A stretch of 64,000 nucleotides of DNA from Bacteroidota bacterium (lineage in GTDB: Bacteria > Bacteroidota > Ignavibacteria > Palsa-1295): the NCBI GenBank assembly GCA_018266755.1, contig JAFDZW010000005.1, forward strand, positions 248,001-312,000. Reading direction: 5' to 3'. The position numbers were made by a program, and so were the translations under genes. The notes under the pieces were generated by a model, which worked only from the letters and a program-made list of their open reading frames with translations, was not told the DNA's origin and did not search any database. Of the stretch, positions 1-64,000 are shown piece after piece; the first letter of the stretch is position 1; each line of letters starts with the position of its first letter.

Positions 1-1588
1 CGCGCGTATTATGGAAGAAACCGGCAACGTTACCTGCGACGATGTACTGATTCAACAACCCATAGGGGTTGGCGGTCGAGTACGAGATCGGGGCGCCTTC
101 GATATGTCCGGTGAACGGGTTCAAGCCAGCGCTCGAAAGGCTTAAGATATTTGCGGGGTTGCGCGGATCCGGAATCTGCTTGCTGACCGGAGTATAAATA
201 TCGATGATTCCGTCAGGGCCAGGCGTCACGACATGGTTATTATCGTCGTAGCTGAAGTTATCCTGTGGATCGTACAACTTATAGAGCGAAAGCAGACCGC
301 CGCCTGCCGACTGGTCGTACTTTCCATAGCGATCGTTTACGCGCTCGTATCCGACTGTAAATTCGAGAAGTCCATCACTACCGTTTTCACCCAGAGCCTT
401 GTTCCCACGCAGGGTGTATAGATTATCGATCGTGTTTCGTGCAGGTAATTCTGCAGGATCGCCATATGCAAGTGTGACACCGTTCGATTGACGACTGACT
501 GCGGAGAGCACAGCGTCTGCGCTTAAATGGAATCCAAGTACATCGAAGGTTACCTTTGCGGTTGCAGCGCGGGAATAATACTTACTGTTTGGCAACTGAC
601 CGGTCGTATTTCCATACGGATCCACGACGTTGAGTCCTTCGTTATCTTGGGTCGGAGTCGTGAATGCATTCAAATAATCACGGGTGTTGATCTTTGCCGT
701 GAGGAAATATCGAACATCGGAAGTGAACAACGGGCCACCCATAGCCAACTCATAGATACGGTCACCCGAGCCCATTTGCTTGTAACCGTTATCGGAGCTA
801 CCGAACAATGCTGGGATTTCCTGTCGGTAATGGGCTGTCATTTCGAAATCAAGACCGCCACCTTTGGTCTGAGTATTAATTTCACCACCGATATACCCTC
901 CCTTGGAAGCATCACCACCGGCCGTGGTGACGTTGACTTCGGAAATCGCAAGCGGCGAAACAGCCGATTGAATCACAGAGGTTGCTCCGTTGACGACGTC
1001 GTTCGTTTCGATATTATTGAAACGAATCGAATTCTGCGTACCGCGAGCACCATGGATCGAGAACCCACCATTACTGTTATCGCGGACGAGACCGGGTGTC
1101 AAGGCAACAACCTGGTCTACACTATGACGTCCGGCCGTCGAAGTGATCTCGGTCGACGAAAGCTTCGTCCCTACATTCGTAACCGATTTGTCGACGAGTT
1201 TCTCTGCCGATACGAGGATCGTGTCCTGCGCCTTCGTGGATAGCCGGAAGCTCAACTCCGTAGTCGCATCGGATTTAATGCGAACCCCCTTGACCGTCTG
1301 CGGTTCATATCCCGCGTACTTTGCCACGACGGTATAATTTTCACCGGGGCTGATATTGATAATGGTCGCGATACCGTTATCCTTCGTGTATGCTCCCTGC
1401 TTCGTCTCAAGGACCTGAACGCTGGCACGGAGCAACCCCTCGCCAGTCTTCGCATCAACGACCTTTGCTCTAATCTTACCTGGCTGCGCGAACACAGAGG
1501 TCCCAATACCGGCAAGACAGACGATCACCAGTGCTCCGATGATCCTGTGAAGTCGTACTGATCGCATCGTGCGGAAAGAAATGGTCAT
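1..1588 (-). CDS. TonB-dependent receptor, 3' part outside window (partial)
   Basis: Reading the minus strand from an ATG at 1588 gives an open frame of 529 codons that runs off the window edge. An AAAGG-like ribosome site precedes the ATG. The N-terminus has a signal peptide ending near VFAQPG (about residue 35). A carboxypeptidase-regulatory-like beta-sandwich follows (about 36-115, with VVDAKTGEGLLRASVQV). Next is a TonB plug domain (SVDQVVALTPG, then SIHGARGTQNSIRFNNIET and GGDASKGGYIGGEINTQT), and then beta-barrel-like sequence. This order is typical of outer-membrane SusC/CirA-type receptors that import siderophores, glycans or other large ligands using TonB energy. The substrate cannot be read from the sequence, and no SusD partner lies in the window. 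Family call firm; ligand unknown. Confidence 0.88.
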   Translation of the reverse strand, partial: MTISFRTMRSVRLHRIIGALVIVCLAGIGTSVFAQPGKIRAKVVDAKTGEGLLRASVQVLETKQGAYTKDNGIATIINISPGENYTVVAKYAGYEPQTVKGVRIKSDATTELSFRLSTKAQDTILVSAEKLVDKSVTNVGTKLSSTEITSTAGRHSVDQVVALTPGLVRDNSNGGFSIHGARGTQNSIRFNNIETNDVVNGATSVIQSAVSPLAISEVNVTTAGGDASKGGYIGGEINTQTKGGGLDFEMTAHYRQEIPALFGSSDNGYKQMGSGDRIYELAMGGPLFTSDVRYFLTAKINTRDYLNAFTTPTQDNEGLNVVDPYGNTTGQLPNSKYYSRAATAKVTFDVLGFHLSADAVLSAVSRQSNGVTLAYGDPAELPARNTIDNLYTLRGNKALGENGSDGLLEFTVGYERVNDRYGKYDQSAGGGLLSLYKLYDPQDNFSYDDNNHVVTPGPDGIIDIYTPVSKQIPDPRNPANILSLSSAGLNPFTGHIEGAPISYSTANPYGLLNQYIVAGNVAGFFHNTR

Positions 1589-1704
1589 AGCCTTTACCTT
1601 TGCAAAAAAATCTCTTGAGAATACTTCAGATCACACAACTCGTTGACAGAAGTGTCTGCCTACAAGAACACAAACAACTCTCGAAAGTAGCACAGATGGG
1701 CAGA

Positions 1705-1735
1705 ACCGGTACTGCCCGACACAGGCAGTACCGGT
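1705..1735 (-). terminator. Strong hairpin downstream of the T9SS cargo gene
   Basis: A perfect 12-bp inverted repeat (1705-1716 with 1724-1735, 7-base loop) sits 13 bases past the stop of the 1749-3758 gene and before the TonB receptor gene. There is no good T-run on the minus strand, so it may be a weak terminator or a 3'-end stabilising hairpin. Confidence 0.5.
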
Positions 1736-1748
1736 ATAAGCCGATAAC

Positions 1749-3758
1749 TCAATGCACGACTGCCATCATGCCCGACGCCGAACCCGTTGCAGTCGTCAGC
1801 ACAAACCGGTACACCCCAGGGACGAGCGAAGCCGTTTCGACCGGAATATTCGTCGTACCAGCGGAGAGTGTCCCGCGGAATACCGTGCGTACCGGTCGCC
1901 CGAGAATATCTTCAACAGAAAGCGTGGCAGCCTCTGGCTGATCAAGGGTAACCGGAACAGTTGTCGAGACAGCAGCTGGGTTAGGGTAATTAGCGCCAAG
2001 CATATTACTTGCAACTGCGTTTTCAGAATGCACCGCTGACGTTGACATCACCTTATGATACCAGGTATTGAACGTCCATCCGGGCATTCCATTTCCGAAC
2101 TGCTGACCGGGAAATGTATCTGCAACAAAGTTTACATGATACTGCGTATTTCCTGCAACAGCCGGGCTATTCAATGCGGGCGCCGGGTAATGGAAGTCCA
2201 GCTTCGTAGTCGGATCGGCGTTCGTCGGATCATTCGCCATAAACGGTGCCGGTTCTGACCAGGTTGCGCCTCCGTCAGTAGTCTGTTGGAAATAGATATC
2301 GCGGAACAGATAGACTTTGATGCTGCTACCATCACCCAATTCATCCACGGTCATCGTGTCATTGTCTTGGAAGGTGTTATAGAGCACCATGAAATAATTC
2401 GGATTCGGCGACAATGTGGTCGTGACTTTGGAAATAAATGGGACACCCGTCGGCTCATACCCTGCCGCGGAAGGAGGCGCTGTAAAGTAGGTAGGTTGGT
2501 ATAGAATTGTGTCATCGACAAAATCATTTCCCATCTGCAGACTGGTGAACTGCGGCTGATAGATCGTATTGAGGATCTGCACCTTCTTATCGCCAAGCGC
2601 CCAGTAGCAAACCATACCGGTGTATGGGTAGAAGCGGTTCTGCCCGAGCAACTGGTAATCCATCTGCCACATGAAGTGCGGACGACCGGTAGCATCATAC
2701 CAAAAATCAAGTCCGTCGTAGTCGACGAGCGATGCTCCGCTGAGATTTCCATCCGAAGCATCAGGTACGTAGAGAGGCAGATAGGGTGATGTCCAGGTGG
2801 CACCGCCGTCATTCGATTCTACGAAGTATAAACCTGCATCGCTATTATCCCCTTGTCCCCACAAGACACCGATCTTTCCGTCTGCGGCAACTCGCATCAA
2901 ATCGACACCTCCGTTACAGATTGCGGAAGTAGCGTCACCACCGGGATGATTCTTCCACCCCTTCCATGAGGGCTGCGCACCGCTAAGATCGAAATATCCG
3001 AACTCAAGTGGTTCTGCCGAGGCGGATGAACTCGCCTGGAGGACGCAGCCGAGTACATACAACTTGTCCTGACTCGGAGAGAGAGCGAGCGACGGATATC
3101 CAATATCCTTCGTCGATTGGTCCGATGCGGTACGATCGCAATCATACGAAGCAAAATTGCCGTCTCCTGGCTGTCCCTGCTCAAAGAACACCTTCGTTAC
3201 CCAGTTCGTATTTCCCGTCGAGTTCGGGCCGTTATGTGCCGCAATGATCGGCACATTCACCCCGTTGTGCTTATAAAGCACGATATCGGGATACCCCAAA
3301 CGCACACCGCCGAGAATCACCGGAGCCTTCCATGTCTGGCCTCCATCGGAACTGTACGAGTATTGCACACGACGGCTGCTGAACGCATTTGCGCCGGAGG
3401 TATCGGCTTCCGTGTTATCGGTCAGCACCATCGAAATGAAGTGCATCTTGTTCGGATCGTCCGGATCAACGACCAGATTGTGAGAGGCTCGACCATTACT
3501 CACAACATCGTATCGTGACGAGATCGGTAGCACATTGGCACCCGTAACTGCAACTTGCGTGGAGAGAGGCGACGAAGGAAAACCTGTGTTCTCCTTGACA
3601 CTGCGGGTGGCAAGCACGGTGGAGAGCTCCCCTTTCTGACGGGCAGTGGCCGTCTGGCGCAGTGCACTATTGTTTGCAGGCATCTTTCCTACCTGCGCGA
3701 CCACGGTCGAAGCGCAGAATGCGAGCGCAGCGATCGTTCCAATCGTAGTTCTTCTCAT
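1749..3758 (-). CDS. Secreted BNR/sialidase-like beta-propeller protein with T9SS type A sorting domain
   Basis: 669 aa from the ATG at 3758. The frame is open 32 codons further upstream, but that part is not signal-like, while MRRTTIGTIAALAFCASTVVA is a clear signal peptide. The body has repeated SxDGGxTW motifs (SSDGGQTWKAP, SNDGGATWTSP, TTDGGATWSEP), the Asp-box signature of beta-propeller proteins of the BNR/sialidase fold. The last ~85 residues (NYPNPAAVSTTVPVTL, VEDILGRPVRTV, LVPGVYRFVL) match the T9SS type A C-terminal sorting domain. The protein is therefore expected to cross the outer membrane through the SprA/PorV/PorU machinery, parts of which are encoded in this window. No catalytic sialidase residues could be identified, so enzymatic activity is not claimed. 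Confidence 0.85.
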   Translation of the reverse strand: MRRTTIGTIAALAFCASTVVAQVGKMPANNSALRQTATARQKGELSTVLATRSVKENTGFPSSPLSTQVAVTGANVLPISSRYDVVSNGRASHNLVVDPDDPNKMHFISMVLTDNTEADTSGANAFSSRRVQYSYSSDGGQTWKAPVILGGVRLGYPDIVLYKHNGVNVPIIAAHNGPNSTGNTNWVTKVFFEQGQPGDGNFASYDCDRTASDQSTKDIGYPSLALSPSQDKLYVLGCVLQASSSASAEPLEFGYFDLSGAQPSWKGWKNHPGGDATSAICNGGVDLMRVAADGKIGVLWGQGDNSDAGLYFVESNDGGATWTSPYLPLYVPDASDGNLSGASLVDYDGLDFWYDATGRPHFMWQMDYQLLGQNRFYPYTGMVCYWALGDKKVQILNTIYQPQFTSLQMGNDFVDDTILYQPTYFTAPPSAAGYEPTGVPFISKVTTTLSPNPNYFMVLYNTFQDNDTMTVDELGDGSSIKVYLFRDIYFQQTTDGGATWSEPAPFMANDPTNADPTTKLDFHYPAPALNSPAVAGNTQYHVNFVADTFPGQQFGNGMPGWTFNTWYHKVMSTSAVHSENAVASNMLGANYPNPAAVSTTVPVTLDQPEAATLSVEDILGRPVRTVFRGTLSAGTTNIPVETASLVPGVYRFVLTTATGSASGMMAVVH

Positions 3759-3886
3759 TGTGATATCGTTAGGGTGAATCGAAGCTATCTCAGATTTGCA
3801 AATTACGCAATTTTTCGGGTCGTCATGAGCAAAATCAATAATACAGCAACACACAAGAAGCGTCGAAGTTGCGTACTGCGAGCATA

Positions 3887-4468
3887 CTACCTCGTTGCTG
3901 TAGTCGTCTCCAGATAGCGGCGAAGCGGAATGATCCCCTTCCCAGTCTCTGAGGACACCGAAAACAAGGATTCTGCCTCGCTAAATTCCGCACGAAGGTA
4001 CTTTTCGTGGACCGCAAGCTCGCGTTGAGTACATTTATCAGCTTTTGTTAATATAATGATCGAACGCCGCTGCTGTTGTCGCAGCCAGTCGATCGCCTCC
4101 AGATCGTTTGCGAGTCCTGGGTGGCGGCTATCGATCACCATCGCAACGGTTTGCGGCTCCGCTCGATGTTCGAAATACCGATCCATGAGGATATGCCACT
4201 TTCGGCGCTCTTCCTTGCTTTGGCGGGCATAGCCATATCCCGGGGTATCGACAATGTAGAATCTATCTTCCAGCCGATAGAAATTCAGACTCTTGGTCTT
4301 GCCTGGAGTCGAGCTGGTCTTGGCGAGCCCTTTATGAGCGGCTATCGCATTGATCAGTGAGGATTTTCCGACATTGGAGCGGCCGACAAGCGCAACCTCG
4401 GGCAAGCCGTCGGTCGGCAAGTCCCTTAGGTCAAACACTGAGCGAACGAAGGCCGCAGCGAGACTCAT
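3887..4468 (-). CDS. engB: Ribosome biogenesis GTPase EngB/YsxC
   Basis: 193 aa, the usual length for the family. It carries the G1 motif GRSNVGKSSLINAI near residue 29, the G2-region STPGKTKSLNFY, G3 VDTPGYGYA, and G4 LTKADK near residue 142. These define the TRAFAC-class GTPase YihA/YsxC/EngB, which helps assemble the 50S subunit in the cytoplasm. The gene starts 67 bp downstream of the rplI stop. A U-rich terminator hairpin lies between them, so engB probably has its own promoter or depends on read-through. No Shine-Dalgarno sequence is evident before the ATG. Confidence 0.95.
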   Translation of the reverse strand: MSLAAAFVRSVFDLRDLPTDGLPEVALVGRSNVGKSSLINAIAAHKGLAKTSSTPGKTKSLNFYRLEDRFYIVDTPGYGYARQSKEERRKWHILMDRYFEHRAEPQTVAMVIDSRHPGLANDLEAIDWLRQQQRRSIIILTKADKCTQRELAVHEKYLRAEFSEAESLFSVSSETGKGIIPLRRYLETTTATR

Positions 4469-4483
4469 TTCTGGAAAAGAAAA

Positions 4484-4512
4484 GAGCGGTACACCGTTAT
4501 GGGGTACCGCTC
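4484..4512 (-). terminator. Rho-independent terminator of rpsF-ssb-rplI
   Basis: A 9-bp stem (4484-4492 with 4504-4512) starts 23 bases after the rplI stop. On the minus strand it is followed by a T-rich run (TTTTCTTTTCC, complement of 4473-4483). Classic intrinsic terminator layout. Confidence 0.8.
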
Positions 4513-4535
4513 CGAAATCTTGAACACTCGAGCAC

Positions 4536-4979
4536 TTACTCCGAGATCACGTTCACTCGCACCGTCGCCGTGACGCCATGCTTGAACTTGATCGTAATCT
4601 CATGCGCACCGAGCGTGCGAATCGGCTCTTCGATGGCAATAGCGCGACGATCGACCGCGAAGCCCTGATTACCAAGACTGTCAGCAATCATCATCGGCGT
4701 GACCGAACCATACAAGCGCTCTTCCTCGCCGACCTTCATCGGGATCGTAACCGAAATCTCGGCAAGTTTTGCAGCGACTTCGGAAAGATTCGCGCGTTCA
4801 ATGTCGATCTTCTTGGCGCGGATCTTCATCTCCTGCTCGATGCGCTTAAGAGCGCCAGCGGTGGCGACATACGCAAGCTTGCGCGGGACGAGGAAGTTAC
4901 GAGCGTAACCGTCCTTCACGTTCACAACCTCACCGGCTCCGCCGAGTGTCTCGATATCTTCGCGTAGAATAACCTTCAT
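4536..4979 (-). CDS. rplI: 50S ribosomal protein L9
   Basis: 147 aa from the ATG at 4979. The frame stays open for 32 more codons, but the conserved N-terminus MKVILREDIETLGGAGEVV fixes the start. The N-domain has GYARNFLVPRKLA, a long connecting helix follows (IRAKKIDIERANLSEVAAKL), and the C-domain contains GEEERLYGSVT, as in bacterial L9. It is the last gene of rpsF-ssb-rplI. The gap after ssb is 32 bp, leaving no room for rpsR, which normally sits here. No Shine-Dalgarno match lies upstream. Confidence 0.96.
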   Translation of the reverse strand: MKVILREDIETLGGAGEVVNVKDGYARNFLVPRKLAYVATAGALKRIEQEMKIRAKKIDIERANLSEVAAKLAEISVTIPMKVGEEERLYGSVTPMMIADSLGNQGFAVDRRAIAIEEPIRTLGAHEITIKFKHGVTATVRVNVISE

Positions 4980-5011
4980 ACTACTTAATCTATGATCGTA
5001 CTGATAAACTC

Positions 5012-5476
5012 TTACAGTTTGCCGCTCGTCTGGGCGACGGCAGGGAATGTGTACTCCCCGATGGGTTCGCTGCACGGCGCTGTTTGCACCGATGTGTTTG
5101 CTTCAAGGCTTTCGAGGTCGGTCGGGACCTCGCTGCGATTGAGAAACTGGATCCGGTGTGCCTTGATCTCGACGATCGTACGGCTGAATCCATTATCCGA
5201 TTGCAGCACCCTGCTTTGCAGCTCGCCGTCAACCAAGACGGCACTTCCCTTCTTTAACTTTTCAATGCAGTTCTCCGCGAGTTTGCTCCATGCCACGACG
5301 CCGACATAGCAGACGTCTTCAACCCATTGGTTGTTCGCGTCGCGGAACTTCCGGTTCGTTGCGATGCAGAAGTTTGCAACCGGAATCCCACTCGTTGTGC
5401 GCCTGATCACCGGATCTTTGGTAAGATTACCGGCAATCATCACACAATTCAACTCGGGCATTTTCAAGCAAGCCAT
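5012..5476 (-). CDS. ssb: Single-stranded DNA-binding protein, without acidic tail
   Basis: 154 aa with one OB-fold domain: ELNCVMIAGNLTKDPVIR, VANFCIATNR, YVGVVAWSKLAENCIEKLKKGSAVLVDGEL, then TIVEIKAHRIQFL. It coats single-stranded DNA in replication and repair. Its position between rpsF and rplI is classical. The odd feature is the C-terminus, which ends TFPAVAQTSGKL. The usual acidic tip ending DDIPF, which recruits partner proteins, is absent, and neither alternative frame at the gene end restores it. It may be one of two SSB paralogues. The start at 5476 is preferred; an internal ATG gives MPELN five codons later. Confidence 0.93.
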   Translation of the reverse strand: MACLKMPELNCVMIAGNLTKDPVIRRTTSGIPVANFCIATNRKFRDANNQWVEDVCYVGVVAWSKLAENCIEKLKKGSAVLVDGELQSRVLQSDNGFSRTIVEIKAHRIQFLNRSEVPTDLESLEANTSVQTAPCSEPIGEYTFPAVAQTSGKL

Positions 5477-5507
5477 TGCGGGTACAGAGACTGCTTAAAA
5501 CATACAC

Positions 5508-5535
5508 AGGCCGTCGTGACGTTTGCACACGGCCT
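5508..5535. other. Hairpin in the rpsF-ssb intergenic gap
   Basis: Inverted repeat AGGCCGT/ACGGCCT (5508-5514, 5529-5535) between the ssb start and the rpsF stop. There is no T-run. It could modulate read-through or mRNA stability between the two genes; function not established. Confidence 0.35.
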
Positions 5536-5552
5536 TCAACACAGACGCTTCG

Positions 5553-5957
5553 TTAGGAAGCGGCGTTTGCAGCTTCGCTTTCAAGCTTCGCTGCAGCGGC
5601 GGCCGTACGGCGAGCCTCGACATTTTCCTGGCGCGTCTTCATTGCCTGACGCAGCTTATGGTTTTCGTCCGGCATCTCAAGGATCAACCAGCGAAGGATC
5701 GTCTCATCCAGATGGAACGTACGGTCAAGCTTCGCATTGACCGACGACGGCGCAGTATAATGCAATGAGTAGTAGTGCGCGTTGGTATGCTTCTCGATCG
5801 GATACGCAAGGCGGCGAATTCCCCAATGTTCGGTATCGATCATGGTGCCGCCGTTCTTCGTAATGACCTCCTGGTAATGCTTTACGAGCGTCGTAAGCGC
5901 GTCGTCAGCCAAGGTGGTCGGAAGTAAAAATGTAGTCTCGTATCGCTTTTCTGCCAT
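5553..5957 (-). CDS. rpsF: 30S ribosomal protein S6
   Basis: 134 aa. N-terminus MAEKRYETTFLLPTTL, then HWGIRRLAYPIEKHTNAHYYSLHY and LDRTFHLDETILRWLIL are the diagnostic S6 blocks. An Ala/Glu-rich C-terminal tail (residues ~110-134) is common in S6. First gene of rpsF-ssb-rplI on the minus strand. S6 normally binds the ribosome as a heterodimer with S18, whose gene rpsR is missing from this operon and must lie elsewhere. Confidence 0.96.
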   Translation of the reverse strand: MAEKRYETTFLLPTTLADDALTTLVKHYQEVITKNGGTMIDTEHWGIRRLAYPIEKHTNAHYYSLHYTAPSSVNAKLDRTFHLDETILRWLILEMPDENHKLRQAMKTRQENVEARRTAAAAAKLESEAANAAS

Positions 5958-5977
5958 ATTTCGTTGTCCTATGGATA

Positions 5978-5990
5978 CCGGAACCTCCGG
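5978..5990 (-). promoter_or_regulatory. Short hairpin in the rpsF leader
   Basis: CCGGA/TCCGG inverted repeat with a 3-base loop, about 20 bases upstream of the rpsF start. Many bacteria carry an rpsF leader structure, rich in CCG, that is bound by the S6:S18 complex for autoregulation. This hairpin could be such an element, but I cannot match the full consensus by eye. Confidence 0.25.
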
Positions 5991-6102
5991 CAGCCCCCAT
6001 CACAATGGGTGGGAGCAGGTTATTTTTGGGTGGTCATATAACAATATTTCGGCAAAACCGTTTCTGGATTCAGAAGATATCCACAAGTATCGCAGCATCG
6101 AT

Positions 6103-7806
6103 TTACCTTCGCCGTAGAACTGCTTTTAGGGTCTCCGACACCCCTTTCCCCGTCACCCGTATATGATATACTCCATCAGTCAGTCCATCCGCGTGAATAT
6201 TCAAGGGGCGTCCAGGTGCGATCTGCCCTGCCACAGTTAATATCTGTTCGCCTCGCTCGTCGAAGATATCGGCATCCACAACTCCCGTATAACTATATGA
6301 TCTGATTGCGAAGCCCTCCAACGACGGGGTTGAGATCATCGCGAAGACGTCCGACCCTGATTGAGTACTATTTGGCACAACCTCATCGATTCCACAACCG
6401 GTGCCTACTCCGACGAACCCGGAGAACGATTGGGCGGCGACATCCGTACACGGATCGGAAATCGAGATCGAGTCGAATGTTACTCGCTCGCAATCCGATT
6501 CGATCGGAGTCCAAAGCAGATCGATATACCCGAGTACTGAACCTTGAAATTTCTGCAAAGCGCTCATTCCGACATGAAGACGAATTCTTCCCTCGCCACT
6601 ACTTGCAGGGGCATCGAAACTACTCCCATCGTAGAGTCTGCTGCGCACGAACCGCAGGCTGGTCGTTTGAAAATGCATCCTCATATCCAAGTCGCCCGTC
6701 ACTCTGCTTGCTTCGCAATAGATCGGAAGATGAACGACGATGTTCGACGAATCTTTGATGATTCGGTCGCTGCTCAATCTGATATAGGCATTCGGGACGA
6801 TGCTTGAGACAGAATCGCCTCCGCTGTTGGTCGTCCTCCACAGACTACCTACAGTATCGAGCATAAACAATATATTCTCGTCGATGGCAACAAGGTTATG
6901 CGAATCGTTTGCCGACGATGGACCCCCGATATATTTCCAGTGAAGTCCCCGGTCTGTCGATCGGCTTACGCCTCGGAACGCCCCGCCTGCAAATAGTCCG
7001 TACGTCGTACTCACCATCGAACCGGAAAAGAATGGTGCAGGGTTCGAATCGGTCGGCGTCCATGTTCCACCGCCGTCGGTCGATAGGTAAACTTGAGAAA
7101 GCCCGTCGCTCGTTGTTGCCCAGTCCTCATTGAGCAGATACAGACGCTTTGAATCACACGAGTCGACAGACAACGTAAAGCAATCTCCGTCGGTGATTGC
7201 ACCTCGTGGCGACCATGTCCTTCCTTTATCCGACGAATGAATCACCCATCCTTTGGATATGCCGTTCACTGGTTTTTGGGCAAAGACATACAAGGTGCCT
7301 GTTGTCGTGATCGCAATGCAGGATATCCACCTACCGAGTGAGTCTTGGCGCCAAGTTTTCCCACCGTTATAGCTGGTATACAATACGCCGTTGGTATTCT
7401 CGACAGTATGGATCGTATCCAACGAGCCGTTATAGCGCGACATCCAAAAATTACCGTCACCGGCGAGAATATTCGTCCATGTCATGCCGCCGTCCGTCGT
7501 CTGTAATACTCCCTGCCCTGAGGTGGAAAGCAAACCATGCATCTTGTCGGCAAAGTAGAAATCGCGGACCTCGGTGGTTGTTCCTAATGGTGACGGTAAG
7601 CGCACCCAAGTCTTTCCTGAATCGTGTGAGACCGTAATCGAATCGCGAACACCGGCCCAGATATCGCCATCGATGTAGCACAGAGCCCCGGCTCCGCCGC
7701 GGCCACGGAACATATTATTCTTTAACTTTACCCACTGACCATTGCTCACGGATGAAAATACAGTGAGCACTACAACAACTAACACCCAGGTTTTCCAACG
7801 TATCAT
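6103..7806 (-). CDS. Secreted beta-propeller (YCF48/BNR-like) protein with probable T9SS C-terminal domain
   Basis: 567 aa from the ATG at 7806; two codons more are possible from a TTG. The signal peptide is MIRWKTWVLVVVVLTVFSSVSNG. At least five Asp-box or YCF48-type repeats follow (SHDSGKTWVRLP, TTDGGMTWTNI, SYNGGKTWRQD, SSDKGRTWSPR, STDGGGTWTP), giving a propeller in the first ~330 residues. A cohesin-like Ig region comes next, then a final ~65-residue domain (VDADIFDERGEQIL, LTDGVYHIRVTG) resembling a T9SS type A sorting domain, though less typical than in the 1749-3758 protein. Predicted to be exported and surface-attached or released. No enzymatic residues recognised. Confidence 0.75.
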   Translation of the reverse strand: MIRWKTWVLVVVVLTVFSSVSNGQWVKLKNNMFRGRGGAGALCYIDGDIWAGVRDSITVSHDSGKTWVRLPSPLGTTTEVRDFYFADKMHGLLSTSGQGVLQTTDGGMTWTNILAGDGNFWMSRYNGSLDTIHTVENTNGVLYTSYNGGKTWRQDSLGRWISCIAITTTGTLYVFAQKPVNGISKGWVIHSSDKGRTWSPRGAITDGDCFTLSVDSCDSKRLYLLNEDWATTSDGLSQVYLSTDGGGTWTPTDSNPAPFFSGSMVSTTYGLFAGGAFRGVSRSTDRGLHWKYIGGPSSANDSHNLVAIDENILFMLDTVGSLWRTTNSGGDSVSSIVPNAYIRLSSDRIIKDSSNIVVHLPIYCEASRVTGDLDMRMHFQTTSLRFVRSRLYDGSSFDAPASSGEGRIRLHVGMSALQKFQGSVLGYIDLLWTPIESDCERVTFDSISISDPCTDVAAQSFSGFVGVGTGCGIDEVVPNSTQSGSDVFAMISTPSLEGFAIRSYSYTGVVDADIFDERGEQILTVAGQIAPGRPLNIHADGLTDGVYHIRVTGKGVSETLKAVLRRR

Positions 7807-8161
7807 GACCAATTCGTCCTATATATTCATCGGTGACCCAAATGACCTATGAGGTGCCTATCCACATTCACCTCTACCGTAACTCTATTATTCCGTGACA
7901 TATCGCTCAACACACAAACATCCATCTGAGTACCTGTTCGATGTTTTTCTGTGCGTGCACCTCGGTGGCAATCGCCCTGGAGATAACCGAGCAAATATAT
8001 GTGCTCTAGGTTACGATCGATAAAATACGAAATCCATTACCCGTTGTCAAGGTGCCCACAACAAATTAATTGTTCGAGCATCCAAAGACTGACAGTATGA
8101 ATAAAAACAAAACTCCCCCGGACCAACGGTCCAGGGGAGTTTTTCGATAGATACAACACGC
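7807..8161. other. 355-bp intergenic region between the propeller gene and hppA
   Basis: Apart from the hppA terminator at 8112-8140, I see no ORF, tRNA or repeat here. It should hold the promoter of the propeller gene. Several AT-rich hexamers are present, but none was convincing enough to call. Confidence 0.4.
8112..8140 (-). terminator. Rho-independent terminator of hppA
   Basis: 13-position stem with one mismatch (ACTCCCCCGGACC against GGTCCAGGGGAGT, 4-base loop). It is followed on the minus strand by TTTTGTTTTT and lies 21 bases after the hppA stop. The plus-strand side also has TTTT, so it can act in both directions. Confidence 0.88.
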
Positions 8162-10378
8162 TTAGATAAACAGTGGTGCAAGCACCAGTGTGATCGTCGA
8201 GATCAACTTGATGAGCACGTGCAACGACGGGCCGGCAGTATCCTTGAACGGATCGCCGACGGTGTCGCCGACCACAGCAGCCTTGTGCGCTTCGGAGCGC
8301 TTGCCGCCGTAATTGCCCATTTCGATGAACTTCTTCGCATTATCCCACGCACCGCCGCCATTGTTGAGGAGCAATGCAACGAGAATACCAACGATCGTTG
8401 CGACCATCAGGAATCCTGCGACAACCTCTCCACCTGAAGCCAGACGAGGAGCGCTTTCTGCAGCAGCACCACCGAGCTTCATGTTGTAGAGGAACTTGAA
8501 GATCAACCCGACGACGACTGGCATGCCCGTCACGAGCAAGCCCGGAAGTACCATCTCCTTGAGAGCCGCGCGCGTCACGATATCTACCGTACGGCCGTAA
8601 TCCGGCTCTTGCGTCCCCTGAAGAATACCCGGCTTCTCTTTGAACTGTGCACGCACGTCGTTGATAACGGCGTAGGCAGAGCGACCGACAGCCTTGATGG
8701 CCATCGACGTGAACAAGAAGACGAGCATACCGCCGAGCGCTGCGCCGACGAAGACTTCCGGCTTCGTCAGATCGACCGCCGAAAGATGCAACCCGTAATG
8801 AGCGAGTTCGTCGAGGTACGCACTAAAGAGCAAGAAGGCGGCAAGTGCGGCCGAGCCGACTGCATAGCCCTTGGTGAGTGCTTTCGTCGTATTACCGACT
8901 GCATCGAGGCGATCCGTCTTTTCACGGATCGACTCCGGCTGCTGACTCATTTCGACGATACCACCGGCGTTATCGGTGATCGGGCCAAACGTGTCCATCG
9001 CAAGGATATACGCAGCGGTGCCGAGCATTCCCATCGTTGCGACAGCCGTGCCGAAGAGTCCTGCATGCTGCAAGCCGCTCGAATCGCCAATGTAATACGA
9101 TGCGACGATTGCAATGCCGATCGTGATGATCGGGTATGCAACGTTTTCAAAGCCCACAGCAATACCGGCGATGATGTTCGTTGCCGGACCCGTCTGCGAC
9201 GCTTCCGCAATGCTCTTCACCGGACGATAGCGATACTCGGTATAGTACTGCGTAATGAACACAAACGCCTGAGCGGTTGCAAGACCGATGACGCCACAGA
9301 TGAAGAAGCTCATCCATGCATTGGCTGCCGGGCCGTTCGGATCCGCCGGAGCGAGCAACCACTGCGACGCAAAGAAGAAGCCAACAGCCGCAAGCACAGT
9401 CGTCACGTAATAGCCGCGGTTGAGGGCCTTCATCGGATCTTCCGTCTCCTTCGCTTTCACCGACATAATGCCGACGATCGAAGAGATCAGCCCGAATGCG
9501 CGAGCAACGAGCGGGAACAACAGAACGCCGAGAATGCCGACCTTGAATGCACCCGGGTTCGCAACGAACAGCCCCGATGCAAGGATCATAGCACCGATGT
9601 TCTCAGCAGCCGTCGACTCGAAAAGGTCAGCACCACGACCGGCACAATCGCCGACGTTATCACCGACGAGGTCGGCGATTACAGCAGGGTTACGCGGATC
9701 GTCTTCCGGGATGCCGGCTTCGACTTTACCGACAAGGTCGGCACCGACGTCAGCAGCCTTCGTATAGATACCGCCGCCAAGCTGGGCGAAGAGTGCGACG
9801 AACGACGCACCGAACCCGTATCCGCCGATCAGCAGCGGAATCTTGGCAACATCTTGGTCAGCGGTGCCAACAACGCCCATCGCCTGAACGATGGCGAAGA
9901 GACCCGCAACACCGAGGAGCGAGAGCGCAACAACAAAGAGGCCCGACACTGCCCCACCGCGAAGAGCGGTCTGCAACGCATCGTTGAGCGACTTTGTGGC
10001 GGCGCTTGCCGTACGAATGTTCGTACGGATCGACACCCACATGCCAATATAGCCCGAACCCACCGAACACAATGCACCGAGCACGAAGCTCAGCGTCGTC
10101 CAGAATGCAAGCACCGATGTGCTCGATACCGGATCGTGTTCGTTGTGTGCACGTACAAAACCATATACGATGAAGATAACAGCGGCGACGACAGTTGCAA
10201 GAATAAGAATCGTCTTATTTTGCCGACGCAAGAATGCTTCGGCGCCTTGCTTGATGGCGTTGGAGATCTTCTGCATTGCAGGCGTCCCCTGGTCGCGCTT
10301 CATGACATTCGGGATGAGGTAGAGCCCTGCAAAGAGCAGGCCGACCACACTAATCCCTAAAACGAGTGCTAATTCCAT
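8162..10378 (-). CDS. hppA: Membrane-bound proton-pumping pyrophosphatase, K+-independent type
   Basis: 738 aa, an integral membrane protein of about 16 helices. It hydrolyses PPi and pumps H+ across the inner membrane. Catalytic loops are intact: DVGADLVGKVEAGIPEDDPR, DNVGDCAGRGADLFES, and near the C-terminus DTVGDPFKDTAGPSLH. The segment GNTTKALTKGYAVGSA carries Lys and Thr at the two positions that separate K+-independent from K+-dependent enzymes (the latter have Ala there). This predicts an H+-pumping, K+-independent enzyme. It is monocistronic, with its own terminator. It would recover energy from PPi released by biosynthesis and work alongside the bc-type complex and NhaA in ion homeostasis. 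Confidence 0.96.
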   Translation of the reverse strand: MELALVLGISVVGLLFAGLYLIPNVMKRDQGTPAMQKISNAIKQGAEAFLRRQNKTILILATVVAAVIFIVYGFVRAHNEHDPVSSTSVLAFWTTLSFVLGALCSVGSGYIGMWVSIRTNIRTASAATKSLNDALQTALRGGAVSGLFVVALSLLGVAGLFAIVQAMGVVGTADQDVAKIPLLIGGYGFGASFVALFAQLGGGIYTKAADVGADLVGKVEAGIPEDDPRNPAVIADLVGDNVGDCAGRGADLFESTAAENIGAMILASGLFVANPGAFKVGILGVLLFPLVARAFGLISSIVGIMSVKAKETEDPMKALNRGYYVTTVLAAVGFFFASQWLLAPADPNGPAANAWMSFFICGVIGLATAQAFVFITQYYTEYRYRPVKSIAEASQTGPATNIIAGIAVGFENVAYPIITIGIAIVASYYIGDSSGLQHAGLFGTAVATMGMLGTAAYILAMDTFGPITDNAGGIVEMSQQPESIREKTDRLDAVGNTTKALTKGYAVGSAALAAFLLFSAYLDELAHYGLHLSAVDLTKPEVFVGAALGGMLVFLFTSMAIKAVGRSAYAVINDVRAQFKEKPGILQGTQEPDYGRTVDIVTRAALKEMVLPGLLVTGMPVVVGLIFKFLYNMKLGGAAAESAPRLASGGEVVAGFLMVATIVGILVALLLNNGGGAWDNAKKFIEMGNYGGKRSEAHKAAVVGDTVGDPFKDTAGPSLHVLIKLISTITLVLAPLFI

Positions 10379-10547
10379 TCGTTTATTGAGCTATGGGTGA
10401 ATACACGTGAATACTACCGCGCCAGCGGGCAAAATCGGCTCGGATGACGCGTCGGTTTGATGAATTTCCGAAAATACGAAGAAATAGCCCGTCCTGACGC
10501 AATTTCGGGATTTTTGTGGATGATCACTTACAGATCCGACCGGCTCG

Positions 10548-11126
10548 CTATACTCCCGGTTTTACATTTATCACGTTCATTGCTTTGGGAGGCCCCTGTT
10601 TGACAATCTCGATACAACCACCGACAGCTCTCGATGTCATCTCGTCAATAATCGCTTTCTCCGATTCCTTAAAGCGGCCCAAGACATACCGAGCCTGTTC
10701 GCCTTTGTGAAAATCATTTCCTACTCCGCAGCGCAGACGGGGAAATTCATCCGTGCCGGTCTCGAAGATCACAGATGTCAGACCGTTATGGCCGCCGTCG
10801 GAGCCACGCAAGCGAAGTCGAAGAGCGCCGGGAGGAATTGCGATGTCGTCACAGATGACAACCACTTCTCCGATCTGAGCTTTGAAGAATGCCAGCACAT
10901 CGCGTACCGCTCGGCCAGAAAGATTCATATATGTCGTGGGCTTTACCAGCACGACATCGACACCAGCGAGGATGCCCTTCGCATAGTAATAATCGCCCTT
11001 CCCCGGTCGCCAGCCGAGCGAGCGTTCGAGTTTATGCTCGAGTTCATCGACGATGGCGAATCCAATGTTATGACGTGTGCCGTCATACTCTTTCCCCGGA
11101 TTTCCGAGTCCCACAAAGATGTACAT
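10548..11126 (-). CDS. pth: Peptidyl-tRNA hydrolase
   Basis: 192 aa. Starts MYIFVGLGNPGKEYDGTRHNIGF, containing the conserved Asn and the catalytic His20. KPTTYMNLSG, VICDDIAIPPGALRLRLRGSDGGHNGL and the FPRLRCGVG segment complete the Pth family signature. It cleaves peptidyl-tRNAs that drop off ribosomes. Directly downstream of rplY, but the rplY terminator lies between, so expression may partly depend on read-through. The rplY-pth pairing is common in bacteria. Confidence 0.96.
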   Translation of the reverse strand: MYIFVGLGNPGKEYDGTRHNIGFAIVDELEHKLERSLGWRPGKGDYYYAKGILAGVDVVLVKPTTYMNLSGRAVRDVLAFFKAQIGEVVVICDDIAIPPGALRLRLRGSDGGHNGLTSVIFETGTDEFPRLRCGVGNDFHKGEQARYVLGRFKESEKAIIDEMTSRAVGGCIEIVKQGPPKAMNVINVKPGV

Positions 11127-11145
11127 CTTCGATCAGAAAAAGAAA

Positions 11146-11175
11146 AACTCGCCGACCGGTGACGGCTGGCGAGTT
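11146..11175 (-). terminator. Rho-independent terminator after rplY
   Basis: 8-bp stem AACTCGCC/GGCGAGTT with inner pairs, followed on the minus strand by TTTTTCTTTTTC. It lies between the rplY stop and the pth start, so it would limit pth read-through. Confidence 0.8.
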
Positions 11176-11195
11176 CTTCACGAAGTTCACACAGT

Positions 11196-11831
11196 TTATG
11201 CTTCTTCTTCCTTCTTGCCCTTTGCCTGAATCTGCTCGGGCTCGGTGATCTCGGCTGCTGCACCTGGCGTTGCAGCCGTTTCGACCTTCGGCGCTGCGCA
11301 GGCAACGATCACGGCCGTTTCTTCGCCGTTGATCGTGTAGCCCGGATGTGCCGGCAAATCCTTGATATGGACGCCGTGACCGATCTTGAGGTTCGTAATA
11401 TCGACGTCGATGTGCGACGGAATCGCATCCGGCTCTGCGTTGATCGAGAGCTTATGCATGATGTGATCGATAATACCGCCGTCCTTCACGCCGACCGACT
11501 GGCCGACGAGATTGACCGGAACCTCGACGCGGATCTTCTCGCCCGCATGGATCTTCACGAAGTCAACGTGCGTGACACGGTCGGTGATCGGGTCGAACTG
11601 GATCTCGCGAAGGATGCAACGATTTGCATTTCCTGCAAGCGAGAGGTTCACAAGATGCGTCTCGTTTGTATAAATGAGCGGACGCAAGTCAAGCTCCTTC
11701 ACGTGGAAGGCGACCGAGGGTTCGCCGTGACCGTACAGGACACCCGGAACACGACCTTCGTTACGAAGATGTGCTGCCGAGCTGCCGCCGAGCTTCGTAC
11801 GAGCTTCGGCATTAAGTTGGATATCTGCCAT
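11196..11831 (-). CDS. rplY: 50S ribosomal protein L25/Ctc family
   Basis: 211 aa, the long TL5/Ctc form: an N-terminal 5S rRNA-binding L25 domain (residues ~1-95; LRNEGRVPGVLYGHGEPS, LREIQFDPITDRVTHVDFVKI), then a C-terminal beta domain (~96-185; VEVPVNLVGQSVGVKDGG, INGEETAVIV). The Glu/Lys-rich tail ends KGKKEEEA. It binds 5S rRNA in the large subunit. Transcribed with prs upstream; the order prs-rplY-pth is widespread. Confidence 0.95.
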   Translation of the reverse strand: MADIQLNAEARTKLGGSSAAHLRNEGRVPGVLYGHGEPSVAFHVKELDLRPLIYTNETHLVNLSLAGNANRCILREIQFDPITDRVTHVDFVKIHAGEKIRVEVPVNLVGQSVGVKDGGIIDHIMHKLSINAEPDAIPSHIDVDITNLKIGHGVHIKDLPAHPGYTINGEETAVIVACAAPKVETAATPGAAAEITEPEQIQAKGKKEEEA

Positions 11832-12013
11832 TGTTGTTTACCTTTCATCAGCCGTCGCACACTTACGTCAGAGGGGGAGCCGGCGTGTAACCGTCTCGCT
11901 TCGGCGTAACACCGAAGTTACCTCCAAGCAGTGCCCAGCGGCGCTGGTGGAATGTACCCTGCGACCATCGCAGGTAATACCGTGAGGCTCCAGCGTGCCG
12001 GAACCGCACAAAG
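11832..12013. other. prs-rplY intergenic region with two small hairpins
   Basis: 182 bp without a plausible gene. It holds a CTTCGG/CCGAAG hairpin near 11898-11916 and a 7-bp hairpin CCTGCGA/TCGCAGG (11958-11974). Neither has a U-tract, so they look like leader or processing structures rather than terminators. Confidence 0.35.
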
Positions 12014-12943
12014 TTATTTGTCGAAGAGCGAGCTGATGCTTGCGCCTTTATTCGTTCGTTTGATCGCTTCGGCAAAGAGCTTTGCGACCGAGCGAACTTT
12101 GATCTTTTTCGACTCTCGTGCCAACGGTATCGAATCCGTAACGAGCAAGAATTCGAGCGGCGAATCCTCGATCCGTTCGATCGCCTTGCCGCTGAGCACC
12201 GGGTGCGTACACGCACCGTAAATCTTCTTCGCGCCGGCATCCTTGAGGGCACGTGCAGCATTCGTAAACGTGCCGCCGGTATCGATCAAATCGTCCACAA
12301 GAATGATCGTCTTCCCTTCCGGTTCGCCGATGACGTTCATCACTTCGGCAACGTTCGGGGCGGGACGGCGCTTGTCGATGATCACCAGATCCGCATCGAA
12401 ACGCTTTGCAAATCCTCGCGCCATTTTCGTGCCCCCGACATCGGGCGATGCGATGGCGAGGTTCTTCAACCCGAGGTTGCGAAAATATTTTGCGAATGCG
12501 TTCGATGCATACAAATGATCGAACGGAATATCGAAGAATCCCTGCAACTGCGGTGCATGCAGGTCCATCGAGATCACACGGTCGGCGCCTGCCTCGGTGA
12601 TGAGGTTTGCGACGAGTTTGCTCGTGATCGCAACGCGTGGTTGGTCCTTGCGGTCCTGGCGTGCATACCCGAAATACGGAAGCACCGCCGTGATCCGCTT
12701 CGCGCTTGCTCTGCGTGCTGCGTCGATGAGCATCAGCAGCTCCATCAGATTGTCCGACGGAGGCATGGTCGATTGTACAATGAACAAGTCGACGTCGCGG
12801 ATATTCTCGTCGTACTTTACCCAGATCTCGCCGTCCGCAAAGTTCTTGATCTGCGCCTTCGCCAGTTTCAGGCCGAGCGCTTTAGCGATCTGAGCAGCGA
12901 ACACCGGATTACTGCGTCCGGCAACGATCTTCATTTGCGACAT
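12014..12943 (-). CDS. prs: Ribose-phosphate pyrophosphokinase (PRPP synthase)
   Basis: 309 aa, standard class I length. Motifs include the flexible-loop region YFGYARQDRKDQPR, DLHAPQLQGFFDIPFDHL, the region SPDVGGTKMARGFAKR, and the PRPP-binding loop ILVDDLIDTGGTF. It makes PRPP from ribose 5-phosphate and ATP for nucleotide, His and Trp synthesis. An in-frame second Met at codon 4 (MKIVAGRSNP) is an equally likely start. tRNA-Gln lies 82 bp upstream on the same strand. Confidence 0.97.
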   Translation of the reverse strand: MSQMKIVAGRSNPVFAAQIAKALGLKLAKAQIKNFADGEIWVKYDENIRDVDLFIVQSTMPPSDNLMELLMLIDAARRASAKRITAVLPYFGYARQDRKDQPRVAITSKLVANLITEAGADRVISMDLHAPQLQGFFDIPFDHLYASNAFAKYFRNLGLKNLAIASPDVGGTKMARGFAKRFDADLVIIDKRRPAPNVAEVMNVIGEPEGKTIILVDDLIDTGGTFTNAARALKDAGAKKIYGACTHPVLSGKAIERIEDSPLEFLLVTDSIPLARESKKIKVRSVAKLFAEAIKRTNKGASISSLFDK

Positions 12944-13025
12944 CGACGACGATCAATTAGGATCGCTGCACTTGTTGGCGACGGCAACACGCCGTTCGCT
13001 ACTGTGCAACAACACAGTTCAAACG

Positions 13026-13097
13026 CTGGGGTGGCAGGATTCGAACCTACGAATGGCGCCTCCAAAGGGCGCTGCCTTACCGCTTGGCGACACCCCA
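13026..13097 (-). tRNA. tRNA-Gln (anticodon UUG)
   Basis: Folded by eye on the minus strand: acceptor TGGGGTG/CACCCCA, discriminator G, anticodon stem GCGCC/GGCGC with loop CTTTGGA (anticodon TTG), T-loop GGTTCGAATCC. 72 nt, CCA not encoded. It precedes prs on the same strand. Confidence 0.95.
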
Positions 13098-13207
13098 ATT
13101 CAAGAAAGAATCAATAACGCGAGGGATAGATAGTCATCACTGTAACCACCGTGGATAAATGACTTGGAAACACCATTCATTCTCCACCACCCCTCGCTTA
13201 CCCATTC

Positions 13208-13831
13208 CTACCTGCTTGGTACTCCTTCGAGCGACCCGATAACAGATTGAAGAAGTCGGTAGTTCGATAAATATGGCCCTGCAGGGGCCGTTTGGCGCAG
13301 TTGCACCATTCCGAGCTCGTAAAACCGGACGCCCGTCGTAAAGACGACATAGCGCGAATGCAGAATATGGTCGGGTCCGCGGGAAATCTCATAATTTGCG
13401 AACGGCCGATGATACTGGGTAAATACCTCCGGGTTACGTTCGAGCCTAAAGCCCTCTATCTTCGAACGATGGATATTGATCGACTCTTCGGCAACCGCCA
13501 AGAGGCCGTCCTGATCATAGCGGCGGCGCAAACTCGCAGACCCAGGAATCTCGATCAACGTCAATGCCCATGACCGGATCGAATCGGTGTAGACAAACGC
13601 CACGTTTTCCAAGGGTTGAATGTGTTCGATATTCGTTTGCAGCCAGCCGCTCGGATAATGCCCGGCCAGGTCTCCGACCGGAGAATGAAAGTAATCGTCG
13701 CTTAGCGCAGATGGGTACGGATCATAAAACGCCTTCTCCTCGGCCAGTTTGACGGGGGCCGGATAGAACAACGAGCAGCCTTGCGCGAGTGGCAGACACA
13801 ACAGGCCGAGTACAAGTAAGCGAAACTTCAC
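13208..13831 (-). CDS. Predicted lipoprotein of unknown function
   Basis: 207 aa from a GTG at 13831. The frame can be extended to 13909, but that would overlap the next gene and hide the signal. N-terminus VKFRLLVLGLLCLPLAQGC is a signal peptide with lipobox LAQGC, so the mature protein starts at Cys19. The rest is mixed alpha/beta without transmembrane segments (FVYTDSIRSWALTLIEIPGSASLRRRY, HSRYVVFTTGVRFYELGMV). The pattern loosely recalls small periplasmic stress-type beta domains, but I do not recognise a family. It lies 49 bp downstream of the PorV/PorQ-like gene in the same direction. Confidence 0.7.
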   Translation of the reverse strand: MKFRLLVLGLLCLPLAQGCSLFYPAPVKLAEEKAFYDPYPSALSDDYFHSPVGDLAGHYPSGWLQTNIEHIQPLENVAFVYTDSIRSWALTLIEIPGSASLRRRYDQDGLLAVAEESINIHRSKIEGFRLERNPEVFTQYHRPFANYEISRGPDHILHSRYVVFTTGVRFYELGMVQLRQTAPAGPYLSNYRLLQSVIGSLEGVPSR

Positions 13832-13880
13832 GGGCGCAAATATACGAGGACAAGCGATACCGCAATGTCGATCGGTCGGT

Positions 13881-14909
13881 TCAGCGAGCACGTCGCAACT
13901 TATTGTCAAGGGCGATGCTAAAGCTCACGCGGTGAGTGTTGCCGAGTTGGTCATCGGCGGAGAAACTCTGAAACGCGTAATCAAGTGAGAGTTTCGGCAG
14001 GTGGATGCCGACACCGAGCGTCAGAAGTTTTGTGTCGGTATATCCACCTCGAACAAAAACGATATTGCGGAATGCGTACTCGAGACCGGCATGCATGTCA
14101 GCGCTAATCGGCCCAACATGAACTTCGGAGACACTTCCGCGATTTTCAAATCGGAGATCGATATCTGCGACCGGCATAATGACGTGGGCACGATCGTCAA
14201 ACAGGTCCCACTGGTATGCTCCGCCGAGCTTCAGAGTGGGCGACACAAGTTCGCGGGTACCACTAGTATAGGAAAGCAGGGTTGTCGTAATATCTTGTCC
14301 GACCGCCGCGAGCATTAGTTGGTCCGATACGCGGTACCGCACCGCGGCATCGAACCCAATCCCCGTTGCCGAATTCTCCGGGTCGAGCTTCCGGACGATG
14401 AACTTCAGATTTGCCCCGTACGAAAGCGGCGAAGAATCCTGTTGGTGGCCGTACGAGAGATACACTCCCCAATCATAATTCCCGAACGTTGTGACTTTTG
14501 AGTAATCGAGATAATTCTCGCCGTCGAAGGTACCGCTCCCGGAGCGGTCGACAAATGCATTTCGCGTATCCTTGATGTCCGAGATTCCGATATGAAAGAC
14601 AGAGAGGGCTACACCGCTTGATTTCCCTAATGGAATGGCGATCGCGCCATAGTCGTACTTTACCGTATTGTCGAAACGGGCCTCGTGCATAGCCGAAATA
14701 TTCGGATAGGTAAGCGAAGACAATCCGGCAGGATTCCAATACCCCATCGTTGCATCGTCGACAAATGCAATGGCCGAACCTCCGAGCGCAAGGGAGCGAG
14801 CCCCCGCACCCAGTTGCAAGAATTCGCCACTATACGCACGAAAGCTCTGCGCTCGAACGGCGCAGCTTGCAACAAGTAGCAGCAGAATGGATAACGAACG
14901 AAATCTCAC
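13881..14909 (-). CDS. PorV/PorQ-family outer-membrane beta-barrel protein
   Basis: 342 aa from a GTG. Signal peptide MRFRSLSILLLLVASCAVRA, then the family opening LQLGAGARSLALGGSAIAFVDDATMGYWNPAGLSSL, which places a conserved NPA motif after a short Gly-rich lead. The remainder alternates beta strands (GVALSVFHIGISDI, YGANLKFIVRKL, AGLEYAFRNIVFVRGGYT) and ends in an aromatic-rich strand. In the T9SS, PorV shuttles cargo from the SprA translocon to the PorU protease. This protein belongs to the broader PorV/PorQ superfamily, and which member it is cannot be settled by eye. sprA and porU lie elsewhere in the window. Confidence 0.75.
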   Translation of the reverse strand: MRFRSLSILLLLVASCAVRAQSFRAYSGEFLQLGAGARSLALGGSAIAFVDDATMGYWNPAGLSSLTYPNISAMHEARFDNTVKYDYGAIAIPLGKSSGVALSVFHIGISDIKDTRNAFVDRSGSGTFDGENYLDYSKVTTFGNYDWGVYLSYGHQQDSSPLSYGANLKFIVRKLDPENSATGIGFDAAVRYRVSDQLMLAAVGQDITTTLLSYTSGTRELVSPTLKLGGAYQWDLFDDRAHVIMPVADIDLRFENRGSVSEVHVGPISADMHAGLEYAFRNIVFVRGGYTDTKLLTLGVGIHLPKLSLDYAFQSFSADDQLGNTHRVSFSIALDNKLRRAR

Positions 14910-14970
14910 TGTGTCAATCTACAACAAACGGAGCAGGAATGTTCAAAGGGACGAACAATTGCCTTCCCGA

Positions 14971-15726
14971 TCACCACAACCCAAATGAATCCGGGTATGA
15001 CACCCGCATGAACGTAAGCCCATGTGCCGGACAAATGAACTTTGCCCGGTGAAGCTCTTGGGGTTCGTCGATGAGCCTCCGAAATGCCTCGATAGACAGC
15101 TTGCCTTTTCCGATCTCGACGGTGGCCCCCACCAGTGCTCGCACCATGCCACGAACGAAGCGGTTTGCGCTCAACGCTATCGTGAGCATATCGCCGGAGT
15201 TTACAAGCGCAGCTTGCGTGACCGTACAGCGGTAGTGGTTGACATCGTCGGATAATTTGGAAAACGATGTGAAGTCATGCTCACCAACAAGCATGGCAAC
15301 GGCCGCCTGCATTGCCGATTCGTCCAGCTGCTGCCATACTTGCCAAGCATAATTCCGACCGACAGCAATGCGCCGGCGAGCGATCCGATATTCGTAGCTT
15401 CGCTCGACGGCCGAATACCGTGCATGAAAGTCTTCACTGACAACGCGAGCATCTCGAACGACGATATCTTCGTCCGTCAGCGCATTCAGTGCTTCGAGCA
15501 GCTTCCACGAAGGCATCTCGGCTGAAACGTTTACGTCCGCATGAGCGACCATTCCGACTGCATGAACTCCGGCATCCGTTCGGCCTGCACCGATCACGAT
15601 CGTCTCATTTCCACTCAAACGTGCAAGCGTATCCTGCAAGGCACCTTGAACGGTCCTGCCGTCAGGTTGCACCTGCCACCCGTTGAAAGCGCTGCCGTCA
15701 TACTCGACAAGGAGTGCAATTTTCAT
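14971..15726 (-). CDS. truA: tRNA pseudouridine(38-40) synthase
   Basis: 251 aa. N-terminus MKIALLVEYDGSAFNGWQVQP. The catalytic Asp lies in GAGRTDAGVHAVGMVAHAD (about residue 52), and ALSANRFVRGMVRALVG is the conserved C-terminal block. It modifies uridines 38-40 in the anticodon arm. Divergent from glmS with 85 bp between the start codons. Confidence 0.97.
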   Translation of the reverse strand: MKIALLVEYDGSAFNGWQVQPDGRTVQGALQDTLARLSGNETIVIGAGRTDAGVHAVGMVAHADVNVSAEMPSWKLLEALNALTDEDIVVRDARVVSEDFHARYSAVERSYEYRIARRRIAVGRNYAWQVWQQLDESAMQAAVAMLVGEHDFTSFSKLSDDVNHYRCTVTQAALVNSGDMLTIALSANRFVRGMVRALVGATVEIGKGKLSIEAFRRLIDEPQELHRAKFICPAHGLTFMRVSYPDSFGLW

Positions 15727-15811
15727 CCCCAGTAGTAACAGTTTTCCATGAAATACGTTATAGTTCGCTACACGCTCGATCCATTTTTTTATTTAACGAG
15801 GATTCACGTCT

Positions 15812-17659
15812 ATGTGCGGAATAGTCGGGTACGTAGGGCATCGCGAGGCGCAGCCGATCATCGTTTCAGGTCTGAAACGGTTGGAGTACCGAGGATATGA
15901 TAGCGCCGGAATCGCCACGATCGAGCATACAGCCGCTCATGACACTCTCAGTGTCCTCAAGTGCAAAGGCAAGGTCAGCGATCTCGAAGAGATACTTCGC
16001 ACTCATCCGATCCGTGCGAGCATCGGCATTGGTCACACCAGATGGGCCACACACGGTGTTCCGAGCGACGTCAATAGCCACCCGCACACCGACCAGACGG
16101 GCACAATAGCACTGATCCATAACGGCATCATTGAAAACTACTCCTCGATCAAGAGAACGCTCCTCGAACGCGGACATACGTTCAATAGCGAGACCGACAC
16201 CGAAGTACTGGCTCACCTCGTCGGAGAATTTTATTCGAAAGGCATTTCCCTGACCGAAGCAGTGCGCCTGGCTTTGAGCGAAGTGGTCGGCGCCTACGGA
16301 GTCTGTGTCATCGCTGCAGACTCGCCCCGGGAAATTGTCTGTGCACGCAAAGGCTCACCGATCGTAATCGGCGTCGGCGACAACGAGAATTTCATTGCAA
16401 GCGACGCAGCAGCGTTGATCTCGCACACGAGAAACGTAATCTATCTTTCCGATGGTGAAATCGCTACGATCACGGACCATGACGTCAAGACTCGTACGAT
16501 CGAAGACGTCGAGGTGACCAAGGAGATCGAGGCGATTACCATTAAGCTCGAAGAGATCGAAAAGGGCGGCTACGAGCACTTCATGCTCAAAGAGATCCAT
16601 GAGCAACCGACGACCGTCCACGACGCAATGCGCGGTCGCATTCTTTCCGACGAAGGCACGACCATCCTCGGCGGCTTGCGCAACCACTTGCCTGCTCTTC
16701 GTGCAGCCAAGCGCTTGATCATTACTGCATGTGGCACGAGCTACCACGCCGGCCTGATCGGCAAATACATGCTCGAGCAATTAGCGCAAGTCCCGGTCGA
16801 TGTCGAGTATGCCAGCGAGTTTCGCTACCGCAACCCGGTCGTCAACGAAGGCGACATCATGATCGTTATTTCGCAATCCGGCGAGACGGCGGATACACTC
16901 GCTGCCATGCGCGAAGGCAAACGAAAAGGTGCGACAGCCCTCGGCGTCGTGAACGTGGTCGGCTCGACGATCGCACGCGAATCCGATGGCGGTGTCTATA
17001 TCCATGCAGGACCTGAGATTGGCGTCGCTTCGACCAAAGCATTTACGTCTCAAGTGACGGTACTTGCACTGCTGGCCGTGATGCTGGGACGGATGAAAGG
17101 GCTTTCGGTCGTCGACGGAAAGGAATATATCCGTTCGCTTTCCGCACTCCCCGATCAGATCGGCAGTCTGATAGAATCGTGTGAAAAGACCGTAAAAGCG
17201 ATCGTCGATGATTTCAAGGATGCCGATCACTTCCTCTACCTCGGTCGCGGCTACAACTACTCGGTTGCTCTCGAAGGGGCGCTGAAACTCAAAGAGATTT
17301 CCTACATTCACGCTGAGGGCTACCCGGCAGCCGAGATGAAGCATGGCCCGATCGCATTGATCGACGAGAACATGCCGGTGGTCGTGATCGCTCCGAACGA
17401 CGATGTGTATGAGAAAGTGATCTCGAATATCATGGAAGTCCGTGCACGCGGAGGCAAAGTGATCGCGATCGCAAGCGAGGGCGACAAAGAGATTTCACAC
17501 TTAGCCGAACGTGTGATCTATATCCCCAACACATTGCCAATGCTCGTTCCGATCCTATCTGTTATCCCGCTTCAACTGCTGGCGTACTACATGGCGACAG
17601 CTCGCGGCGCGAATGTAGATCAGCCGCGTAACCTTGCGAAGTCCGTGACCGTCGAATAA
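15812..17659 (+). CDS. glmS: Glucosamine-fructose-6-phosphate aminotransferase (isomerizing)
   Basis: 615 aa. Class II glutamine amidotransferase domain with nucleophile Cys2 (MCGIVGYVG) and LEYRGYDSAG, GIGHTRWATHG; then two SIS domains (ACGTSYHAGLIGKY, ISQSGETADT, FLYLGRGYNYSVALEGALKLKEISY). The C-terminus ends LAKSVTVE as expected. It makes glucosamine 6-phosphate from fructose 6-phosphate and glutamine for peptidoglycan and LPS. A GAGG-like ribosome site precedes the ATG. No glmS ribozyme fold was seen in the short 5' region. Confidence 0.98.
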   Translation: MCGIVGYVGHREAQPIIVSGLKRLEYRGYDSAGIATIEHTAAHDTLSVLKCKGKVSDLEEILRTHPIRASIGIGHTRWATHGVPSDVNSHPHTDQTGTIALIHNGIIENYSSIKRTLLERGHTFNSETDTEVLAHLVGEFYSKGISLTEAVRLALSEVVGAYGVCVIAADSPREIVCARKGSPIVIGVGDNENFIASDAAALISHTRNVIYLSDGEIATITDHDVKTRTIEDVEVTKEIEAITIKLEEIEKGGYEHFMLKEIHEQPTTVHDAMRGRILSDEGTTILGGLRNHLPALRAAKRLIITACGTSYHAGLIGKYMLEQLAQVPVDVEYASEFRYRNPVVNEGDIMIVISQSGETADTLAAMREGKRKGATALGVVNVVGSTIARESDGGVYIHAGPEIGVASTKAFTSQVTVLALLAVMLGRMKGLSVVDGKEYIRSLSALPDQIGSLIESCEKTVKAIVDDFKDADHFLYLGRGYNYSVALEGALKLKEISYIHAEGYPAAEMKHGPIALIDENMPVVVIAPNDDVYEKVISNIMEVRARGGKVIAIASEGDKEISHLAERVIYIPNTLPMLVPILSVIPLQLLAYYMATARGANVDQPRNLAKSVTVE

Positions 17660-17694
17660 AACAGGCTATCTAACCGATATAATATCAACAAAAA

Positions 17695-17712
17695 ACGCGC
17701 CGATCGGCGCGT
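17695..17712. terminator. Bidirectional terminator between glmS and the PpiD-like gene
   Basis: An 18-base perfect palindrome flanked by five further A residues on the left and five further T residues on the right, between two convergent genes. Confidence 0.9.
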
Positions 17713-17738
17713 TTTTTGTTTGGATACAATCGGCAACG

Positions 17739-19871
17739 TTAGTTTCTTGCGATGCGGAAGTCTTTGATCTTCGCGCTCGTCTTGAGATCTTCAAGCCACG
17801 AAGAGAAGAATCGTTGTTCCTTCTCTTTTGCCAAATTCTGGAAGAGTCCGGCTTTGTGCTTTTCATAGTCTTCCTTCTGGGTCGGCTGCATGCTCACAAG
17901 CTTTGCAATAAAGCACGCGCCTTGGCCTTTGACCGCAGGGGTGATCTCGCCAGGATTCTTCAGATTAAAGACGGCAGCATTGAGTTCGTACTCCGTACCG
18001 AGTTGCTGGGTTGACTCACCGGGGCCGGACGTTACGCGCTGAACGGTAAGGGTCGCATCCATCGCTGTAAGCTTCGAGAGATCGTCGTTCGGTCCGAGCG
18101 AATTGCGTAATTGCTGGGCATGAGCATAGACGGATTCGACCATCTTCTTCTTCGCAACCTGCGACTTGATCACACGCTTGAGCTCTTCATCGAGCGGACG
18201 TGCGCCCTTGGGAATATTCTCGACAACCTGGGCTACGACACTGATCCGTGCAGCAGAAATCTGCACCGGGACGGTGATGTCGCCGACCGACAGGTCAAAG
18301 ATATAGTACGCGAACGGCATATAGCCAAAGAGTGGCTGCGACCCGCGCAGCTGAACAAGCGGCGCATCGGTGATCACGCGCATATCCATATCCTTTGCCG
18401 CCTGATCGAAGCCCTTCTTTGTAGCCTGCTCACGGAAAATGGTCGCTTGCTGCTGGACCATCTTCGTTGTCTGAGAACTTGCCCGAATGTCGAGGTTCAC
18501 CGTTTGAACCGTCAACTTATGACTGGAACGGCCATTGAGCTGCATTATGATAAAGCCCATCGGTCCCTCGATGGGGCCAACAATACTCCCCACCGGCTCT
18601 TTGTTGACGACGCTCAGTACTTCGCTTGGAATCGTCTTCTCAGGCAACCAGCGCATGTCGCCGCCGGTACGTGCAGAAGGATCTTCAGAGTACTGACGAG
18701 CCATCTCGGCGAAATTCGCACCCGAGCGAAGTTGAGCGACTACTCGTTCTGCACGCGCCTTGGCACTATCGCGCTCCGCACCGGTCTTACCGACGCCCAT
18801 CACGATCTGCTTTGCATGTACGAGTTGTTCGCCGGTATCAGCGATCGAGATGACACGCATGACCTTCACCTGGCCCTGTGCCGTCGGACAGATCACGACA
18901 TCACCCGGCTTTGCAGCGAGGAGTGAATCGGCGTTGAGCACACTGCCGAGCGTCTTGAGATCGAGTGGAGCAGAATGAACGAACGGATCGTCGCTGTAAT
19001 CACGGGCGAGGTCGGCACCGGCACTGTCGCTCTCGGCAAGCGGCAATGACTGCCACCGCTTTGCAAGCGAACGGGCACGCTCGAATACGGACGCCGAATC
19101 TTTGGCGGTCGGAATATAGCGGAAGACCACGAACTTGATCTTTCGCGCTTCGTCCTGCTTATACTCCCACTTGTGGTTGTCGTAGTATGCCTTTACTTCG
19201 TCGTCGGTCACCTTCGAAACCATATCGTTGAACTGGTTCTGCGGCGGGACGATCTTGACGACATCAAAGGTTGCTTTCGCCGTCTGAATATCGTAGCGTT
19301 CCCACATCTCGTCATTGGTCAGACGGATGGTCGCAAGCAAAATGCTCTGGAGTTTCTCCCGCTTCATCGACTCGCGCATACGCTGGACATACGGGGTCAA
19401 GATGGTATCATACTTCGGATCGCGAAGAACCTGCCAATACTCCTGCTGATGGAAGCGGCCAGCAGAATCGACAAAACTGCGACGGATGTCATCCGGCGGA
19501 TTATAGAACATACGATCACGGACCTCCTGGTCGGTAACCGTGATGCCGTACTGAGTAAGCTTCTGGTCGATGAGCTTGGTCGTGAGCAGTTGATCCCACG
19601 CCTGCGAGTTGACTTCGGCTTCCTCGGCCTCGCTCAACGCGCTTTTCTTGGTTTCCGACAACTTCTGTTGACGCACCATCTGGAGCATGTCGTTGAACTC
19701 CTTATTGGAGATCGCCTGACCATTGACTTCTCCGATCTCATCTCCCTTCGGACCGCTGCGGAAGAAGTCTCCCTGGGCACCCCATTCGAAGACGATCATC
19801 AAGAGGAATGCGCCGGCAAGACCCGCGAATATCACGGTCATCTTTTCGCGCATTTTGTTCATTATTGCCAT
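17739..19871 (-). CDS. PpiD/SurA-like periplasmic peptidyl-prolyl isomerase
   Basis: 710 aa. A single N-terminal membrane anchor (KMTVIFAGLAGAFLLMIVFEW) is followed by a SurA_N/PpiD chaperone domain (GEVNGQAISNKEFNDMLQMV onward) and one recognisable parvulin domain (about residues 345-455; HAKQIVMGVGKT, FAEMARQYSEDPSARTGGDM, GPIEGPMGFIIMQL). Helical and second rotamase-like regions run to the C-terminus. PpiD proteins are inner-membrane chaperones that help fold proteins emerging from Sec, including outer-membrane proteins. This fits a window rich in outer-membrane barrels and T9SS cargo. Monocistronic, terminated by the shared palindrome. Confidence 0.88.
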   Translation of the reverse strand: MAIMNKMREKMTVIFAGLAGAFLLMIVFEWGAQGDFFRSGPKGDEIGEVNGQAISNKEFNDMLQMVRQQKLSETKKSALSEAEEAEVNSQAWDQLLTTKLIDQKLTQYGITVTDQEVRDRMFYNPPDDIRRSFVDSAGRFHQQEYWQVLRDPKYDTILTPYVQRMRESMKREKLQSILLATIRLTNDEMWERYDIQTAKATFDVVKIVPPQNQFNDMVSKVTDDEVKAYYDNHKWEYKQDEARKIKFVVFRYIPTAKDSASVFERARSLAKRWQSLPLAESDSAGADLARDYSDDPFVHSAPLDLKTLGSVLNADSLLAAKPGDVVICPTAQGQVKVMRVISIADTGEQLVHAKQIVMGVGKTGAERDSAKARAERVVAQLRSGANFAEMARQYSEDPSARTGGDMRWLPEKTIPSEVLSVVNKEPVGSIVGPIEGPMGFIIMQLNGRSSHKLTVQTVNLDIRASSQTTKMVQQQATIFREQATKKGFDQAAKDMDMRVITDAPLVQLRGSQPLFGYMPFAYYIFDLSVGDITVPVQISAARISVVAQVVENIPKGARPLDEELKRVIKSQVAKKKMVESVYAHAQQLRNSLGPNDDLSKLTAMDATLTVQRVTSGPGESTQQLGTEYELNAAVFNLKNPGEITPAVKGQGACFIAKLVSMQPTQKEDYEKHKAGLFQNLAKEKEQRFFSSWLEDLKTSAKIKDFRIARN

Positions 19872-19996
19872 ATCGTGGTGTCGGAAATTAATCTAAAGGC
19901 GTAAAAGCCCATTAAAATCGTTTATTTTGAACGAGAAGTTCCGTTTTTCCGCTTCCGTCATGCCCTATTAGCTTCCTGCCCATAACGTCAGCGATT

Positions 19997-20638
19997 TCAA
20001 TTGCCAAGCGGGAGCGCTATCCCGAGCCCAATTGGCCCTCGAACAGCCGCACTGGAAAAGTACGCTCCGGTGGAGGACCGTGGGGTTTTCGGCCAATATT
20101 GGAACTTGTAGAATGCATACTGCACAAGACTTCCGAGTACAGCCCCGGTCAACACGTCGCTCGGGAAGTGGACCCCAAGGTACGGGCGTGAGAGGCTCAC
20201 CACAAGAGCGTACGCGACGCTCGGCCCGATCACATACCACTTCGGATATCGCAGGGATAGCCCAACTGCCAATCCCCAACTGGTTGCCGCGTGGCTAGAT
20301 GGGAAGGAATATCCGGTAGCGCTGGAGTCGACCCATCGTACGCTATCGAGCGCCCTGTACGGTCGCTCACGACGTACCAACGGTTTGATGACTAACTCTT
20401 GTAACGCCAACGTCACGGCAACGCCGGCAGCGATACTTACCCCATTCGACGCCGTCGTCCATCCGGCATTATTATTCGATTGCGCTAGCCCACCAACGAT
20501 CATAGAGGTTGGTATCGCGATCGTGAGCGGAAGTAATGACCCCGATGCGAATTTCATTACCCCATCGGTTGTACGTGACGCAGAGCCTCGGTTGAGTTCG
20601 AAGAACAGTTGATCGTCTATACCTGAGCCTCTACGCAA
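19997..20638 (-). CDS. PAP2-family membrane phosphatase
   Basis: 213 aa from a TTG at 20638; no ATG lies between it and the upstream TAG at 20690-20692. The acid phosphatase signature is complete: KPLVRRERP (motif 1), SFPSSHA (motif 2), SRPYLGVHFPSD (motif 3, with catalytic His). Hydrophobic segments surround these, as in undecaprenyl-PP or lipid phosphatases. It could recycle undecaprenyl pyrophosphate or dephosphorylate phosphatidylglycerol phosphate or lipid A; the sequence does not tell. It is downstream of a glycosyltransferase gene on the same strand, so an envelope role is likely. Confidence 0.8.
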   Translation of the reverse strand: MRRGSGIDDQLFFELNRGSASRTTDGVMKFASGSLLPLTIAIPTSMIVGGLAQSNNNAGWTTASNGVSIAAGVAVTLALQELVIKPLVRRERPYRALDSVRWVDSSATGYSFPSSHAATSWGLAVGLSLRYPKWYVIGPSVAYALVVSLSRPYLGVHFPSDVLTGAVLGSLVQYAFYKFQYWPKTPRSSTGAYFSSAAVRGPIGLGIALPLGN

Positions 20639-20718
20639 ATGGGTGATACTATCGCGTTCATGGGACAGCGCAATGCGTACAGCAATCGGCTACACCAGCG
20701 CGAAGAATACCACCAAGG

Positions 20719-21810
20719 TTACGTATGATAGTCTCGATCTTTCCATACGACCGTTCGCTGGGCGTATTGCAGCGGTACGCATACAAGGAAGAATAACAAG
20801 TAGAACTGATAGATCGGCACATAGAGAATTAGCCGAATTCGTTTCAGCGACATCGCCATTGGGCCAATGATCATCAAATCGCCTATGATTTTGATCCCGA
20901 TCACGGCGACGATCATTGGCAGCGTCTGCGTCCACAGCGCGCCGAATGCAGCGATCATCCCAACATAGCCAAGGATGAGTATGAACCACCCGATGAATCC
21001 GAGCGATTTCGCGCCGATGACCCACCGCTGTTTCTGCCGCCACCATGCCGAGAGGGATCCCGGCGGGTTCGTCGTTACGAGCAAACGATCACTTGCCTTG
21101 AACCGAACGTCCCAACGTGATTGCCACATCGCCTGAAACAGCGCAACATCCTCAGTAACACTGAACGGAATCGCACGATATCCGCCGATGTCTTCGTAGG
21201 CTGCGCGTCGGATCGAAAGATTATTACCGATGATCGAGACGGCTACCCCCATATTGATCCCGGCCATACTCATTCCGAGCAGTTGCATCATCTCGATGGA
21301 CTGACACACAGCTGTCGGGTGCGACGAGTTAGTGATTGTAACGCTCGATACCAACCCCGTGGCTGCATCGTACCACTTCAAATACTCCTCGATCCATGAC
21401 GGAGGCACTTGACAATCGGCATCGGTGATACAGACAAACTCCCCGATTGCAGCGTCCATACCGACCGTCAGCGCATTGACTTTTCCACCTTCGTGCGGCG
21501 AAGTCAGAGAAAGCACCTGAAGGTGCGGCAGGCGCCGACACCACTCGGACAGATGTCTTGCCGTAGCATCCGTGGAATGATCGTCCACCACGAGGATCTG
21601 TAACCGCTCCGCAGGATAGTGCAATTGCTCGAGCGAAGCGATACATCGGTCGATATTCTGCTCCTCGTTTCGAGCGCAAACCAACACCGTCACAAGCGGC
21701 TTCTCGACGTTCTCATGAACGCCACGGCTCCTGTCGAGTCCACGCCGCAACCCAACGACAAACGTCGCAAGCACGACAAGGTAGAGTATCGCAAGGAGTA
21801 GGAAGATCAT
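20719..21810 (-). CDS. Membrane-anchored family 2 glycosyltransferase
   Basis: 363 aa. One N-terminal helix (IFLLLAILYLVVLATFVVGL), then a GT-A catalytic domain: VTVLVCARNEEQNIDRCIASL, ILVVDDHSTDATA, CITDADCQVP (DxD-like metal site), VTEDVALFQAM and the QKQRWVIGA (QxxRW) motif. At least three C-terminal helices follow. The QxxRW element is typical of processive or ceramide/cellulose-synthase-like GT2 enzymes. Substrate unknown. A PAP2 phosphatase gene follows on the same strand, suggesting lipid-linked glycan metabolism. Confidence 0.88.
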   Translation of the reverse strand: MIFLLLAILYLVVLATFVVGLRRGLDRSRGVHENVEKPLVTVLVCARNEEQNIDRCIASLEQLHYPAERLQILVVDDHSTDATARHLSEWCRRLPHLQVLSLTSPHEGGKVNALTVGMDAAIGEFVCITDADCQVPPSWIEEYLKWYDAATGLVSSVTITNSSHPTAVCQSIEMMQLLGMSMAGINMGVAVSIIGNNLSIRRAAYEDIGGYRAIPFSVTEDVALFQAMWQSRWDVRFKASDRLLVTTNPPGSLSAWWRQKQRWVIGAKSLGFIGWFILILGYVGMIAAFGALWTQTLPMIVAVIGIKIIGDLMIIGPMAMSLKRIRLILYVPIYQFYLLFFLVCVPLQYAQRTVVWKDRDYHT

Positions 21811-21840
21811 TCGGTAACGAGATCCCGCAGAGACATTAGA

Positions 21841-22533
21841 TCAATGCCACTCGATCACCTCTGCGTGGAAATCGAGCAAAATGGCTTCGGGGTCCTCGGT
21901 ATGTAGTTGGATCACGACTTTGTCGCCGATTTCCAACCGACCGGTCCCTTGTGGAGTACCGGTGAAGAGGATATCCCCCAGTTTCAACGAACACCGCTGC
22001 GAGAGGAAGTTCACCATCATTTCAGGGCTAAAAATCATCTCTTTCGTCGAGCCGCGCTGGCGCAGCTCACCATTCACATATAATGAAAATGCCAACGATT
22101 CAAACGGCGGAGCGGCATCGTATGGAATAAAATGACTCACCTGAGCCGAACCGTCAAATCCTTTCGCAAGTAACCACGGGAGTCCTTTGCTTTTGAATTC
22201 ATTTTGAAGATCGCGCATCGTCAGGTCCAGACCAACCCCGTATCCGAGTATGATCTCGCTCGGATCGTATGCTTGAATATTTCGTCCGCCCCCACGAAGG
22301 AGTAATACGAGTTCGGCTTCGAATTCGAGATTCTCGGTCCCCGGAGGAAATTCGATGATATTGTATGAGCCGTGCCGGAGCGCACACTCGGGTTTTACGA
22401 AGATGATCGGGTTCGTCGGCTGTTCGTTGCCGAGTTCGCGGATGTGACCGACGTAGTTACGTCCGACGCAATAAATCGTCCCGCTCTCGATTCCCTGTTC
22501 CTCCTGATGATCGACGTCAAAGATCAGCCGCAT
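21841..22533 (-). CDS. Fumarylacetoacetate hydrolase (FAH) family protein
   Basis: 230 aa, the single-domain length. YCVGRNYVGHIRELGNE and IIFVKPECAL open the domain; metal ligands are visible in ENLEFEAELVLLL (Glu-x-Glu) and GYGVGLDLTMRD (Asp). LKLGDILFTGTPQGTG is the conserved C-terminal signature. Relatives include FAHD1-type acylpyruvases/oxaloacetate decarboxylases and 2-hydroxyhepta-2,4-diene-1,7-dioate isomerases. No aromatic-degradation neighbours are present, so a housekeeping acylpyruvase or oxaloacetate role is more likely. Confidence 0.88.
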   Translation of the reverse strand: MRLIFDVDHQEEQGIESGTIYCVGRNYVGHIRELGNEQPTNPIIFVKPECALRHGSYNIIEFPPGTENLEFEAELVLLLRGGGRNIQAYDPSEIILGYGVGLDLTMRDLQNEFKSKGLPWLLAKGFDGSAQVSHFIPYDAAPPFESLAFSLYVNGELRQRGSTKEMIFSPEMMVNFLSQRCSLKLGDILFTGTPQGTGRLEIGDKVVIQLHTEDPEAILLDFHAEVIEWH

Positions 22534-22588
22534 AATGATGTATAATCAATCTACTGAAACGAATATACCAGAATTACTCCGGTATCGG

Positions 22589-23761
22589 TCAAACAACCTG
22601 CCCAGCCGCCCAGCCGGACGACCATGCCCACTGAAAATTATACCCACCGAGCCAACCGGTTACATCGACCGCTTCGCCGATGAAGTATAACCCGGGGCGT
22701 TTGAGTGCCTCCATCGTCTTTGAACTGAGTTCACGCGTATCGACACCGCCAACCGTCACTTCCGCCTTCGCAAACCCTTCTGTCCCTGCAGGGGAAATAC
22801 GCCAAGCGCAAAGTGACTCAGAGAGTGTCGTAAGATCCGCTTTGGATAGCTGTGTAATCGATCGGGTAAACCCGAGTTTCGCCTCCCATACTGCGGCCAT
22901 TCGTTTCGGCAGCAGCGTCAGAAGCAGTTGCGCAACCGTCCCCCCACGAATTCGCAGCAACTCTGGCGCGTACTCATTCGCTCGACCTGCTGTCAGATCG
23001 ATCGTGATTTCTTCTCCGGGTAACCAGTACGATGAGATCTGTAGTATTGCAGGTCCGGAAAGGCCGCGGTGGGTAAAAAGCAGATCGTCGTTAAATGTGG
23101 CTCGTCCGTTACGCACCACTACAGGGAGCGAGACTCCGGCAAGAAGCTCGTACTGCTTCGAATCGGTCTCCGACCAGATCAGTGGTACCAGCCCAGGCCG
23201 TGGTTCAACGATACGCAAACCGAATTGCTCGGCAACCCCGTACGCAAATCTCGTTGCTCCCATCTGAGGTATTGATGCTCCCCCAGTAGCAATTACAAGG
23301 GAATCAGCATTGTATGTATCGCCATTCGTAGTCACGCGGTAGCTACCTTCATGCTCGATCGCTTGTACCTCAACGCTACAATCGATCGTAACACCCGAAT
23401 CTGCGCATTTCGACAATAGCAGATCGAGAATTTGTTTGGCATTCTCACGGCAAAAGAGTTGCCCTTTTTTCTTTTCGTAAAACTCGATACCATGAGAGCG
23501 AACGAGATCGATAAATCGAGTCTGATTGTATCGAGCCAACGCGGAACGACAGAAATCGGGATTCTCTGAGATAACATTCTTTGCCGAGACATCCAGATTG
23601 GTAAAATTGCACCGCCCGCCACCGGAGATCAGAATCTTACTCCCCGGCCGATGCGACCGTTCGAGTACTCGGACAGTGCGTCCTCGTTTCCCGGCATCGA
23701 TCGCACACATTAAGCCTGCCGCACCGGCACCGATTACAAGTACATCAGAACGGACATTCAT
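22589..23761 (-). CDS. HI0933-type FAD-dependent oxidoreductase (BaiN/RdsA family)
   Basis: 390 aa. N-terminal Rossmann FAD motif DVLVIGAGAAGLMCAIDAGKRG, then the family hallmark KILISGGGRCNFTN, the ATGGASIPQMGATRFAY block, and a C-terminal FIGEAVDVTGWLGGYNFQWA that closes the FAD site. The middle domain (about 190-335) is the HI0933 insert. Members are conserved flavoproteins whose substrate is debated. The next gene upstream, sprA, ends 9 bp before this start, so the two may be co-transcribed. Confidence 0.9.
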   Translation of the reverse strand: MNVRSDVLVIGAGAAGLMCAIDAGKRGRTVRVLERSHRPGSKILISGGGRCNFTNLDVSAKNVISENPDFCRSALARYNQTRFIDLVRSHGIEFYEKKKGQLFCRENAKQILDLLLSKCADSGVTIDCSVEVQAIEHEGSYRVTTNGDTYNADSLVIATGGASIPQMGATRFAYGVAEQFGLRIVEPRPGLVPLIWSETDSKQYELLAGVSLPVVVRNGRATFNDDLLFTHRGLSGPAILQISSYWLPGEEITIDLTAGRANEYAPELLRIRGGTVAQLLLTLLPKRMAAVWEAKLGFTRSITQLSKADLTTLSESLCAWRISPAGTEGFAKAEVTVGGVDTRELSSKTMEALKRPGLYFIGEAVDVTGWLGGYNFQWAWSSGWAAGQVV

Positions 23762-23770
23762 GCGTACCGA

Positions 23771-26700
23771 TCAGAATACCTTCAGGCGGATATCGAATCC
23801 GGCGGTGATTGTACGCGTCGGGGGCACGAGCACTCCGGTCGATGCCGGTGTGGTGCGCTCGTAGCGGTAGAAGCCTTCGATGGTCAACTGTTGATTGATG
23901 TCGTAGCTAAAGCGCGGTTCGATCACTGTCTTGGTGATACCACCGTTGCTCGTCCCGGCCGGGTTCAGCAGGATATCCTCGAATGTATAGTACACATCGC
24001 TCGATATCGTCTTGCTGAAGTTAAAGGTCGCCCCAAAATTATTCTTCAGATTCAGTTTGAGGAATGGGATCGATAACCCTTGCTTCTGGAAGTTTGCATT
24101 AATACCGAAGGTCGTCGACAGCCGCGACGTAATCCTTGAGAACGAATAGTCGCTCGCCCAGTCATTCTGCGTATCATAATTTGCGGAGACAGTCAGCTTC
24201 CCACCCCAAATCTTATCCCACCCGAGATCCAGCGCGGCAAGTGGTCGGAATGAATACGAGATCGTCTGCAACGTCGTCAGCTCGTCGACGTCGCCGGGAT
24301 TGAGCTTGAAGACACGTTTATAGTTACCATTATACGCGTGACGGAACGATGCGCGATCGGCCCATTTGAAGAGCGGGAATTTCTCGAGGCCCGACCAAAT
24401 GAACGAGTAGTTCAACCTCGGCAAATACTCGCGCAGAAAACTCGAAAACATCGGCAGCGTTTCAAAGCCCTCCATGAACGCCTGCTTTTGCAGATCATTC
24501 TTGAGCTTTGCATTCATTGTGTCACGGGCTGCTTTCGTGGTATAATTATGCGATGCCGCAAGGTCGATCCACTTCTGCGCGACACGTTCGATGCCGCTTT
24601 GGGATACATTGAGGAACGGCAACGGCGGAATCGACAAAAACGTCCGTGACACATCGCCTGTCTTGGTAACCTGAAGCGGAGTAATGCTTCCATCCGGCCC
24701 AATCAGTAGTTCATCACGCTCGTCATAGCCGAATTCCGCCTTCCAATTCAGACTGATCGATGCCCCGCTCCAGAGTGGACGACTTGTAGAAAGCTCGAAC
24801 ATATTGGTCTGCGTGAAGACATCGTTGATGTCAATGCTATGTCCGAACGGGTCGGCTTGTCGTAACCCATGTCGTACCCCGAATTGGATGAACGGGAATT
24901 TCGGAATGAAGTTAATCAGCAACCGCCCGTGCGGGTCGGTGATCAAGCCAAGTTGGTATGCACGTGACGGCCCGTTACCATCGTCTTCCGGTGCGAATAT
25001 TCCACGGGTAAGGAAGTTCGTAATTCCGGAGCCACTACCCTGCAATGCACCGTTGAGGCTATAGTTATTTTGTATAAAGTTGAATCTGGTACCGTTCCAA
25101 TCGGTAAAGGGCGTTTGAATCAGTGCTTTTGCAATATCTCGCGCCGTGACCGACGGCTCTTCTTCGACAACTTGTTCTTGAAGCTGTGGCGGGGCTACCG
25201 GCGTAAGCAACGTATCGTTTACGCTCAGATCATCTTTGATACCTTCGGTACCAACACCAAGAACATGATGCAACGTATCAGTCGACGGGCCGGGCTTCTG
25301 CGAAGAGCCGGACTGTTTCTTCCCGGTATCCCCAGGAATCGGTAATGCAGACGGAGACTGTGGCCGCTGGCCCGGTGCATCGCCAATACGGCGAACGCCA
25401 CCACGACGCTGGTCGAAAGTATCCGGCGCTTGATCTGTATTGTCGCCAAACACATTCGAGCCCGGTCGTTGTGCTTGTACAGCAGATTTCCCAGGTACCT
25501 TCCCCTTTCCTCCTGGTTGATCGCTCCCGAATACGTCAATTCCAAGTTCTCGCAGATTAAGCTCGAAGCCCGTATTGATCGTATTGCGCCATTGTCCTGT
25601 ACGATCTCCTTGGGCGCCCGCTTGCGCGTCGAACCACTTATACTCGTTCGTATACGTAAAGACCGGGCGAATATACTTATCGACCCAGAATATCCACGGC
25701 AACCTCGGAGAGGTCGAAAGCTTAAATTTCTGAACCGCCAGATAGTCATGACCTGGGTTCACGAGCTTCCCGTGCGTAAAGAATATATCGCCGAGGATTG
25801 CTTTGAACGGACGCTGGTAAAAGTACACCGAATCGTACGGATACACCCAATTCCCGTTTACATCCTGATACGCCGAATCGTTTGGAGCATTATATGTCTC
25901 GAGCCCCGCCAAATTGCTTGCAACATCCAACGAGTAATCAATCACCGGTGAAAGAAATCCATTCTCCGTCAACTTCCACGTAAATGCCATCGACCGGTTC
26001 ATGGTGAACGCCCGGTTAATAAATGGCTGGCGGCTATTGAGGATATCGATCGTATCCTGCGGCGTAGTGAACGGCGGGAAGACCAGCGTCGATATCCGAT
26101 CGATGTAACTCAATCTGCTTCTCGTAGCGCTCACTCCAAGCGTGAGTCTACTGGGAAGGAAATTAATCTTCCAGTTCGCATAGCGCCCAATATCGAATGT
26201 TCCGCTTCCAACCCACGTCAGTGGCGAAACCGAGGGCGGCGACGGTATCGGGAGATCGTACCCGAGGCTTCCCGTCCAACTCCAATTACGATAGTACTCG
26301 TAGATCGGCGAGCGCGTATACTCCTCGCCATATCCAAAGCCGTAGACAAGGCGATTGACGAAGAGCGGAAGCAGGAAGAATCTCCCAGGCCACGTAAATT
26401 GCACTCCGGTCGCGCTAATCGCATTGCGTACCGTCAGTGTTTCCGTTGTCAGCGTGATCGAGTCGGTGAGTGCCCTCGCGCTTTCTTGCGTAATATTTCC
26501 GGCCGAAGCAGCAGAATTGATCTTGTCGATCGCACTCTGGACCTCCACATCTGTATTGGGAACATACTTCGGCTTTAAGAGCGACTCGGTATGTGAAATG
26601 ACGAGTGGGAATTTCGTCGCGCGTTCGAGCCATGTCGGGAGAATCTTCTGCATTTGGAATTCACCCGTAATCCCCCAGCCACTTGTGAGCGCACGTGTTA

Positions 26701-29700
26701 TATTAAAGCGCTCATCGACTCGGTGAAAGTCCGGTCGCTCATACAAGAAATTCGTCGTAACGGTGCCGAACTCGGCAAGCTTTGTCTGGATGCTGCCGTT
26801 CATTGCATAATCGGACTTGTCGTTCGCATCCAGCAAGCGGAGTTCGTCGAACCACACCTCGGTCGTCAGGCATGTATCCGGTGTCTCGTTATCAACGCCA
26901 AGCACGAAGTACGGGGCATTGGTGATATTTGGGCTACCGACCACCGTATAGAATGCCCCGACATTACCATCGTTCACCGCTTCCGAAACTACCGTAGATG
27001 GATCCCGCTTGGTGGCCTTCAATGCCGCGAGCGCGCCAAAATCGACGTGAATGTTGCTCCAGCCGTTCGTGAGCGGTCTGCGGTATTCGTAGTAGTTATA
27101 CTTATCTCCGCCAAAACGGAAGTACACCCATACCCGATTGAACGTATCGGTAACGGTTGTCGGAGCCCCATCGCCGCCATGAACCCAGATGGCCATCGAC
27201 CGGTAATTGAACAGATCGTTCGGAGTCGGGAATATTCTGACCGCTTCGCGTCGCGAATGACTCTTGACGCACTTCAATTGCAGAGCAATCGACTGCTCAT
27301 TCCCATAGACAACGGTTGCCTGACCTGCAAGCTGGTCACGTTGTGCCCCAGGAGGTGACGAATAATTTGTCGGGGGGCCTTGATTATTTTCAACGCTGAC
27401 GTAATTGACCGAGAATGTCGTATCGCCAACCGGATTAGTCGGATTCAAGCCAACCAGCCCGCGTGTCCATTGGCTACCGAAGAGCCCGATGTCGTATAAA
27501 CGGATATGTACCCGTTTTGAAAAGCCAGTAAACCACAGTCGATAATACCGGAGATTTGAAAATGCCGTATCGACGCTGCCCACCGTTTTGGCGAACGAGG
27601 TCAGCGGTATTCGGAATTGATACCATGTGTTGTTGGTATTGCCAATGATGAACGGGTTATTCTGTGGATTCAGCGGTATCTCATACTCATAATAGCTATT
27701 ATCGACATCCAGTGTCGCGTTGGCATTCAGATCCTCAGTATCCGGCAATCGCACGCTGCCACTGACAGCATCGTTCGAGTTGCCCTCTGTGCCGTTAATG
27801 TTATCATACACTTGCGAATTCGTTGTGTATGAGTAATCATCGTGATCCGGGTCTGCTTGCGTGCCGTTCGGATCATACCTTGCATGCTCATCGGTATTTG
27901 AAATTGTATCGAGACCGTTATCTTCGCCCGGATCGTAGCGGCCGTTTCCGTTTTTGTCCTCGGTCTCGAGTTTTCCGTCCGGGATCACATCTTCACTAAT
28001 TGCTCCCATATCGAAGCGCAGCTTGGCTGACGGGAAATCCGCTCCATCGAGTTCTTTGACGTTCATCCAGAATTCGATTGCGTCCGTATTCGTCGCGGCA
28101 ACATTGAGGCCCTGCTGATACTGCATCAAGCCATTCCAGGTATTCGTCGGTACCTCCGTCGAATCCGGATGATGGTTATAAATACCGTCGCGACGATTCG
28201 GGTCGAAGACGACATCGAGTACCTGGGCCTGGGTTGCGGGATCCGCTACGCTTTTGTTCGGGATGATATCGCGGATCGGTGTATTTGCTGGTTGTTCGAC
28301 ATACCAGAACGCCTTCGACTTTCGAGCCACGATCTGCGAATCGGCAAGTCCGCTCGAAACAAAGTATGGCACTTCGGCCGGGATCGACGTTGCGACCCAG
28401 CGGGCATAGTTCATCGACAAGGGAAACTCATTGCGACCGCCTTCGAAATCGTCGAGGTAGGCGATACTTGCACCATTATCCACCGACATTGGTGATTTCT
28501 CGGTGTTCGGGTTCGGCAGCGACAGTGCAGCATCGAACTTGAACGTCATTTCCGACTTGTCGCGAAGATTAAAGATCGGCAACGCATTCAGAAGATTCGT
28601 TAACCCCGGTAATGAGATCTTGTAGCTGGCGTCGGTGCCCAGGATCATATTGGACATCGGCTCTTCGCCTTGCCGTGTTTTGATCGTCGGCAAGTGCATT
28701 GAATAGTTCATCAACGAGAACCCAAGCAGACCGTGGTCGACGATCGGCAGTTCGGCGCGAAGACCGACGAGCGTCTTGGTCGATGTCGTGAAGATATCGT
28801 GCGTATCGTATTCGACGTTGATCTGTCCCGCCGATGCGAGGTCGGGCTTGAGCAAGGTCAGGGTTCCGGAATTCACGTCGACACGATAGTCCTCGTTCTC
28901 GACCAACTGACGACCGCCGACACTGACGCGAACACTTCCCTCGACAATGTTAAATGCATTCAGATTGATGATCGACGATGTACCGCCGGAATATTTGACG
29001 TCGATCGAGATGTAGTTGTTCTTCGTCAGATCGGTGTCTTTCAAATTCTCATGCGGCTTCGTATAGATGACCGGATAGTAGAATGTCGAATCGCGGCGGT
29101 ATGCACTATTGAGACGACTTTGTTGATTCTGGAAGTCGATAATCCGGTTGCCGAACGGTTCAAGATATGGGAAGATGATCGTTCCGGTGCGGCTATCGAG
29201 CAAGGCCGATTGCCCGCTAATCACGTCAAATGCACCGTCGGAGCCCGGTGCACCGGAGGCATTATTGAATCGGTCGAGCCCCATTACCGAAATGGATTTC
29301 ACCAGTCCGGTTGCCGAGCGGACCATCTCGTACGCAGTACCGGTTGGAAATGTGTAGGCGATACGAACACTCACCGATTTCGGATCGACGTTCGTTGCGC
29401 CAACATAGTACGAATTCTTCAACATATCTCGCCACTCAGGGGCCGTGGCACCTGCCTGCATTAAGTATTGGGGCTTCAAGAGCTTCAGCACCACCGGCGT
29501 GGTATTGTCGCCGTTGAGCGTACCGACGAGTTCGCCCACCCGATCGTTACTTTGCGATAGGATGTAGCTGACTGCATAGATATCCTGCTCGGACGGCTCC
29601 TGGAATAATGTAATTACGCCCGTCTTCGGGTCGACGCTATATTGACTCGTATCAACCTTCACCATAAGCGCTTGGGCGAAGAGGTTTTTGTTATTATACG

Positions 29701-31108
29701 GAGGTACGTTCGTCGATGCTGGGTAGCGGTAGGCATCGTATGATCCACCAACAGCTTTAGAAACTGGTGGAAGGTCGTAGTACATCACCGCCGAGCGCTT
29801 GCGAACATCCGTCGTATTGGTTGTGCTTCGCCACAGTTCGACTGTCGGAGCCGAGACGACATCCGGGTAGTTCTGGCCGAGCGGTGACGTCACCGAGGAA
29901 TAGATACGCTCGTAGTTCTGGATGAACGAAGAATCGAGGAAGAAACGGTTACGGCGATAGTTTGCAGGCTGGATGGTAAAATCGGTGCCACTCGACGACC
30001 CAGGCCCGCCACCGAACGATTTCGATTGACGCTCGCCTTTTTTCTGCGCAGCAATGGCGGTCAGGTACATCGGGCCGAACCGCATTACGCCCTTGAATCC
30101 GAACAGTGCGGATTGTACGCCGATATACTTCGAGGGTGTATTGAGCGATACGTTACCGGCCTCGACACTTTGAATGATCTCGTCCGGATATCCTTGATAG
30201 CTCAGCTTGAACAAATTGTCGAACGAGAACTGACGAAGGCTCCCGAAATCGGTATTGATCTTCACCTTGTCACCGATCGAGCCGCTGAGACTCATATTGA
30301 CTTCCTGCCGGAAATCGAGCCCCGTTTCGGAGCCGGAGAAATAGGCACCTGTCGTCTGGAGAAATTGATTATCACGATACGCAAGGTGGATCGCAACATC
30401 GCCGTTGACGCGAAGATTGATCGACGGCTTACCGAAGATTGTCGGGACGATCGATGGCGGAATCGGAATAGAGATGGAGTTATAATCGCTGAGCACTCCG
30501 CCCGGTCCTTGTTGCTGTGTGCCTGTAGCTCCCGGCTTTCCGCTCCCTCCTGCACCGCCGGAAGCAACGTAGCTTTGCGCACTCTTTCGATACCCGTCGC
30601 GCATCTGATCGTCACGCTGACCGTCGACGTACTGATCGATCGTGTATGTTTGAGGTGTCGTTACATCGACGCCCAACATTTGGTCGTGGATCGTAACATT
30701 GCCGGCGGAATCGAACTCGACCTTCCGCAGAATCGGCGATGGTGGGAATTGACCGCCATATTGCGACGTCAGCTCGGCAGAAGGATGATACGGTGAACGA
30801 GGGTGGATAACGATGACACTATCTTTGCCTCCGAATGACGGGACTAACCCACCGAAGAAATCCTTCACCTTGCTGACCGCATTCCCGATCGACTCGGTAA
30901 GGGAATCCATCTTACTGACCGCTTCGACTTTCGAGGTATCGGCAGGGGTTTGTTCTTTCGTGGTCGTACTCTTCTTCAGACCGGCACAGGAATCGAGGAG
31001 AACCGAAGATCCGAGCGCCAGGACAAGAATACATGCACCGAATGACCAGGGCTGAAGAGCCCGGTGTCGTGGCAAGAATCCGATATAGCGCAGTATGGCC
31101 CGCGTCAC
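23771..31108 (-). CDS. sprA: T9SS outer-membrane translocon SprA (Sov)
   Basis: 2445 aa from a GTG at 31108, close to the size of known SprA/Sov. The N-terminal hydrophobic stretch (CILVLALGSSVLLDSC) could be a signal peptide or an imperfect lipobox. SprA is a giant 36-strand outer-membrane barrel through which T9SS cargo exits. Diagnostic traits are repeated SprA-type segments (INLRVNGDVAIHLAYRDNQF, MSLSGSIGDKVKINTDF, IQSVEAGNVSL), a long periplasmic/plug region (SIAYLDDFEGGRNEFPLSMN), and a barrel end (EPRFSYDINQQLTIEGFYRY). Residues ~1855-1950 are a Gly/Pro/Gln-rich low-complexity loop. Divergent from the LptF/G gene, and followed closely by the HI0933-type gene. Confidence 0.95.
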   Translation of the reverse strand: MTRAILRYIGFLPRHRALQPWSFGACILVLALGSSVLLDSCAGLKKSTTTKEQTPADTSKVEAVSKMDSLTESIGNAVSKVKDFFGGLVPSFGGKDSVIVIHPRSPYHPSAELTSQYGGQFPPSPILRKVEFDSAGNVTIHDQMLGVDVTTPQTYTIDQYVDGQRDDQMRDGYRKSAQSYVASGGAGGSGKPGATGTQQQGPGGVLSDYNSISIPIPPSIVPTIFGKPSINLRVNGDVAIHLAYRDNQFLQTTGAYFSGSETGLDFRQEVNMSLSGSIGDKVKINTDFGSLRQFSFDNLFKLSYQGYPDEIIQSVEAGNVSLNTPSKYIGVQSALFGFKGVMRFGPMYLTAIAAQKKGERQSKSFGGGPGSSSGTDFTIQPANYRRNRFFLDSSFIQNYERIYSSVTSPLGQNYPDVVSAPTVELWRSTTNTTDVRKRSAVMYYDLPPVSKAVGGSYDAYRYPASTNVPPYNNKNLFAQALMVKVDTSQYSVDPKTGVITLFQEPSEQDIYAVSYILSQSNDRVGELVGTLNGDNTTPVVLKLLKPQYLMQAGATAPEWRDMLKNSYYVGATNVDPKSVSVRIAYTFPTGTAYEMVRSATGLVKSISVMGLDRFNNASGAPGSDGAFDVISGQSALLDSRTGTIIFPYLEPFGNRIIDFQNQQSRLNSAYRRDSTFYYPVIYTKPHENLKDTDLTKNNYISIDVKYSGGTSSIINLNAFNIVEGSVRVSVGGRQLVENEDYRVDVNSGTLTLLKPDLASAGQINVEYDTHDIFTTSTKTLVGLRAELPIVDHGLLGFSLMNYSMHLPTIKTRQGEEPMSNMILGTDASYKISLPGLTNLLNALPIFNLRDKSEMTFKFDAALSLPNPNTEKSPMSVDNGASIAYLDDFEGGRNEFPLSMNYARWVATSIPAEVPYFVSSGLADSQIVARKSKAFWYVEQPANTPIRDIIPNKSVADPATQAQVLDVVFDPNRRDGIYNHHPDSTEVPTNTWNGLMQYQQGLNVAATNTDAIEFWMNVKELDGADFPSAKLRFDMGAISEDVIPDGKLETEDKNGNGRYDPGEDNGLDTISNTDEHARYDPNGTQADPDHDDYSYTTNSQVYDNINGTEGNSNDAVSGSVRLPDTEDLNANATLDVDNSYYEYEIPLNPQNNPFIIGNTNNTWYQFRIPLTSFAKTVGSVDTAFSNLRYYRLWFTGFSKRVHIRLYDIGLFGSQWTRGLVGLNPTNPVGDTTFSVNYVSVENNQGPPTNYSSPPGAQRDQLAGQATVVYGNEQSIALQLKCVKSHSRREAVRIFPTPNDLFNYRSMAIWVHGGDGAPTTVTDTFNRVWVYFRFGGDKYNYYEYRRPLTNGWSNIHVDFGALAALKATKRDPSTVVSEAVNDGNVGAFYTVVGSPNITNAPYFVLGVDNETPDTCLTTEVWFDELRLLDANDKSDYAMNGSIQTKLAEFGTVTTNFLYERPDFHRVDERFNITRALTSGWGITGEFQMQKILPTWLERATKFPLVISHTESLLKPKYVPNTDVEVQSAIDKINSAASAGNITQESARALTDSITLTTETLTVRNAISATGVQFTWPGRFFLLPLFVNRLVYGFGYGEEYTRSPIYEYYRNWSWTGSLGYDLPIPSPPSVSPLTWVGSGTFDIGRYANWKINFLPSRLTLGVSATRSRLSYIDRISTLVFPPFTTPQDTIDILNSRQPFINRAFTMNRSMAFTWKLTENGFLSPVIDYSLDVASNLAGLETYNAPNDSAYQDVNGNWVYPYDSVYFYQRPFKAILGDIFFTHGKLVNPGHDYLAVQKFKLSTSPRLPWIFWVDKYIRPVFTYTNEYKWFDAQAGAQGDRTGQWRNTINTGFELNLRELGIDVFGSDQPGGKGKVPGKSAVQAQRPGSNVFGDNTDQAPDTFDQRRGGVRRIGDAPGQRPQSPSALPIPGDTGKKQSGSSQKPGPSTDTLHHVLGVGTEGIKDDLSVNDTLLTPVAPPQLQEQVVEEEPSVTARDIAKALIQTPFTDWNGTRFNFIQNNYSLNGALQGSGSGITNFLTRGIFAPEDDGNGPSRAYQLGLITDPHGRLLINFIPKFPFIQFGVRHGLRQADPFGHSIDINDVFTQTNMFELSTSRPLWSGASISLNWKAEFGYDERDELLIGPDGSITPLQVTKTGDVSRTFLSIPPLPFLNVSQSGIERVAQKWIDLAASHNYTTKAARDTMNAKLKNDLQKQAFMEGFETLPMFSSFLREYLPRLNYSFIWSGLEKFPLFKWADRASFRHAYNGNYKRVFKLNPGDVDELTTLQTISYSFRPLAALDLGWDKIWGGKLTVSANYDTQNDWASDYSFSRITSRLSTTFGINANFQKQGLSIPFLKLNLKNNFGATFNFSKTISSDVYYTFEDILLNPAGTSNGGITKTVIEPRFSYDINQQLTIEGFYRYERTTPASTGVLVPPTRTITAGFDIRLKVF

Positions 31109-31366
31109 GTGCAGGTTGGGTCGATCGAACTAGCGTGCTGCGCCGCTCACTGCGCCGCAGATGAAAAGTACCGAAATTATAATAACTTACCTTTCGGTGA
31201 ATACTGTCGCAATCCTTCGATAGACTCCTCCGTGAATGGGTTACTGTCAGCGAAAACTAACAGTGGGGCATTTTGGGCCGTTCCGGTCATTCCTGGACCA
31301 TCCGATAAACCGCAAATCCCGTTGTGAATTGAATCATTTGAGTTTATACTCACGTTAAATCCACGG
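31109..31366. promoter_or_regulatory. Divergent promoter region of sprA and the LptF/G permease
   Basis: 258 bp between divergent starts, so at least two promoters should lie here. No ORF of substance is seen. I could not assign -10/-35 boxes with confidence. Confidence 0.5.
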
Positions 31367-32785
31367 ATGGGTTTCAACGAACACGGTGCATCTCTCGATA
31401 CCCCGCTCAAGCGAAGCGGCTGGGCGACGTCGTTCCGGCTCTGGCGCTATATCCTCTCCGCGCACATTGGCCCATTTCTGCTTGCCTTCGTGGTGACAAT
31501 GTTCGTCTTCCTGCTCCAATTCCTGATGCGTTTCATTGACAAAATCGTCGGGAAAGGGTTAGGCTGGTGGACGATCATGCAACTGATCGCCCTCAATCTT
31601 GCGTGGATGGTGGTGCTTGCGCTCCCGATGGCTGCCCTTGTCGCCAGTCTCATGGCGTTCGGATCGATGTCGTCGTCGCAAGAGGTTACTGCAATGAAGG
31701 CTTCCGGCGTGAGCTTTTTGCGCATGCTCTTCCCTGTGCTGGTCGCAGCAAGCCTACTGGCCTATGCCGATCTGTGGTTCAATAATGAGGTCTTGCCAGA
31801 CGCGAACCATCGCGCAAAGGATCTCATGACCGATATCCAGCGCAAGAAACCGACGTTTGTCGTACGGCAAGGCGAGTTTACCGATCAGGACGCACTGCCT
31901 GGGTATTCGATCCTTGCCCGCCGTACGTTCGAACAATCGAATAATCTCGAAGGGATCGTGATCTTCGATCATACAGCACCTAATGAGACAAAGGTCATTA
32001 CGGCCAACAGCGCGACGTTCTCTTTTACGCGTGACTTCTCCAACCTGGTCATGAACCTGCGTGACGGAGAATTCCACCAGGCGCCGATTACCGCCGGGAC
32101 CGATTATCGCAACGGACATTTCAAAACATATCAGGTTCGGATCCCAACCTCGGGCTACGATTTCATGCGGCAAGAAAGCTCGGATCGTGGTGACCGAGAA
32201 CTTTCAGCGAACGATCTATTGAAGTATGTTCACGCTCGTGATACCATCGCCGCCAAACAGCTTGGGGCGCTTCGCACAACGATCCATCGCTTCGTCGTTG
32301 CAGTGAACGAACCGACACCCGACTTGCAACCCGTCACGAAAGATACCCTGCATAAGCTTCCACGCCAGGTCGGTTCGGGTGTGCGGCAGAACCTCTTCGA
32401 AGTTTCGAGTCTCGCTGCGCAGGCGAACGGTACCCTACTCGACGCCGGAAGCTACATGGTGGAGGTGCATAAGAAATATGCGCTGCCCGTGGCATGCCTG
32501 ATTTTCGTCCTTGTCGGCGCTCCGCTCGGAGCATTGGCGCGGCGAGGTGGTATTGGCGTCGGCGTCGGATTTTCCATCGGATTTTTTATTCTCTACTGGG
32601 CTTTCCTCATCGGTGGAGAAAAGCTCGCAGATCGCGGTATTACATCACCGTGGTTCGGAATGTGGAGCGCAAATATCGTCCTCGGCGTGTTAGGTACATA
32701 CCTGATTATCCGTGTCCTGACCGAGCGAACGGGCGTCGGCATCTCGTTCGCACCACTCATTCGCTTGTTCCGTAAACGCTCATGA
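31367..32785 (+). CDS. LptF/LptG (YjgP/YjgQ) family permease
   Basis: 472 aa. Three N-terminal helices (PFLLAFVVTMFVFLLQFLMRF, IMQLIALNLAWMVVLALPMAALVASLMAF) with the family motif SSSQEVTAMKASGVSFLRML. A large periplasmic beta domain (about 130-370) follows, then three C-terminal helices (LPVACLIFVLVGAPLGALARRGG, VGFSIGFFILYWAFLIGGEKLADRG). LptF/LptG move LPS out of the inner membrane with the LptB ATPase. Only one copy is seen here, so the partner lies elsewhere or the protein acts as a homodimer. It ends in an ATGA overlap with the next lipoprotein gene, suggesting translational coupling. Confidence 0.92.
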   Translation: MGFNEHGASLDTPLKRSGWATSFRLWRYILSAHIGPFLLAFVVTMFVFLLQFLMRFIDKIVGKGLGWWTIMQLIALNLAWMVVLALPMAALVASLMAFGSMSSSQEVTAMKASGVSFLRMLFPVLVAASLLAYADLWFNNEVLPDANHRAKDLMTDIQRKKPTFVVRQGEFTDQDALPGYSILARRTFEQSNNLEGIVIFDHTAPNETKVITANSATFSFTRDFSNLVMNLRDGEFHQAPITAGTDYRNGHFKTYQVRIPTSGYDFMRQESSDRGDRELSANDLLKYVHARDTIAAKQLGALRTTIHRFVVAVNEPTPDLQPVTKDTLHKLPRQVGSGVRQNLFEVSSLAAQANGTLLDAGSYMVEVHKKYALPVACLIFVLVGAPLGALARRGGIGVGVGFSIGFFILYWAFLIGGEKLADRGITSPWFGMWSANIVLGVLGTYLIIRVLTERTGVGISFAPLIRLFRKRS

Positions 32786-33315
32786 AGTACTTCCTACTTG
32801 GTTTGGTGTCCGCTGCGATATTCGCATCCTGTTGCGACCCCAAAGCGCGCAATTCATTTCCTCTGGTAATCGATTCATCCTACAGCGTTCAATCGGTGAA
32901 GGATGCCAAAGTACCGGTCCCTCCTGATTACGTTCTCGACTCGGGATATTACCCGATCTATTCGATTGATATTAAGAATACCGGCACCGAGGCAGATACG
33001 TTTCGGCTGGTCATTTCACCGCCATACTCCGGCCAGTATGTCGTCACGCCCGATTTTCAGCTTACGGACAAACACTATGTTGAGCCCGGACAGACTGCGA
33101 CATTCAGAACATACGGTCCAGTTCCGCCGAACGCGCTCGACACAGCAAAATATAGATACCTGTTCTTCTTTACCTCGACACCCGACAGCGTGAGTTTGCC
33201 GATCTTTCGACCGTGGGTCCAAATATTCTACGGCAAATCGATTGACGGACCCGAGACGTGCGGAACCCCAGAAACCAGCCTGGATGTGAATGTGGACAAC
33301 CTCGGGAAGAAATAA
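32782..33315 (+). CDS. Predicted lipoprotein with a CARDB/Ig-like region
   Basis: 177 aa. Signal peptide with lipobox FASC (MKYFLLGLVSAAIFASCC), so lipidated at Cys17. The body YPIYSIDIKNTGTEADTFRLVI followed by VEPGQTATFRTYGPVPPN looks like one CARDB-type Ig beta-sandwich. No enzyme motif. The start codon overlaps the stop of the LptF/G gene (ATGA), so expression is coupled and a role in envelope or LPS biogenesis is conceivable, but this is inference. Confidence 0.75.
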   Translation: MKYFLLGLVSAAIFASCCDPKARNSFPLVIDSSYSVQSVKDAKVPVPPDYVLDSGYYPIYSIDIKNTGTEADTFRLVISPPYSGQYVVTPDFQLTDKHYVEPGQTATFRTYGPVPPNALDTAKYRYLFFFTSTPDSVSLPIFRPWVQIFYGKSIDGPETCGTPETSLDVNVDNLGKK

Positions 33316-33338
33316 CCTTGCCCTGACTGTAACACCGC

Positions 33339-34490
33339 ATGACAGTCAGTTCGCGTCATAGCAGCTCGGTATTTACGGCATTCTTCCGGTCGGAGGCAAC
33401 GGGGGGAATCGTGCTCATTGTGACCACGATCGTTTCGCTCGTTCTTGCCAATTCTCCGCTCGCCGATCACTTCACGAGTATCATCACGCAGCCCGTTTTG
33501 CTGGAGCACAACGGTCACACCTTAACCATTCTCGATTGGATCAATGACGGGTTGATGAGCTTATTTTTTCTCGGCGTCGGTATGGAGATACGACGCGAAC
33601 TCACTCGCGGAGAACTCTCGACACCTACTGCCCGGCGACTTCCCGTCATTGCAGCGATTGGCGGAATGGCGGCCCCTGCGCTGATCTATCTTGCAGTTGC
33701 GGGCAATGGGGTGGCTGCTCGAGGATGGGCGATCCCCTCGGCCACGGACATTGCATTTTCGCTTGGAGTACTGTCGCTTCTCGGTGACCGTATCACGCGA
33801 TCCGTGAGGATCTTCGTAGCAGCACTTGCGATCATCGATGATCTTGGTGCAGTAGTAATCATCGCGCTCTTCTACGGCGGGTCACTCTCTCTCCCCTATC
33901 TCGTTGCAAGTGTGGTGTTGATACTGTTGATATGGGGCATCGCACACCGTGGGACCGCCACACTGTGGCTCATACTATTTACGGGAGTTGTATTGTGGTA
34001 TCTCTTACTCCAAAGCGGCATTCATCCAACGCTCGCCGGAGTGATGACAGGTCTTCTGCTACCTGCATCTCAGATACAGGAGCAGTTTGAGCGCCGCCTG
34101 AATCCTATAATCGCATTTGGGATCGTCCCACTTTTTGCACTGGTGAATGCTGCCGTTCCGATTCACGGTAATTCGATGATTGAGACCATCACTACAGGCG
34201 CGGGACTCGGGGTGTTACTTGGGCTCATCGTCGGCAAGCCTGTTGGAATTACCGTTGCAGCGCTACTTGCTCGTGGAAGGTCAGCGGGATCGTCGATACC
34301 GATCAAACAACTCGTCGGTGCTGCGATGCTCTGCGGAATCGGCTTTACGATGTCGCTCTTTATCACCCAACTGGCATTCACGGCCCCGAACCTGATCGAT
34401 CAGGCGAAGCTAGCGATTCTCTGCGGATCGTTGCTTTCCGGAATCATCGGGTATGCGTATCTTCGGGTGTTCGGGTCTACGGAAGTGTGA
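33339..34490 (+). CDS. nhaA: Na+/H+ antiporter NhaA
   Basis: 383 aa with 12 predicted helices. The paired Asp of the ion site is in LAIIDDLGAVVIIALFY, and the helix IV unwinding segment is PSATDIAFSLGVLSLLGDR. LFFLGVGMEIRREL, FALVNAAVPI and LCGIGFTMSLFITQLAF are further NhaA blocks. It expels Na+ in exchange for H+ and regulates pH. It follows the lipoprotein gene by 23 bp. Its 3' end overlaps the convergent cupredoxin-like gene by 14 bp. Confidence 0.97.
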   Translation: MTVSSRHSSSVFTAFFRSEATGGIVLIVTTIVSLVLANSPLADHFTSIITQPVLLEHNGHTLTILDWINDGLMSLFFLGVGMEIRRELTRGELSTPTARRLPVIAAIGGMAAPALIYLAVAGNGVAARGWAIPSATDIAFSLGVLSLLGDRITRSVRIFVAALAIIDDLGAVVIIALFYGGSLSLPYLVASVVLILLIWGIAHRGTATLWLILFTGVVLWYLLLQSGIHPTLAGVMTGLLLPASQIQEQFERRLNPIIAFGIVPLFALVNAAVPIHGNSMIETITTGAGLGVLLGLIVGKPVGITVAALLARGRSAGSSIPIKQLVGAAMLCGIGFTMSLFITQLAFTAPNLIDQAKLAILCGSLLSGIIGYAYLRVFGSTEV

Positions 34491-35271
34491 AATCGAGTGA
34501 GACAGGCTTTCCTGCTTCGATATGCACCTGTTGCTGCTTGACGAAATCCGGGCCTCGTTTGTACGATTGAATTCTTCCCTCGCCATCTTTCACCAACTCG
34601 ACAGTCCAGTTGTCTCTCCACAATGAGATCGTGTAATCGCCTGCCGGTATGTCCGTGATCGAATAGCTGCCCTGTGCATCCGTCACAGCATAGTATGGAT
34701 TCTCGGCGACATACACATATCCTCGCATCCACGGATGCACATCGCACGTGACGGCGAGTAGTCCGGGGGTCTTCATCTTCACTTCGCGTGCCGGCGAGCT
34801 TTCGGGCTGTGCCTCATTAACGATTGTCTCTGTGCCCTTCGTAATATGGAAATTATGCAACGCCGCATCAGAATTGGCGACGACGATCGACTTCCCAACC
34901 GGCACAGCGAGTATATGCGGAATAAACTCACAACCTTTCTGATCGACCTCCCACTTCTGTTCGACGAAGGCCTTGCCTTTGGATATATGTTCGATCGCAA
35001 CCACGCACCCGCCGATCCCATTGCCGCTGCCAAGCGCTCCAGGGTTCGGATGCGAGGTACCGCACACATCTTGATCCTTCTGTGTCTCGAGCATTGAGGT
35101 CGCCGGATGCTCGCCAACCAACATCACGTGGCCACTGACAGAACCACCTGAAGTGACGTTCTCAACACTATACCCCGAAGCAGGTGCCGCAGAGTCATCC
35201 TCTGCTTGTTTTTTTGAGCATCCAACCAAGAAGATACTTGCGACAATAATCGAACGGGTTAGAATCGTCAT
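34477..35271 (-). CDS. Cupredoxin-like lipoprotein with carboxypeptidase-regulatory-type C-domain
   Basis: 264 aa. Lipobox VGC in MTILTRSIIVASIFLVGCSKK. The central domain (about 45-200) has candidate copper ligands: a His in AALHNFHITKG, then TCDVHPWMRGYVYV with Cys, His (+3) and Met (+6), the plastocyanin/azurin-type ligand order. The C-terminal ~65 residues (YYAVTDAQGSYSITDIPAGDYTISLWR) form a carboxypeptidase-regulatory-like beta sandwich. It lies just downstream of the octaheme cytochrome on the same strand, beyond a terminator. It may be a periplasmic electron carrier for the bc-type complex, or only a copper-site protein. Redox role inferred. Confidence 0.75.
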   Translation of the reverse strand: MTILTRSIIVASIFLVGCSKKQAEDDSAAPASGYSVENVTSGGSVSGHVMLVGEHPATSMLETQKDQDVCGTSHPNPGALGSGNGIGGCVVAIEHISKGKAFVEQKWEVDQKGCEFIPHILAVPVGKSIVVANSDAALHNFHITKGTETIVNEAQPESSPAREVKMKTPGLLAVTCDVHPWMRGYVYVAENPYYAVTDAQGSYSITDIPAGDYTISLWRDNWTVELVKDGEGRIQSYKRGPDFVKQQQVHIEAGKPVSLDFTLP

Positions 35272-35291
35272 ACGATACTCAGATATGGAAA

Positions 35292-35321
35292 AGCCCCGGT
35301 CGCTGTGAGCGACCGGGGCTT
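35292..35321 (-). terminator. Rho-independent terminator of the bc-complex operon
   Basis: Near-perfect stem AGCCCCGGTCGCT/AGCGACCGGGGCT with a short loop, followed by TTTT on the minus strand, 23 bases past the octaheme gene's stop. Confidence 0.85.
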
Positions 35322-35344
35322 TGGTTGAATATTACTCGATCGCC

Positions 35345-38300
35345 TTACTTTGACGCATACTTGTGAAGCTTCTTCGTATGCATGAGCGAACTCGTCTTCT
35401 TCGCGTCGGCAGCAGGCTTCGTAAGCATACTTGCGGCTGTCGGCATTTCAGTCCGCTGCATGGCGGCTTCGTAATCGCCGTTCGGAAGCACGTACTTCGC
35501 GCTACCGTTGATAACGGCATACGGCGTCGCCGTAATCGTGGCATCCGTCCCGATCGATTCGAGATAATCCTTTACAGCCTGGATCTGCATCTTGTAATCG
35601 CCGCCGAGGATTTGCGGATCTGCAGCAGCCATCTTGCCGCCGCTCACCCAGAATGCCGTCATCGGTGTACCAGGCATGACGGAGTCAGGGCGACTGATCC
35701 ATGTCGTGATCCAATCCGGCCGCAAGCGCTTCTTCACGTTCGCAAGGTTCGGTGCCTTTGCGGTCGCTTCGCCGGTGGTGCCGACATAGTGACACGACAG
35801 ACATTTCAGCTTATCGAACATCTCCTTCCCATGCGGCACCATCGATGCATTCGCCTGATACTCATAGTTTGTCAAGACGAACGGACGCTTATGCAGACCG
35901 AGGAAGTAATTCGTCGCTAACGAGATATCGTCGTCGCTGAAACCATAGCTCGGCATGCGCATCTTGACAAGCGGACGGATTTTAACCGGTCCTTGCAAGA
36001 ACGTATGCAGCCAGTTTTCCTGAACACGACTTCCTTCCGGTCCAAGGAACGGCGGAGTGAAGTACGCGATGTTCTGATCGCCGGCATACTTTTCGTTAAT
36101 GAACTTCGCAACGTATCCGCCGCCCGATTCGATCTTATGACAGCCGACGCAGTTGTTCCAGTAAGTGAAGAACCGCCCCTTGTCAACCGCCACCTGATTC
36201 GCTTCCGTCTTCGAATCTCCGTATCCTGGCGCAACATAGACGCCGGTTTGTGAACGCAGGAATACCGAAAGAGCGTATGCCTCCTGCGTTGACATCTGGA
36301 AGTTCGGCATTTTCTGTGTGATGCGCTCGGTCGCATAGATGCGCGAGTTCATCATCTTGCCGACAGTCCATGTGTACCAATCCTGGCTTTCGTGAATCTC
36401 CGCTTCATCGACTTGTCCGAGCGGTAAGCCTGCCTTTTCGAACGTATGGCGCCAGCCTTCGAGCACCTTTCCGTCAAGGTCACCGTAGAAGAGCTCACCG
36501 GGTGTCTTCTTGCCGAACGTAGAGAGGCTGACCGAGACCTTCGATTCCTTTTCGAGTCCCTTGATCTGATGACAGCCGAAGCATCCGTAGCCCTTGACAA
36601 GCTTTTCGCCGGCAGTGATATCGGCTGCATTGGTCAGGCTACCGGTGAAGCCGGTCTTTACGGAGTCGTTCGAGCCTGTATGCTGCATGAGATATGCCGT
36701 AAGGTCGGACGCCTCATCGTCGCTCAGACGCAAGCTTGGCATACGAGAATGCGCCTGGTAGTTCTTCGGGTTCTTGAGCCAATCGAAGAGCCATTCAGCG
36801 GTAACTTTGGATCCTTCCTTATTGAGGTTCGGACCGAAACTGTTTCCTTCTTTCACGCGCATGAGATCATCCGACTTGTAGTCGTCGATCGAATGACATG
36901 CAACGCAACCGGCATCGAAGAACGTCTGCTTTCCTTTGAGCGCATCTCCGCCACCCGAGCGATGTGCGAGCGGCGCATAGTTCGACTCTTTCGAGCGATC
37001 CATAATAAAGGCCGTGACCTGACGTGCTTCCTCGTCGGTAAACATGAAGTTCGGCATGCGTGTCGAATGCGACCATCCGCGCGGATTCTTGATCCACTGG
37101 TACATCCAATCTGCCGTGACCTTCTTCGATACGTTTAGCAACGACGGCCCCTGACCCGTCTGCTCTTCCAGCCCCGGCATCGGATGGCAACCATAGCAGC
37201 CAAACCCGATAAAGAGCTTCTTCCCCATCGAAATATACTTTGCGTCCTCGAAGTCAAACTTCCCGCTGTGACAGTTCTGACAGGACGATTCCACGTAATG
37301 ACCGGTAAGCAGTGGCTGCGACCAATGCCGTTCGAATCCGTGTGCAAATTCTTCCGAGACGATCGATTGGCCCTGTCCTTCGTGACACGACGTACAACCG
37401 AGCACACCAGGCGCCGTCGGTTCGCCAACGCGGTGCTTCTTGATCATCAAGTCGACGTTCGGGTGCATGCGATAGAGCGCCGAGACGACTGCAACGACCG
37501 TATCGCCGTTTGTCTTGATCTTGTAGTGTTCGGGATCGTTATACTTATTCGCCTTTTTCCAGTTCGCTATCTCGGTCTTGTCGCCCGAGATAAGGGTATC
37601 GTTCTTGAACAACGGGTCGGCATAACTCAAGTGGCACGTTTCGCAACGGTCAACGCGCATCTTGAGGTTATTGAAGTTCGTCTTCTCGTAGTTATAGAGA
37701 ACGGTCTGTTTGACCTGAATAGGCATCTTGTCAACCGCTTCGATCTTACGATCGATCGCGATGACACCGGCGAATACGGAATCATACACAGACTGTGCAG
37801 CCTTCACACGCTTCTGGACCGCCTGAACGTTCGCCGCAAAATATGCATCTCGCTTTGCCTGCAATCCGTCCACGACCGTCTTCTGGGCAGCCATGTCCTT
37901 CTCGAGCTCGCGAAGCTTATGGCCGTCGCTGGTGGTGTCTTTATGCTGGATACGATCCTCGTCAAGCACATAATATGCTTCGTCGGCACGACTCTTGGTA
38001 AAGGTGTAATCGCGCTTTGCTTTCGCGATCTCCTTATCCATATCGTCAAGCTTCGAGAGCGATGCGGTGTACTTATCGCCTTCAAGAGCGTTCTTCGCGG
38101 TGCTCAGTTCTTTCCGAACAGACTTGCGAACGTCGATGGCGATCTTCCCAAGCTCCTTCTTGCGCTCGATGTGCAGACGAGCGGTCTTGAACGATTTGAA
38201 ATCGGCCTGAATATCCTTCCACGGGCGTCGGGTCATTGCTTCGTCGAGCACTGCCCATACCGTAAAGGCAAACAGGAGCAACGAAAGAATGCCGTAGATC

Positions 38301-38404
38301 TTCGTATACGAGCGCTGCTCGACCGGAATGCTTCGGCGCACGGCAAACCACTTTGCCGGATTCCACCACGGAGCTTTCTTGGGCGCTTGATTGGTCATAC
38401 TCAT
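35345..38404 (-). CDS. Membrane-anchored octaheme cytochrome c of a bc-type complex
   Basis: 1019 aa. One N-terminal transmembrane helix (IYGILSLLLFAFTVWAVL, about 37-54), then a long charged coiled-coil region (~60-235), then eight CxxCH heme sites at about residues 253, 336, 374, 401, 498, 606, 754 and 866 (CETCH, CTSCH, CQNCH, CYGCH, CVACH, CFGCH, CVGCH, CLSCH). The last five look like serial class I monoheme domains, each with a downstream Met-Pro or Pro-Met candidate axial ligand (RMPNF, RMPSL, KMPNF, RMPSY, GTPMTAF). It replaces cytochrome c1 as the periplasmic electron exit. An alternative start is the Met at codon 3. Last gene of the operon, 35 bp after cytochrome b C-half. Confidence 0.93.
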   Translation of the reverse strand: MSMTNQAPKKAPWWNPAKWFAVRRSIPVEQRSYTKIYGILSLLLFAFTVWAVLDEAMTRRPWKDIQADFKSFKTARLHIERKKELGKIAIDVRKSVRKELSTAKNALEGDKYTASLSKLDDMDKEIAKAKRDYTFTKSRADEAYYVLDEDRIQHKDTTSDGHKLRELEKDMAAQKTVVDGLQAKRDAYFAANVQAVQKRVKAAQSVYDSVFAGVIAIDRKIEAVDKMPIQVKQTVLYNYEKTNFNNLKMRVDRCETCHLSYADPLFKNDTLISGDKTEIANWKKANKYNDPEHYKIKTNGDTVVAVVSALYRMHPNVDLMIKKHRVGEPTAPGVLGCTSCHEGQGQSIVSEEFAHGFERHWSQPLLTGHYVESSCQNCHSGKFDFEDAKYISMGKKLFIGFGCYGCHPMPGLEEQTGQGPSLLNVSKKVTADWMYQWIKNPRGWSHSTRMPNFMFTDEEARQVTAFIMDRSKESNYAPLAHRSGGGDALKGKQTFFDAGCVACHSIDDYKSDDLMRVKEGNSFGPNLNKEGSKVTAEWLFDWLKNPKNYQAHSRMPSLRLSDDEASDLTAYLMQHTGSNDSVKTGFTGSLTNAADITAGEKLVKGYGCFGCHQIKGLEKESKVSVSLSTFGKKTPGELFYGDLDGKVLEGWRHTFEKAGLPLGQVDEAEIHESQDWYTWTVGKMMNSRIYATERITQKMPNFQMSTQEAYALSVFLRSQTGVYVAPGYGDSKTEANQVAVDKGRFFTYWNNCVGCHKIESGGGYVAKFINEKYAGDQNIAYFTPPFLGPEGSRVQENWLHTFLQGPVKIRPLVKMRMPSYGFSDDDISLATNYFLGLHKRPFVLTNYEYQANASMVPHGKEMFDKLKCLSCHYVGTTGEATAKAPNLANVKKRLRPDWITTWISRPDSVMPGTPMTAFWVSGGKMAAADPQILGGDYKMQIQAVKDYLESIGTDATITATPYAVINGSAKYVLPNGDYEAAMQRTEMPTAASMLTKPAADAKKTSSLMHTKKLHKYASK

Positions 38405-38439
38405 ACTTCGCTATATCGCTACCAGAGTTCTAAACTCGA

Positions 38440-39351
38440 TTAGATATTGAAGAACAGGTCGTGTCCGAAACCGAACACCCACACGTACTTGATGTTAAAC
38501 ATCAGACGCAAGAACATCTTGATCGGCAGGCCCGCCATCATCATAAAGAGCACAGCGGCCGTACCGTACTTCCATACACCCATCTCTTTGAGCACGGGGC
38601 TCTTGGTTTTGTACTTTTTCCAGATGTACATCGGCACACCAACCAGCCAGCCGCCGATCAATGCCATACCAAGGAACACCTGCAACAGATTGAAGCTGCC
38701 ATCGATATTCTTACTTGGGATGCCCATCGCCTCGAACAAGTCCACGTTCGTTAGCGCAACGACTCGATGCGTGTCCCAGAATTCCCATGGCCAGAAGAAG
38801 TACCATCCCGGACCGCGCATAAACGTGCCCAGTACGATGAGCGCTACCCACAGGATCAAAAAGCCGATCGAAAAGACGCTGATCGCGAACGGACGCTCCT
38901 TAAACGTATAGTAGCCATTCCCTTTCGGATTAATATCGATATATGGGACAAGAATCAATCCGAGAATGATAAATGTCGGCAGCATCACGCCAGCGATCCA
39001 CGGATCGAAATACACAAGCATTTCCTGTAACCCGAGGAAGTACCATGGCGCTTTCGACGGATTCGGCGTCAGCGTCGGATTGGCGGGCTCTTCAAGCGGT
39101 GCGTTGATTTTGATCGACCACACCGTGAGGATGATCATGACGATAATCGTCACGAGGAATTCGATCTTCACGAGGTACGGCCATGTCTGCACCTTATCGG
39201 CCTGCTTTGCTTCTTCGATCCCATAGCGATCGTTGCGGCGAGCTTGTTTATACGCTAGCCAACAGTAGAACGCGACGAAGAATATCATCAGCACGATCGG
39301 CACATTGTCCGGGACGCTGACGATCTTCCAAAAATTCTGTAAACCTTCCAT
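38440..39351 (-). CDS. Cytochrome b C-terminal half (subunit IV-like) of a split bc complex
   Basis: 303 aa, about twice the size of cytochrome b6f subunit IV. Helix predictions by eye: PIVLMIFFVAFYCWLAY; IEFLVTIIVMIILTVWSI; the Qo segment KAPWYFLGLQEMLVYFDPW; MLPTFIILGLILVPYI; FSIGFLILWVALIVLGTFM; LLQVFLGMALIGGWLVGVP; AAVLFMMMAGLPIKM. The canonical PEWY motif reads APWY here, as in some menaquinol-oxidising bc complexes; the next acidic residue is in GLQEML. The extra N- and C-terminal helices go beyond the minimal domain. Together with the N-half it forms the quinol-oxidising membrane core. Confidence 0.92.
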   Translation of the reverse strand: MEGLQNFWKIVSVPDNVPIVLMIFFVAFYCWLAYKQARRNDRYGIEEAKQADKVQTWPYLVKIEFLVTIIVMIILTVWSIKINAPLEEPANPTLTPNPSKAPWYFLGLQEMLVYFDPWIAGVMLPTFIILGLILVPYIDINPKGNGYYTFKERPFAISVFSIGFLILWVALIVLGTFMRGPGWYFFWPWEFWDTHRVVALTNVDLFEAMGIPSKNIDGSFNLLQVFLGMALIGGWLVGVPMYIWKKYKTKSPVLKEMGVWKYGTAAVLFMMMAGLPIKMFLRLMFNIKYVWVFGFGHDLFFNI

Positions 39352-39406
39352 TGCTGTAAACTAGAAGTGTGTAGGTTCTAAATTCGTCGTTCCTGTACGT
39401 GGTCGC

Positions 39407-40432
39407 TTACTTCTTCAGCCAGGGCGGTGCAGGCTTTCCAGCAGCCGGAGCCGCGCCACCGGCGGCCGGTGCGGCTGCAGGAGCTGCGGCAGGCTTCGGT
39501 GCGGCCGGTGCCTTTGCAGGCGCCGGAGCTTTTCCGTTACCATTGCTCGAAACACCCTTCACCTGACCGATGCGACGCTCAGCCATTTTCTCGGCAATGT
39601 ACTTCGCGCCGGCGCTCGCCTTCGTATCGACGACCGGGCCGGAAATACCGCCGTCTTTGCGGACACGCCAGAAGTGAACAGCCATCAACGTGGCAGCGAT
39701 AAACGGCAGGAAAATACAGTGACCGACATAGAAGCGAAGCAGCGTCGGCTCGCCTACCATCGTTCCGCCAAGCAGGATAAAACGAATATCGTTATCCGGC
39801 CGCAGACCGAGGTAATTCGAGAACGGTCCTTCGGAGCCTTGCAGCGGTACTGCACGCGCCATGTTCGTACCCACTGTGACCGCCCAGATTGCGAGCTGAT
39901 CCCACGGCAAGAGGTATCCCGTGAACGACAGAAGGAACGTCAGCAGAAGCAGAATAACACCAACGCCCCAGTTAAACTGGCGCGGCGGCTTATACGAACC
40001 TGTCAGGAATACACGGAACATGTGCAACATGACCGTCATGACCATCGAGTGCGCACCCCATCGGTGCATATTTCGAATGATCGGTCCGAATGCAACGTCC
40101 GTCATGAGGGCCTTCATATCCTGAAACGCGAAGGCTTCCGTCGGACGATACCAGAACATCAGGATGATGCCGGTAATCGTCAGGACGATGAAGAGCAAAA
40201 AGGTAATTCCGCCCATGCCCCATGTGTAGGCATAGTTGGTGGCGTGTCGGGTAACGCGAACCGGGTGCAAATGCAGAAAGACGTTGTCGACGATCTGCAG
40301 TGCGCGGTTACGCTGGTTATCCTGGTACCCGTGCCGGAAAATGGACTTCCACGCTTCATGCTGCGTGATGTCCTTTTTCAGCTTCTCAATTGGCGGCGGC
40401 TTCGGTGGTACGAACGGTAGTTTCAGTGCCAT
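39407..40432 (-). CDS. Cytochrome b N-terminal half (b6-like) with Ala/Pro-rich tail
   Basis: 341 aa. Four-helix diheme core with paired His ligands in [20 protein letters not shown] and [20 protein letters not shown] followed by [14 protein letters not shown], which matches the b6 KQGISGP element. Residues ~280-341 are a Gly/Ala/Pro-rich linker ending KPAPPWLKK. By topology this tail should be cytoplasmic. The same PPWLK motif is near the N-terminus of the ferredoxin encoded two genes upstream. 27 bp after the Rieske gene, so co-transcribed. Confidence 0.94.
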
Positions 40433-40459
40433 ACTTTCTCTTGAGACGCTTGATTGTTA

Positions 40460-41194
40460 TTACACTTTGATGAATGCATCCGGTTTGTCCCAATCGCCGT
40501 TCTCAAAGCGATAGGTCGTGCCCTTATCGACGAGCAGTTCGCCGGTTTCGGTGAGCGTGATCTTGGCGCGCTCGAGCGGACGAGGTGCCGGTCCTTCGAA
40601 GTTGATTCCTGCAAAGGTGAATCCTGACCCGTGGCAGGGACATTTGAACTTATTCTCCGCAGCAAGCCAGCGGGGTGTACAACCGAGGTGCGTACAAATC
40701 GCGACGAGTGCGTATATCTTCTCTTCGTCGCGGCAGATCCATACACGCTCGGTGTCTTTATACTTTTCGGAGACCGTATCCGTCAAGTACTCGTTCGGCA
40801 TGCCCGCCTTAAACACCTTCGGCGGTTCGTAGAGCGTGCGCGGGAACATCATGCGCAACGCGCCGACGGTTGCAATGGTAATAAAACCAAAGAAGCCCAT
40901 CCAGCCGGATGCACGCAGGAAGCTGCGACGTCCGAATTCCCACGTACCCGGATCGTCCTCTTGCTTCGGAAGCGGCTTGGCCATCCGCACCTTCTCGGGC
41001 GGTGTCGCCTTGCGGGCAGTTGCGGAAGAAGGGTCAGCAGCTTTTGCCGCAACTTCCTTCAGTTCTTCCGGTGCATTCTTCATCGGAGGCATATTCGGCG
41101 TACTCGTCGGATGAGTACCCGCCTCTTCAGGACGAGGGATCTCCAGAAATGGCAGATCCGCTAATTGTTCGCTATTCTTGATATCGTCAGCCAT
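40460..41194 (-). CDS. Rieske iron-sulfur protein with long N-terminal extension
   Basis: 244 aa. The C-terminal Rieske fold carries the [2Fe-2S] ligands in CTHLGCTPRW and CPCHGSGF. A single membrane helix (GWMGFFGFITIATVGALRMM) is preceded by a twin-arginine motif GRRSFLRASG, so Tat-dependent insertion is expected. About 88 residues of polar, Pro/Ala/Lys-rich sequence precede the RR motif; most bc Rieske proteins have only a few. This part would stay in the cytoplasm. It passes electrons from quinol at the Qo site to the octaheme cytochrome. Second gene of the operon, 51 bp after the ferredoxin gene. Confidence 0.95.
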   Translation of the reverse strand: MADDIKNSEQLADLPFLEIPRPEEAGTHPTSTPNMPPMKNAPEELKEVAAKAADPSSATARKATPPEKVRMAKPLPKQEDDPGTWEFGRRSFLRASGWMGFFGFITIATVGALRMMFPRTLYEPPKVFKAGMPNEYLTDTVSEKYKDTERVWICRDEEKIYALVAICTHLGCTPRWLAAENKFKCPCHGSGFTFAGINFEGPAPRPLERAKITLTETGELLVDKGTTYRFENGDWDKPDAFIKV

Positions 41195-41245
41195 GGTCTA
41201 TGACATCTCAAACTTGATCACACCACATCGATCGTCTATGTACGA

Positions 41246-41704
41246 TCAATAGGTCACACCCATTTGACGAGCTTCTTCGAGCACGTCGGAGTCGATCATT
41301 TCGATCGTCTCCCATGGGCAATACTTTGCACAGAGTTTGCAGCCGATGCATGTGGCTTCGTCGATCATGACGACGCCGTTGACAGCAGCATGCGGGTTAT
41401 ACTCAAGGATATGTTCCGGTCCGGGTATATGGTAGATGCAGTCGACCGGACAGAACTCGACGCAGACATCGCACCCCGTGCAGCCTTCCATGTGCACGAC
41501 GGCGAGTAGTTTTGCTTTTTTCTTTTTGGCTGGAGCTGCGGCAGGTGCCTCGGCGACGGCCGTTGCAGCGGCAGAAGCGGCCGCAGGTGCAGCAGCCGCA
41601 GATGCGGGGGCGGCAGGTGCTCCTGCGCCCGGGCCTTTGATCGAACGGTCAGCCCCCTGTTTGAGCCACGGCGGGACTGCCCCAGATACTGGTCCTTGAG
41701 CCAT
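41246..41704 (-). CDS. 2[4Fe-4S] ferredoxin, first gene of the bc-complex operon
   Basis: 152 aa. The C-terminal half has two clusters: CTGCDVCVEFCPVDC and CIGCKLCAKYCP, the bacterial-type CxxCxxCxxxCP pattern, separated by ~30 residues. The N-terminal ~70 residues are Ala/Pro/Gly-rich, starting MAQGPVSGAVPPWLKQGADR, with a KKKKAK patch before the fold. No signal peptide, so cytoplasmic. Its position as promoter-proximal gene of a Rieske/cytochrome b operon, together with the linker motif shared with the cytochrome b tail, suggests it is a subunit or docking partner on the cytoplasmic face. Electron direction (ferredoxin to quinone or the reverse) cannot be deduced. Confidence 0.92.
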   Translation of the reverse strand: MAQGPVSGAVPPWLKQGADRSIKGPGAGAPAAPASAAAAPAAASAAATAVAEAPAAAPAKKKKAKLLAVVHMEGCTGCDVCVEFCPVDCIYHIPGPEHILEYNPHAAVNGVVMIDEATCIGCKLCAKYCPWETIEMIDSDVLEEARQMGVTY

Positions 41705-41865
41705 CAGAGTTCGTTACGAGCTTCTCAAATCGAGCGTCGTGGGAATGAGTGTGCGTATAACAAGTTCTACACAACGCTTGTTCACTTCGGCGACCGCTAC
41801 CGGAGCAGACTGGCCAAACCCATGGGGTTATGGTTCATCATCTGATCCGACACCGGCCCGCATTG

Positions 41866-41940
41866 TGGGCGCTGAGGGGTTCGAACCCCCGACCTTCTCG
41901 GTGTAAGCGAGACGCTCTAAACCAGCTGAGCTAAGCGCCC
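41866..41940 (-). tRNA. tRNA-Val (anticodon UAC)
   Basis: 75 nt on the minus strand: acceptor GGGCGCT/AGCGCCC, discriminator A, D-arm TAGCTCAGCTGGTTTAGAGC, anticodon stem TCTCG/CGAGA with loop CTTACAC (anticodon TAC), T-loop GGTTCGAACCC. CCA not encoded. Located between the bc operon promoter side and porU. Confidence 0.96.
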
Positions 41941-42056
41941 GACATTCGTCGAGTCTCTGTCCAGAGAATTACAAAAATACAAACAGAATCAAAATACAGT
42001 GGGAAATTCGGGAAATTGTGGATAGTGGCGAGAGACTACCCTTCGATGATACAGCC

Positions 42057-45000
42057 CTACCGTGAGCGTACGGTACGCTCTAATACAGCCTGATGAGCGG
42101 CTGTTCCATCTTCATTAGTGCCGTCAAGGATCAATTTATAGAGGTACGTACCGTTGCCGACCTCGTTGCCATTTTCATCGCGGCCATCCCACTCGATCGC
42201 ATTAATGCCTACCCGTTGATTGGATGTGCCCTGGGTGAGTGTTCGTATCTTTCGACCCGCAATCGTATAGATCACGACCTTCACCTCCGACGTCCCGGAT
42301 GCGGTGAGTCGATACGTAAACCATGTCTTATCCTTGAACGGATTCGGATAATTCATGACTTGTTGCAGCGAGTTCTTCCCTGCAACCACAAATTCAAAAT
42401 CTACGGTATCAGTCTTGTTGCCGCTTGCATCGATAGCCCAAGCGGAAAGATCGTACGTTCCGGGCGCAAGCCCGCTGTCACGAGATGTAAGGAGCGTCGC
42501 CTGTATTCCTCCGGTTGGCAACGTCGCAAACGACGTACTGAAGCCCTCGGTTAGTTTTCCGCCCTTGAATATCCAGGGGGTAGTCGCAGGTGGATCGATC
42601 TGGATGAGCATCATCCCAATTGCACTCGAATCGGATACTCGCACCGGATTTGCATCGAACAATCGCGCATTGATTCGAACCTTCGATGCGACATTGTCCC
42701 GCGAATTGATATGATGGTCGTCGAAGAGCACATCGATCGTCGGTTTAAGGCTGTCGCGCAGAACATGCAGCGTAGCAGAAGCGGCATTGTTCAGGTCCGA
42801 CTCCTCATTCACCGCCATACCAGGGTTGACGATTGCCGTATAGACCACATCGCCCAGTAACCCATACGTGGTAATGCTATCGACAAACGTTGTACTGGCA
42901 TGTCCGGAGAGATGATCGATATTGTGTCGGGCGAGTGTGTCGTTCTTTCCCCCAAATGATCGCACAAGGACTACCGGAATGTTGGAGCCGTCAACACACA
43001 GCAAATTCGAACAGCTATATCGGATCTGCGCGGACAGACCCTCCATAATAGAGGTAGGTGTGAGCGAAAGCAGCATCGGATCCAGGAAGAATTCCGGCGC
43101 TAGGTCATATTGAAGATCGAGCGACGTGAACGCCGGACTCGAAAGCGTTATCGAGTCACGTTCGATCGTCAGTGCAATTTGGATCTGATCGTACGTCCGG
43201 GGATCGATAGTCGATAGGTCGGCGGAATTCGCAATGAGACCATCGAGCACTCTCACCGTATCGACCTGTCCCGTATGTTTGCGCGAGCCTAACACCAGCA
43301 AGCGTACGGCACTGTTCGGTGTCACGTTCGATGTGCTCCAGCGCAGTGTACCGTAGGCACTCGCGGCACTGGTGGCCGGGAACAGTGCTCTACCCTGCTT
43401 CCGAGTGATCCGTACCGTATCAAGGAGATGCACCCCATCCTTTCCTGCGACAGCGATCTGTTCGCGGGCTTTGCCGCTATCGAGCCCCTTCTCGCCAATG
43501 AGCGCATACGAACCGAAATACGGCAGCGTGACCATACCACCGGCCGAGCCGAGTTGCTGAAGCGCTGCGGTCACTTTCGGATTGGTTGTAAAGCCGACGA
43601 TGAACGGCTGTAGGTTCGTGAGCACGATCGCTTTCGTCGCGTTCGGCAAACCGGCGATAATCGTCGAGAACGAATCGGCAAGCATCTGGCCATAACCAAC
43701 CGAATCGTTATGTGCATTCTCGAACTCGAATACCGATTGCAGGCTTTGCCCGTCGTTCGAAAGCACAAGCAGCATCACTCCATTGAAGAACCCCCCGTCG
43801 GCCACGCGACGAGTCTTATACAAAAGTGTCGTATCGTTCAAATAGACATGTCCCGATGGAAGGAGATTCACATTCGTATCCTGAAGGCCTCGCGCCTCGA
43901 TGTCGTAGCGAACCTCTTCGTTGTTCGGCAGCAACAATGCGCCGTTAGCCTGATCCACTACGAGTCCGGTAACGACGGTACGAGCGAGTTGATCGGGAGT
44001 CGTATACGACAACGATGACCTCTCCTGTGTTAGCCGAATCGAGAAACTCGAAGCTGGCGACGGTTCGTCCGGTTTATTTTTCGGATGTGCGATCGTCCTC
44101 CACCATATCACTCCACTACTCGGATTCGGAAGATCAGCAGTTGCAATCATCCGCGAATAATATGTCTCGCTGTCTGTGGTGACCTCGAACAGTGTCCGTG
44201 GGTTCGTAAATGCAACCGTCGTATCAGCCTGAACATCGAAGCCGGTGAGCGCTTGGGGCGATGGGACGGTAATGCTCACACGAAGCGAGTCCAAACGGAT
44301 ATCGCAGAAATTTTTCGCACCTTCCGGCGGAAAGACGATCTGCGTATAGCCTCCGGAGACGGAAAAGGAGACGATCGCTTCGTTATCGAGTTCGTTCGTT
44401 TCGGGAAATTGATTCAGCGAATCGATATAGATATGCAGCGAATGAAGTCCGATACTCGATGTATCGAGTGTTAATACTTCCGTAAGCGTGACGGTCGTGT
44501 CGAACACCCCGATCGTATCGCGTATCGTCGACGAATTGCCATTGACCACATCGGTGATGGAAACTATCACCGGGGTGGTCGCCGAGTATCCGTAATTATG
44601 AAGTGTGGCAGTGATCGAAACCGTCGAATCGAAAATACTATAGGTCGAACGTACCGTACCGTTCGACGACTTCAAACTGACATCCGAGGCCTCGATGTGA
44701 AATTCCGGCTGCGGCCGGAAGCTGAAGCCAAGCGCCGCGTCGCCAAGGACTGTGTATTCAAACAACGAATTGTCCTGTCCGTACTGCAATCCCAGATTTG
44801 CAGAATACACCGATTGAATGATCTTCGAAATCGTACAGATCGTCGGGAAGTTGATGACATGTGCGCCACTCCTCGGCAAACGTCCGATAATGGTATCTTC
44901 CTTCATGAGTTGGAAGATTCGGTTCGACATATAAAAGTCGTAGTCGACTTCCCCGAATCCCGTCGTGCCGAACGTCATGATAACCCCGGATGAAGCGCTT

Positions 45001-47882
45001 CGCAGGAAGGACTCGTTGAGCGAGATCAGATTCGGTTCTGCAAATGCGCCCGTTCGGCAGGATAGCGTAAGAAAGACTGGGTACATACCTTCATTGCGAA
45101 GCGTCCCAACCTCCGGCATCACTATATCGGTAATGAACGGCGCTCCGTGACCGAAGAAGTACATGAAGCCGATCCCGCGCTGAAATGCCGACTGAATCTC
45201 TTCGATATGATCCGCATCCAGACTATTTGAAAAATTTGTGCGGCGAATCATCGACGTTCGGGCATTCATCGGTGGAGCACTGATAAATGCATAGTTCGGA
45301 TCATGAATAGAGGCCCACGCATCGCCGAACAATCGTGAATTTTCAAGCGGGTCACTGCCACCAATGACAAAGAGCATGTTCCGATTCCAATCGGCAGGCG
45401 GACGTGTTTCATACTCGACGATCTTCCGAACCGCCGCCTCGGCTTCATCCGGTGTTTCTACCGAGATGCGGCCGATTACCATGTTCGAGACAACCGAGTC
45501 GGGAAACCCCGTTCCTTGTGCGGCAGTGAAATAGTAGTCGCTCGACGGTACGCCGAAGGTCGGAACGAAGTCCCGATGATTTGTCGTCGGCATTGATACC
45601 TTCGGATCCCAGGTTCCATCCCCCATCAGCGTCACAAACGACGGCGGCACGCCAGGATACTGTTGGTACGCGAATTGCAGATAGCGTTGCAACGCCTCGG
45701 GGACGTTCGAGCCAAAGCCGAACGCATCGAAAATAGCGTCAGTCGTAACGACTTTCGTGCGAAACCCGTCACTCGTCGCACGACGAAGCGCTAATGCATC
45801 GGATGCATGCTTGAAGCTTGGGTGTGTAATAATGATGTAATCTGCCCCTGAAGACGTATCGAGCAAGGACGCGATCACCCCAGTCCTGTCCTCTACTCTA
45901 TCCGGGGAGAGGAACGTCGACGACGTCGCCGCTGCAACGTGGAGCAACTGCGGCAACGAGGCAACATTGTAATGATAATCATTACCGCTCGACGACACCG
46001 GTGTGGAGCGAATTCTGCGATCAAGATCGAATAGGGTCGGGGCTCCATTACTGCTACTCAATTTAACAGAACGATCCCCCGAAGTCAGATCGCATATATA
46101 CGACCATTGACCTTTTGCTATGGCCGTGTCACTGGAAGGGGCAAGCGGAGATTGAAATGAAAGTTCGGTATAATCGAGGTACCAGGAATCCTGATTATTA
46201 TTCGGGAAGAGGATACTGACAACATTACTCCCGCCGTGTAGCAGCCCCATTGGCACACGGAGTTGCACGAGATCCTCATCAAAATCGGTGAATACGGCAT
46301 CGGAGATTTTCGTGCCATTGACCACGACGCGGCATGTGTGTGTATCCTGCTGCACAAGCTGTTTAGACATCCCGCGCACAAATACACGCAGATCGGCAAA
46401 CTGCCCAGCAGTATCGGATGCAAATGACGGGAGCACGAACGTGTCCAGAACAGAGGTATTGTTATTGCGCATGAACTGCCATACAAACCGCTCTCCGGGA
46501 ATCCAGTTGTATCGGTGCAACGTGGTCGATTGATCCGATACTTCATCGCCGCCGTAGTAGTTGAGATCTCGCTCGTGGTGCATCGTCACGATCCCGCGGT
46601 CGAGCGTTTGACCGGGCGAAACAATGGCCCCTTGCGTATAACGAAGCGGGGGCGTCTGAGAGCGATTGCTCGTGGTCAGAAAGTATGCATTCGAATCGGT
46701 CTCCCAACTATAGTACTCATTCGGGAAACCCGGATACCGCTCGCCATAAAATTCAATGGCTGTCAGCACTCCTGCGCTTGCGTCGACCCAGATCGGTACC
46801 TCTTTCCCGTGATTCATCAGTCGGATCGCATCCGGCTGCCAGTTTGCCACACTCTGATTGCCCGAGCGGGTAATCAATTCTTGTGCACTGATGCGATATA
46901 GCCCTGTTCGCGTGACGGTCAGCTTGATATACGGGGCGGACGGATCGATCCACGCCGACACAGTCGTGTCGAACGTCCCTCCATTTACAAGTGTACGCGG
47001 CGTATTCTTGGTCGGCAGTGAATGAAATGGGGCTGCAAAACTGGCCAGATCGTTTGCATTCGCAACCATCGCTCTATATGCCGCGTCAAACGCGGGATCA
47101 AGGCTCGTTGCCGTCGACGGTGCAACCGGCGCGTCGAGATCGAAACCTACTTGCACGGAAAATTTTGTTCGGGCGCGAACATCATCCCCCGCTACCTGTG
47201 CAAGCGGTATCGAGATGGTCACGAACCGAACTCGGCGGAAACGCGCCGTCCTCGAAATCGACACCGTGCGACCTAGCCCCGTTGTGGAATACACCGAAGC
47301 CGAATACACACGCGGTCCAATACTGTCGCGAATGTGGGTCGGCGCCGGTGCAAGCAGCGCGTGTTGCAGAAGTTGTTCATCGGTGGAGACGATCTGTGCT
47401 CGGAGGTTGCGTGCGCCAAGAGGGATGGCAAGCGTTACACCCACAGTCGGGATCTCGGGGGCACCGGGCCGTCGGATTGACGAAAGCAACGTCCCTCGAG
47501 GCATGGAAGTCGGCGATATCTTGGCCCACCGCAGCACGGAGAACGTTCGTCCGTCGGCCTGTTCAATCTTCTCGGTACATGGGGTCGTAAATGCACGGCC
47601 GAGTGAACCCAAGATTGTGATGGTGCCCTGCTTGCCGCTCAGGTTGGTTTTCAGTTCGATTGGGCTGGCACTGACCGATTGCCCCACGTGTCTGAGAGGT
47701 GGTGCCGGACGAGCAATGAATCTGGAACGGGGTACCGGATGCTCCCGGTGGCTCTCAACAGGACGTCGAACGAGTCTTGCATTCTTCTGAGCGAATGCAA
47801 CTCCCCCAAGCAGTACATAACCGAGCAGTACCGCGAGAACTGACAACAAAATAGGACGGGGTACGCGACCTCTGACGATCAT
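42057..47882 (-). CDS. porU: T9SS cell-surface protease PorU, enlarged form
   Basis: 1941 aa from the ATG at 47882; a TTG 27 bases upstream is less likely because MIVRGRVPRPILLSVLAVLL starts the signal. A gingipain-type C25 peptidase domain covers roughly 690-1060, with catalytic His912 in FFGHGAP and Cys942 in LTLSCRTGAF. An N-terminal beta-rich region precedes it, and several CARDB/Ig-like segments follow (~1100-1850). The end is a FlgD/T9SS-type C-domain (MNYPNPFKDKTWFTYRL, GNGTYLYKLIL). PorU removes cargo sorting domains and attaches the cargo to A-LPS. Typical PorU is near 1100-1300 aa, so this protein carries a large insertion of Ig repeats. porD follows upstream in transcription order (47939-48850). 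Confidence 0.88.
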   Translation of the reverse strand: MIVRGRVPRPILLSVLAVLLGYVLLGGVAFAQKNARLVRRPVESHREHPVPRSRFIARPAPPLRHVGQSVSASPIELKTNLSGKQGTITILGSLGRAFTTPCTEKIEQADGRTFSVLRWAKISPTSMPRGTLLSSIRRPGAPEIPTVGVTLAIPLGARNLRAQIVSTDEQLLQHALLAPAPTHIRDSIGPRVYSASVYSTTGLGRTVSISRTARFRRVRFVTISIPLAQVAGDDVRARTKFSVQVGFDLDAPVAPSTATSLDPAFDAAYRAMVANANDLASFAAPFHSLPTKNTPRTLVNGGTFDTTVSAWIDPSAPYIKLTVTRTGLYRISAQELITRSGNQSVANWQPDAIRLMNHGKEVPIWVDASAGVLTAIEFYGERYPGFPNEYYSWETDSNAYFLTTSNRSQTPPLRYTQGAIVSPGQTLDRGIVTMHHERDLNYYGGDEVSDQSTTLHRYNWIPGERFVWQFMRNNNTSVLDTFVLPSFASDTAGQFADLRVFVRGMSKQLVQQDTHTCRVVVNGTKISDAVFTDFDEDLVQLRVPMGLLHGGSNVVSILFPNNNQDSWYLDYTELSFQSPLAPSSDTAIAKGQWSYICDLTSGDRSVKLSSSNGAPTLFDLDRRIRSTPVSSSGNDYHYNVASLPQLLHVAAATSSTFLSPDRVEDRTGVIASLLDTSSGADYIIITHPSFKHASDALALRRATSDGFRTKVVTTDAIFDAFGFGSNVPEALQRYLQFAYQQYPGVPPSFVTLMGDGTWDPKVSMPTTNHRDFVPTFGVPSSDYYFTAAQGTGFPDSVVSNMVIGRISVETPDEAEAAVRKIVEYETRPPADWNRNMLFVIGGSDPLENSRLFGDAWASIHDPNYAFISAPPMNARTSMIRRTNFSNSLDADHIEEIQSAFQRGIGFMYFFGHGAPFITDIVMPEVGTLRNEGMYPVFLTLSCRTGAFAEPNLISLNESFLRSASSGVIMTFGTTGFGEVDYDFYMSNRIFQLMKEDTIIGRLPRSGAHVINFPTICTISKIIQSVYSANLGLQYGQDNSLFEYTVLGDAALGFSFRPQPEFHIEASDVSLKSSNGTVRSTYSIFDSTVSITATLHNYGYSATTPVIVSITDVVNGNSSTIRDTIGVFDTTVTLTEVLTLDTSSIGLHSLHIYIDSLNQFPETNELDNEAIVSFSVSGGYTQIVFPPEGAKNFCDIRLDSLRVSITVPSPQALTGFDVQADTTVAFTNPRTLFEVTTDSETYYSRMIATADLPNPSSGVIWWRTIAHPKNKPDEPSPASSFSIRLTQERSSLSYTTPDQLARTVVTGLVVDQANGALLLPNNEEVRYDIEARGLQDTNVNLLPSGHVYLNDTTLLYKTRRVADGGFFNGVMLLVLSNDGQSLQSVFEFENAHNDSVGYGQMLADSFSTIIAGLPNATKAIVLTNLQPFIVGFTTNPKVTAALQQLGSAGGMVTLPYFGSYALIGEKGLDSGKAREQIAVAGKDGVHLLDTVRITRKQGRALFPATSAASAYGTLRWSTSNVTPNSAVRLLVLGSRKHTGQVDTVRVLDGLIANSADLSTIDPRTYDQIQIALTIERDSITLSSPAFTSLDLQYDLAPEFFLDPMLLSLTPTSIMEGLSAQIRYSCSNLLCVDGSNIPVVLVRSFGGKNDTLARHNIDHLSGHASTTFVDSITTYGLLGDVVYTAIVNPGMAVNEESDLNNAASATLHVLRDSLKPTIDVLFDDHHINSRDNVASKVRINARLFDANPVRVSDSSAIGMMLIQIDPPATTPWIFKGGKLTEGFSTSFATLPTGGIQATLLTSRDSGLAPGTYDLSAWAIDASGNKTDTVDFEFVVAGKNSLQQVMNYPNPFKDKTWFTYRLTASGTSEVKVVIYTIAGRKIRTLTQGTSNQRVGINAIEWDGRDENGNEVGNGTYLYKLILDGTNEDGTAAHQAVLERTVRSR

Positions 47883-47938
47883 GAACGATACAACCTCAAT
47901 CCGGGACAATTCGTTAGACTAGGGAAAGATTACTGCCC

Positions 47939-48850
47939 TTAGTTGAGTTTGCTATACGCGTCCTCGTAAAAATTCGCGTGACCCGGATCGAGATACTTGA
48001 GCTTCCGGAAATACACATCCGCATTGTCTTTGAACCACCGGCCAAAATCAGCCAGCTCCGTGTATTTGGAATTAAACATCGTCTTGAAAAAGACACTTCT
48101 GTCGAGGTCCGAACTACTGCGTTTGATTTCGATGAGTGTATCGATTATCCCTGCGTACGCATTCCGGGCTCCGTCTTCATCGGACATCATCCGGTCGAGA
48201 ACGTTTACATGATAGCTCTGCCAAAGATCTCGGATGACCCTCGTTCCGGGCGAAGCAAGGTCTTCGACATACCCGACACGGGAAAATGCACCGCTGGAGG
48301 TAACCAGTCTGTCCCATCCCGCCCCGCTTGCGGCATTGGCAACGAGCGCAGCCTCCTGCGCATGCTGAAATGCCACCGAGCCGAGTTCGGGGGTGTAGGA
48401 ATCCTGATCGAGTCCGATGATAATTTGCGCGTAATAATCAAGGACACTCTCAAGATCTCGGTAATTGCCCGAATGTTGCAGTGCCATTCCACGCGTATAG
48501 TCGAAGGTTACATTGTCATCGAGGAAACGGGCCATCGTCGCAAGCTGTGTCGTGCCCGCGATCGGGCGGACGCTCTGGACAAAGAGTTGGACATTATAGG
48601 AAGAGCCGTTTGAACCCTTGATATTGAATGTCATGGTACACTGAATTTTCTGACCCGAAAAGTTTGTTGTCCACGCGTACGTGTTGAGATATGCTTCGAC
48701 ATCCGTGGCGAAACCATCCCACACGATACGCTCTTCGGTGCTCAGCGCTTGTGTATTGACGTTGACCTTGCAATTGAGTTCTTGCGAGTATGCTGCACCT
48801 GTCATGGCGAGCAGTACGACGAACAGAACGAGATGACGAAGAGTATTCAT
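47939..48850 (-). CDS. porD: DUF4835 family protein, T9SS-associated (PorD type)
   Basis: 303 aa from the ATG at 48850; eight more upstream codons are not signal-like. Signal peptide MNTLRHLVLFVVLLAMTGAAYS, then QELNCKVNVNTQALS and FNIKGSNGSSYNVQLFVQSVRPI, FLDDNVTFDYTRGM, LDYYAQIIIGLDQDSY. This set is characteristic of the Bacteroidetes DUF4835 proteins, which NCBI lists under the T9SS name PorD. It is a periplasmic or outer-membrane-associated protein whose exact job is unclear. Its stop is 56 bp from the porU start, so the pair is probably one operon. Confidence 0.82.
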   Translation of the reverse strand: MNTLRHLVLFVVLLAMTGAAYSQELNCKVNVNTQALSTEERIVWDGFATDVEAYLNTYAWTTNFSGQKIQCTMTFNIKGSNGSSYNVQLFVQSVRPIAGTTQLATMARFLDDNVTFDYTRGMALQHSGNYRDLESVLDYYAQIIIGLDQDSYTPELGSVAFQHAQEAALVANAASGAGWDRLVTSSGAFSRVGYVEDLASPGTRVIRDLWQSYHVNVLDRMMSDEDGARNAYAGIIDTLIEIKRSSSDLDRSVFFKTMFNSKYTELADFGRWFKDNADVYFRKLKYLDPGHANFYEDAYSKLN

Positions 48851-48913
48851 GCGACTATGTGCAATGATTGGCATTGATGCCTCTGGGTACGTAGTACAAA
48901 ATCAAAAGATTCT

Positions 48914-49762
48914 ATGGCTTGGTTCGCTCGATCCAAGGAAAATATCGATAGTACGGCAAAACCCACGACCGATACCCTGCCAGATGGGATGTGGGTCAAA
49001 TGTGCCGATTGTAAAGAGATCTTATATAAGAAGCAGCTCGAGGACAATCTGTTCACCTGCCCGAAGTGCGGCAAACACTTCCGGATTGGCAGTGACGAGT
49101 ATTTTCAGATCCTCCTCGACGACGGTGTCTACACCGAACATGCTGCGAATCTCGCGCCTGGCGATCCGTTACACTTCGTCGATACGAAACCGTACCCCGC
49201 CCGCGTAACCGATGCGCGCAAAAAGACCGGCCTCAACGAGGCGATGCGTATCGTCGTCGGTACGATGGATTCGATTCCGGTCGTCCTCGGCTCGATGGAC
49301 TTTGACTTTGTCGGCGGATCGATGGGATCGGTCGTCGGCGAGAAGTTTGCCCGCGGAGTGGATCTGGCGATCGCAAATCGCTCGCCCTACATCGTGATCG
49401 CAAGCTCCGGCGGCGCCAGAATGCAGGAAGCAGCAATCTCGCTCATGCAAATGGCGAAAACGAGCGCCAAGCTTGCCGAACTTGCGGAAGCGAGGTTGCC
49501 GTATTTCTCAATCTTGACCGACCCAACCACGGGAGGTGTTACTGCAAGCTTCGCAATGCTTGGCGATGTGAACATCGCCGAGCCGAAGTCACTTGTCGCC
49601 TTTGCCGGGCCGCGTGTTGTCGAACAGACGATCCGCAAGAAATTACCGCCGGGTTTTCAACGTGCCGAGTTCGTTCTCGAACACGGATTCGCCGATCTGG
49701 TCGTCGATCGGAAAGAAATGAAGCAGACCGTCGTCACGTTGTTGCGACAACTCCTCCCCTAA
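48914..49762 (+). CDS. accD: Acetyl-CoA carboxylase carboxyltransferase subunit beta
   Basis: 282 aa. N-terminal C4 zinc ribbon (CADC near residue 33, then CPKC near 52) and a crotonase-fold domain: SMDFDFVGGSMGSVVGEKFARG, IVIASSGGARMQEAAISLMQMAK, LTDPTTGGVTASFAMLGDV, FAGPRVVEQTI. With AccA it transfers CO2 from biotin to acetyl-CoA, the first step of fatty acid synthesis. Divergent from porD with 63 bp between starts; arginase follows 10 bp later. Confidence 0.97.
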   Translation: MAWFARSKENIDSTAKPTTDTLPDGMWVKCADCKEILYKKQLEDNLFTCPKCGKHFRIGSDEYFQILLDDGVYTEHAANLAPGDPLHFVDTKPYPARVTDARKKTGLNEAMRIVVGTMDSIPVVLGSMDFDFVGGSMGSVVGEKFARGVDLAIANRSPYIVIASSGGARMQEAAISLMQMAKTSAKLAELAEARLPYFSILTDPTTGGVTASFAMLGDVNIAEPKSLVAFAGPRVVEQTIRKKLPPGFQRAEFVLEHGFADLVVDRKEMKQTVVTLLRQLLP

Positions 49763-49772
49763 CCGAACCCGT

Positions 49773-50720
49773 ATGAGTCCGGAGACAAAAGACAAACGAC
49801 AAGCGGCACAGGAGTGGCGCGTTCGACTCATCGGGTTTCCGATGGATCTCGGTGCAGATCGCCGTGGTGTCGATATGGGGCCGTCCGCACTGCGCATCGC
49901 TGGCGTATCGGAGAAACTCACTGCGCTTGGATACACTGTCCTCGATAGTGGCGACATCGATATCAATCCGCCGGAGATATATCGCATCGAAAATCCGAAG
50001 CTCAAGTACCTCCCGCAAATTGCGAATGCGTGTGAAGCATTGGCGTCGGAAGTAGAATCGGCACTCGACCATGACGAATTTCCGATGGTACTCGGTGGCG
50101 ATCACTCGATGGCAATCGGTACGATTTCCGGTATTGCTGCGCATTGCCACAAGACGAAGAAACGTCTGGGTGTAATCTGGATCGATGCTCATGCGGATAT
50201 GAACACCGTCGAGACAACGCCGAGCGGTAACATTCACGGCATGCCACTGGCTGTGTCTCTGGGCATTGGCGCACCCGAACTTATAAACGTTGGTGGCGAA
50301 TTTGTCAAACTCGCACCGCATCAACTTGGCATCATCGGGCTCCGCTCGATCGACGAGGGCGAGCGCAAACTGATTAAAAAGCTCAAGATCGATGCGTATA
50401 CGATGACCGATCTCGACAAGCAAGGTGTACACCGGATCATCGCGAAAATGCTCAATGCTATGCGTGCGAAGGTGGATCACCTACATGTCAGTTTTGACCT
50501 CGACTCCGTCGATCCGACGGTTGCCGGCGGGGTCGGTACACCGGTACCTGGCGGTCTAACCTATCGTGAAGCCCATCTGATCATGGAGTCGATTGCAGAT
50601 ACGGGGTATATGTCGTCCTTCGAGATTGCTGAGGTCAATCCGATTCTGGACAATCGCAATGCGAGCGCTGAGTTCGCTGCCGAGCTCATCGCCAGCAGTA
50701 TGGGCAAACGAATACTCTAA
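49773..50720 (+). CDS. rocF: Arginase / ureohydrolase family
   Basis: 315 aa. Mn-binding motifs are all present: GGDHSMAIGT, WIDAHADMNTVETTPSGNIHG, SFDLDSVDPTVAGGVGTP. RLIGFPMDLGADRRGVDMGPSALR at the start and EIAEVNPILD near the end fit arginase proper better than agmatinase. It converts arginine to ornithine and urea. Co-directional with accD (10 bp gap) and ended by a strong terminator. No urease or ornithine genes are in the window, so the pathway role is open. Confidence 0.92.
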   Translation: MSPETKDKRQAAQEWRVRLIGFPMDLGADRRGVDMGPSALRIAGVSEKLTALGYTVLDSGDIDINPPEIYRIENPKLKYLPQIANACEALASEVESALDHDEFPMVLGGDHSMAIGTISGIAAHCHKTKKRLGVIWIDAHADMNTVETTPSGNIHGMPLAVSLGIGAPELINVGGEFVKLAPHQLGIIGLRSIDEGERKLIKKLKIDAYTMTDLDKQGVHRIIAKMLNAMRAKVDHLHVSFDLDSVDPTVAGGVGTPVPGGLTYREAHLIMESIADTGYMSSFEIAEVNPILDNRNASAEFAAELIASSMGKRIL

Positions 50721-50742
50721 ACTCAGTTCACACTCTTATATG

Positions 50743-50768
50743 AAAACGGCCCGCACTGCGGGCCGTTT
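50743..50768. terminator. Bidirectional terminator between rocF and the OmpA-family gene
   Basis: Stem AAAACGGCCCGC/GCGGGCCGTTTT with a 2-base loop and a T-run, between convergent genes. Confidence 0.9.
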
Positions 50769-50787
50769 TTCGCTTCAACGTTCATTT

Positions 50788-52398
50788 CTACGAGGCTTTC
50801 TTAACCACGAACTCGACGCGGCGATTGGAAGCTCGCCCCTCGTCAGTATCGTTCGGAGCGATCGGATTTTCCGCCCCATAGCCTTTTGCAATAATCCGCC
50901 CCGGCTCGATTCCATGGTCGATGAGATATTTCCGGACGGCGTTCGCGCGTCGAAGCGATAGATCTCGATTCACCGCATCGCTACCAACATTATCAGTGTA
51001 ACCGGCGATCTCAACGCGCATCTTTGGGTTTGCCTTCATTATCCCGACTGCACGATCGAGCTCCGGCACCGACTCACCGCGAAGATCGTCCTTGCCGAAA
51101 TCAAAGAACACCAGCAACCGAACATGGCCATGAGTGGATGACTGCAGTTTGATATCGTGGTCTCCATCGAGAATACGACCTTGGTCATCCACCTCATAAT
51201 ATGCAGAGCCGAATAAGTACTTGTCGGCATCTGCCGTGACCGAGTACTTCCCTGGCCCGTCAACATCGACACTATACTTTCCGTCGGGGTCGGTCTTGGT
51301 CTTCTTGACAACTTTATTCTTCCCCAAATCAACCACGGTGACATTCGCCTTTACCGGATCGCCTGATTCGGCATCGGTCACCCGGCCGGATAACGTCGTC
51401 TTTTTTGTCTCGTGCGGGACAGCCGACTGGGTTTCGGACGGTGTAGATGTTTGCTGAGTCGCCCCGTCCTGCGGCTCGTATTGTGCCTGTTCTTCACGCG
51501 AGAGTGCACCAAACGGGATCTTCACGCCAATCGATGCCGATGCGTACCACAAACTTGGTGGTGTTGCGCTGGCGTAGGAAGGGTTGAAGGAGTTGTTCGA
51601 CGGGTATCCTGCTTTATACGCATCGACCTGATTGCTTGCAAGTACATTCGAAAGTGGAATTCCAATTGCAATTTCCGGCGTAAGTACCACGTTGCTTCCC
51701 CCAAGCCGAATGAACGTTCCAACTCCGATCTTGAGGTGAAGTTGAGAACTATTGAAATATCCGCTCGTCGATTGTTCAGGGATCGACAATGAAGTTTGTC
51801 CCGTTAATCCGCCGCTGGGCAGGGTCAGAAACTGACACCCGTTTGTCGAACTCACGATGGATTCTCCTCCTGAAAACTTGTTAGAGGACAACGAACTGTA
51901 CTCCAGTCCAACTGTCCCGTAAAAGCTTTCGGGGACGAACTGAATCCGTAGTCCGAGGTCACCCCCGAGGTAAGACAACGTCATGGAATAGTTACTTTCA
52001 AACGTTGCCGTCCCGGCAGATCCCCCGCTAACGTCGGAGCACGACGCTGTCTGCTGTTCCGTGGACGACGTATGATTCTGACGATAGAAGAACTTAGCCT
52101 GGATTGCAAGTAGATCCGAAAGTGCAAAATCGCCCGTGAGTGCAACATGGAAGCCGAGTCCGCTCCCGAGACTGTTGAAAGCAAGCGGAGCGATGACTGG
52201 GTTCGTTGGATCGTCGGAATATGGGTATGTATATGCCCAGAAGAAATTAGTACCTCCGGAGAGCCACGAGTCATTGAGTCCTATTTCCGCACCAATGTAG
52301 TGCCGAGAACTAATCAGCGACGGATCGCGCTGCGCGAAACTAATACTCGAAGCAATAGCAAGTAATACAAGCGCAAGGAATGGTCTGAGTAACTTCAT
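50788..52398 (-). CDS. OmpA-family outer-membrane protein with carboxypeptidase-regulatory domain
   Basis: 536 aa from the ATG at 52398; the frame is open 35 codons upstream without signal character. Signal peptide MKLLRPFLALVLLAIASSISFA. Residues ~25-310 are a beta-barrel of the PorV/outer-membrane type (SSRHYIGAEIGLNDSW, GFHVALTGDFALSDLLAIQAK). Residues ~345-435 form a carboxypeptidase-regulatory-like domain (LSGRVTDAESGDPVKANVTVVDLGKN). The C-terminal OmpA domain (~440-536) has LLVFFDFGKDDLRGESVPELDRA and the peptidoglycan-binding block VEIAGYTDNVGSDAVNRDLSLRRANAVRKYL. It likely anchors the outer membrane to peptidoglycan. Confidence 0.9.
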   Translation of the reverse strand: MKLLRPFLALVLLAIASSISFAQRDPSLISSRHYIGAEIGLNDSWLSGGTNFFWAYTYPYSDDPTNPVIAPLAFNSLGSGLGFHVALTGDFALSDLLAIQAKFFYRQNHTSSTEQQTASCSDVSGGSAGTATFESNYSMTLSYLGGDLGLRIQFVPESFYGTVGLEYSSLSSNKFSGGESIVSSTNGCQFLTLPSGGLTGQTSLSIPEQSTSGYFNSSQLHLKIGVGTFIRLGGSNVVLTPEIAIGIPLSNVLASNQVDAYKAGYPSNNSFNPSYASATPPSLWYASASIGVKIPFGALSREEQAQYEPQDGATQQTSTPSETQSAVPHETKKTTLSGRVTDAESGDPVKANVTVVDLGKNKVVKKTKTDPDGKYSVDVDGPGKYSVTADADKYLFGSAYYEVDDQGRILDGDHDIKLQSSTHGHVRLLVFFDFGKDDLRGESVPELDRAVGIMKANPKMRVEIAGYTDNVGSDAVNRDLSLRRANAVRKYLIDHGIEPGRIIAKGYGAENPIAPNDTDEGRASNRRVEFVVKKAS

Positions 52399-52509
52399 GG
52401 TGAAGGATATTGAATGTATACGCACAAAGATACTACTGCCGAAGATGAGCGAGGCAATTTCGAGCGGAACCCCGAAGGACAAAAATGTGTATTTATGCCG
52501 CACTTAGCT

Positions 52510-52584
52510 GGCGCGTTCGTCTAGCGGCTAGGACACGGCCCTCTCAAGGCCGCGACACGGGTTCGATTCCCGTACGCGCTACCA
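52510..52584 (+). tRNA. tRNA-Glu (anticodon CUC), integration target
   Basis: Acceptor GGCGCGT/ACGCGCT (first pair G-U), discriminator A, CCA encoded at 52582-52584. Anticodon stem CGGCC/GGCCG with loop CTCTCAA gives CTC. T-loop GGTTCGATTCC. The serine recombinase ORF on the other strand ends inside this gene, at the anticodon loop, making it the likely attachment site of the element that follows. Confidence 0.95.
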
Positions 52585-52590
52585 GATGAG
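52544..52590. other. Probable left attachment junction (tRNA-Glu 3' half)
   Basis: The 3' half of tRNA-Glu directly joins the recombinase coding sequence, and the composition changes here. A direct repeat of this segment would be expected at the other end of the element, outside the window. Exact core not determinable. Confidence 0.5.
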
Positions 52591-54118
52591 ACAAATTTAG
52601 GACATTTTCGTTTCCATCCGGTTCAACTCCCACTAACTCATTAATATTCGAAGAGATTAGCGTTAGTGCCCTGCTAACCGACTTGGTTCGATAGTTTTGC
52701 CCATCAAAAGTAAGTTTCTGCGGAAATATCGAACCAAGAATACGTTTCTTGATGTGCGAATTGCCAGCGGCAAAATACTCATGCAAGTGTGAGAGCATAT
52801 TTCTTGCCGGATCGGTGTACTGAGAAACATTTGCCCTCGCACCTTCAGCCTGCAACATGCTTTCGATTGAGACAATCTCATCTTTGAGCTTTCGACTCTG
52901 TCGATCATACGTGTCACGAGCTATCTGGTCACGAATCCACATTTCTTCCACTTTATCAAGCAAGGCCGCGGCTTTCTCCTTCTGTATCGCAAGTGTTCTC
53001 CTTTTTTGATCCTCGACTCTTGCCTTTTCTGACAGCTTCTTCGTAAGCAGATGGTCGTATAATCTAATCGCTCGTCTATCAATCACAATTGTTCTCAACA
53101 ATGCTTCAATTTGACCATGCAATTGACTTGCGGGAAAACGAGCGTTGCATCCAAATTGCTGTTGGCAATGATAGTACGCATAAGCTCCTCCATTCCCTTT
53201 TGAATAACTTCCCGTCAAGTTACGACCGCACTGCGGGCACAGCAGGATACCACGGAGATACAAATTCAAAGATTTCTCCGAGCGATTCAAGCCACGACCT
53301 CGTTTCTTCCGCTTTCCCAATACGGCTTGTGCGCTATCGTACAAGCTTTCCGGTACAATAGCTTCGTGCAATCCTTTGACTTCATAGGACGGATTATCTT
53401 GAAACGCATCAACTCTCACGAAGCCTTTATAGATTGGATTCGTAAACATCCGGTGGAATTGGGATTTGCTGATTAGCATTCCTTTCTTCCTCATCACTCG
53501 TCGGACTTCCTCCACCGTCGATGAACTCCGAGCAATCAACTCAAACGCTTCACGAACGAGACTCGCCTTGTCTGACGGCTGAATGACACCGCCTTTCCCA
53601 ACGAGTGCGTTCTTGTAACCGTATGGTGCGTTGGATACAAACCTTCCGCTTTTCAATGCCTGCTGGATACCAATTTTGGTATTGAGCGACCTGCGGCGAT
53701 TCTCAACTTCCGGAATTGTCGCGTTAATCATCTCAATAAGCAAGCTCTCAGGATTGTTGCCGTCAGTCGGTTGTTCAATCGCAACAAATTTTACCCCGAT
53801 GCTATTCAGCTGGTTCTGCATATTAAGACCTGCGGCTACATTCCGTGAAAATCTATCCCAGCGGACGCAGAGTACTTGAGTCACGTTTTCGTTCGAAATA
53901 ACGAAGTCGAGTAGCTTCCTGAATTCCGGACGATCTTCAAAGGTTTTTGCTGATGCTTTATCTTGAAAATGCCTTTTGACCAGCAGTCCATTATCTATAC
54001 AGTACTTCCGCAAGCGTTCCTCTTGCGCTTCCAACGAATGACCGTCACCTTGCTGTTTGGTCGATACGCGAGTATAAATAACTACATCAGCACCCTTGCG
54101 CATGATCGGTTTCTTCAT
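52544..54118 (-). CDS. Large serine recombinase (integrase) of a tRNA-Glu-linked element
   Basis: 524 aa. N-terminal resolvase domain with catalytic Ser19 in VIYTRVSTKQQG and VLCVRWDRFSRNVAAGLNMQ; a Recombinase domain (~170-275); a zinc ribbon with CPQCGRNLTG and a second Cys pair (YHCQQQFGCNARF); a coiled coil (~365-425). An AGGAAG ribosome site lies 8 bp before the ATG. The last ~14 codons (HLVARTGIEPVSRP) are antisense tRNA-Glu sequence, and the stop codon falls in the anticodon loop. The C-terminus is therefore contributed by the host chromosome, and the unintegrated form would end differently. First gene of the element. Confidence 0.93.
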   Translation of the reverse strand: MKKPIMRKGADVVIYTRVSTKQQGDGHSLEAQEERLRKYCIDNGLLVKRHFQDKASAKTFEDRPEFRKLLDFVISNENVTQVLCVRWDRFSRNVAAGLNMQNQLNSIGVKFVAIEQPTDGNNPESLLIEMINATIPEVENRRRSLNTKIGIQQALKSGRFVSNAPYGYKNALVGKGGVIQPSDKASLVREAFELIARSSSTVEEVRRVMRKKGMLISKSQFHRMFTNPIYKGFVRVDAFQDNPSYEVKGLHEAIVPESLYDSAQAVLGKRKKRGRGLNRSEKSLNLYLRGILLCPQCGRNLTGSYSKGNGGAYAYYHCQQQFGCNARFPASQLHGQIEALLRTIVIDRRAIRLYDHLLTKKLSEKARVEDQKRRTLAIQKEKAAALLDKVEEMWIRDQIARDTYDRQSRKLKDEIVSIESMLQAEGARANVSQYTDPARNMLSHLHEYFAAGNSHIKKRILGSIFPQKLTFDGQNYRTKSVSRALTLISSNINELVGVEPDGNENVLNLSHLVARTGIEPVSRP

Positions 54119-54195
54119 GGCTTTATCTTCCTTTCTGTCTGGGTAACAGCAATCCGCCCGGAACGGTTTTTAAACACGCCCGGTGCTTCACTCGA

Positions 54196-54396
54196 TCACG
54201 CATAGGTCGGATTGCCATCTCGCTCATCACCAAGCTCGATGGAATCAATAATCTCGATTTGGATTGCGAGAAGTGTGTCAAGAAAGGCACGAACCTCGTC
54301 GTCGTCTTCTTCACACAATTCGTCACCTATCCATAAAACCGATGCAAATTTGTCGGTGTTACCGTCTCCAGATGAAATCACGAATGTACTAAACAT
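54196..54396 (-). CDS. Small very acidic hypothetical protein
   Basis: 66 aa from the ATG at 54396, with a good Shine-Dalgarno AAGGTGAG 8 bp upstream. I count 17 Asp/Glu against 3 Lys/Arg, with a cluster at DELCEEDDDEVRAFLD. No known motif. It ends 77 bp before the recombinase start, on the same strand, so they are probably co-transcribed. Strong acidity is a feature of DNA-mimic anti-restriction and some regulatory proteins; the position would also suit a recombination directionality factor, though those are usually basic. Not confirmed as a gene. Confidence 0.45.
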   Translation of the reverse strand: MFSTFVISSGDGNTDKFASVLWIGDELCEEDDDEVRAFLDTLLAIQIEIIDSIELGDERDGNPTYA

Positions 54397-54730
54397 GCCG
54401 ACATCTCACCTTGAGATGCAAGCGATAATCGTTATGCGAAACCTGTCGGTCTCGCGTTAATTAATGTTTAGATTTTCGTCAAGCAGAACTTGACGTTCCA
54501 TTCATTTTTCATTTGTCCGTCCAGAACGGACGGCTTACGAACGAGGAAGTTCGCGTAAGGTAGGATTCGAGTGTCATGGTTTGGGATCACGCCCAAGAGC
54601 CGAATACTATGGAAACCATTCAGCCCAACCGCCGCTAAACCACTCGAACAGATTTGTGCTTAGCGACAAACACGCTAACAGTGCTCACTCAATATGGTTC
54701 CCTTGTTTGACTCTGCTCCGTGCAAGTCCA
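54397..54730. other. 334-bp intergenic region with two hairpins
   Basis: No convincing gene. It contains CCGTCC/GGACGG (54517-54533) and directly after it CTTACG/CGTAAG with an additional AAC/GTT stem and a 2-base bulge (about 54534-54559). Further downstream is unstructured to my eye. Possible promoter/operator of the recombinase operon, or a terminator zone for the restriction operon ending at 54731. Confidence 0.35.
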
Positions 54731-55432
54731 TTATGTTGCAACAGGCAGCGCGTTCAACTCTGCCCGGATTGACTTCCACTTCGGCAGGCGCTTATCCAAA
54801 TATTGTCGAAATGCGTCATTGTGTTTGCGCTCGATCAGGTGTAGAAGTTCGTGAGCGAGGACGTACTCAATGCAGCCGACTGGCTTCTTCGCGAGTTCAA
54901 GATTGATATTTATGCTCTTCAAATCAGGATTGCATGATCCCCATTTTGTCTTCATACTAACGACGCGATAGGATCGAGCATTGACCCCAATGATCCTCTC
55001 CCATTTTGATATCAATACTGCAAGCTCCTTCTTCAATTCGGCTCGATACCATTCCTTTAGGAGATCCGCTTTCTCTTCAACACCATCGTCAGACCTGACG
55101 AAGAGTTCGAGATATGACTTTCCGTGAATCCTGACTGCCCGATACCGATGCTCATCATTCGTCTCACGGACACGAAGCAAATATGGCCTTCCAAAGACAT
55201 AATGCGTTTCCCGATCAACATATTTCCGAGGCGATTGTCGATCTTGATTCGCACACTTCCTCCGCTGCTTTCGTATCCATGCAAGTTTCGAAGTCACGTA
55301 TAGCTCCAGCGTCTTACGGTTTACGTTTGCTGGCGCAGCCAATCTGACATGTCCGTCCGGAGGATACACCGCCAGATGAATGTTCTTGATATTTTTCTGG
55401 ACGATTTCAACAGAAATACCAGCGATAATCAT
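54731..55432 (-). CDS. YgjP-like zinc metallopeptidase (DUF45/M48-type) linked to type I RM
   Basis: 233 aa. The N-terminal half is beta-rich (IHLAVYPPDGHVRLAAPANV). The metal site is VLAHELLHLIERKHNDAF with HExxH and a downstream His. KTKWGSCNPDLKSININLELAKKP is the YgjP/WLM-family block, and KLAWIRKQRRK the conserved basic helix. Its ATG overlaps the hsdR stop (TAATG), so translation is coupled to hsdR. Proteases of this family often accompany hsdR genes; a role in limiting restriction damage is plausible but unproven. Confidence 0.9.
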   Translation of the reverse strand: MIIAGISVEIVQKNIKNIHLAVYPPDGHVRLAAPANVNRKTLELYVTSKLAWIRKQRRKCANQDRQSPRKYVDRETHYVFGRPYLLRVRETNDEHRYRAVRIHGKSYLELFVRSDDGVEEKADLLKEWYRAELKKELAVLISKWERIIGVNARSYRVVSMKTKWGSCNPDLKSININLELAKKPVGCIEYVLAHELLHLIERKHNDAFRQYLDKRLPKWKSIRAELNALPVAT

Positions 55433-58400
55433 TACATATACTCCCGCTGACTCTTGATGATTTCAAATATGGCATCTGCTTTTGCTTCATCATTAACATA
55501 TCTGCGGATGACACCTTTGACTTCTCTTTCCTTTAACGTATTGCCTATCCAATCATCCTTCTTCGTCTGCAGAATTTCGGCATCCAGCGCAAGTACGAGT
55601 GCAGACTGTTTGTCCAAATTATCATATAACGACATCTTGGCAGCAGTATCAATATCTTTTGGATAGTTGTGGTTGCCCTTCCCCGGATTGAGATCTCTGG
55701 CAATCGCTTCGATCTCCTTTAGGAACTGCTCATACTCAAGTGCCGATTCCTTCCTTCTACGGATCAATTCTTCGAGCAAGGTGCTCATCTTTTCGTAGTA
55801 GACCGGATTGATCGGCATTTCCTGCGTGATCACCTTGCGCATATTCGCTTCCAGTGTTTCGGCAACAGCTTCCTTGCTTTGCCTGATCACTTTTGGGAGC
55901 TTTTCACTCGCTGACTTTATTCCTTTCTCGACGATCAATTGGAGCAGTGTAGCATCACCGAAGTCCGACAGCGTTCTGCTGGGATCAGCGCTCAAATACA
56001 TATCCAACAACTGCCGCATTTCCGGTTCGTACTTTTTCAGGTCGATGTAATCGCCGCTGGCAGCTTTGATTGCATTTCTTAACTCGGCATATTCATCTAC
56101 CTGATGCTTGATTCTTGCAGCTTCAGCATCGGAGAATCCGGCATCAGACATCTCAGGAGCAATATTGTTGTAGGCTCGAATCGCACTTACGACAGCTTTA
56201 TAAAAGGTAAGCCGAGTTTCTTCCGTGTCCTTGAGCGCTTGCTTGTCGTCCGGATTGCCGCAGAAGTATCGGATATATTGTTCAATTTGCTTCGGTGGTT
56301 CTACAGGAGCACATAACTGATGAAGCACTTCGAGACTGTCCTCCATCCGTTCCTTTGCAACCAGCAGTCGGTTTAGCAGCAGTCCTTTGACATCCTCTTC
56401 TTCGAATTTGTCAAATGCATCGGATGTGTAGTCATCAATCGCGCCGTGTACGTTCTCAAAGAGATCCTTGTAATCGACGATATACCCAAATTCCTTATCT
56501 TCGTTCTCCGTCCGATTAACCCGGCAAATTGCTTGAAACAGGCCATGATCGCGCATTTGTTTATCAATGTACAGATACGTACAAGATGGCGCATCGAATC
56601 CGGTCAATAGCTTATCCACGACGATCAGCAATTGCATATTTGCTGGTTCATCTATGAACTGCTTCTTTACGTCTCTTTCAAAGGTTTCTCGATCTTTGCC
56701 GTTGAGCATCCGCTGGTAGATCTCATACTGTTCGATCTTCTCTGTGTCACCTTCACCTGTCGTTTCACCTTTGATGCTTGTCGTTGTCGGCTCGTACGAT
56801 GTCACAATTGCACAATTCTTAAAGCCGAAGTTCTGGAAGATCTCAAAGTATCTGCAGGCTTCGAAGATGCTTCCGCTGACCAGCATAGCATTGCCACGAC
56901 CATTGCGCAGCCGTGGCTTTATTTTGAAGTCCTTGATAATGTCGAAAGCGATCTTCTGCAGGCGTTCCTTCGTGCTGAGGATCTTCTGCATCGTTCCCCA
57001 TTTCTGTTTGAGTTCGGCCTTTGGAAGATCGTTCATGCCTTTGGTCACGACCTCGAACCATTCGTCGATGCCTTTCTGATCGTTCGCATGCTGATCCACA
57101 TCTCTGGCTTCGTAAAGAAGATCGAGCACTACACCATCTTGAACAGCTTCATCAAACTTATAGGTATGGATGTACTTCCCAAAGATCTCGATGCTCTTCC
57201 GCTTATCTGCCTTCAAAAGCGGTGTCCCGGTAAAACCGATGAACAGTGCATCCGGCAAGAGATCCTTCATCGCTTCATGGAGCGCTCCGCTCTGTGTTCG
57301 ATGACATTCATCAATGAAGACGAACAGGTTGCCTTTCGGAGCAAAATCCTTCGGTTTGTGCAGCTGCTCCACATATTCATCAATGTCCAACTCGTCGTTG
57401 CGTCCGAACTTATGAATAAGACTACAGATTAGCCACGGTGTTGTATCGTTCAGACGATTTATCAGATCCTGACCGCTCTTTGTCCGATAGATCTTCTCGT
57501 CTACGCCGCTGAACACCTTCTCAATTTGGTCATCAAGTTCTGTCCTATCTGTTATGATCAACAGTCGTGCATCCCTATGATGCTCTCGAATCCATTTCGC
57601 AAACCAAACCATCGTTAAGCTCTTGCCGGAGCCTTGTGTATGCCATATGATGCCACCTTGACGTTTAGCGACCGATTCCTGAGCTTTCTTTACCCCGAAG
57701 TACTGATTTGGTCGGCATAGCTTCTTAATGCCAGCATCGAAGACCACGAAGTCATGAATGATCTCCAATAATCGGCGCTTGTCACAGAACTGTAACAATT
57801 GCTGGTCGAGCAGGCTTCGATCTGGATCATATGAATAGCCGTCTTCCTTCCATTTGAGAAAGTACTTTTCGGATGTCTTTGTCGTTCCGTAGTATAAGCC
57901 TTGAGCATCATTCCCAGCAAGAACTACCTGAATTGTCGTGAAAAACGGCTTGATGAATCGGTGTTCTTGATTGTCGAGGTTCTGTCTGATGCCTTCGCTG
58001 ACCAACACACTTGCTCGTTTCAACTCCAGAACACCGAGAGCGATGCCATTGACGTATATGACGATGTCCGGGCGTTTGGTATTTACGCCAGCTACCGTAA
58101 CTTCTTCGGCGAATGAGAATTCATTCTGCTCCGGATTATTCCAGTCGATCAATCGCACGGTCTGATCGAATTCGCCGACAGATTCCTTGACCGCGATACC
58201 GTATCGAAGTAACGAGTAGACCGCCTTGTTGACCGGGTAAAGATCTTCGTTGGGATTGATCGTGGCGCTCTTCTGAAGCTCATAGAGTGCTTTTCCGATG
58301 GTCACATCGGAGTATTCACCATTCTTGCGAAGAAAAGTCTCCAGATCAGCCTGCCGGATATTTGAGTTATCTCGATCTTCGAGATTGCCAAGATAGGAAT

Positions 58401-58461
58401 ATCCAAGCTGCGATCTTAGCAGGTCTACGACTCGATCCTGTGTAACGCGTTCGTTGCGCAT
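55432..58461 (-). CDS. hsdR: Type I restriction enzyme, R subunit
   Basis: 1009 aa. N-terminal PD-(D/E)xK nuclease domain (DIVIYVNGIALGVLELKRAS, about 130-155), then a superfamily 2 translocase: Walker A HTQGSGKSLTMVWFAKW (~280), DECH box FVFIDECHRTQSG (~385), motif III FIGFTGTPL, and the second RecA domain with VDKLLTGFDAPSCTYLY and FQAICRVNR. A helical C-domain binds the MTase. It cuts unmodified DNA after ATP-driven translocation. Transcribed after hsdS (38 bp gap) and coupled to the metallopeptidase. Confidence 0.96.
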   Translation of the reverse strand: MRNERVTQDRVVDLLRSQLGYSYLGNLEDRDNSNIRQADLETFLRKNGEYSDVTIGKALYELQKSATINPNEDLYPVNKAVYSLLRYGIAVKESVGEFDQTVRLIDWNNPEQNEFSFAEEVTVAGVNTKRPDIVIYVNGIALGVLELKRASVLVSEGIRQNLDNQEHRFIKPFFTTIQVVLAGNDAQGLYYGTTKTSEKYFLKWKEDGYSYDPDRSLLDQQLLQFCDKRRLLEIIHDFVVFDAGIKKLCRPNQYFGVKKAQESVAKRQGGIIWHTQGSGKSLTMVWFAKWIREHHRDARLLIITDRTELDDQIEKVFSGVDEKIYRTKSGQDLINRLNDTTPWLICSLIHKFGRNDELDIDEYVEQLHKPKDFAPKGNLFVFIDECHRTQSGALHEAMKDLLPDALFIGFTGTPLLKADKRKSIEIFGKYIHTYKFDEAVQDGVVLDLLYEARDVDQHANDQKGIDEWFEVVTKGMNDLPKAELKQKWGTMQKILSTKERLQKIAFDIIKDFKIKPRLRNGRGNAMLVSGSIFEACRYFEIFQNFGFKNCAIVTSYEPTTTSIKGETTGEGDTEKIEQYEIYQRMLNGKDRETFERDVKKQFIDEPANMQLLIVVDKLLTGFDAPSCTYLYIDKQMRDHGLFQAICRVNRTENEDKEFGYIVDYKDLFENVHGAIDDYTSDAFDKFEEEDVKGLLLNRLLVAKERMEDSLEVLHQLCAPVEPPKQIEQYIRYFCGNPDDKQALKDTEETRLTFYKAVVSAIRAYNNIAPEMSDAGFSDAEAARIKHQVDEYAELRNAIKAASGDYIDLKKYEPEMRQLLDMYLSADPSRTLSDFGDATLLQLIVEKGIKSASEKLPKVIRQSKEAVAETLEANMRKVITQEMPINPVYYEKMSTLLEELIRRRKESALEYEQFLKEIEAIARDLNPGKGNHNYPKDIDTAAKMSLYDNLDKQSALVLALDAEILQTKKDDWIGNTLKEREVKGVIRRYVNDEAKADAIFEIIKSQREYM

Positions 58462-58499
58462 GAGCTAATGGGTTATGACGGATATTCCTGTCGGCATCG

Positions 58500-59762
58500 T
58501 CAAATTAAGCGGATCTGTCCTGTAAGGAGAACTTGCATCATTGCCTGTTTAAGTGCGATGTATTTGGAGAGAAGTAATTGGTGCGCTGTCAAGTCCTCGT
58601 CCATTTTCTTAAGAGAATCGGCAATTGCTGTTTGCTCTATTTTCGTTGGAGGCAAGATAATGCAGATCTCCCTGAGATGCCTTGCACTTATGTGTACTAC
58701 TGCATCACCTTGTCCCATCCTCGCTTTCTGTCGTACGACTGGAAAGCAGTTGAGTTGGAAACCGAGGAACAATGAATCCACATCTGTGCCCGGTCTAAGA
58801 ATAACAATGTCTCCTCCGGCATATGCTTCCTCATCAGAAACGATTGCGACACATTTCCCGATTTCAGCGGCTGTCTCACCCGATCCAGCAAATAGCAGGT
58901 CTCCTTGACGAAGAGCCGTACTTTGGGAGGCAGCATTTCGACCGATGAATGATTCGAACCTCTTTACATACTCATTGTGCGTCGTATAGATCTCACCATA
59001 TCTGATGCATCCCAAACCACTATCGCGGACTTCATCCCTTCTAATGCCGCTCCCCTTCAGAAATGACCCAATATCTCCAATTGTACATTTCACCCACGGC
59101 TCTTTGAACCCCGGCAATCTTCTCTTCCCCGTCAGCAAATCCTGCATCGCTCCCTGTTTGATCTGCTTCTTTTTTTCGATCAGTTGTTCAAGATTCTGGA
59201 TCAGGTCATCAATATCCGTAAGTGCGGTGGCAATGGCAGTTTGTTCAGTCACTTCAGGCACTGGTAGACTTATTGAGCCAATTTGCCCGAAATTTAGTCC
59301 TTGTCGATTGCCACCAGCTTGAAAACTTTCGATCTGTCTCTGCCCATTCTGGGAAAGCAGGACGTAACACAAATAACCGGGGTCGAGACGCTTGGGATCA
59401 ACTCGAATAATACAAACATGTTGATTCACATTTCCACCAACTACTAATGACGTTGCAACGGCCGCTCGTCCGATGGAGGCTCCCGTAATATTTAGCAGCA
59501 CGTCACCCACATGCAACTCTGTCGAATCGAAGGTATGGTGCGTCTTATCGTCAATGAAAGCCACTCCATCAAGCAAGAGCTTTCCCCAATCAACGTTCTG
59601 AGAGCGGAGAAATACACGCCCATAGGGCTTATATACTCTTGATCCTCCACGCGGAGTGATGCCACTACCAATCTTGACGGTTAACTCGTTCAGGGTTTCT
59701 ACTCTCCAATTCGGATAACCCTGTTCATTTTTTCCATTTCGACGCAGATTGTCTACTCCCAT
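58500..59762 (-). CDS. hsdS: Type I restriction enzyme, specificity subunit
   Basis: 420 aa with two target-recognition domains. TRD1 (~15-175; WRVETLNELTVKIGSGITP) is followed by the first conserved helical repeat (EQTAIATALTDIDDLIQNLEQLIEKKK, then QGAMQDLLTGKRRLPGF). TRD2 (~220-370; WVKCTIGDIGSFLKGSGI) is followed by the second repeat (EQTAIADSLKKMDEDLTAHQ, QAMMQVLLTGQIRLI). The parallel repeats confirm a full bipartite subunit. Its ATG overlaps the hsdM stop by 10 bp. The recognition sequence cannot be read from the protein. Confidence 0.95.
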   Translation of the reverse strand: MGVDNLRRNGKNEQGYPNWRVETLNELTVKIGSGITPRGGSRVYKPYGRVFLRSQNVDWGKLLLDGVAFIDDKTHHTFDSTELHVGDVLLNITGASIGRAAVATSLVVGGNVNQHVCIIRVDPKRLDPGYLCYVLLSQNGQRQIESFQAGGNRQGLNFGQIGSISLPVPEVTEQTAIATALTDIDDLIQNLEQLIEKKKQIKQGAMQDLLTGKRRLPGFKEPWVKCTIGDIGSFLKGSGIRRDEVRDSGLGCIRYGEIYTTHNEYVKRFESFIGRNAASQSTALRQGDLLFAGSGETAAEIGKCVAIVSDEEAYAGGDIVILRPGTDVDSLFLGFQLNCFPVVRQKARMGQGDAVVHISARHLREICIILPPTKIEQTAIADSLKKMDEDLTAHQLLLSKYIALKQAMMQVLLTGQIRLI

Positions 59763-62167
59763 TTGAACCCCATCCTTCTAAGATGTGCATTTACCTTTTC
59801 TTCAAGCACGGCTACACTCTCGTTCAATTGGGGCAAAGGCGTTTCATATCGCTCGACAAGTTCTCTGATTCGATTAGTCAGGCGCTGACTGACACGCTCC
59901 ATTTCCGACTTAATTGATGACTCCATTGCAGTCATCCATTTGTGATCGACTACCAGCGTCTTAATATCGTCAGCAGTCAGTTTGCGGTACTGTAGAAATG
60001 CCTGCCTGCTCAGTTCTTCTGAAGCTTCCTTTATGGCAATACCTAAAGCTGTCTGCTCTGTAGTGAGTTTGAGATAAAGGGTAAGAATCTCAATCTCTTC
60101 TTTCGAACTCCGATCCTTGCCAATTTCCTTCAATCGCTTCGATACCGATCCCTTGTTTACTTTCTCAAAATCGGCGAACCATCCGTCTTCACCACTATTA
60201 TCTTCTTCTAACTCCGTCAACTGGGCTTTAATGGCATCTTCGGCTGCTTCCATCTTCGCCATTGCATCCCGCTCGTTCGCAAAATGCTGCTCGACGATAA
60301 GACTTGGTGGTACGAGATCGCACGTCCAGCCTTTATCAACTTCTGCTCCCTTCTTGTTTCTTTCGGTGATCCTACGCGGTTCTGCCTTCCAACCGTCCCC
60401 AGCAATGAGATAGCAATCGTCCTGCATCGTCTCTTTCCAATAATCCAAAAGATATTGGTATATATCATAACGGTCGAGCAAAGGCTTGTCCGTGTAAGTT
60501 TGGAGCAGATCTTCAGCAATCTCGGCGATTACTTCTTTTGGTTTGCAGCCTTTCGATAGCTGTTTGAGATACTTAGTATTTGTCTTCCGCCACTTCGCAA
60601 ATAGCTGATCCATCTCCGAAGTGAATGCGACGAAATCCGGATGCGTGAATATCGTCTCCTTGATCTTGTCCTTCTGGATCTTTGACACTACATACCCGGC
60701 TCTTGTACTTTTGCCGAACAGATGCTTGCGCAAGCTCGGATACGCACTCCAATAATTGCTGAGAGCATCAATGTCCGAAACAGGAATGTCACCGAGCAAA
60801 TGGGCTTCGATGTCCTGAATGTCTTCCGGTTCTTGACTGTCAATGTATCGTGGAATGTTCAGATTATAGTCGTTCTTTGGATCTGCAATTTCCTCATTCT
60901 TTACAAAGCGGCTGTACTTAGGAATCTCGATCTGCTTATTGAAGACATCGACGGTCTTGTGAATGTCTTGCTCACGGAGTCGATTCTTGTTGCCGTCTTT
61001 GACAAAGCCTTTACTTGCATCAATCATGAAGATGCCTTCCCGCTTCTCTGCATCTTCCTTGTCGAGAACGATGATGCAGGCCGGGATGCCAGTGCCGTAG
61101 AATAGATTGGAGGGAAGTCCGATAATGCCTTTTATCAAGCCGCGTTTGATGACATTCTTTCTGATCTCTCCTTCGGTATTGCCTCGGAAAAGTACACCAT
61201 GCGGAAGAATGACTGCTCCTTTCCCGTTCTGGTTCAGAGATCTAACGATGTGAAGGAAAAACGCATAATCTCCATTCTTATCCGGCGGAATGCCAAACCC
61301 GGTGAAGCGCTCGTGTATGTCTTCAGCAGGATTAAATCCTTGTGTCCAATTCTTTAGCGAGAAAGGTGGATTTGCAACCACGAAGTCGAATGTCTTCAGA
61401 TTGCCACGGTTGTCTTCAAATTGCGGATTGGACAGAGTACTTTGACCTTTGGCAATCAATGCCGTGTCATTGTTGTGCAGGATCATGTTCATTTTTGCAA
61501 GCGCTGCCGTTGCACCTTCCTTCTCCTGACCATAAAGCGATAGCTTTTTCTCGCTTTCGGCAGCGGCCCGGAGAAGCAATGATCCAGATCCGCAAGTAGG
61601 GTCATAAATGGTTTGCGTACCGCTCGTAGCTCGATTGATGCCGATAACCTTTGCGATGATCCGACTGACCTCGGCTGGCGTATAGAACTGACCTTTGCTC
61701 TTTCCAGATTCGGTTGCAAAATGACGCATCAAGTATTCGTATGCGTCACCGAGAATATCATCGCCTTCCGCCCTATTGCTGCGAAAGTCAAGTTCTGGTT
61801 TTTCGAAGATGGCGACGAGTTCGCTTAACCGATCAATCTTTTCCTTGCCTGAACCAAGTTTTTCGTCGTCGTTGAAACTGACGACATCAATGAATCCCTG
61901 AAGATCGTTTGCTTTCGCGATTGCACCAATGGAAGTGTTGATCTTTTCTCCGATCTCTTTGTGTCCTTTTAGCGCGGCGATGTCGCTGAAGCTGCATCCC
62001 TTCGGAACTTCGATCAACGTATCCTTTGAACCAGCTTTATCAGATACATACTTCAGAAAAAGCATCACCAGTACGTAATCCTTATACTGGCTGGCATCCA
62101 TCCCGCCGCGTAATGCATCACAACTCGCCCAGAGAGAACTGTATAATTCAGACTTCTTGATTGCCAT
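59753..62167 (-). CDS. hsdM: Type I restriction enzyme, adenine methyltransferase subunit (long form)
   Basis: 804 aa. HsdM_N helical domain (~1-130), then the N6-adenine MTase: SAM motif I TIYDPTCGSGSLLLRAAA (~188), catalytic NPPF in FDFVVANPPFSLKNW (~270), and the KGAVILPHGVLFRGNTEGEIR block. The classical subunit is near 500-550 aa; here ~300 extra residues follow, rich in charged helices (FTSEMDQLFAKWRKTNTKYL, RLTNRIRELVERYETPLPQL). The long form exists in a known HsdM subgroup. It methylates host DNA with HsdS. First gene of the hsdM-hsdS-hsdR-protease operon. Confidence 0.95.
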   Translation of the reverse strand: MAIKKSELYSSLWASCDALRGGMDASQYKDYVLVMLFLKYVSDKAGSKDTLIEVPKGCSFSDIAALKGHKEIGEKINTSIGAIAKANDLQGFIDVVSFNDDEKLGSGKEKIDRLSELVAIFEKPELDFRSNRAEGDDILGDAYEYLMRHFATESGKSKGQFYTPAEVSRIIAKVIGINRATSGTQTIYDPTCGSGSLLLRAAAESEKKLSLYGQEKEGATAALAKMNMILHNNDTALIAKGQSTLSNPQFEDNRGNLKTFDFVVANPPFSLKNWTQGFNPAEDIHERFTGFGIPPDKNGDYAFFLHIVRSLNQNGKGAVILPHGVLFRGNTEGEIRKNVIKRGLIKGIIGLPSNLFYGTGIPACIIVLDKEDAEKREGIFMIDASKGFVKDGNKNRLREQDIHKTVDVFNKQIEIPKYSRFVKNEEIADPKNDYNLNIPRYIDSQEPEDIQDIEAHLLGDIPVSDIDALSNYWSAYPSLRKHLFGKSTRAGYVVSKIQKDKIKETIFTHPDFVAFTSEMDQLFAKWRKTNTKYLKQLSKGCKPKEVIAEIAEDLLQTYTDKPLLDRYDIYQYLLDYWKETMQDDCYLIAGDGWKAEPRRITERNKKGAEVDKGWTCDLVPPSLIVEQHFANERDAMAKMEAAEDAIKAQLTELEEDNSGEDGWFADFEKVNKGSVSKRLKEIGKDRSSKEEIEILTLYLKLTTEQTALGIAIKEASEELSRQAFLQYRKLTADDIKTLVVDHKWMTAMESSIKSEMERVSQRLTNRIRELVERYETPLPQLNESVAVLEEKVNAHLRRMGFKWE

Positions 62168-62508
62168 AAACTGACTTCAATTGACATTGACCGCGCCACA
62201 AGTACAAAACGTGCTCAGAAACGATGTAGCAGCCACGTTTCAATCCGGCTACTCAATGCGCATGTGTACAAAAATAGTCAATTGATCAGGCTAACAGTTT
62301 GATCTGTGGAGAACAACGGTCTTCAAAGGATACCGGGTATGCAGGTTCATCGCTTTAACCATATCTCGTCGGTGCGAATTACAGCTTCGCGTCCAATCCC
62401 AGTGACTTGTCAACAGGCCAGAAGTTCTATGTGACTATTGAAAAGGCTTCAGCGAAAATGAAATCGCTGGGAATGCCGTTATAACTGTTGCCGGATTCGC
62501 AGATACGT
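62168..62508. other. 341-bp region upstream of hsdM with a coding-like relic
   Basis: It probably holds the hsdM promoter. On the plus strand, 62357-62482 is open and reads like protein (NYSFASNPSDLSTGQ, KFYVTIEKASAKMKSLGMPL, then TAA) but has no start codon, so it may be a decayed gene end left by an earlier rearrangement. Nothing else seen. Confidence 0.3.
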
Positions 62509-62976
62509 TCAGGCTGTCGAGGTGGCTTTGTCGTGCTGGTAATAGCGCTCCGCACCAACCCAAGATCCACCCTTCTTATTGAGCTTGGGTTCGGATACCG
62601 AGATGGCAATTGCTTCTAAGTGATTGAGAATTGTATCAAGATTCTCATTGACGGTCTGCGGAGCGTCTTTCAGTGTATTGGAGCTATTAACTATTCGGAC
62701 TCCGAACCATGAGAAATAGCGCCAGCGATTCTGCAGATCATCATCCAAATGCTGCTTCAGGCGCGAAAACAGCTTCTGTGTCTGTGAACCGACCTGTCCT
62801 ACGTAGACAAGATTGAAAGATGGGTCATATAGGGCATAGATTGCGGCTTGTTCTCGAAAGTCGACTGGGTGTAACTTATCTCCATCAAGGTACCCTTTCA
62901 AAGATCCAATTTTGTTCTGCCAACCCCAGTCGACTTTCTGGATGTCCCAAAATAGTCCGTAATTGCGAATTATCAT
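62509..62976 (-). CDS. GIY-YIG nuclease family protein
   Basis: 155 aa. The GIY-YIG core is AIYALYDPSFNLVYVGQVG (~45-63), followed by the catalytic-Arg helix LFSRLKQHLDDDL and the metal-binding Glu in LDTILNHLEAIAISV; the Asn/Lys tail EPKLNKKGG is typical. A ~40-residue N-terminal segment (YGLFWDIQKVDWGWQNKIGS) is family-specific. Stand-alone members occur in defence and mobile loci. It starts 38 bp after the Mrr-like gene ends, same strand, so the two are likely co-transcribed. Confidence 0.85.
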   Translation of the reverse strand: MIIRNYGLFWDIQKVDWGWQNKIGSLKGYLDGDKLHPVDFREQAAIYALYDPSFNLVYVGQVGSQTQKLFSRLKQHLDDDLQNRWRYFSWFGVRIVNSSNTLKDAPQTVNENLDTILNHLEAIAISVSEPKLNKKGGSWVGAERYYQHDKATSTA

Positions 62977-63013
62977 GATGCTCAGTATTGTGGTAAATGC
63001 AATTGATCAGTGG

Positions 63014-63931
63014 TCACTCTTCCCCAAAATAGTCACCGTCGATCTTCTTAAGCTCGTACTTCTGCTGAGGAACAACGCCGACATTGTACTCGATCATCAA
63101 TTGAGCGAGTTGCTTGCCATCAATAAGAACGATCTTAGTATCATTCCGCGGCGCATATTCGACCGCAGTATCTGCAAAACGGCTTGTCGTAATGAATATG
63201 CCTTTCTTTGCTCCTTGACCAGCCAATGCTCCTACAAATCGTTGAATTTCAGGACGACCTACGGTAGATTCCGGTTTCCACCGTTTTGCCTGAATGTATA
63301 TGGCATCCAAGCCCAATTTGTCTTCTTTAATGATTCCGTCAATGCCTTCATCATTTGTCTTGCCGATTGCTCTTCCTGCATCACCAATAGAACCACCGTA
63401 GCCCATTGCAACGACCAGTTCGACGACCAAATGCTCAAAGGCTTCCGGAGTTATAGACAGAACTCGACTTAAAAGTTCTTGAGCCAGAGAGTCATTTATT
63501 GCTTGATATGCCGATTCAAGCTGCTCTACGGGCGTTCTTAGAGTTTCAGTCTCGTCCGAAAGGATTGCGTGATTCGGTTCGCCTTTCTTGGCAGTTTCGA
63601 ACTCGACGAACTCTGGGAATTGTCGCAAGAACTTGACATTGATTTGGTCTTTGTGCGTTTCCAAAATGTTCTTTCCACGCGGCGTAATGACGACAACTGA
63701 CCGACGTGGCCGATTAACAAGTCCAGCTTTCTTGAGAAAGGTTATCGCCCATCCTATTCGGTTATCAAAAACAAATTGCTTCCCACTGGGAAGAAGGATG
63801 GCTCGGTCATCGCTTGATATGTTCAGTTTTGCAGCGACCAAATCCCGAATCTCCCGGAAAGAGTATTCTCTTCCATCGGATAGTTGATCAAGAACTGGCG
63901 ACATTACTGCTTGGAAATCTGGTAGAGCCAT
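63014..63931 (-). CDS. mrr: Mrr-type restriction endonuclease
   Basis: 305 aa. N-terminal winged-helix Mrr_N domain (~1-110; LSDGREYSFREIRDLVAAKL, GWAITFLKKAGLVNRPRRSV). C-terminal Mrr_cat domain (~150-285) of the PD-(D/E)xK fold: FEHLVVELVVAMGYGG, NDEGIDGIIKEDKLGLDAI with the catalytic Asp, YIQAKRW with the Gln-x-Lys pair, and GIFITTSRFADTAVEYA. Mrr cleaves DNA with foreign methylation (type IV). It heads the visible operon with the GIY-YIG gene. Further element genes should lie beyond the window. Confidence 0.93.
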   Translation of the reverse strand: MALPDFQAVMSPVLDQLSDGREYSFREIRDLVAAKLNISSDDRAILLPSGKQFVFDNRIGWAITFLKKAGLVNRPRRSVVVITPRGKNILETHKDQINVKFLRQFPEFVEFETAKKGEPNHAILSDETETLRTPVEQLESAYQAINDSLAQELLSRVLSITPEAFEHLVVELVVAMGYGGSIGDAGRAIGKTNDEGIDGIIKEDKLGLDAIYIQAKRWKPESTVGRPEIQRFVGALAGQGAKKGIFITTSRFADTAVEYAPRNDTKIVLIDGKQLAQLMIEYNVGVVPQQKYELKKIDGDYFGEE

Positions 63932-64000
63932 ACATTATTAAGTCCTTGAGATATTCAAAAATACTATTATCCGCGACAATCTCAGCAGAAACCGTCTACG

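Follow-up and report, generated by a model that had tools for sequence, protein, structure and literature searches.

Two C-terminal ends of a large serine integrase gene that overlaps tRNA-Glu in Bacteroidota

The integrases of phage Mx8 and of the fusellovirus SSV are of the tyrosine type. In both, attP lies inside int, and integration alters (Mx8 IntP) or splits (SSV) the integrase, as cited in PMC4383910. Dehalococcoides has a CcrB-like large serine recombinase, DsiB, whose gene always overlaps attL at the 3' end and lacks a stop within the island; its authors suggested that the enzyme is perhaps fully functional only in the circle (PMC3146451). Serine recombinases acting at the 3' ends of tRNA genes were described as rare, with Ralstonia phage phiRSM1 (tRNA-Ser) and the Mycobacterium AICEs (tRNA-Leu) as examples (PMC3218068), and in 2015 the Islander report knew only tyrosine integrases to target tRNA genes (PMC4383910). 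In mycobacteriophage BPs, attP lies in the repressor gene, and integration yields a shorter C-terminus and an activity that depends on the state, the long form being tagged for degradation (PMC4557955). Engineered integrase-RDF fusions demonstrated that a C-terminal fusion to a serine integrase can set the direction of recombination (PMC5737554). The Riemerella islands were set aside as a precedent, their integrase being described as a tyrosine recombinase. For the Bacteroidota clade analyzed here, no paper was found in the part of the literature that was covered.

The integrase gene and the boundaries of the element

The window, that is, the whole stretch of 64,000 nucleotides that was analyzed (C5:248001-312000), belongs to a 3.5-Mb genome (G000). 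The features at the integrase end of the element are as follows.

50788..52503, minus strand: chromosomal left flank, OmpA-family gene (Pfam OmpA), which adjoins tRNA-Glu also in G002, G004 and G006
52510..52584, plus strand: intact tRNA-Glu(CTC) (ARAGORN)
52544..54118, minus strand: large serine integrase gene, integrated form, 524 aa (ORF translation, Pfam)
52561..52566, plus strand: T-loop hexamer GTTCGA at 11 bp from the core, proposed as the zinc-domain motif in the attB half of attL
52578..52582, plus strand: attL core GCTAC (comparison of attL, attR and empty sites)
52578..64000 and on to C5:345004 outside the window, no strand: integrated element, GC 46% (GC, empty sites, att comparison)

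The 524-aa open reading frame runs from 54118 to 52544 on the minus strand and meets no stop before the tRNA, and its final 41 bp (52544-52584) are antisense to tRNA-Glu. Its last codons, CTG GTA GCG CGT ACG GGA ATC GAA CCC GTG TCG CGG CCT TGA, are the antisense of the 3' half of the tRNA and translate as LVARTGIEPVSRP, with the TGA within the anticodon loop; the integrated-form protein ends HLVARTGIEPVSRP. A preliminary description of this DNA had the frame entering antisense tRNA-Glu and stopping in the anticodon loop, and the open reading frame, ARAGORN and the codons all agree with it, but the start coordinate that it gave, 52510, is that of the tRNA rather than of the overlap. Pfam found Resolvase (PF00239, 2e-28), Recombinase (PF07508) and Zn_ribbon_recom (PF13408) on the 524-aa protein in that order, a domain content that assigns it to the large serine recombinases. 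The columns of the catalytic domain are invariant across the integrase clade in our alignment. Antisense tRNA often translates as RTGIEPV or DSNLRP, and a single open frame in antisense tRNA is cheap by itself. The antisense-tRNA ending exceeds chance because the arrangement recurs in relatives, as described below.

At tRNA-Glu the GC content drops from 53% to 46%, and it goes back up near C5:345000, with a small lipoprotein gene to the right of this far jump. In the relatives G002 and G004, the OmpA gene, tRNA-Glu and the lipoprotein gene are contiguous in identical order. Because these two genomes keep empty sites, we took the element to be the DNA between tRNA-Glu and the lipoprotein gene. 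The GC jump and the empty sites together located the far end, which the preliminary description had left to be sought, about 44.4 kb from tRNA-Glu, and this is the total length of the element. The tRNA-Glu is intact at one end of the element, which restored its 3' end. The second copy of the GCTAC core (attR) lies outside the window at C5:345000-345004 (L003:17000-17004), and attL and attR are identical in this 5-bp core only. No displaced tRNA fragment of useful length was present at the far end, and no repeat longer than 5 bp was found in 118 kb. The preliminary description had expected the 3' half of the tRNA to be repeated there and took a missing repeat to speak against its reading; since a 5-bp shared core without a long tRNA repeat is normal for a serine integrase, that argument does not apply.

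The rebuilt attB, GCGCTACTACCA, is identical to the empty site of G004; written around the core, the two are CCCGTACGC[GCTAC]TACCAACC and CCCGTACGC[GCTAC]TACCACTGC, respectively. At C5:344978-345004 the GC jump, the arrangement GTTCGA-N16-GCTAC and the sole six-frame match to the tail pattern described below coincide; this pattern occurred nowhere else in the surrounding 118 kb in six frames, and shuffling expects 0.1 occurrences. Empty-site synteny fixes the boundary to about 150 bp around the called far end. A loose search for attR by 6-mers gave matches only within int and conserved genes. With CTACCA, our first choice of core, the motif was shifted by 8 bp and the circle form had 555 aa; this core was replaced by GCTAC because the shift is then 5 bp, the G004 empty site matches and the frame is unchanged (554 aa). 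A crossover within the T-loop (GGTTCGAT, common to attL and attR) was rejected because the empty site would then be without a functional tRNA, and the GTTCGA common to attL and attR would be better explained as a binding motif than as the crossover. It could still be argued that the far end is misplaced, owing to another boundary or a rearrangement after insertion, in which case the 554-aa form would be wrong here even if true for the clade. The sharing of only 5 bp, with no long repeat of the tRNA 3' half, would fit such an error, but empty-site synteny, motif spacing, the in-frame tail, the similarity of the G006 arm and the GC jump all coincide at this end, and we consider a misplaced end very improbable.

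The cargo genes of the element are listed here.

54731..55432, minus strand: YgjP-like metallopeptidase (Pfam)
55432..62167, minus strand: type I restriction-modification genes hsdR, hsdS and hsdM
63014..63931, minus strand: Mrr-type (type IV) restriction enzyme
Window 55432-63931; L002:4655-5854, 11683-14715 and 18460-19719; L003:13256-15921: defence and right-end genes of the element

By this content the element is a defence island, with type I restriction-modification, Mrr, a DrmC-like PLD protein, a PDC-S54 candidate and an SMC-like ATPase. Its right end carries a phage O-type replication protein and a DnaB-type helicase-primase.

The circular form and its recurrence in relatives

Joining the right end to the left reconstructs attP as ...GTTCGATAATAGTGTCGTCAAG[GCTAC]CAGATGAGACAAATTT..., with the predicted circle junction GTGTCGTCAAG[GCTAC]CAGATGAG, also given as GTGTCGTCAAGGCTACCAGATGAG. 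In the reconstructed circle, the integrase frame crosses the core into the other attP arm and reaches 554 aa in total, ending HLVALTTLLSNQFQAELRDLSELNEICKKDPLEERTDPSSASNL before the stop (abbreviated HLVALTTLLSNQFQAELRDL...). The last residues common to the 524- and 554-aa forms are HLVA, and integration replaces the remainder by RTGIEPVSRP. The int coding sequence spans the crossover, and its product differs between the two DNA states, both in this reconstruction and in real attP copies of relatives.

We propose that the element uses its large serine integrase to insert itself at the tRNA-Glu 3' end and that attP lies within the last part of int. The sequence shows that, in the circle as reconstructed, this gene passes the crossover into the second attP arm, which encodes a native C-terminal tail. 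Integration strands the code for this tail at attR, 44 kb off, and substitutes the tRNA-antisense peptide with its stop, and the element at the same time restores the 3' end of the tRNA.

Among 90 relatives (31-40% identity), 63 have an integrase stop that falls within an intact antisense tRNA or past it, at nine tRNA identities. These 90 are 80 named genome loci and 10 viral contigs retrieved by an alignment query; scans of viral and genome contigs with a single protein gave no match. In a separate phylum-wide search, where the relatives reached 39% identity, 20 of 29 loci ended in antisense tRNA, at seven tRNA identities. Dozens of related elements across Bacteroidota have the same arrangement, which is clade-wide and not the property of one odd element. 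Targeting of tRNA genes, held in the preliminary description to be unusual for large serine integrases, is usual within this large clade, as the 63 of 90 show. An independent element at the same tRNA-Glu in G006 has an attP arm similar to that of G000, and its frame continues likewise.

Some relatives carry the junction as real DNA. G041 is a single contig whose element sits at tRNA-Glu(TTC). Inside this element the reconstructed circle junction is present in inverted orientation, with 0 mismatches over 1273 nt; the integrase is 556 aa there and 531 aa at the tRNA. In addition, three pairs of near-identical integrases diverge only past the core, one member having a tRNA tail and the other a native tail.

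L230/L251: 94% identity, tRNA tail vs native tail
L263/L249: 84% identity, tRNA tail vs native tail
L280/L283: 92% identity up to the core, both in one Flavobacterium genome

Clade integrases also occur in pairs 17-46 kb apart in G688, G689 and G690 (L274, L276, L278, L279, L282, L283). In G688 and G690, about 45 kb separate a native-tail integrase from another that sits at a tRNA and has the same orientation. The two integrases of G689 also share their orientation, but they are 17 kb apart, and no intact tRNA was found adjoining the second. These pairs may be tandem arrays with attP as the inner junction. The preliminary description had supposed that the integrated and circular forms differ in their C-termini, and its proposal was to reconstruct attP and read the end of the integrase in the circle, which gave 554 aa against the 524 aa of the integrated form. 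Because attR is located and both empty sites and real attP copies exist in relatives, we take the two state-dependent tails to be real. For the clade as a whole, the two-tail structure appears almost certain.

Several other arrangements were seen among the relatives. In G085 (127 bp; L073:15796-17497) and G041 (more than 1.2 kb; L057:4108-5300), the 3' end of the integrase gene is repeated nearby in inverted orientation, with a junction that resembles attP, and inversion between such copies could swap the tail. Decayed copies of the 5' part of the tRNA lie upstream of the intact tRNA in G345 (L061:111 and 177), G085 (L073:15594-15700) and G009 (L026:1633-1655), and are perhaps remnants of earlier insertions.

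A second, more distant group at tRNA-Asn was found in G176 (L070/L071) and G061 (L072), where integration severs a helix-turn-helix domain of about 120-130 aa. The severed domain is 45% identical between the two, its matches to Pfam HTH families are weak, and no match to it was found in phage or plasmid records. In the single contig of G345, a second integrase copy, which is frameshifted, ends in such a fusion as real DNA (L062:1983-2621); this HTH-bearing junction replaced our first guess for that genome. Two attR sites follow one another in G061, and the helix-turn-helix domain at the first of them is a frameshifted copy.

The T-loop motif and the conservation of the native tail

GTTCGA lies 11 bp from the core in attB, that is, in the tRNA, and 16 bp from it in attP. 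In 7 of 8 attB/attP pairs from the clade, attP has the motif exactly 5 bp farther out, with a single mismatch in one of the seven. The short core of G000 was positioned with this shift in view, whereas the two natural pairs are free of such a choice. The exception is G526, itself a doubtful eighth pair; the guessed far ends of G307 and of most loose candidates were unreliable and were excluded. Rutherford et al. reported that the zinc-domain motif of serine integrases is 5 bp farther out in attP than in attB (PMC3783163), and the clade likewise has a short core and a zinc-domain motif with this displacement. We infer that the zinc domain recognises the near-universal T-loop GTTCGA, which is 5 bp nearer to the crossover in attB than in attP. 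Recognition of the T-loop would explain the use of so many tRNAs, and the offset would mark attB and attP as different while making many tRNAs usable. The attP arm would then serve as a binding site and encode the native tail at the same time.

The pattern SNxFxx[DE]LxxL is common to native tails from elements that occupy different tRNAs. Over the ten codons past GTTCGA, the integrase frame had a mean BLOSUM62 score of 1.53, compared with -0.45 and -0.49 for the other frames, although this figure is inflated because the motif itself served to retrieve the tails of G501, G558b and G495a and to flag L249. The score was reached by 0 of 5000 shuffles, and third codon positions were the most variable. 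Tails chosen without the motif (G000, G006, G679, G558a and L251) also carry it, L251 only loosely; in G526, whose candidate attR was located through a 12-bp core, the tail lacks it. Because the GTTCGA site encodes S-N, conservation of these two residues may be a DNA effect. An AlphaFold model of L251 (mean pLDDT 85) is confident for the recombinase body but not for the linker, and it ends in a short helix, the native tail being modelled at low confidence. The native tail is apparently under selection, and its conservation shows only that the tail matters in the attP state.

These data bear on the possibility that the exchange of tails is a neutral by-product: attP must be near int and here lies inside it, and the tail would be dispensable in both states, its exchange having no regulatory effect. 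The integrated tails are arbitrary, arising from nine tRNA identities and ranging from 0 to about 100 residues, which suggests that the short form tolerates any tail; the native tail is predicted to be flexible, and part of its conservation may reflect the GTTCGA binding site. On the other hand, the native tail is conserved past the binding site, in the coding frame only and with third codon positions most variable, and the second group loses a whole helix-turn-helix domain that two elements share at 45% identity. We regard neutrality as a serious possibility that nevertheless falls short of being probable.

Possible roles of the tails and comparison with known systems

Since each DNA state encodes only its own enzyme, a new circle would make the long form and an integrated element the short form. 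The native tail would most likely be needed at the integration step, and its loss might help to keep the integrated state or bias the short enzyme towards excision with a partner factor. Taken together, the explanation, with attP inside the integrase gene, exchange of the tail, recognition of the T-loop and a native tail for integration, is in our judgment probable. That the two tails form a directional switch is a more tentative proposal. Equally tentative is its specific form, in which the attP-encoded tail, with its conserved helix or helix-turn-helix, would be required for attP x attB recombination, and its replacement by the tRNA-antisense peptide would make integration self-terminating.

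A switch could also work in the opposite sense, the native tail inhibiting the integrase of the circle, for example for low copy number or timing, and integration freeing a shorter, more active enzyme that excises. Phage BPs follows this logic, its short prophage form being more active than the long viral form (PMC4557955). A tail that hinders the sole integrating enzyme would, however, be selected against, and no degradation tag was seen at the tail ends. We therefore consider inhibition by the native tail unlikely, and return to the reading in which the tail serves integration.

If the exchange of tails does control direction, it would be a natural counterpart of the engineered integrase-RDF fusions and a ready-made one-way tool. 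Genome-mining pipelines take integrases from integrated elements, and in this clade they would obtain the wrong C-terminus and enzymes that may be less active. In contrast to the Islander report and to the 2011 survey that described such cases as rare (PMC3218068), tRNA targeting is the norm for one clade of serine integrases in a sample from one phylum; the reason that we propose is recognition by the zinc domain of a T-loop common to almost all tRNAs.

The engineered fusions are artificial, whereas here recombination itself swaps the C-terminus, and the tail is not a known RDF. BPs shares attP within a gene and a shorter integrated product, but its gene is a repressor and ours an integrase. 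The targets of phiRSM1 and the AICEs are of the same type as here; a change in the integrase C-terminus is unreported for them in PMC3218068. The closest precedents for a state-dependent integrase tail are DsiB and Mx8 IntP. Mx8 and SSV share attP within int, and the present element has a serine integrase with a 5-bp core instead. No second recombinase adjoins int here and the target is tRNA-Glu, which sets the element apart from the DsiB/CcrB family, as DsiB acts with a second recombinase, DsiA, on ssrA and with a long direct repeat. DsiB is like our integrase in being a large serine recombinase at the 3' end of an RNA gene (tmRNA), and the tail of the attP state, the conserved motif and the zinc-domain shift described here extend what was reported for it.
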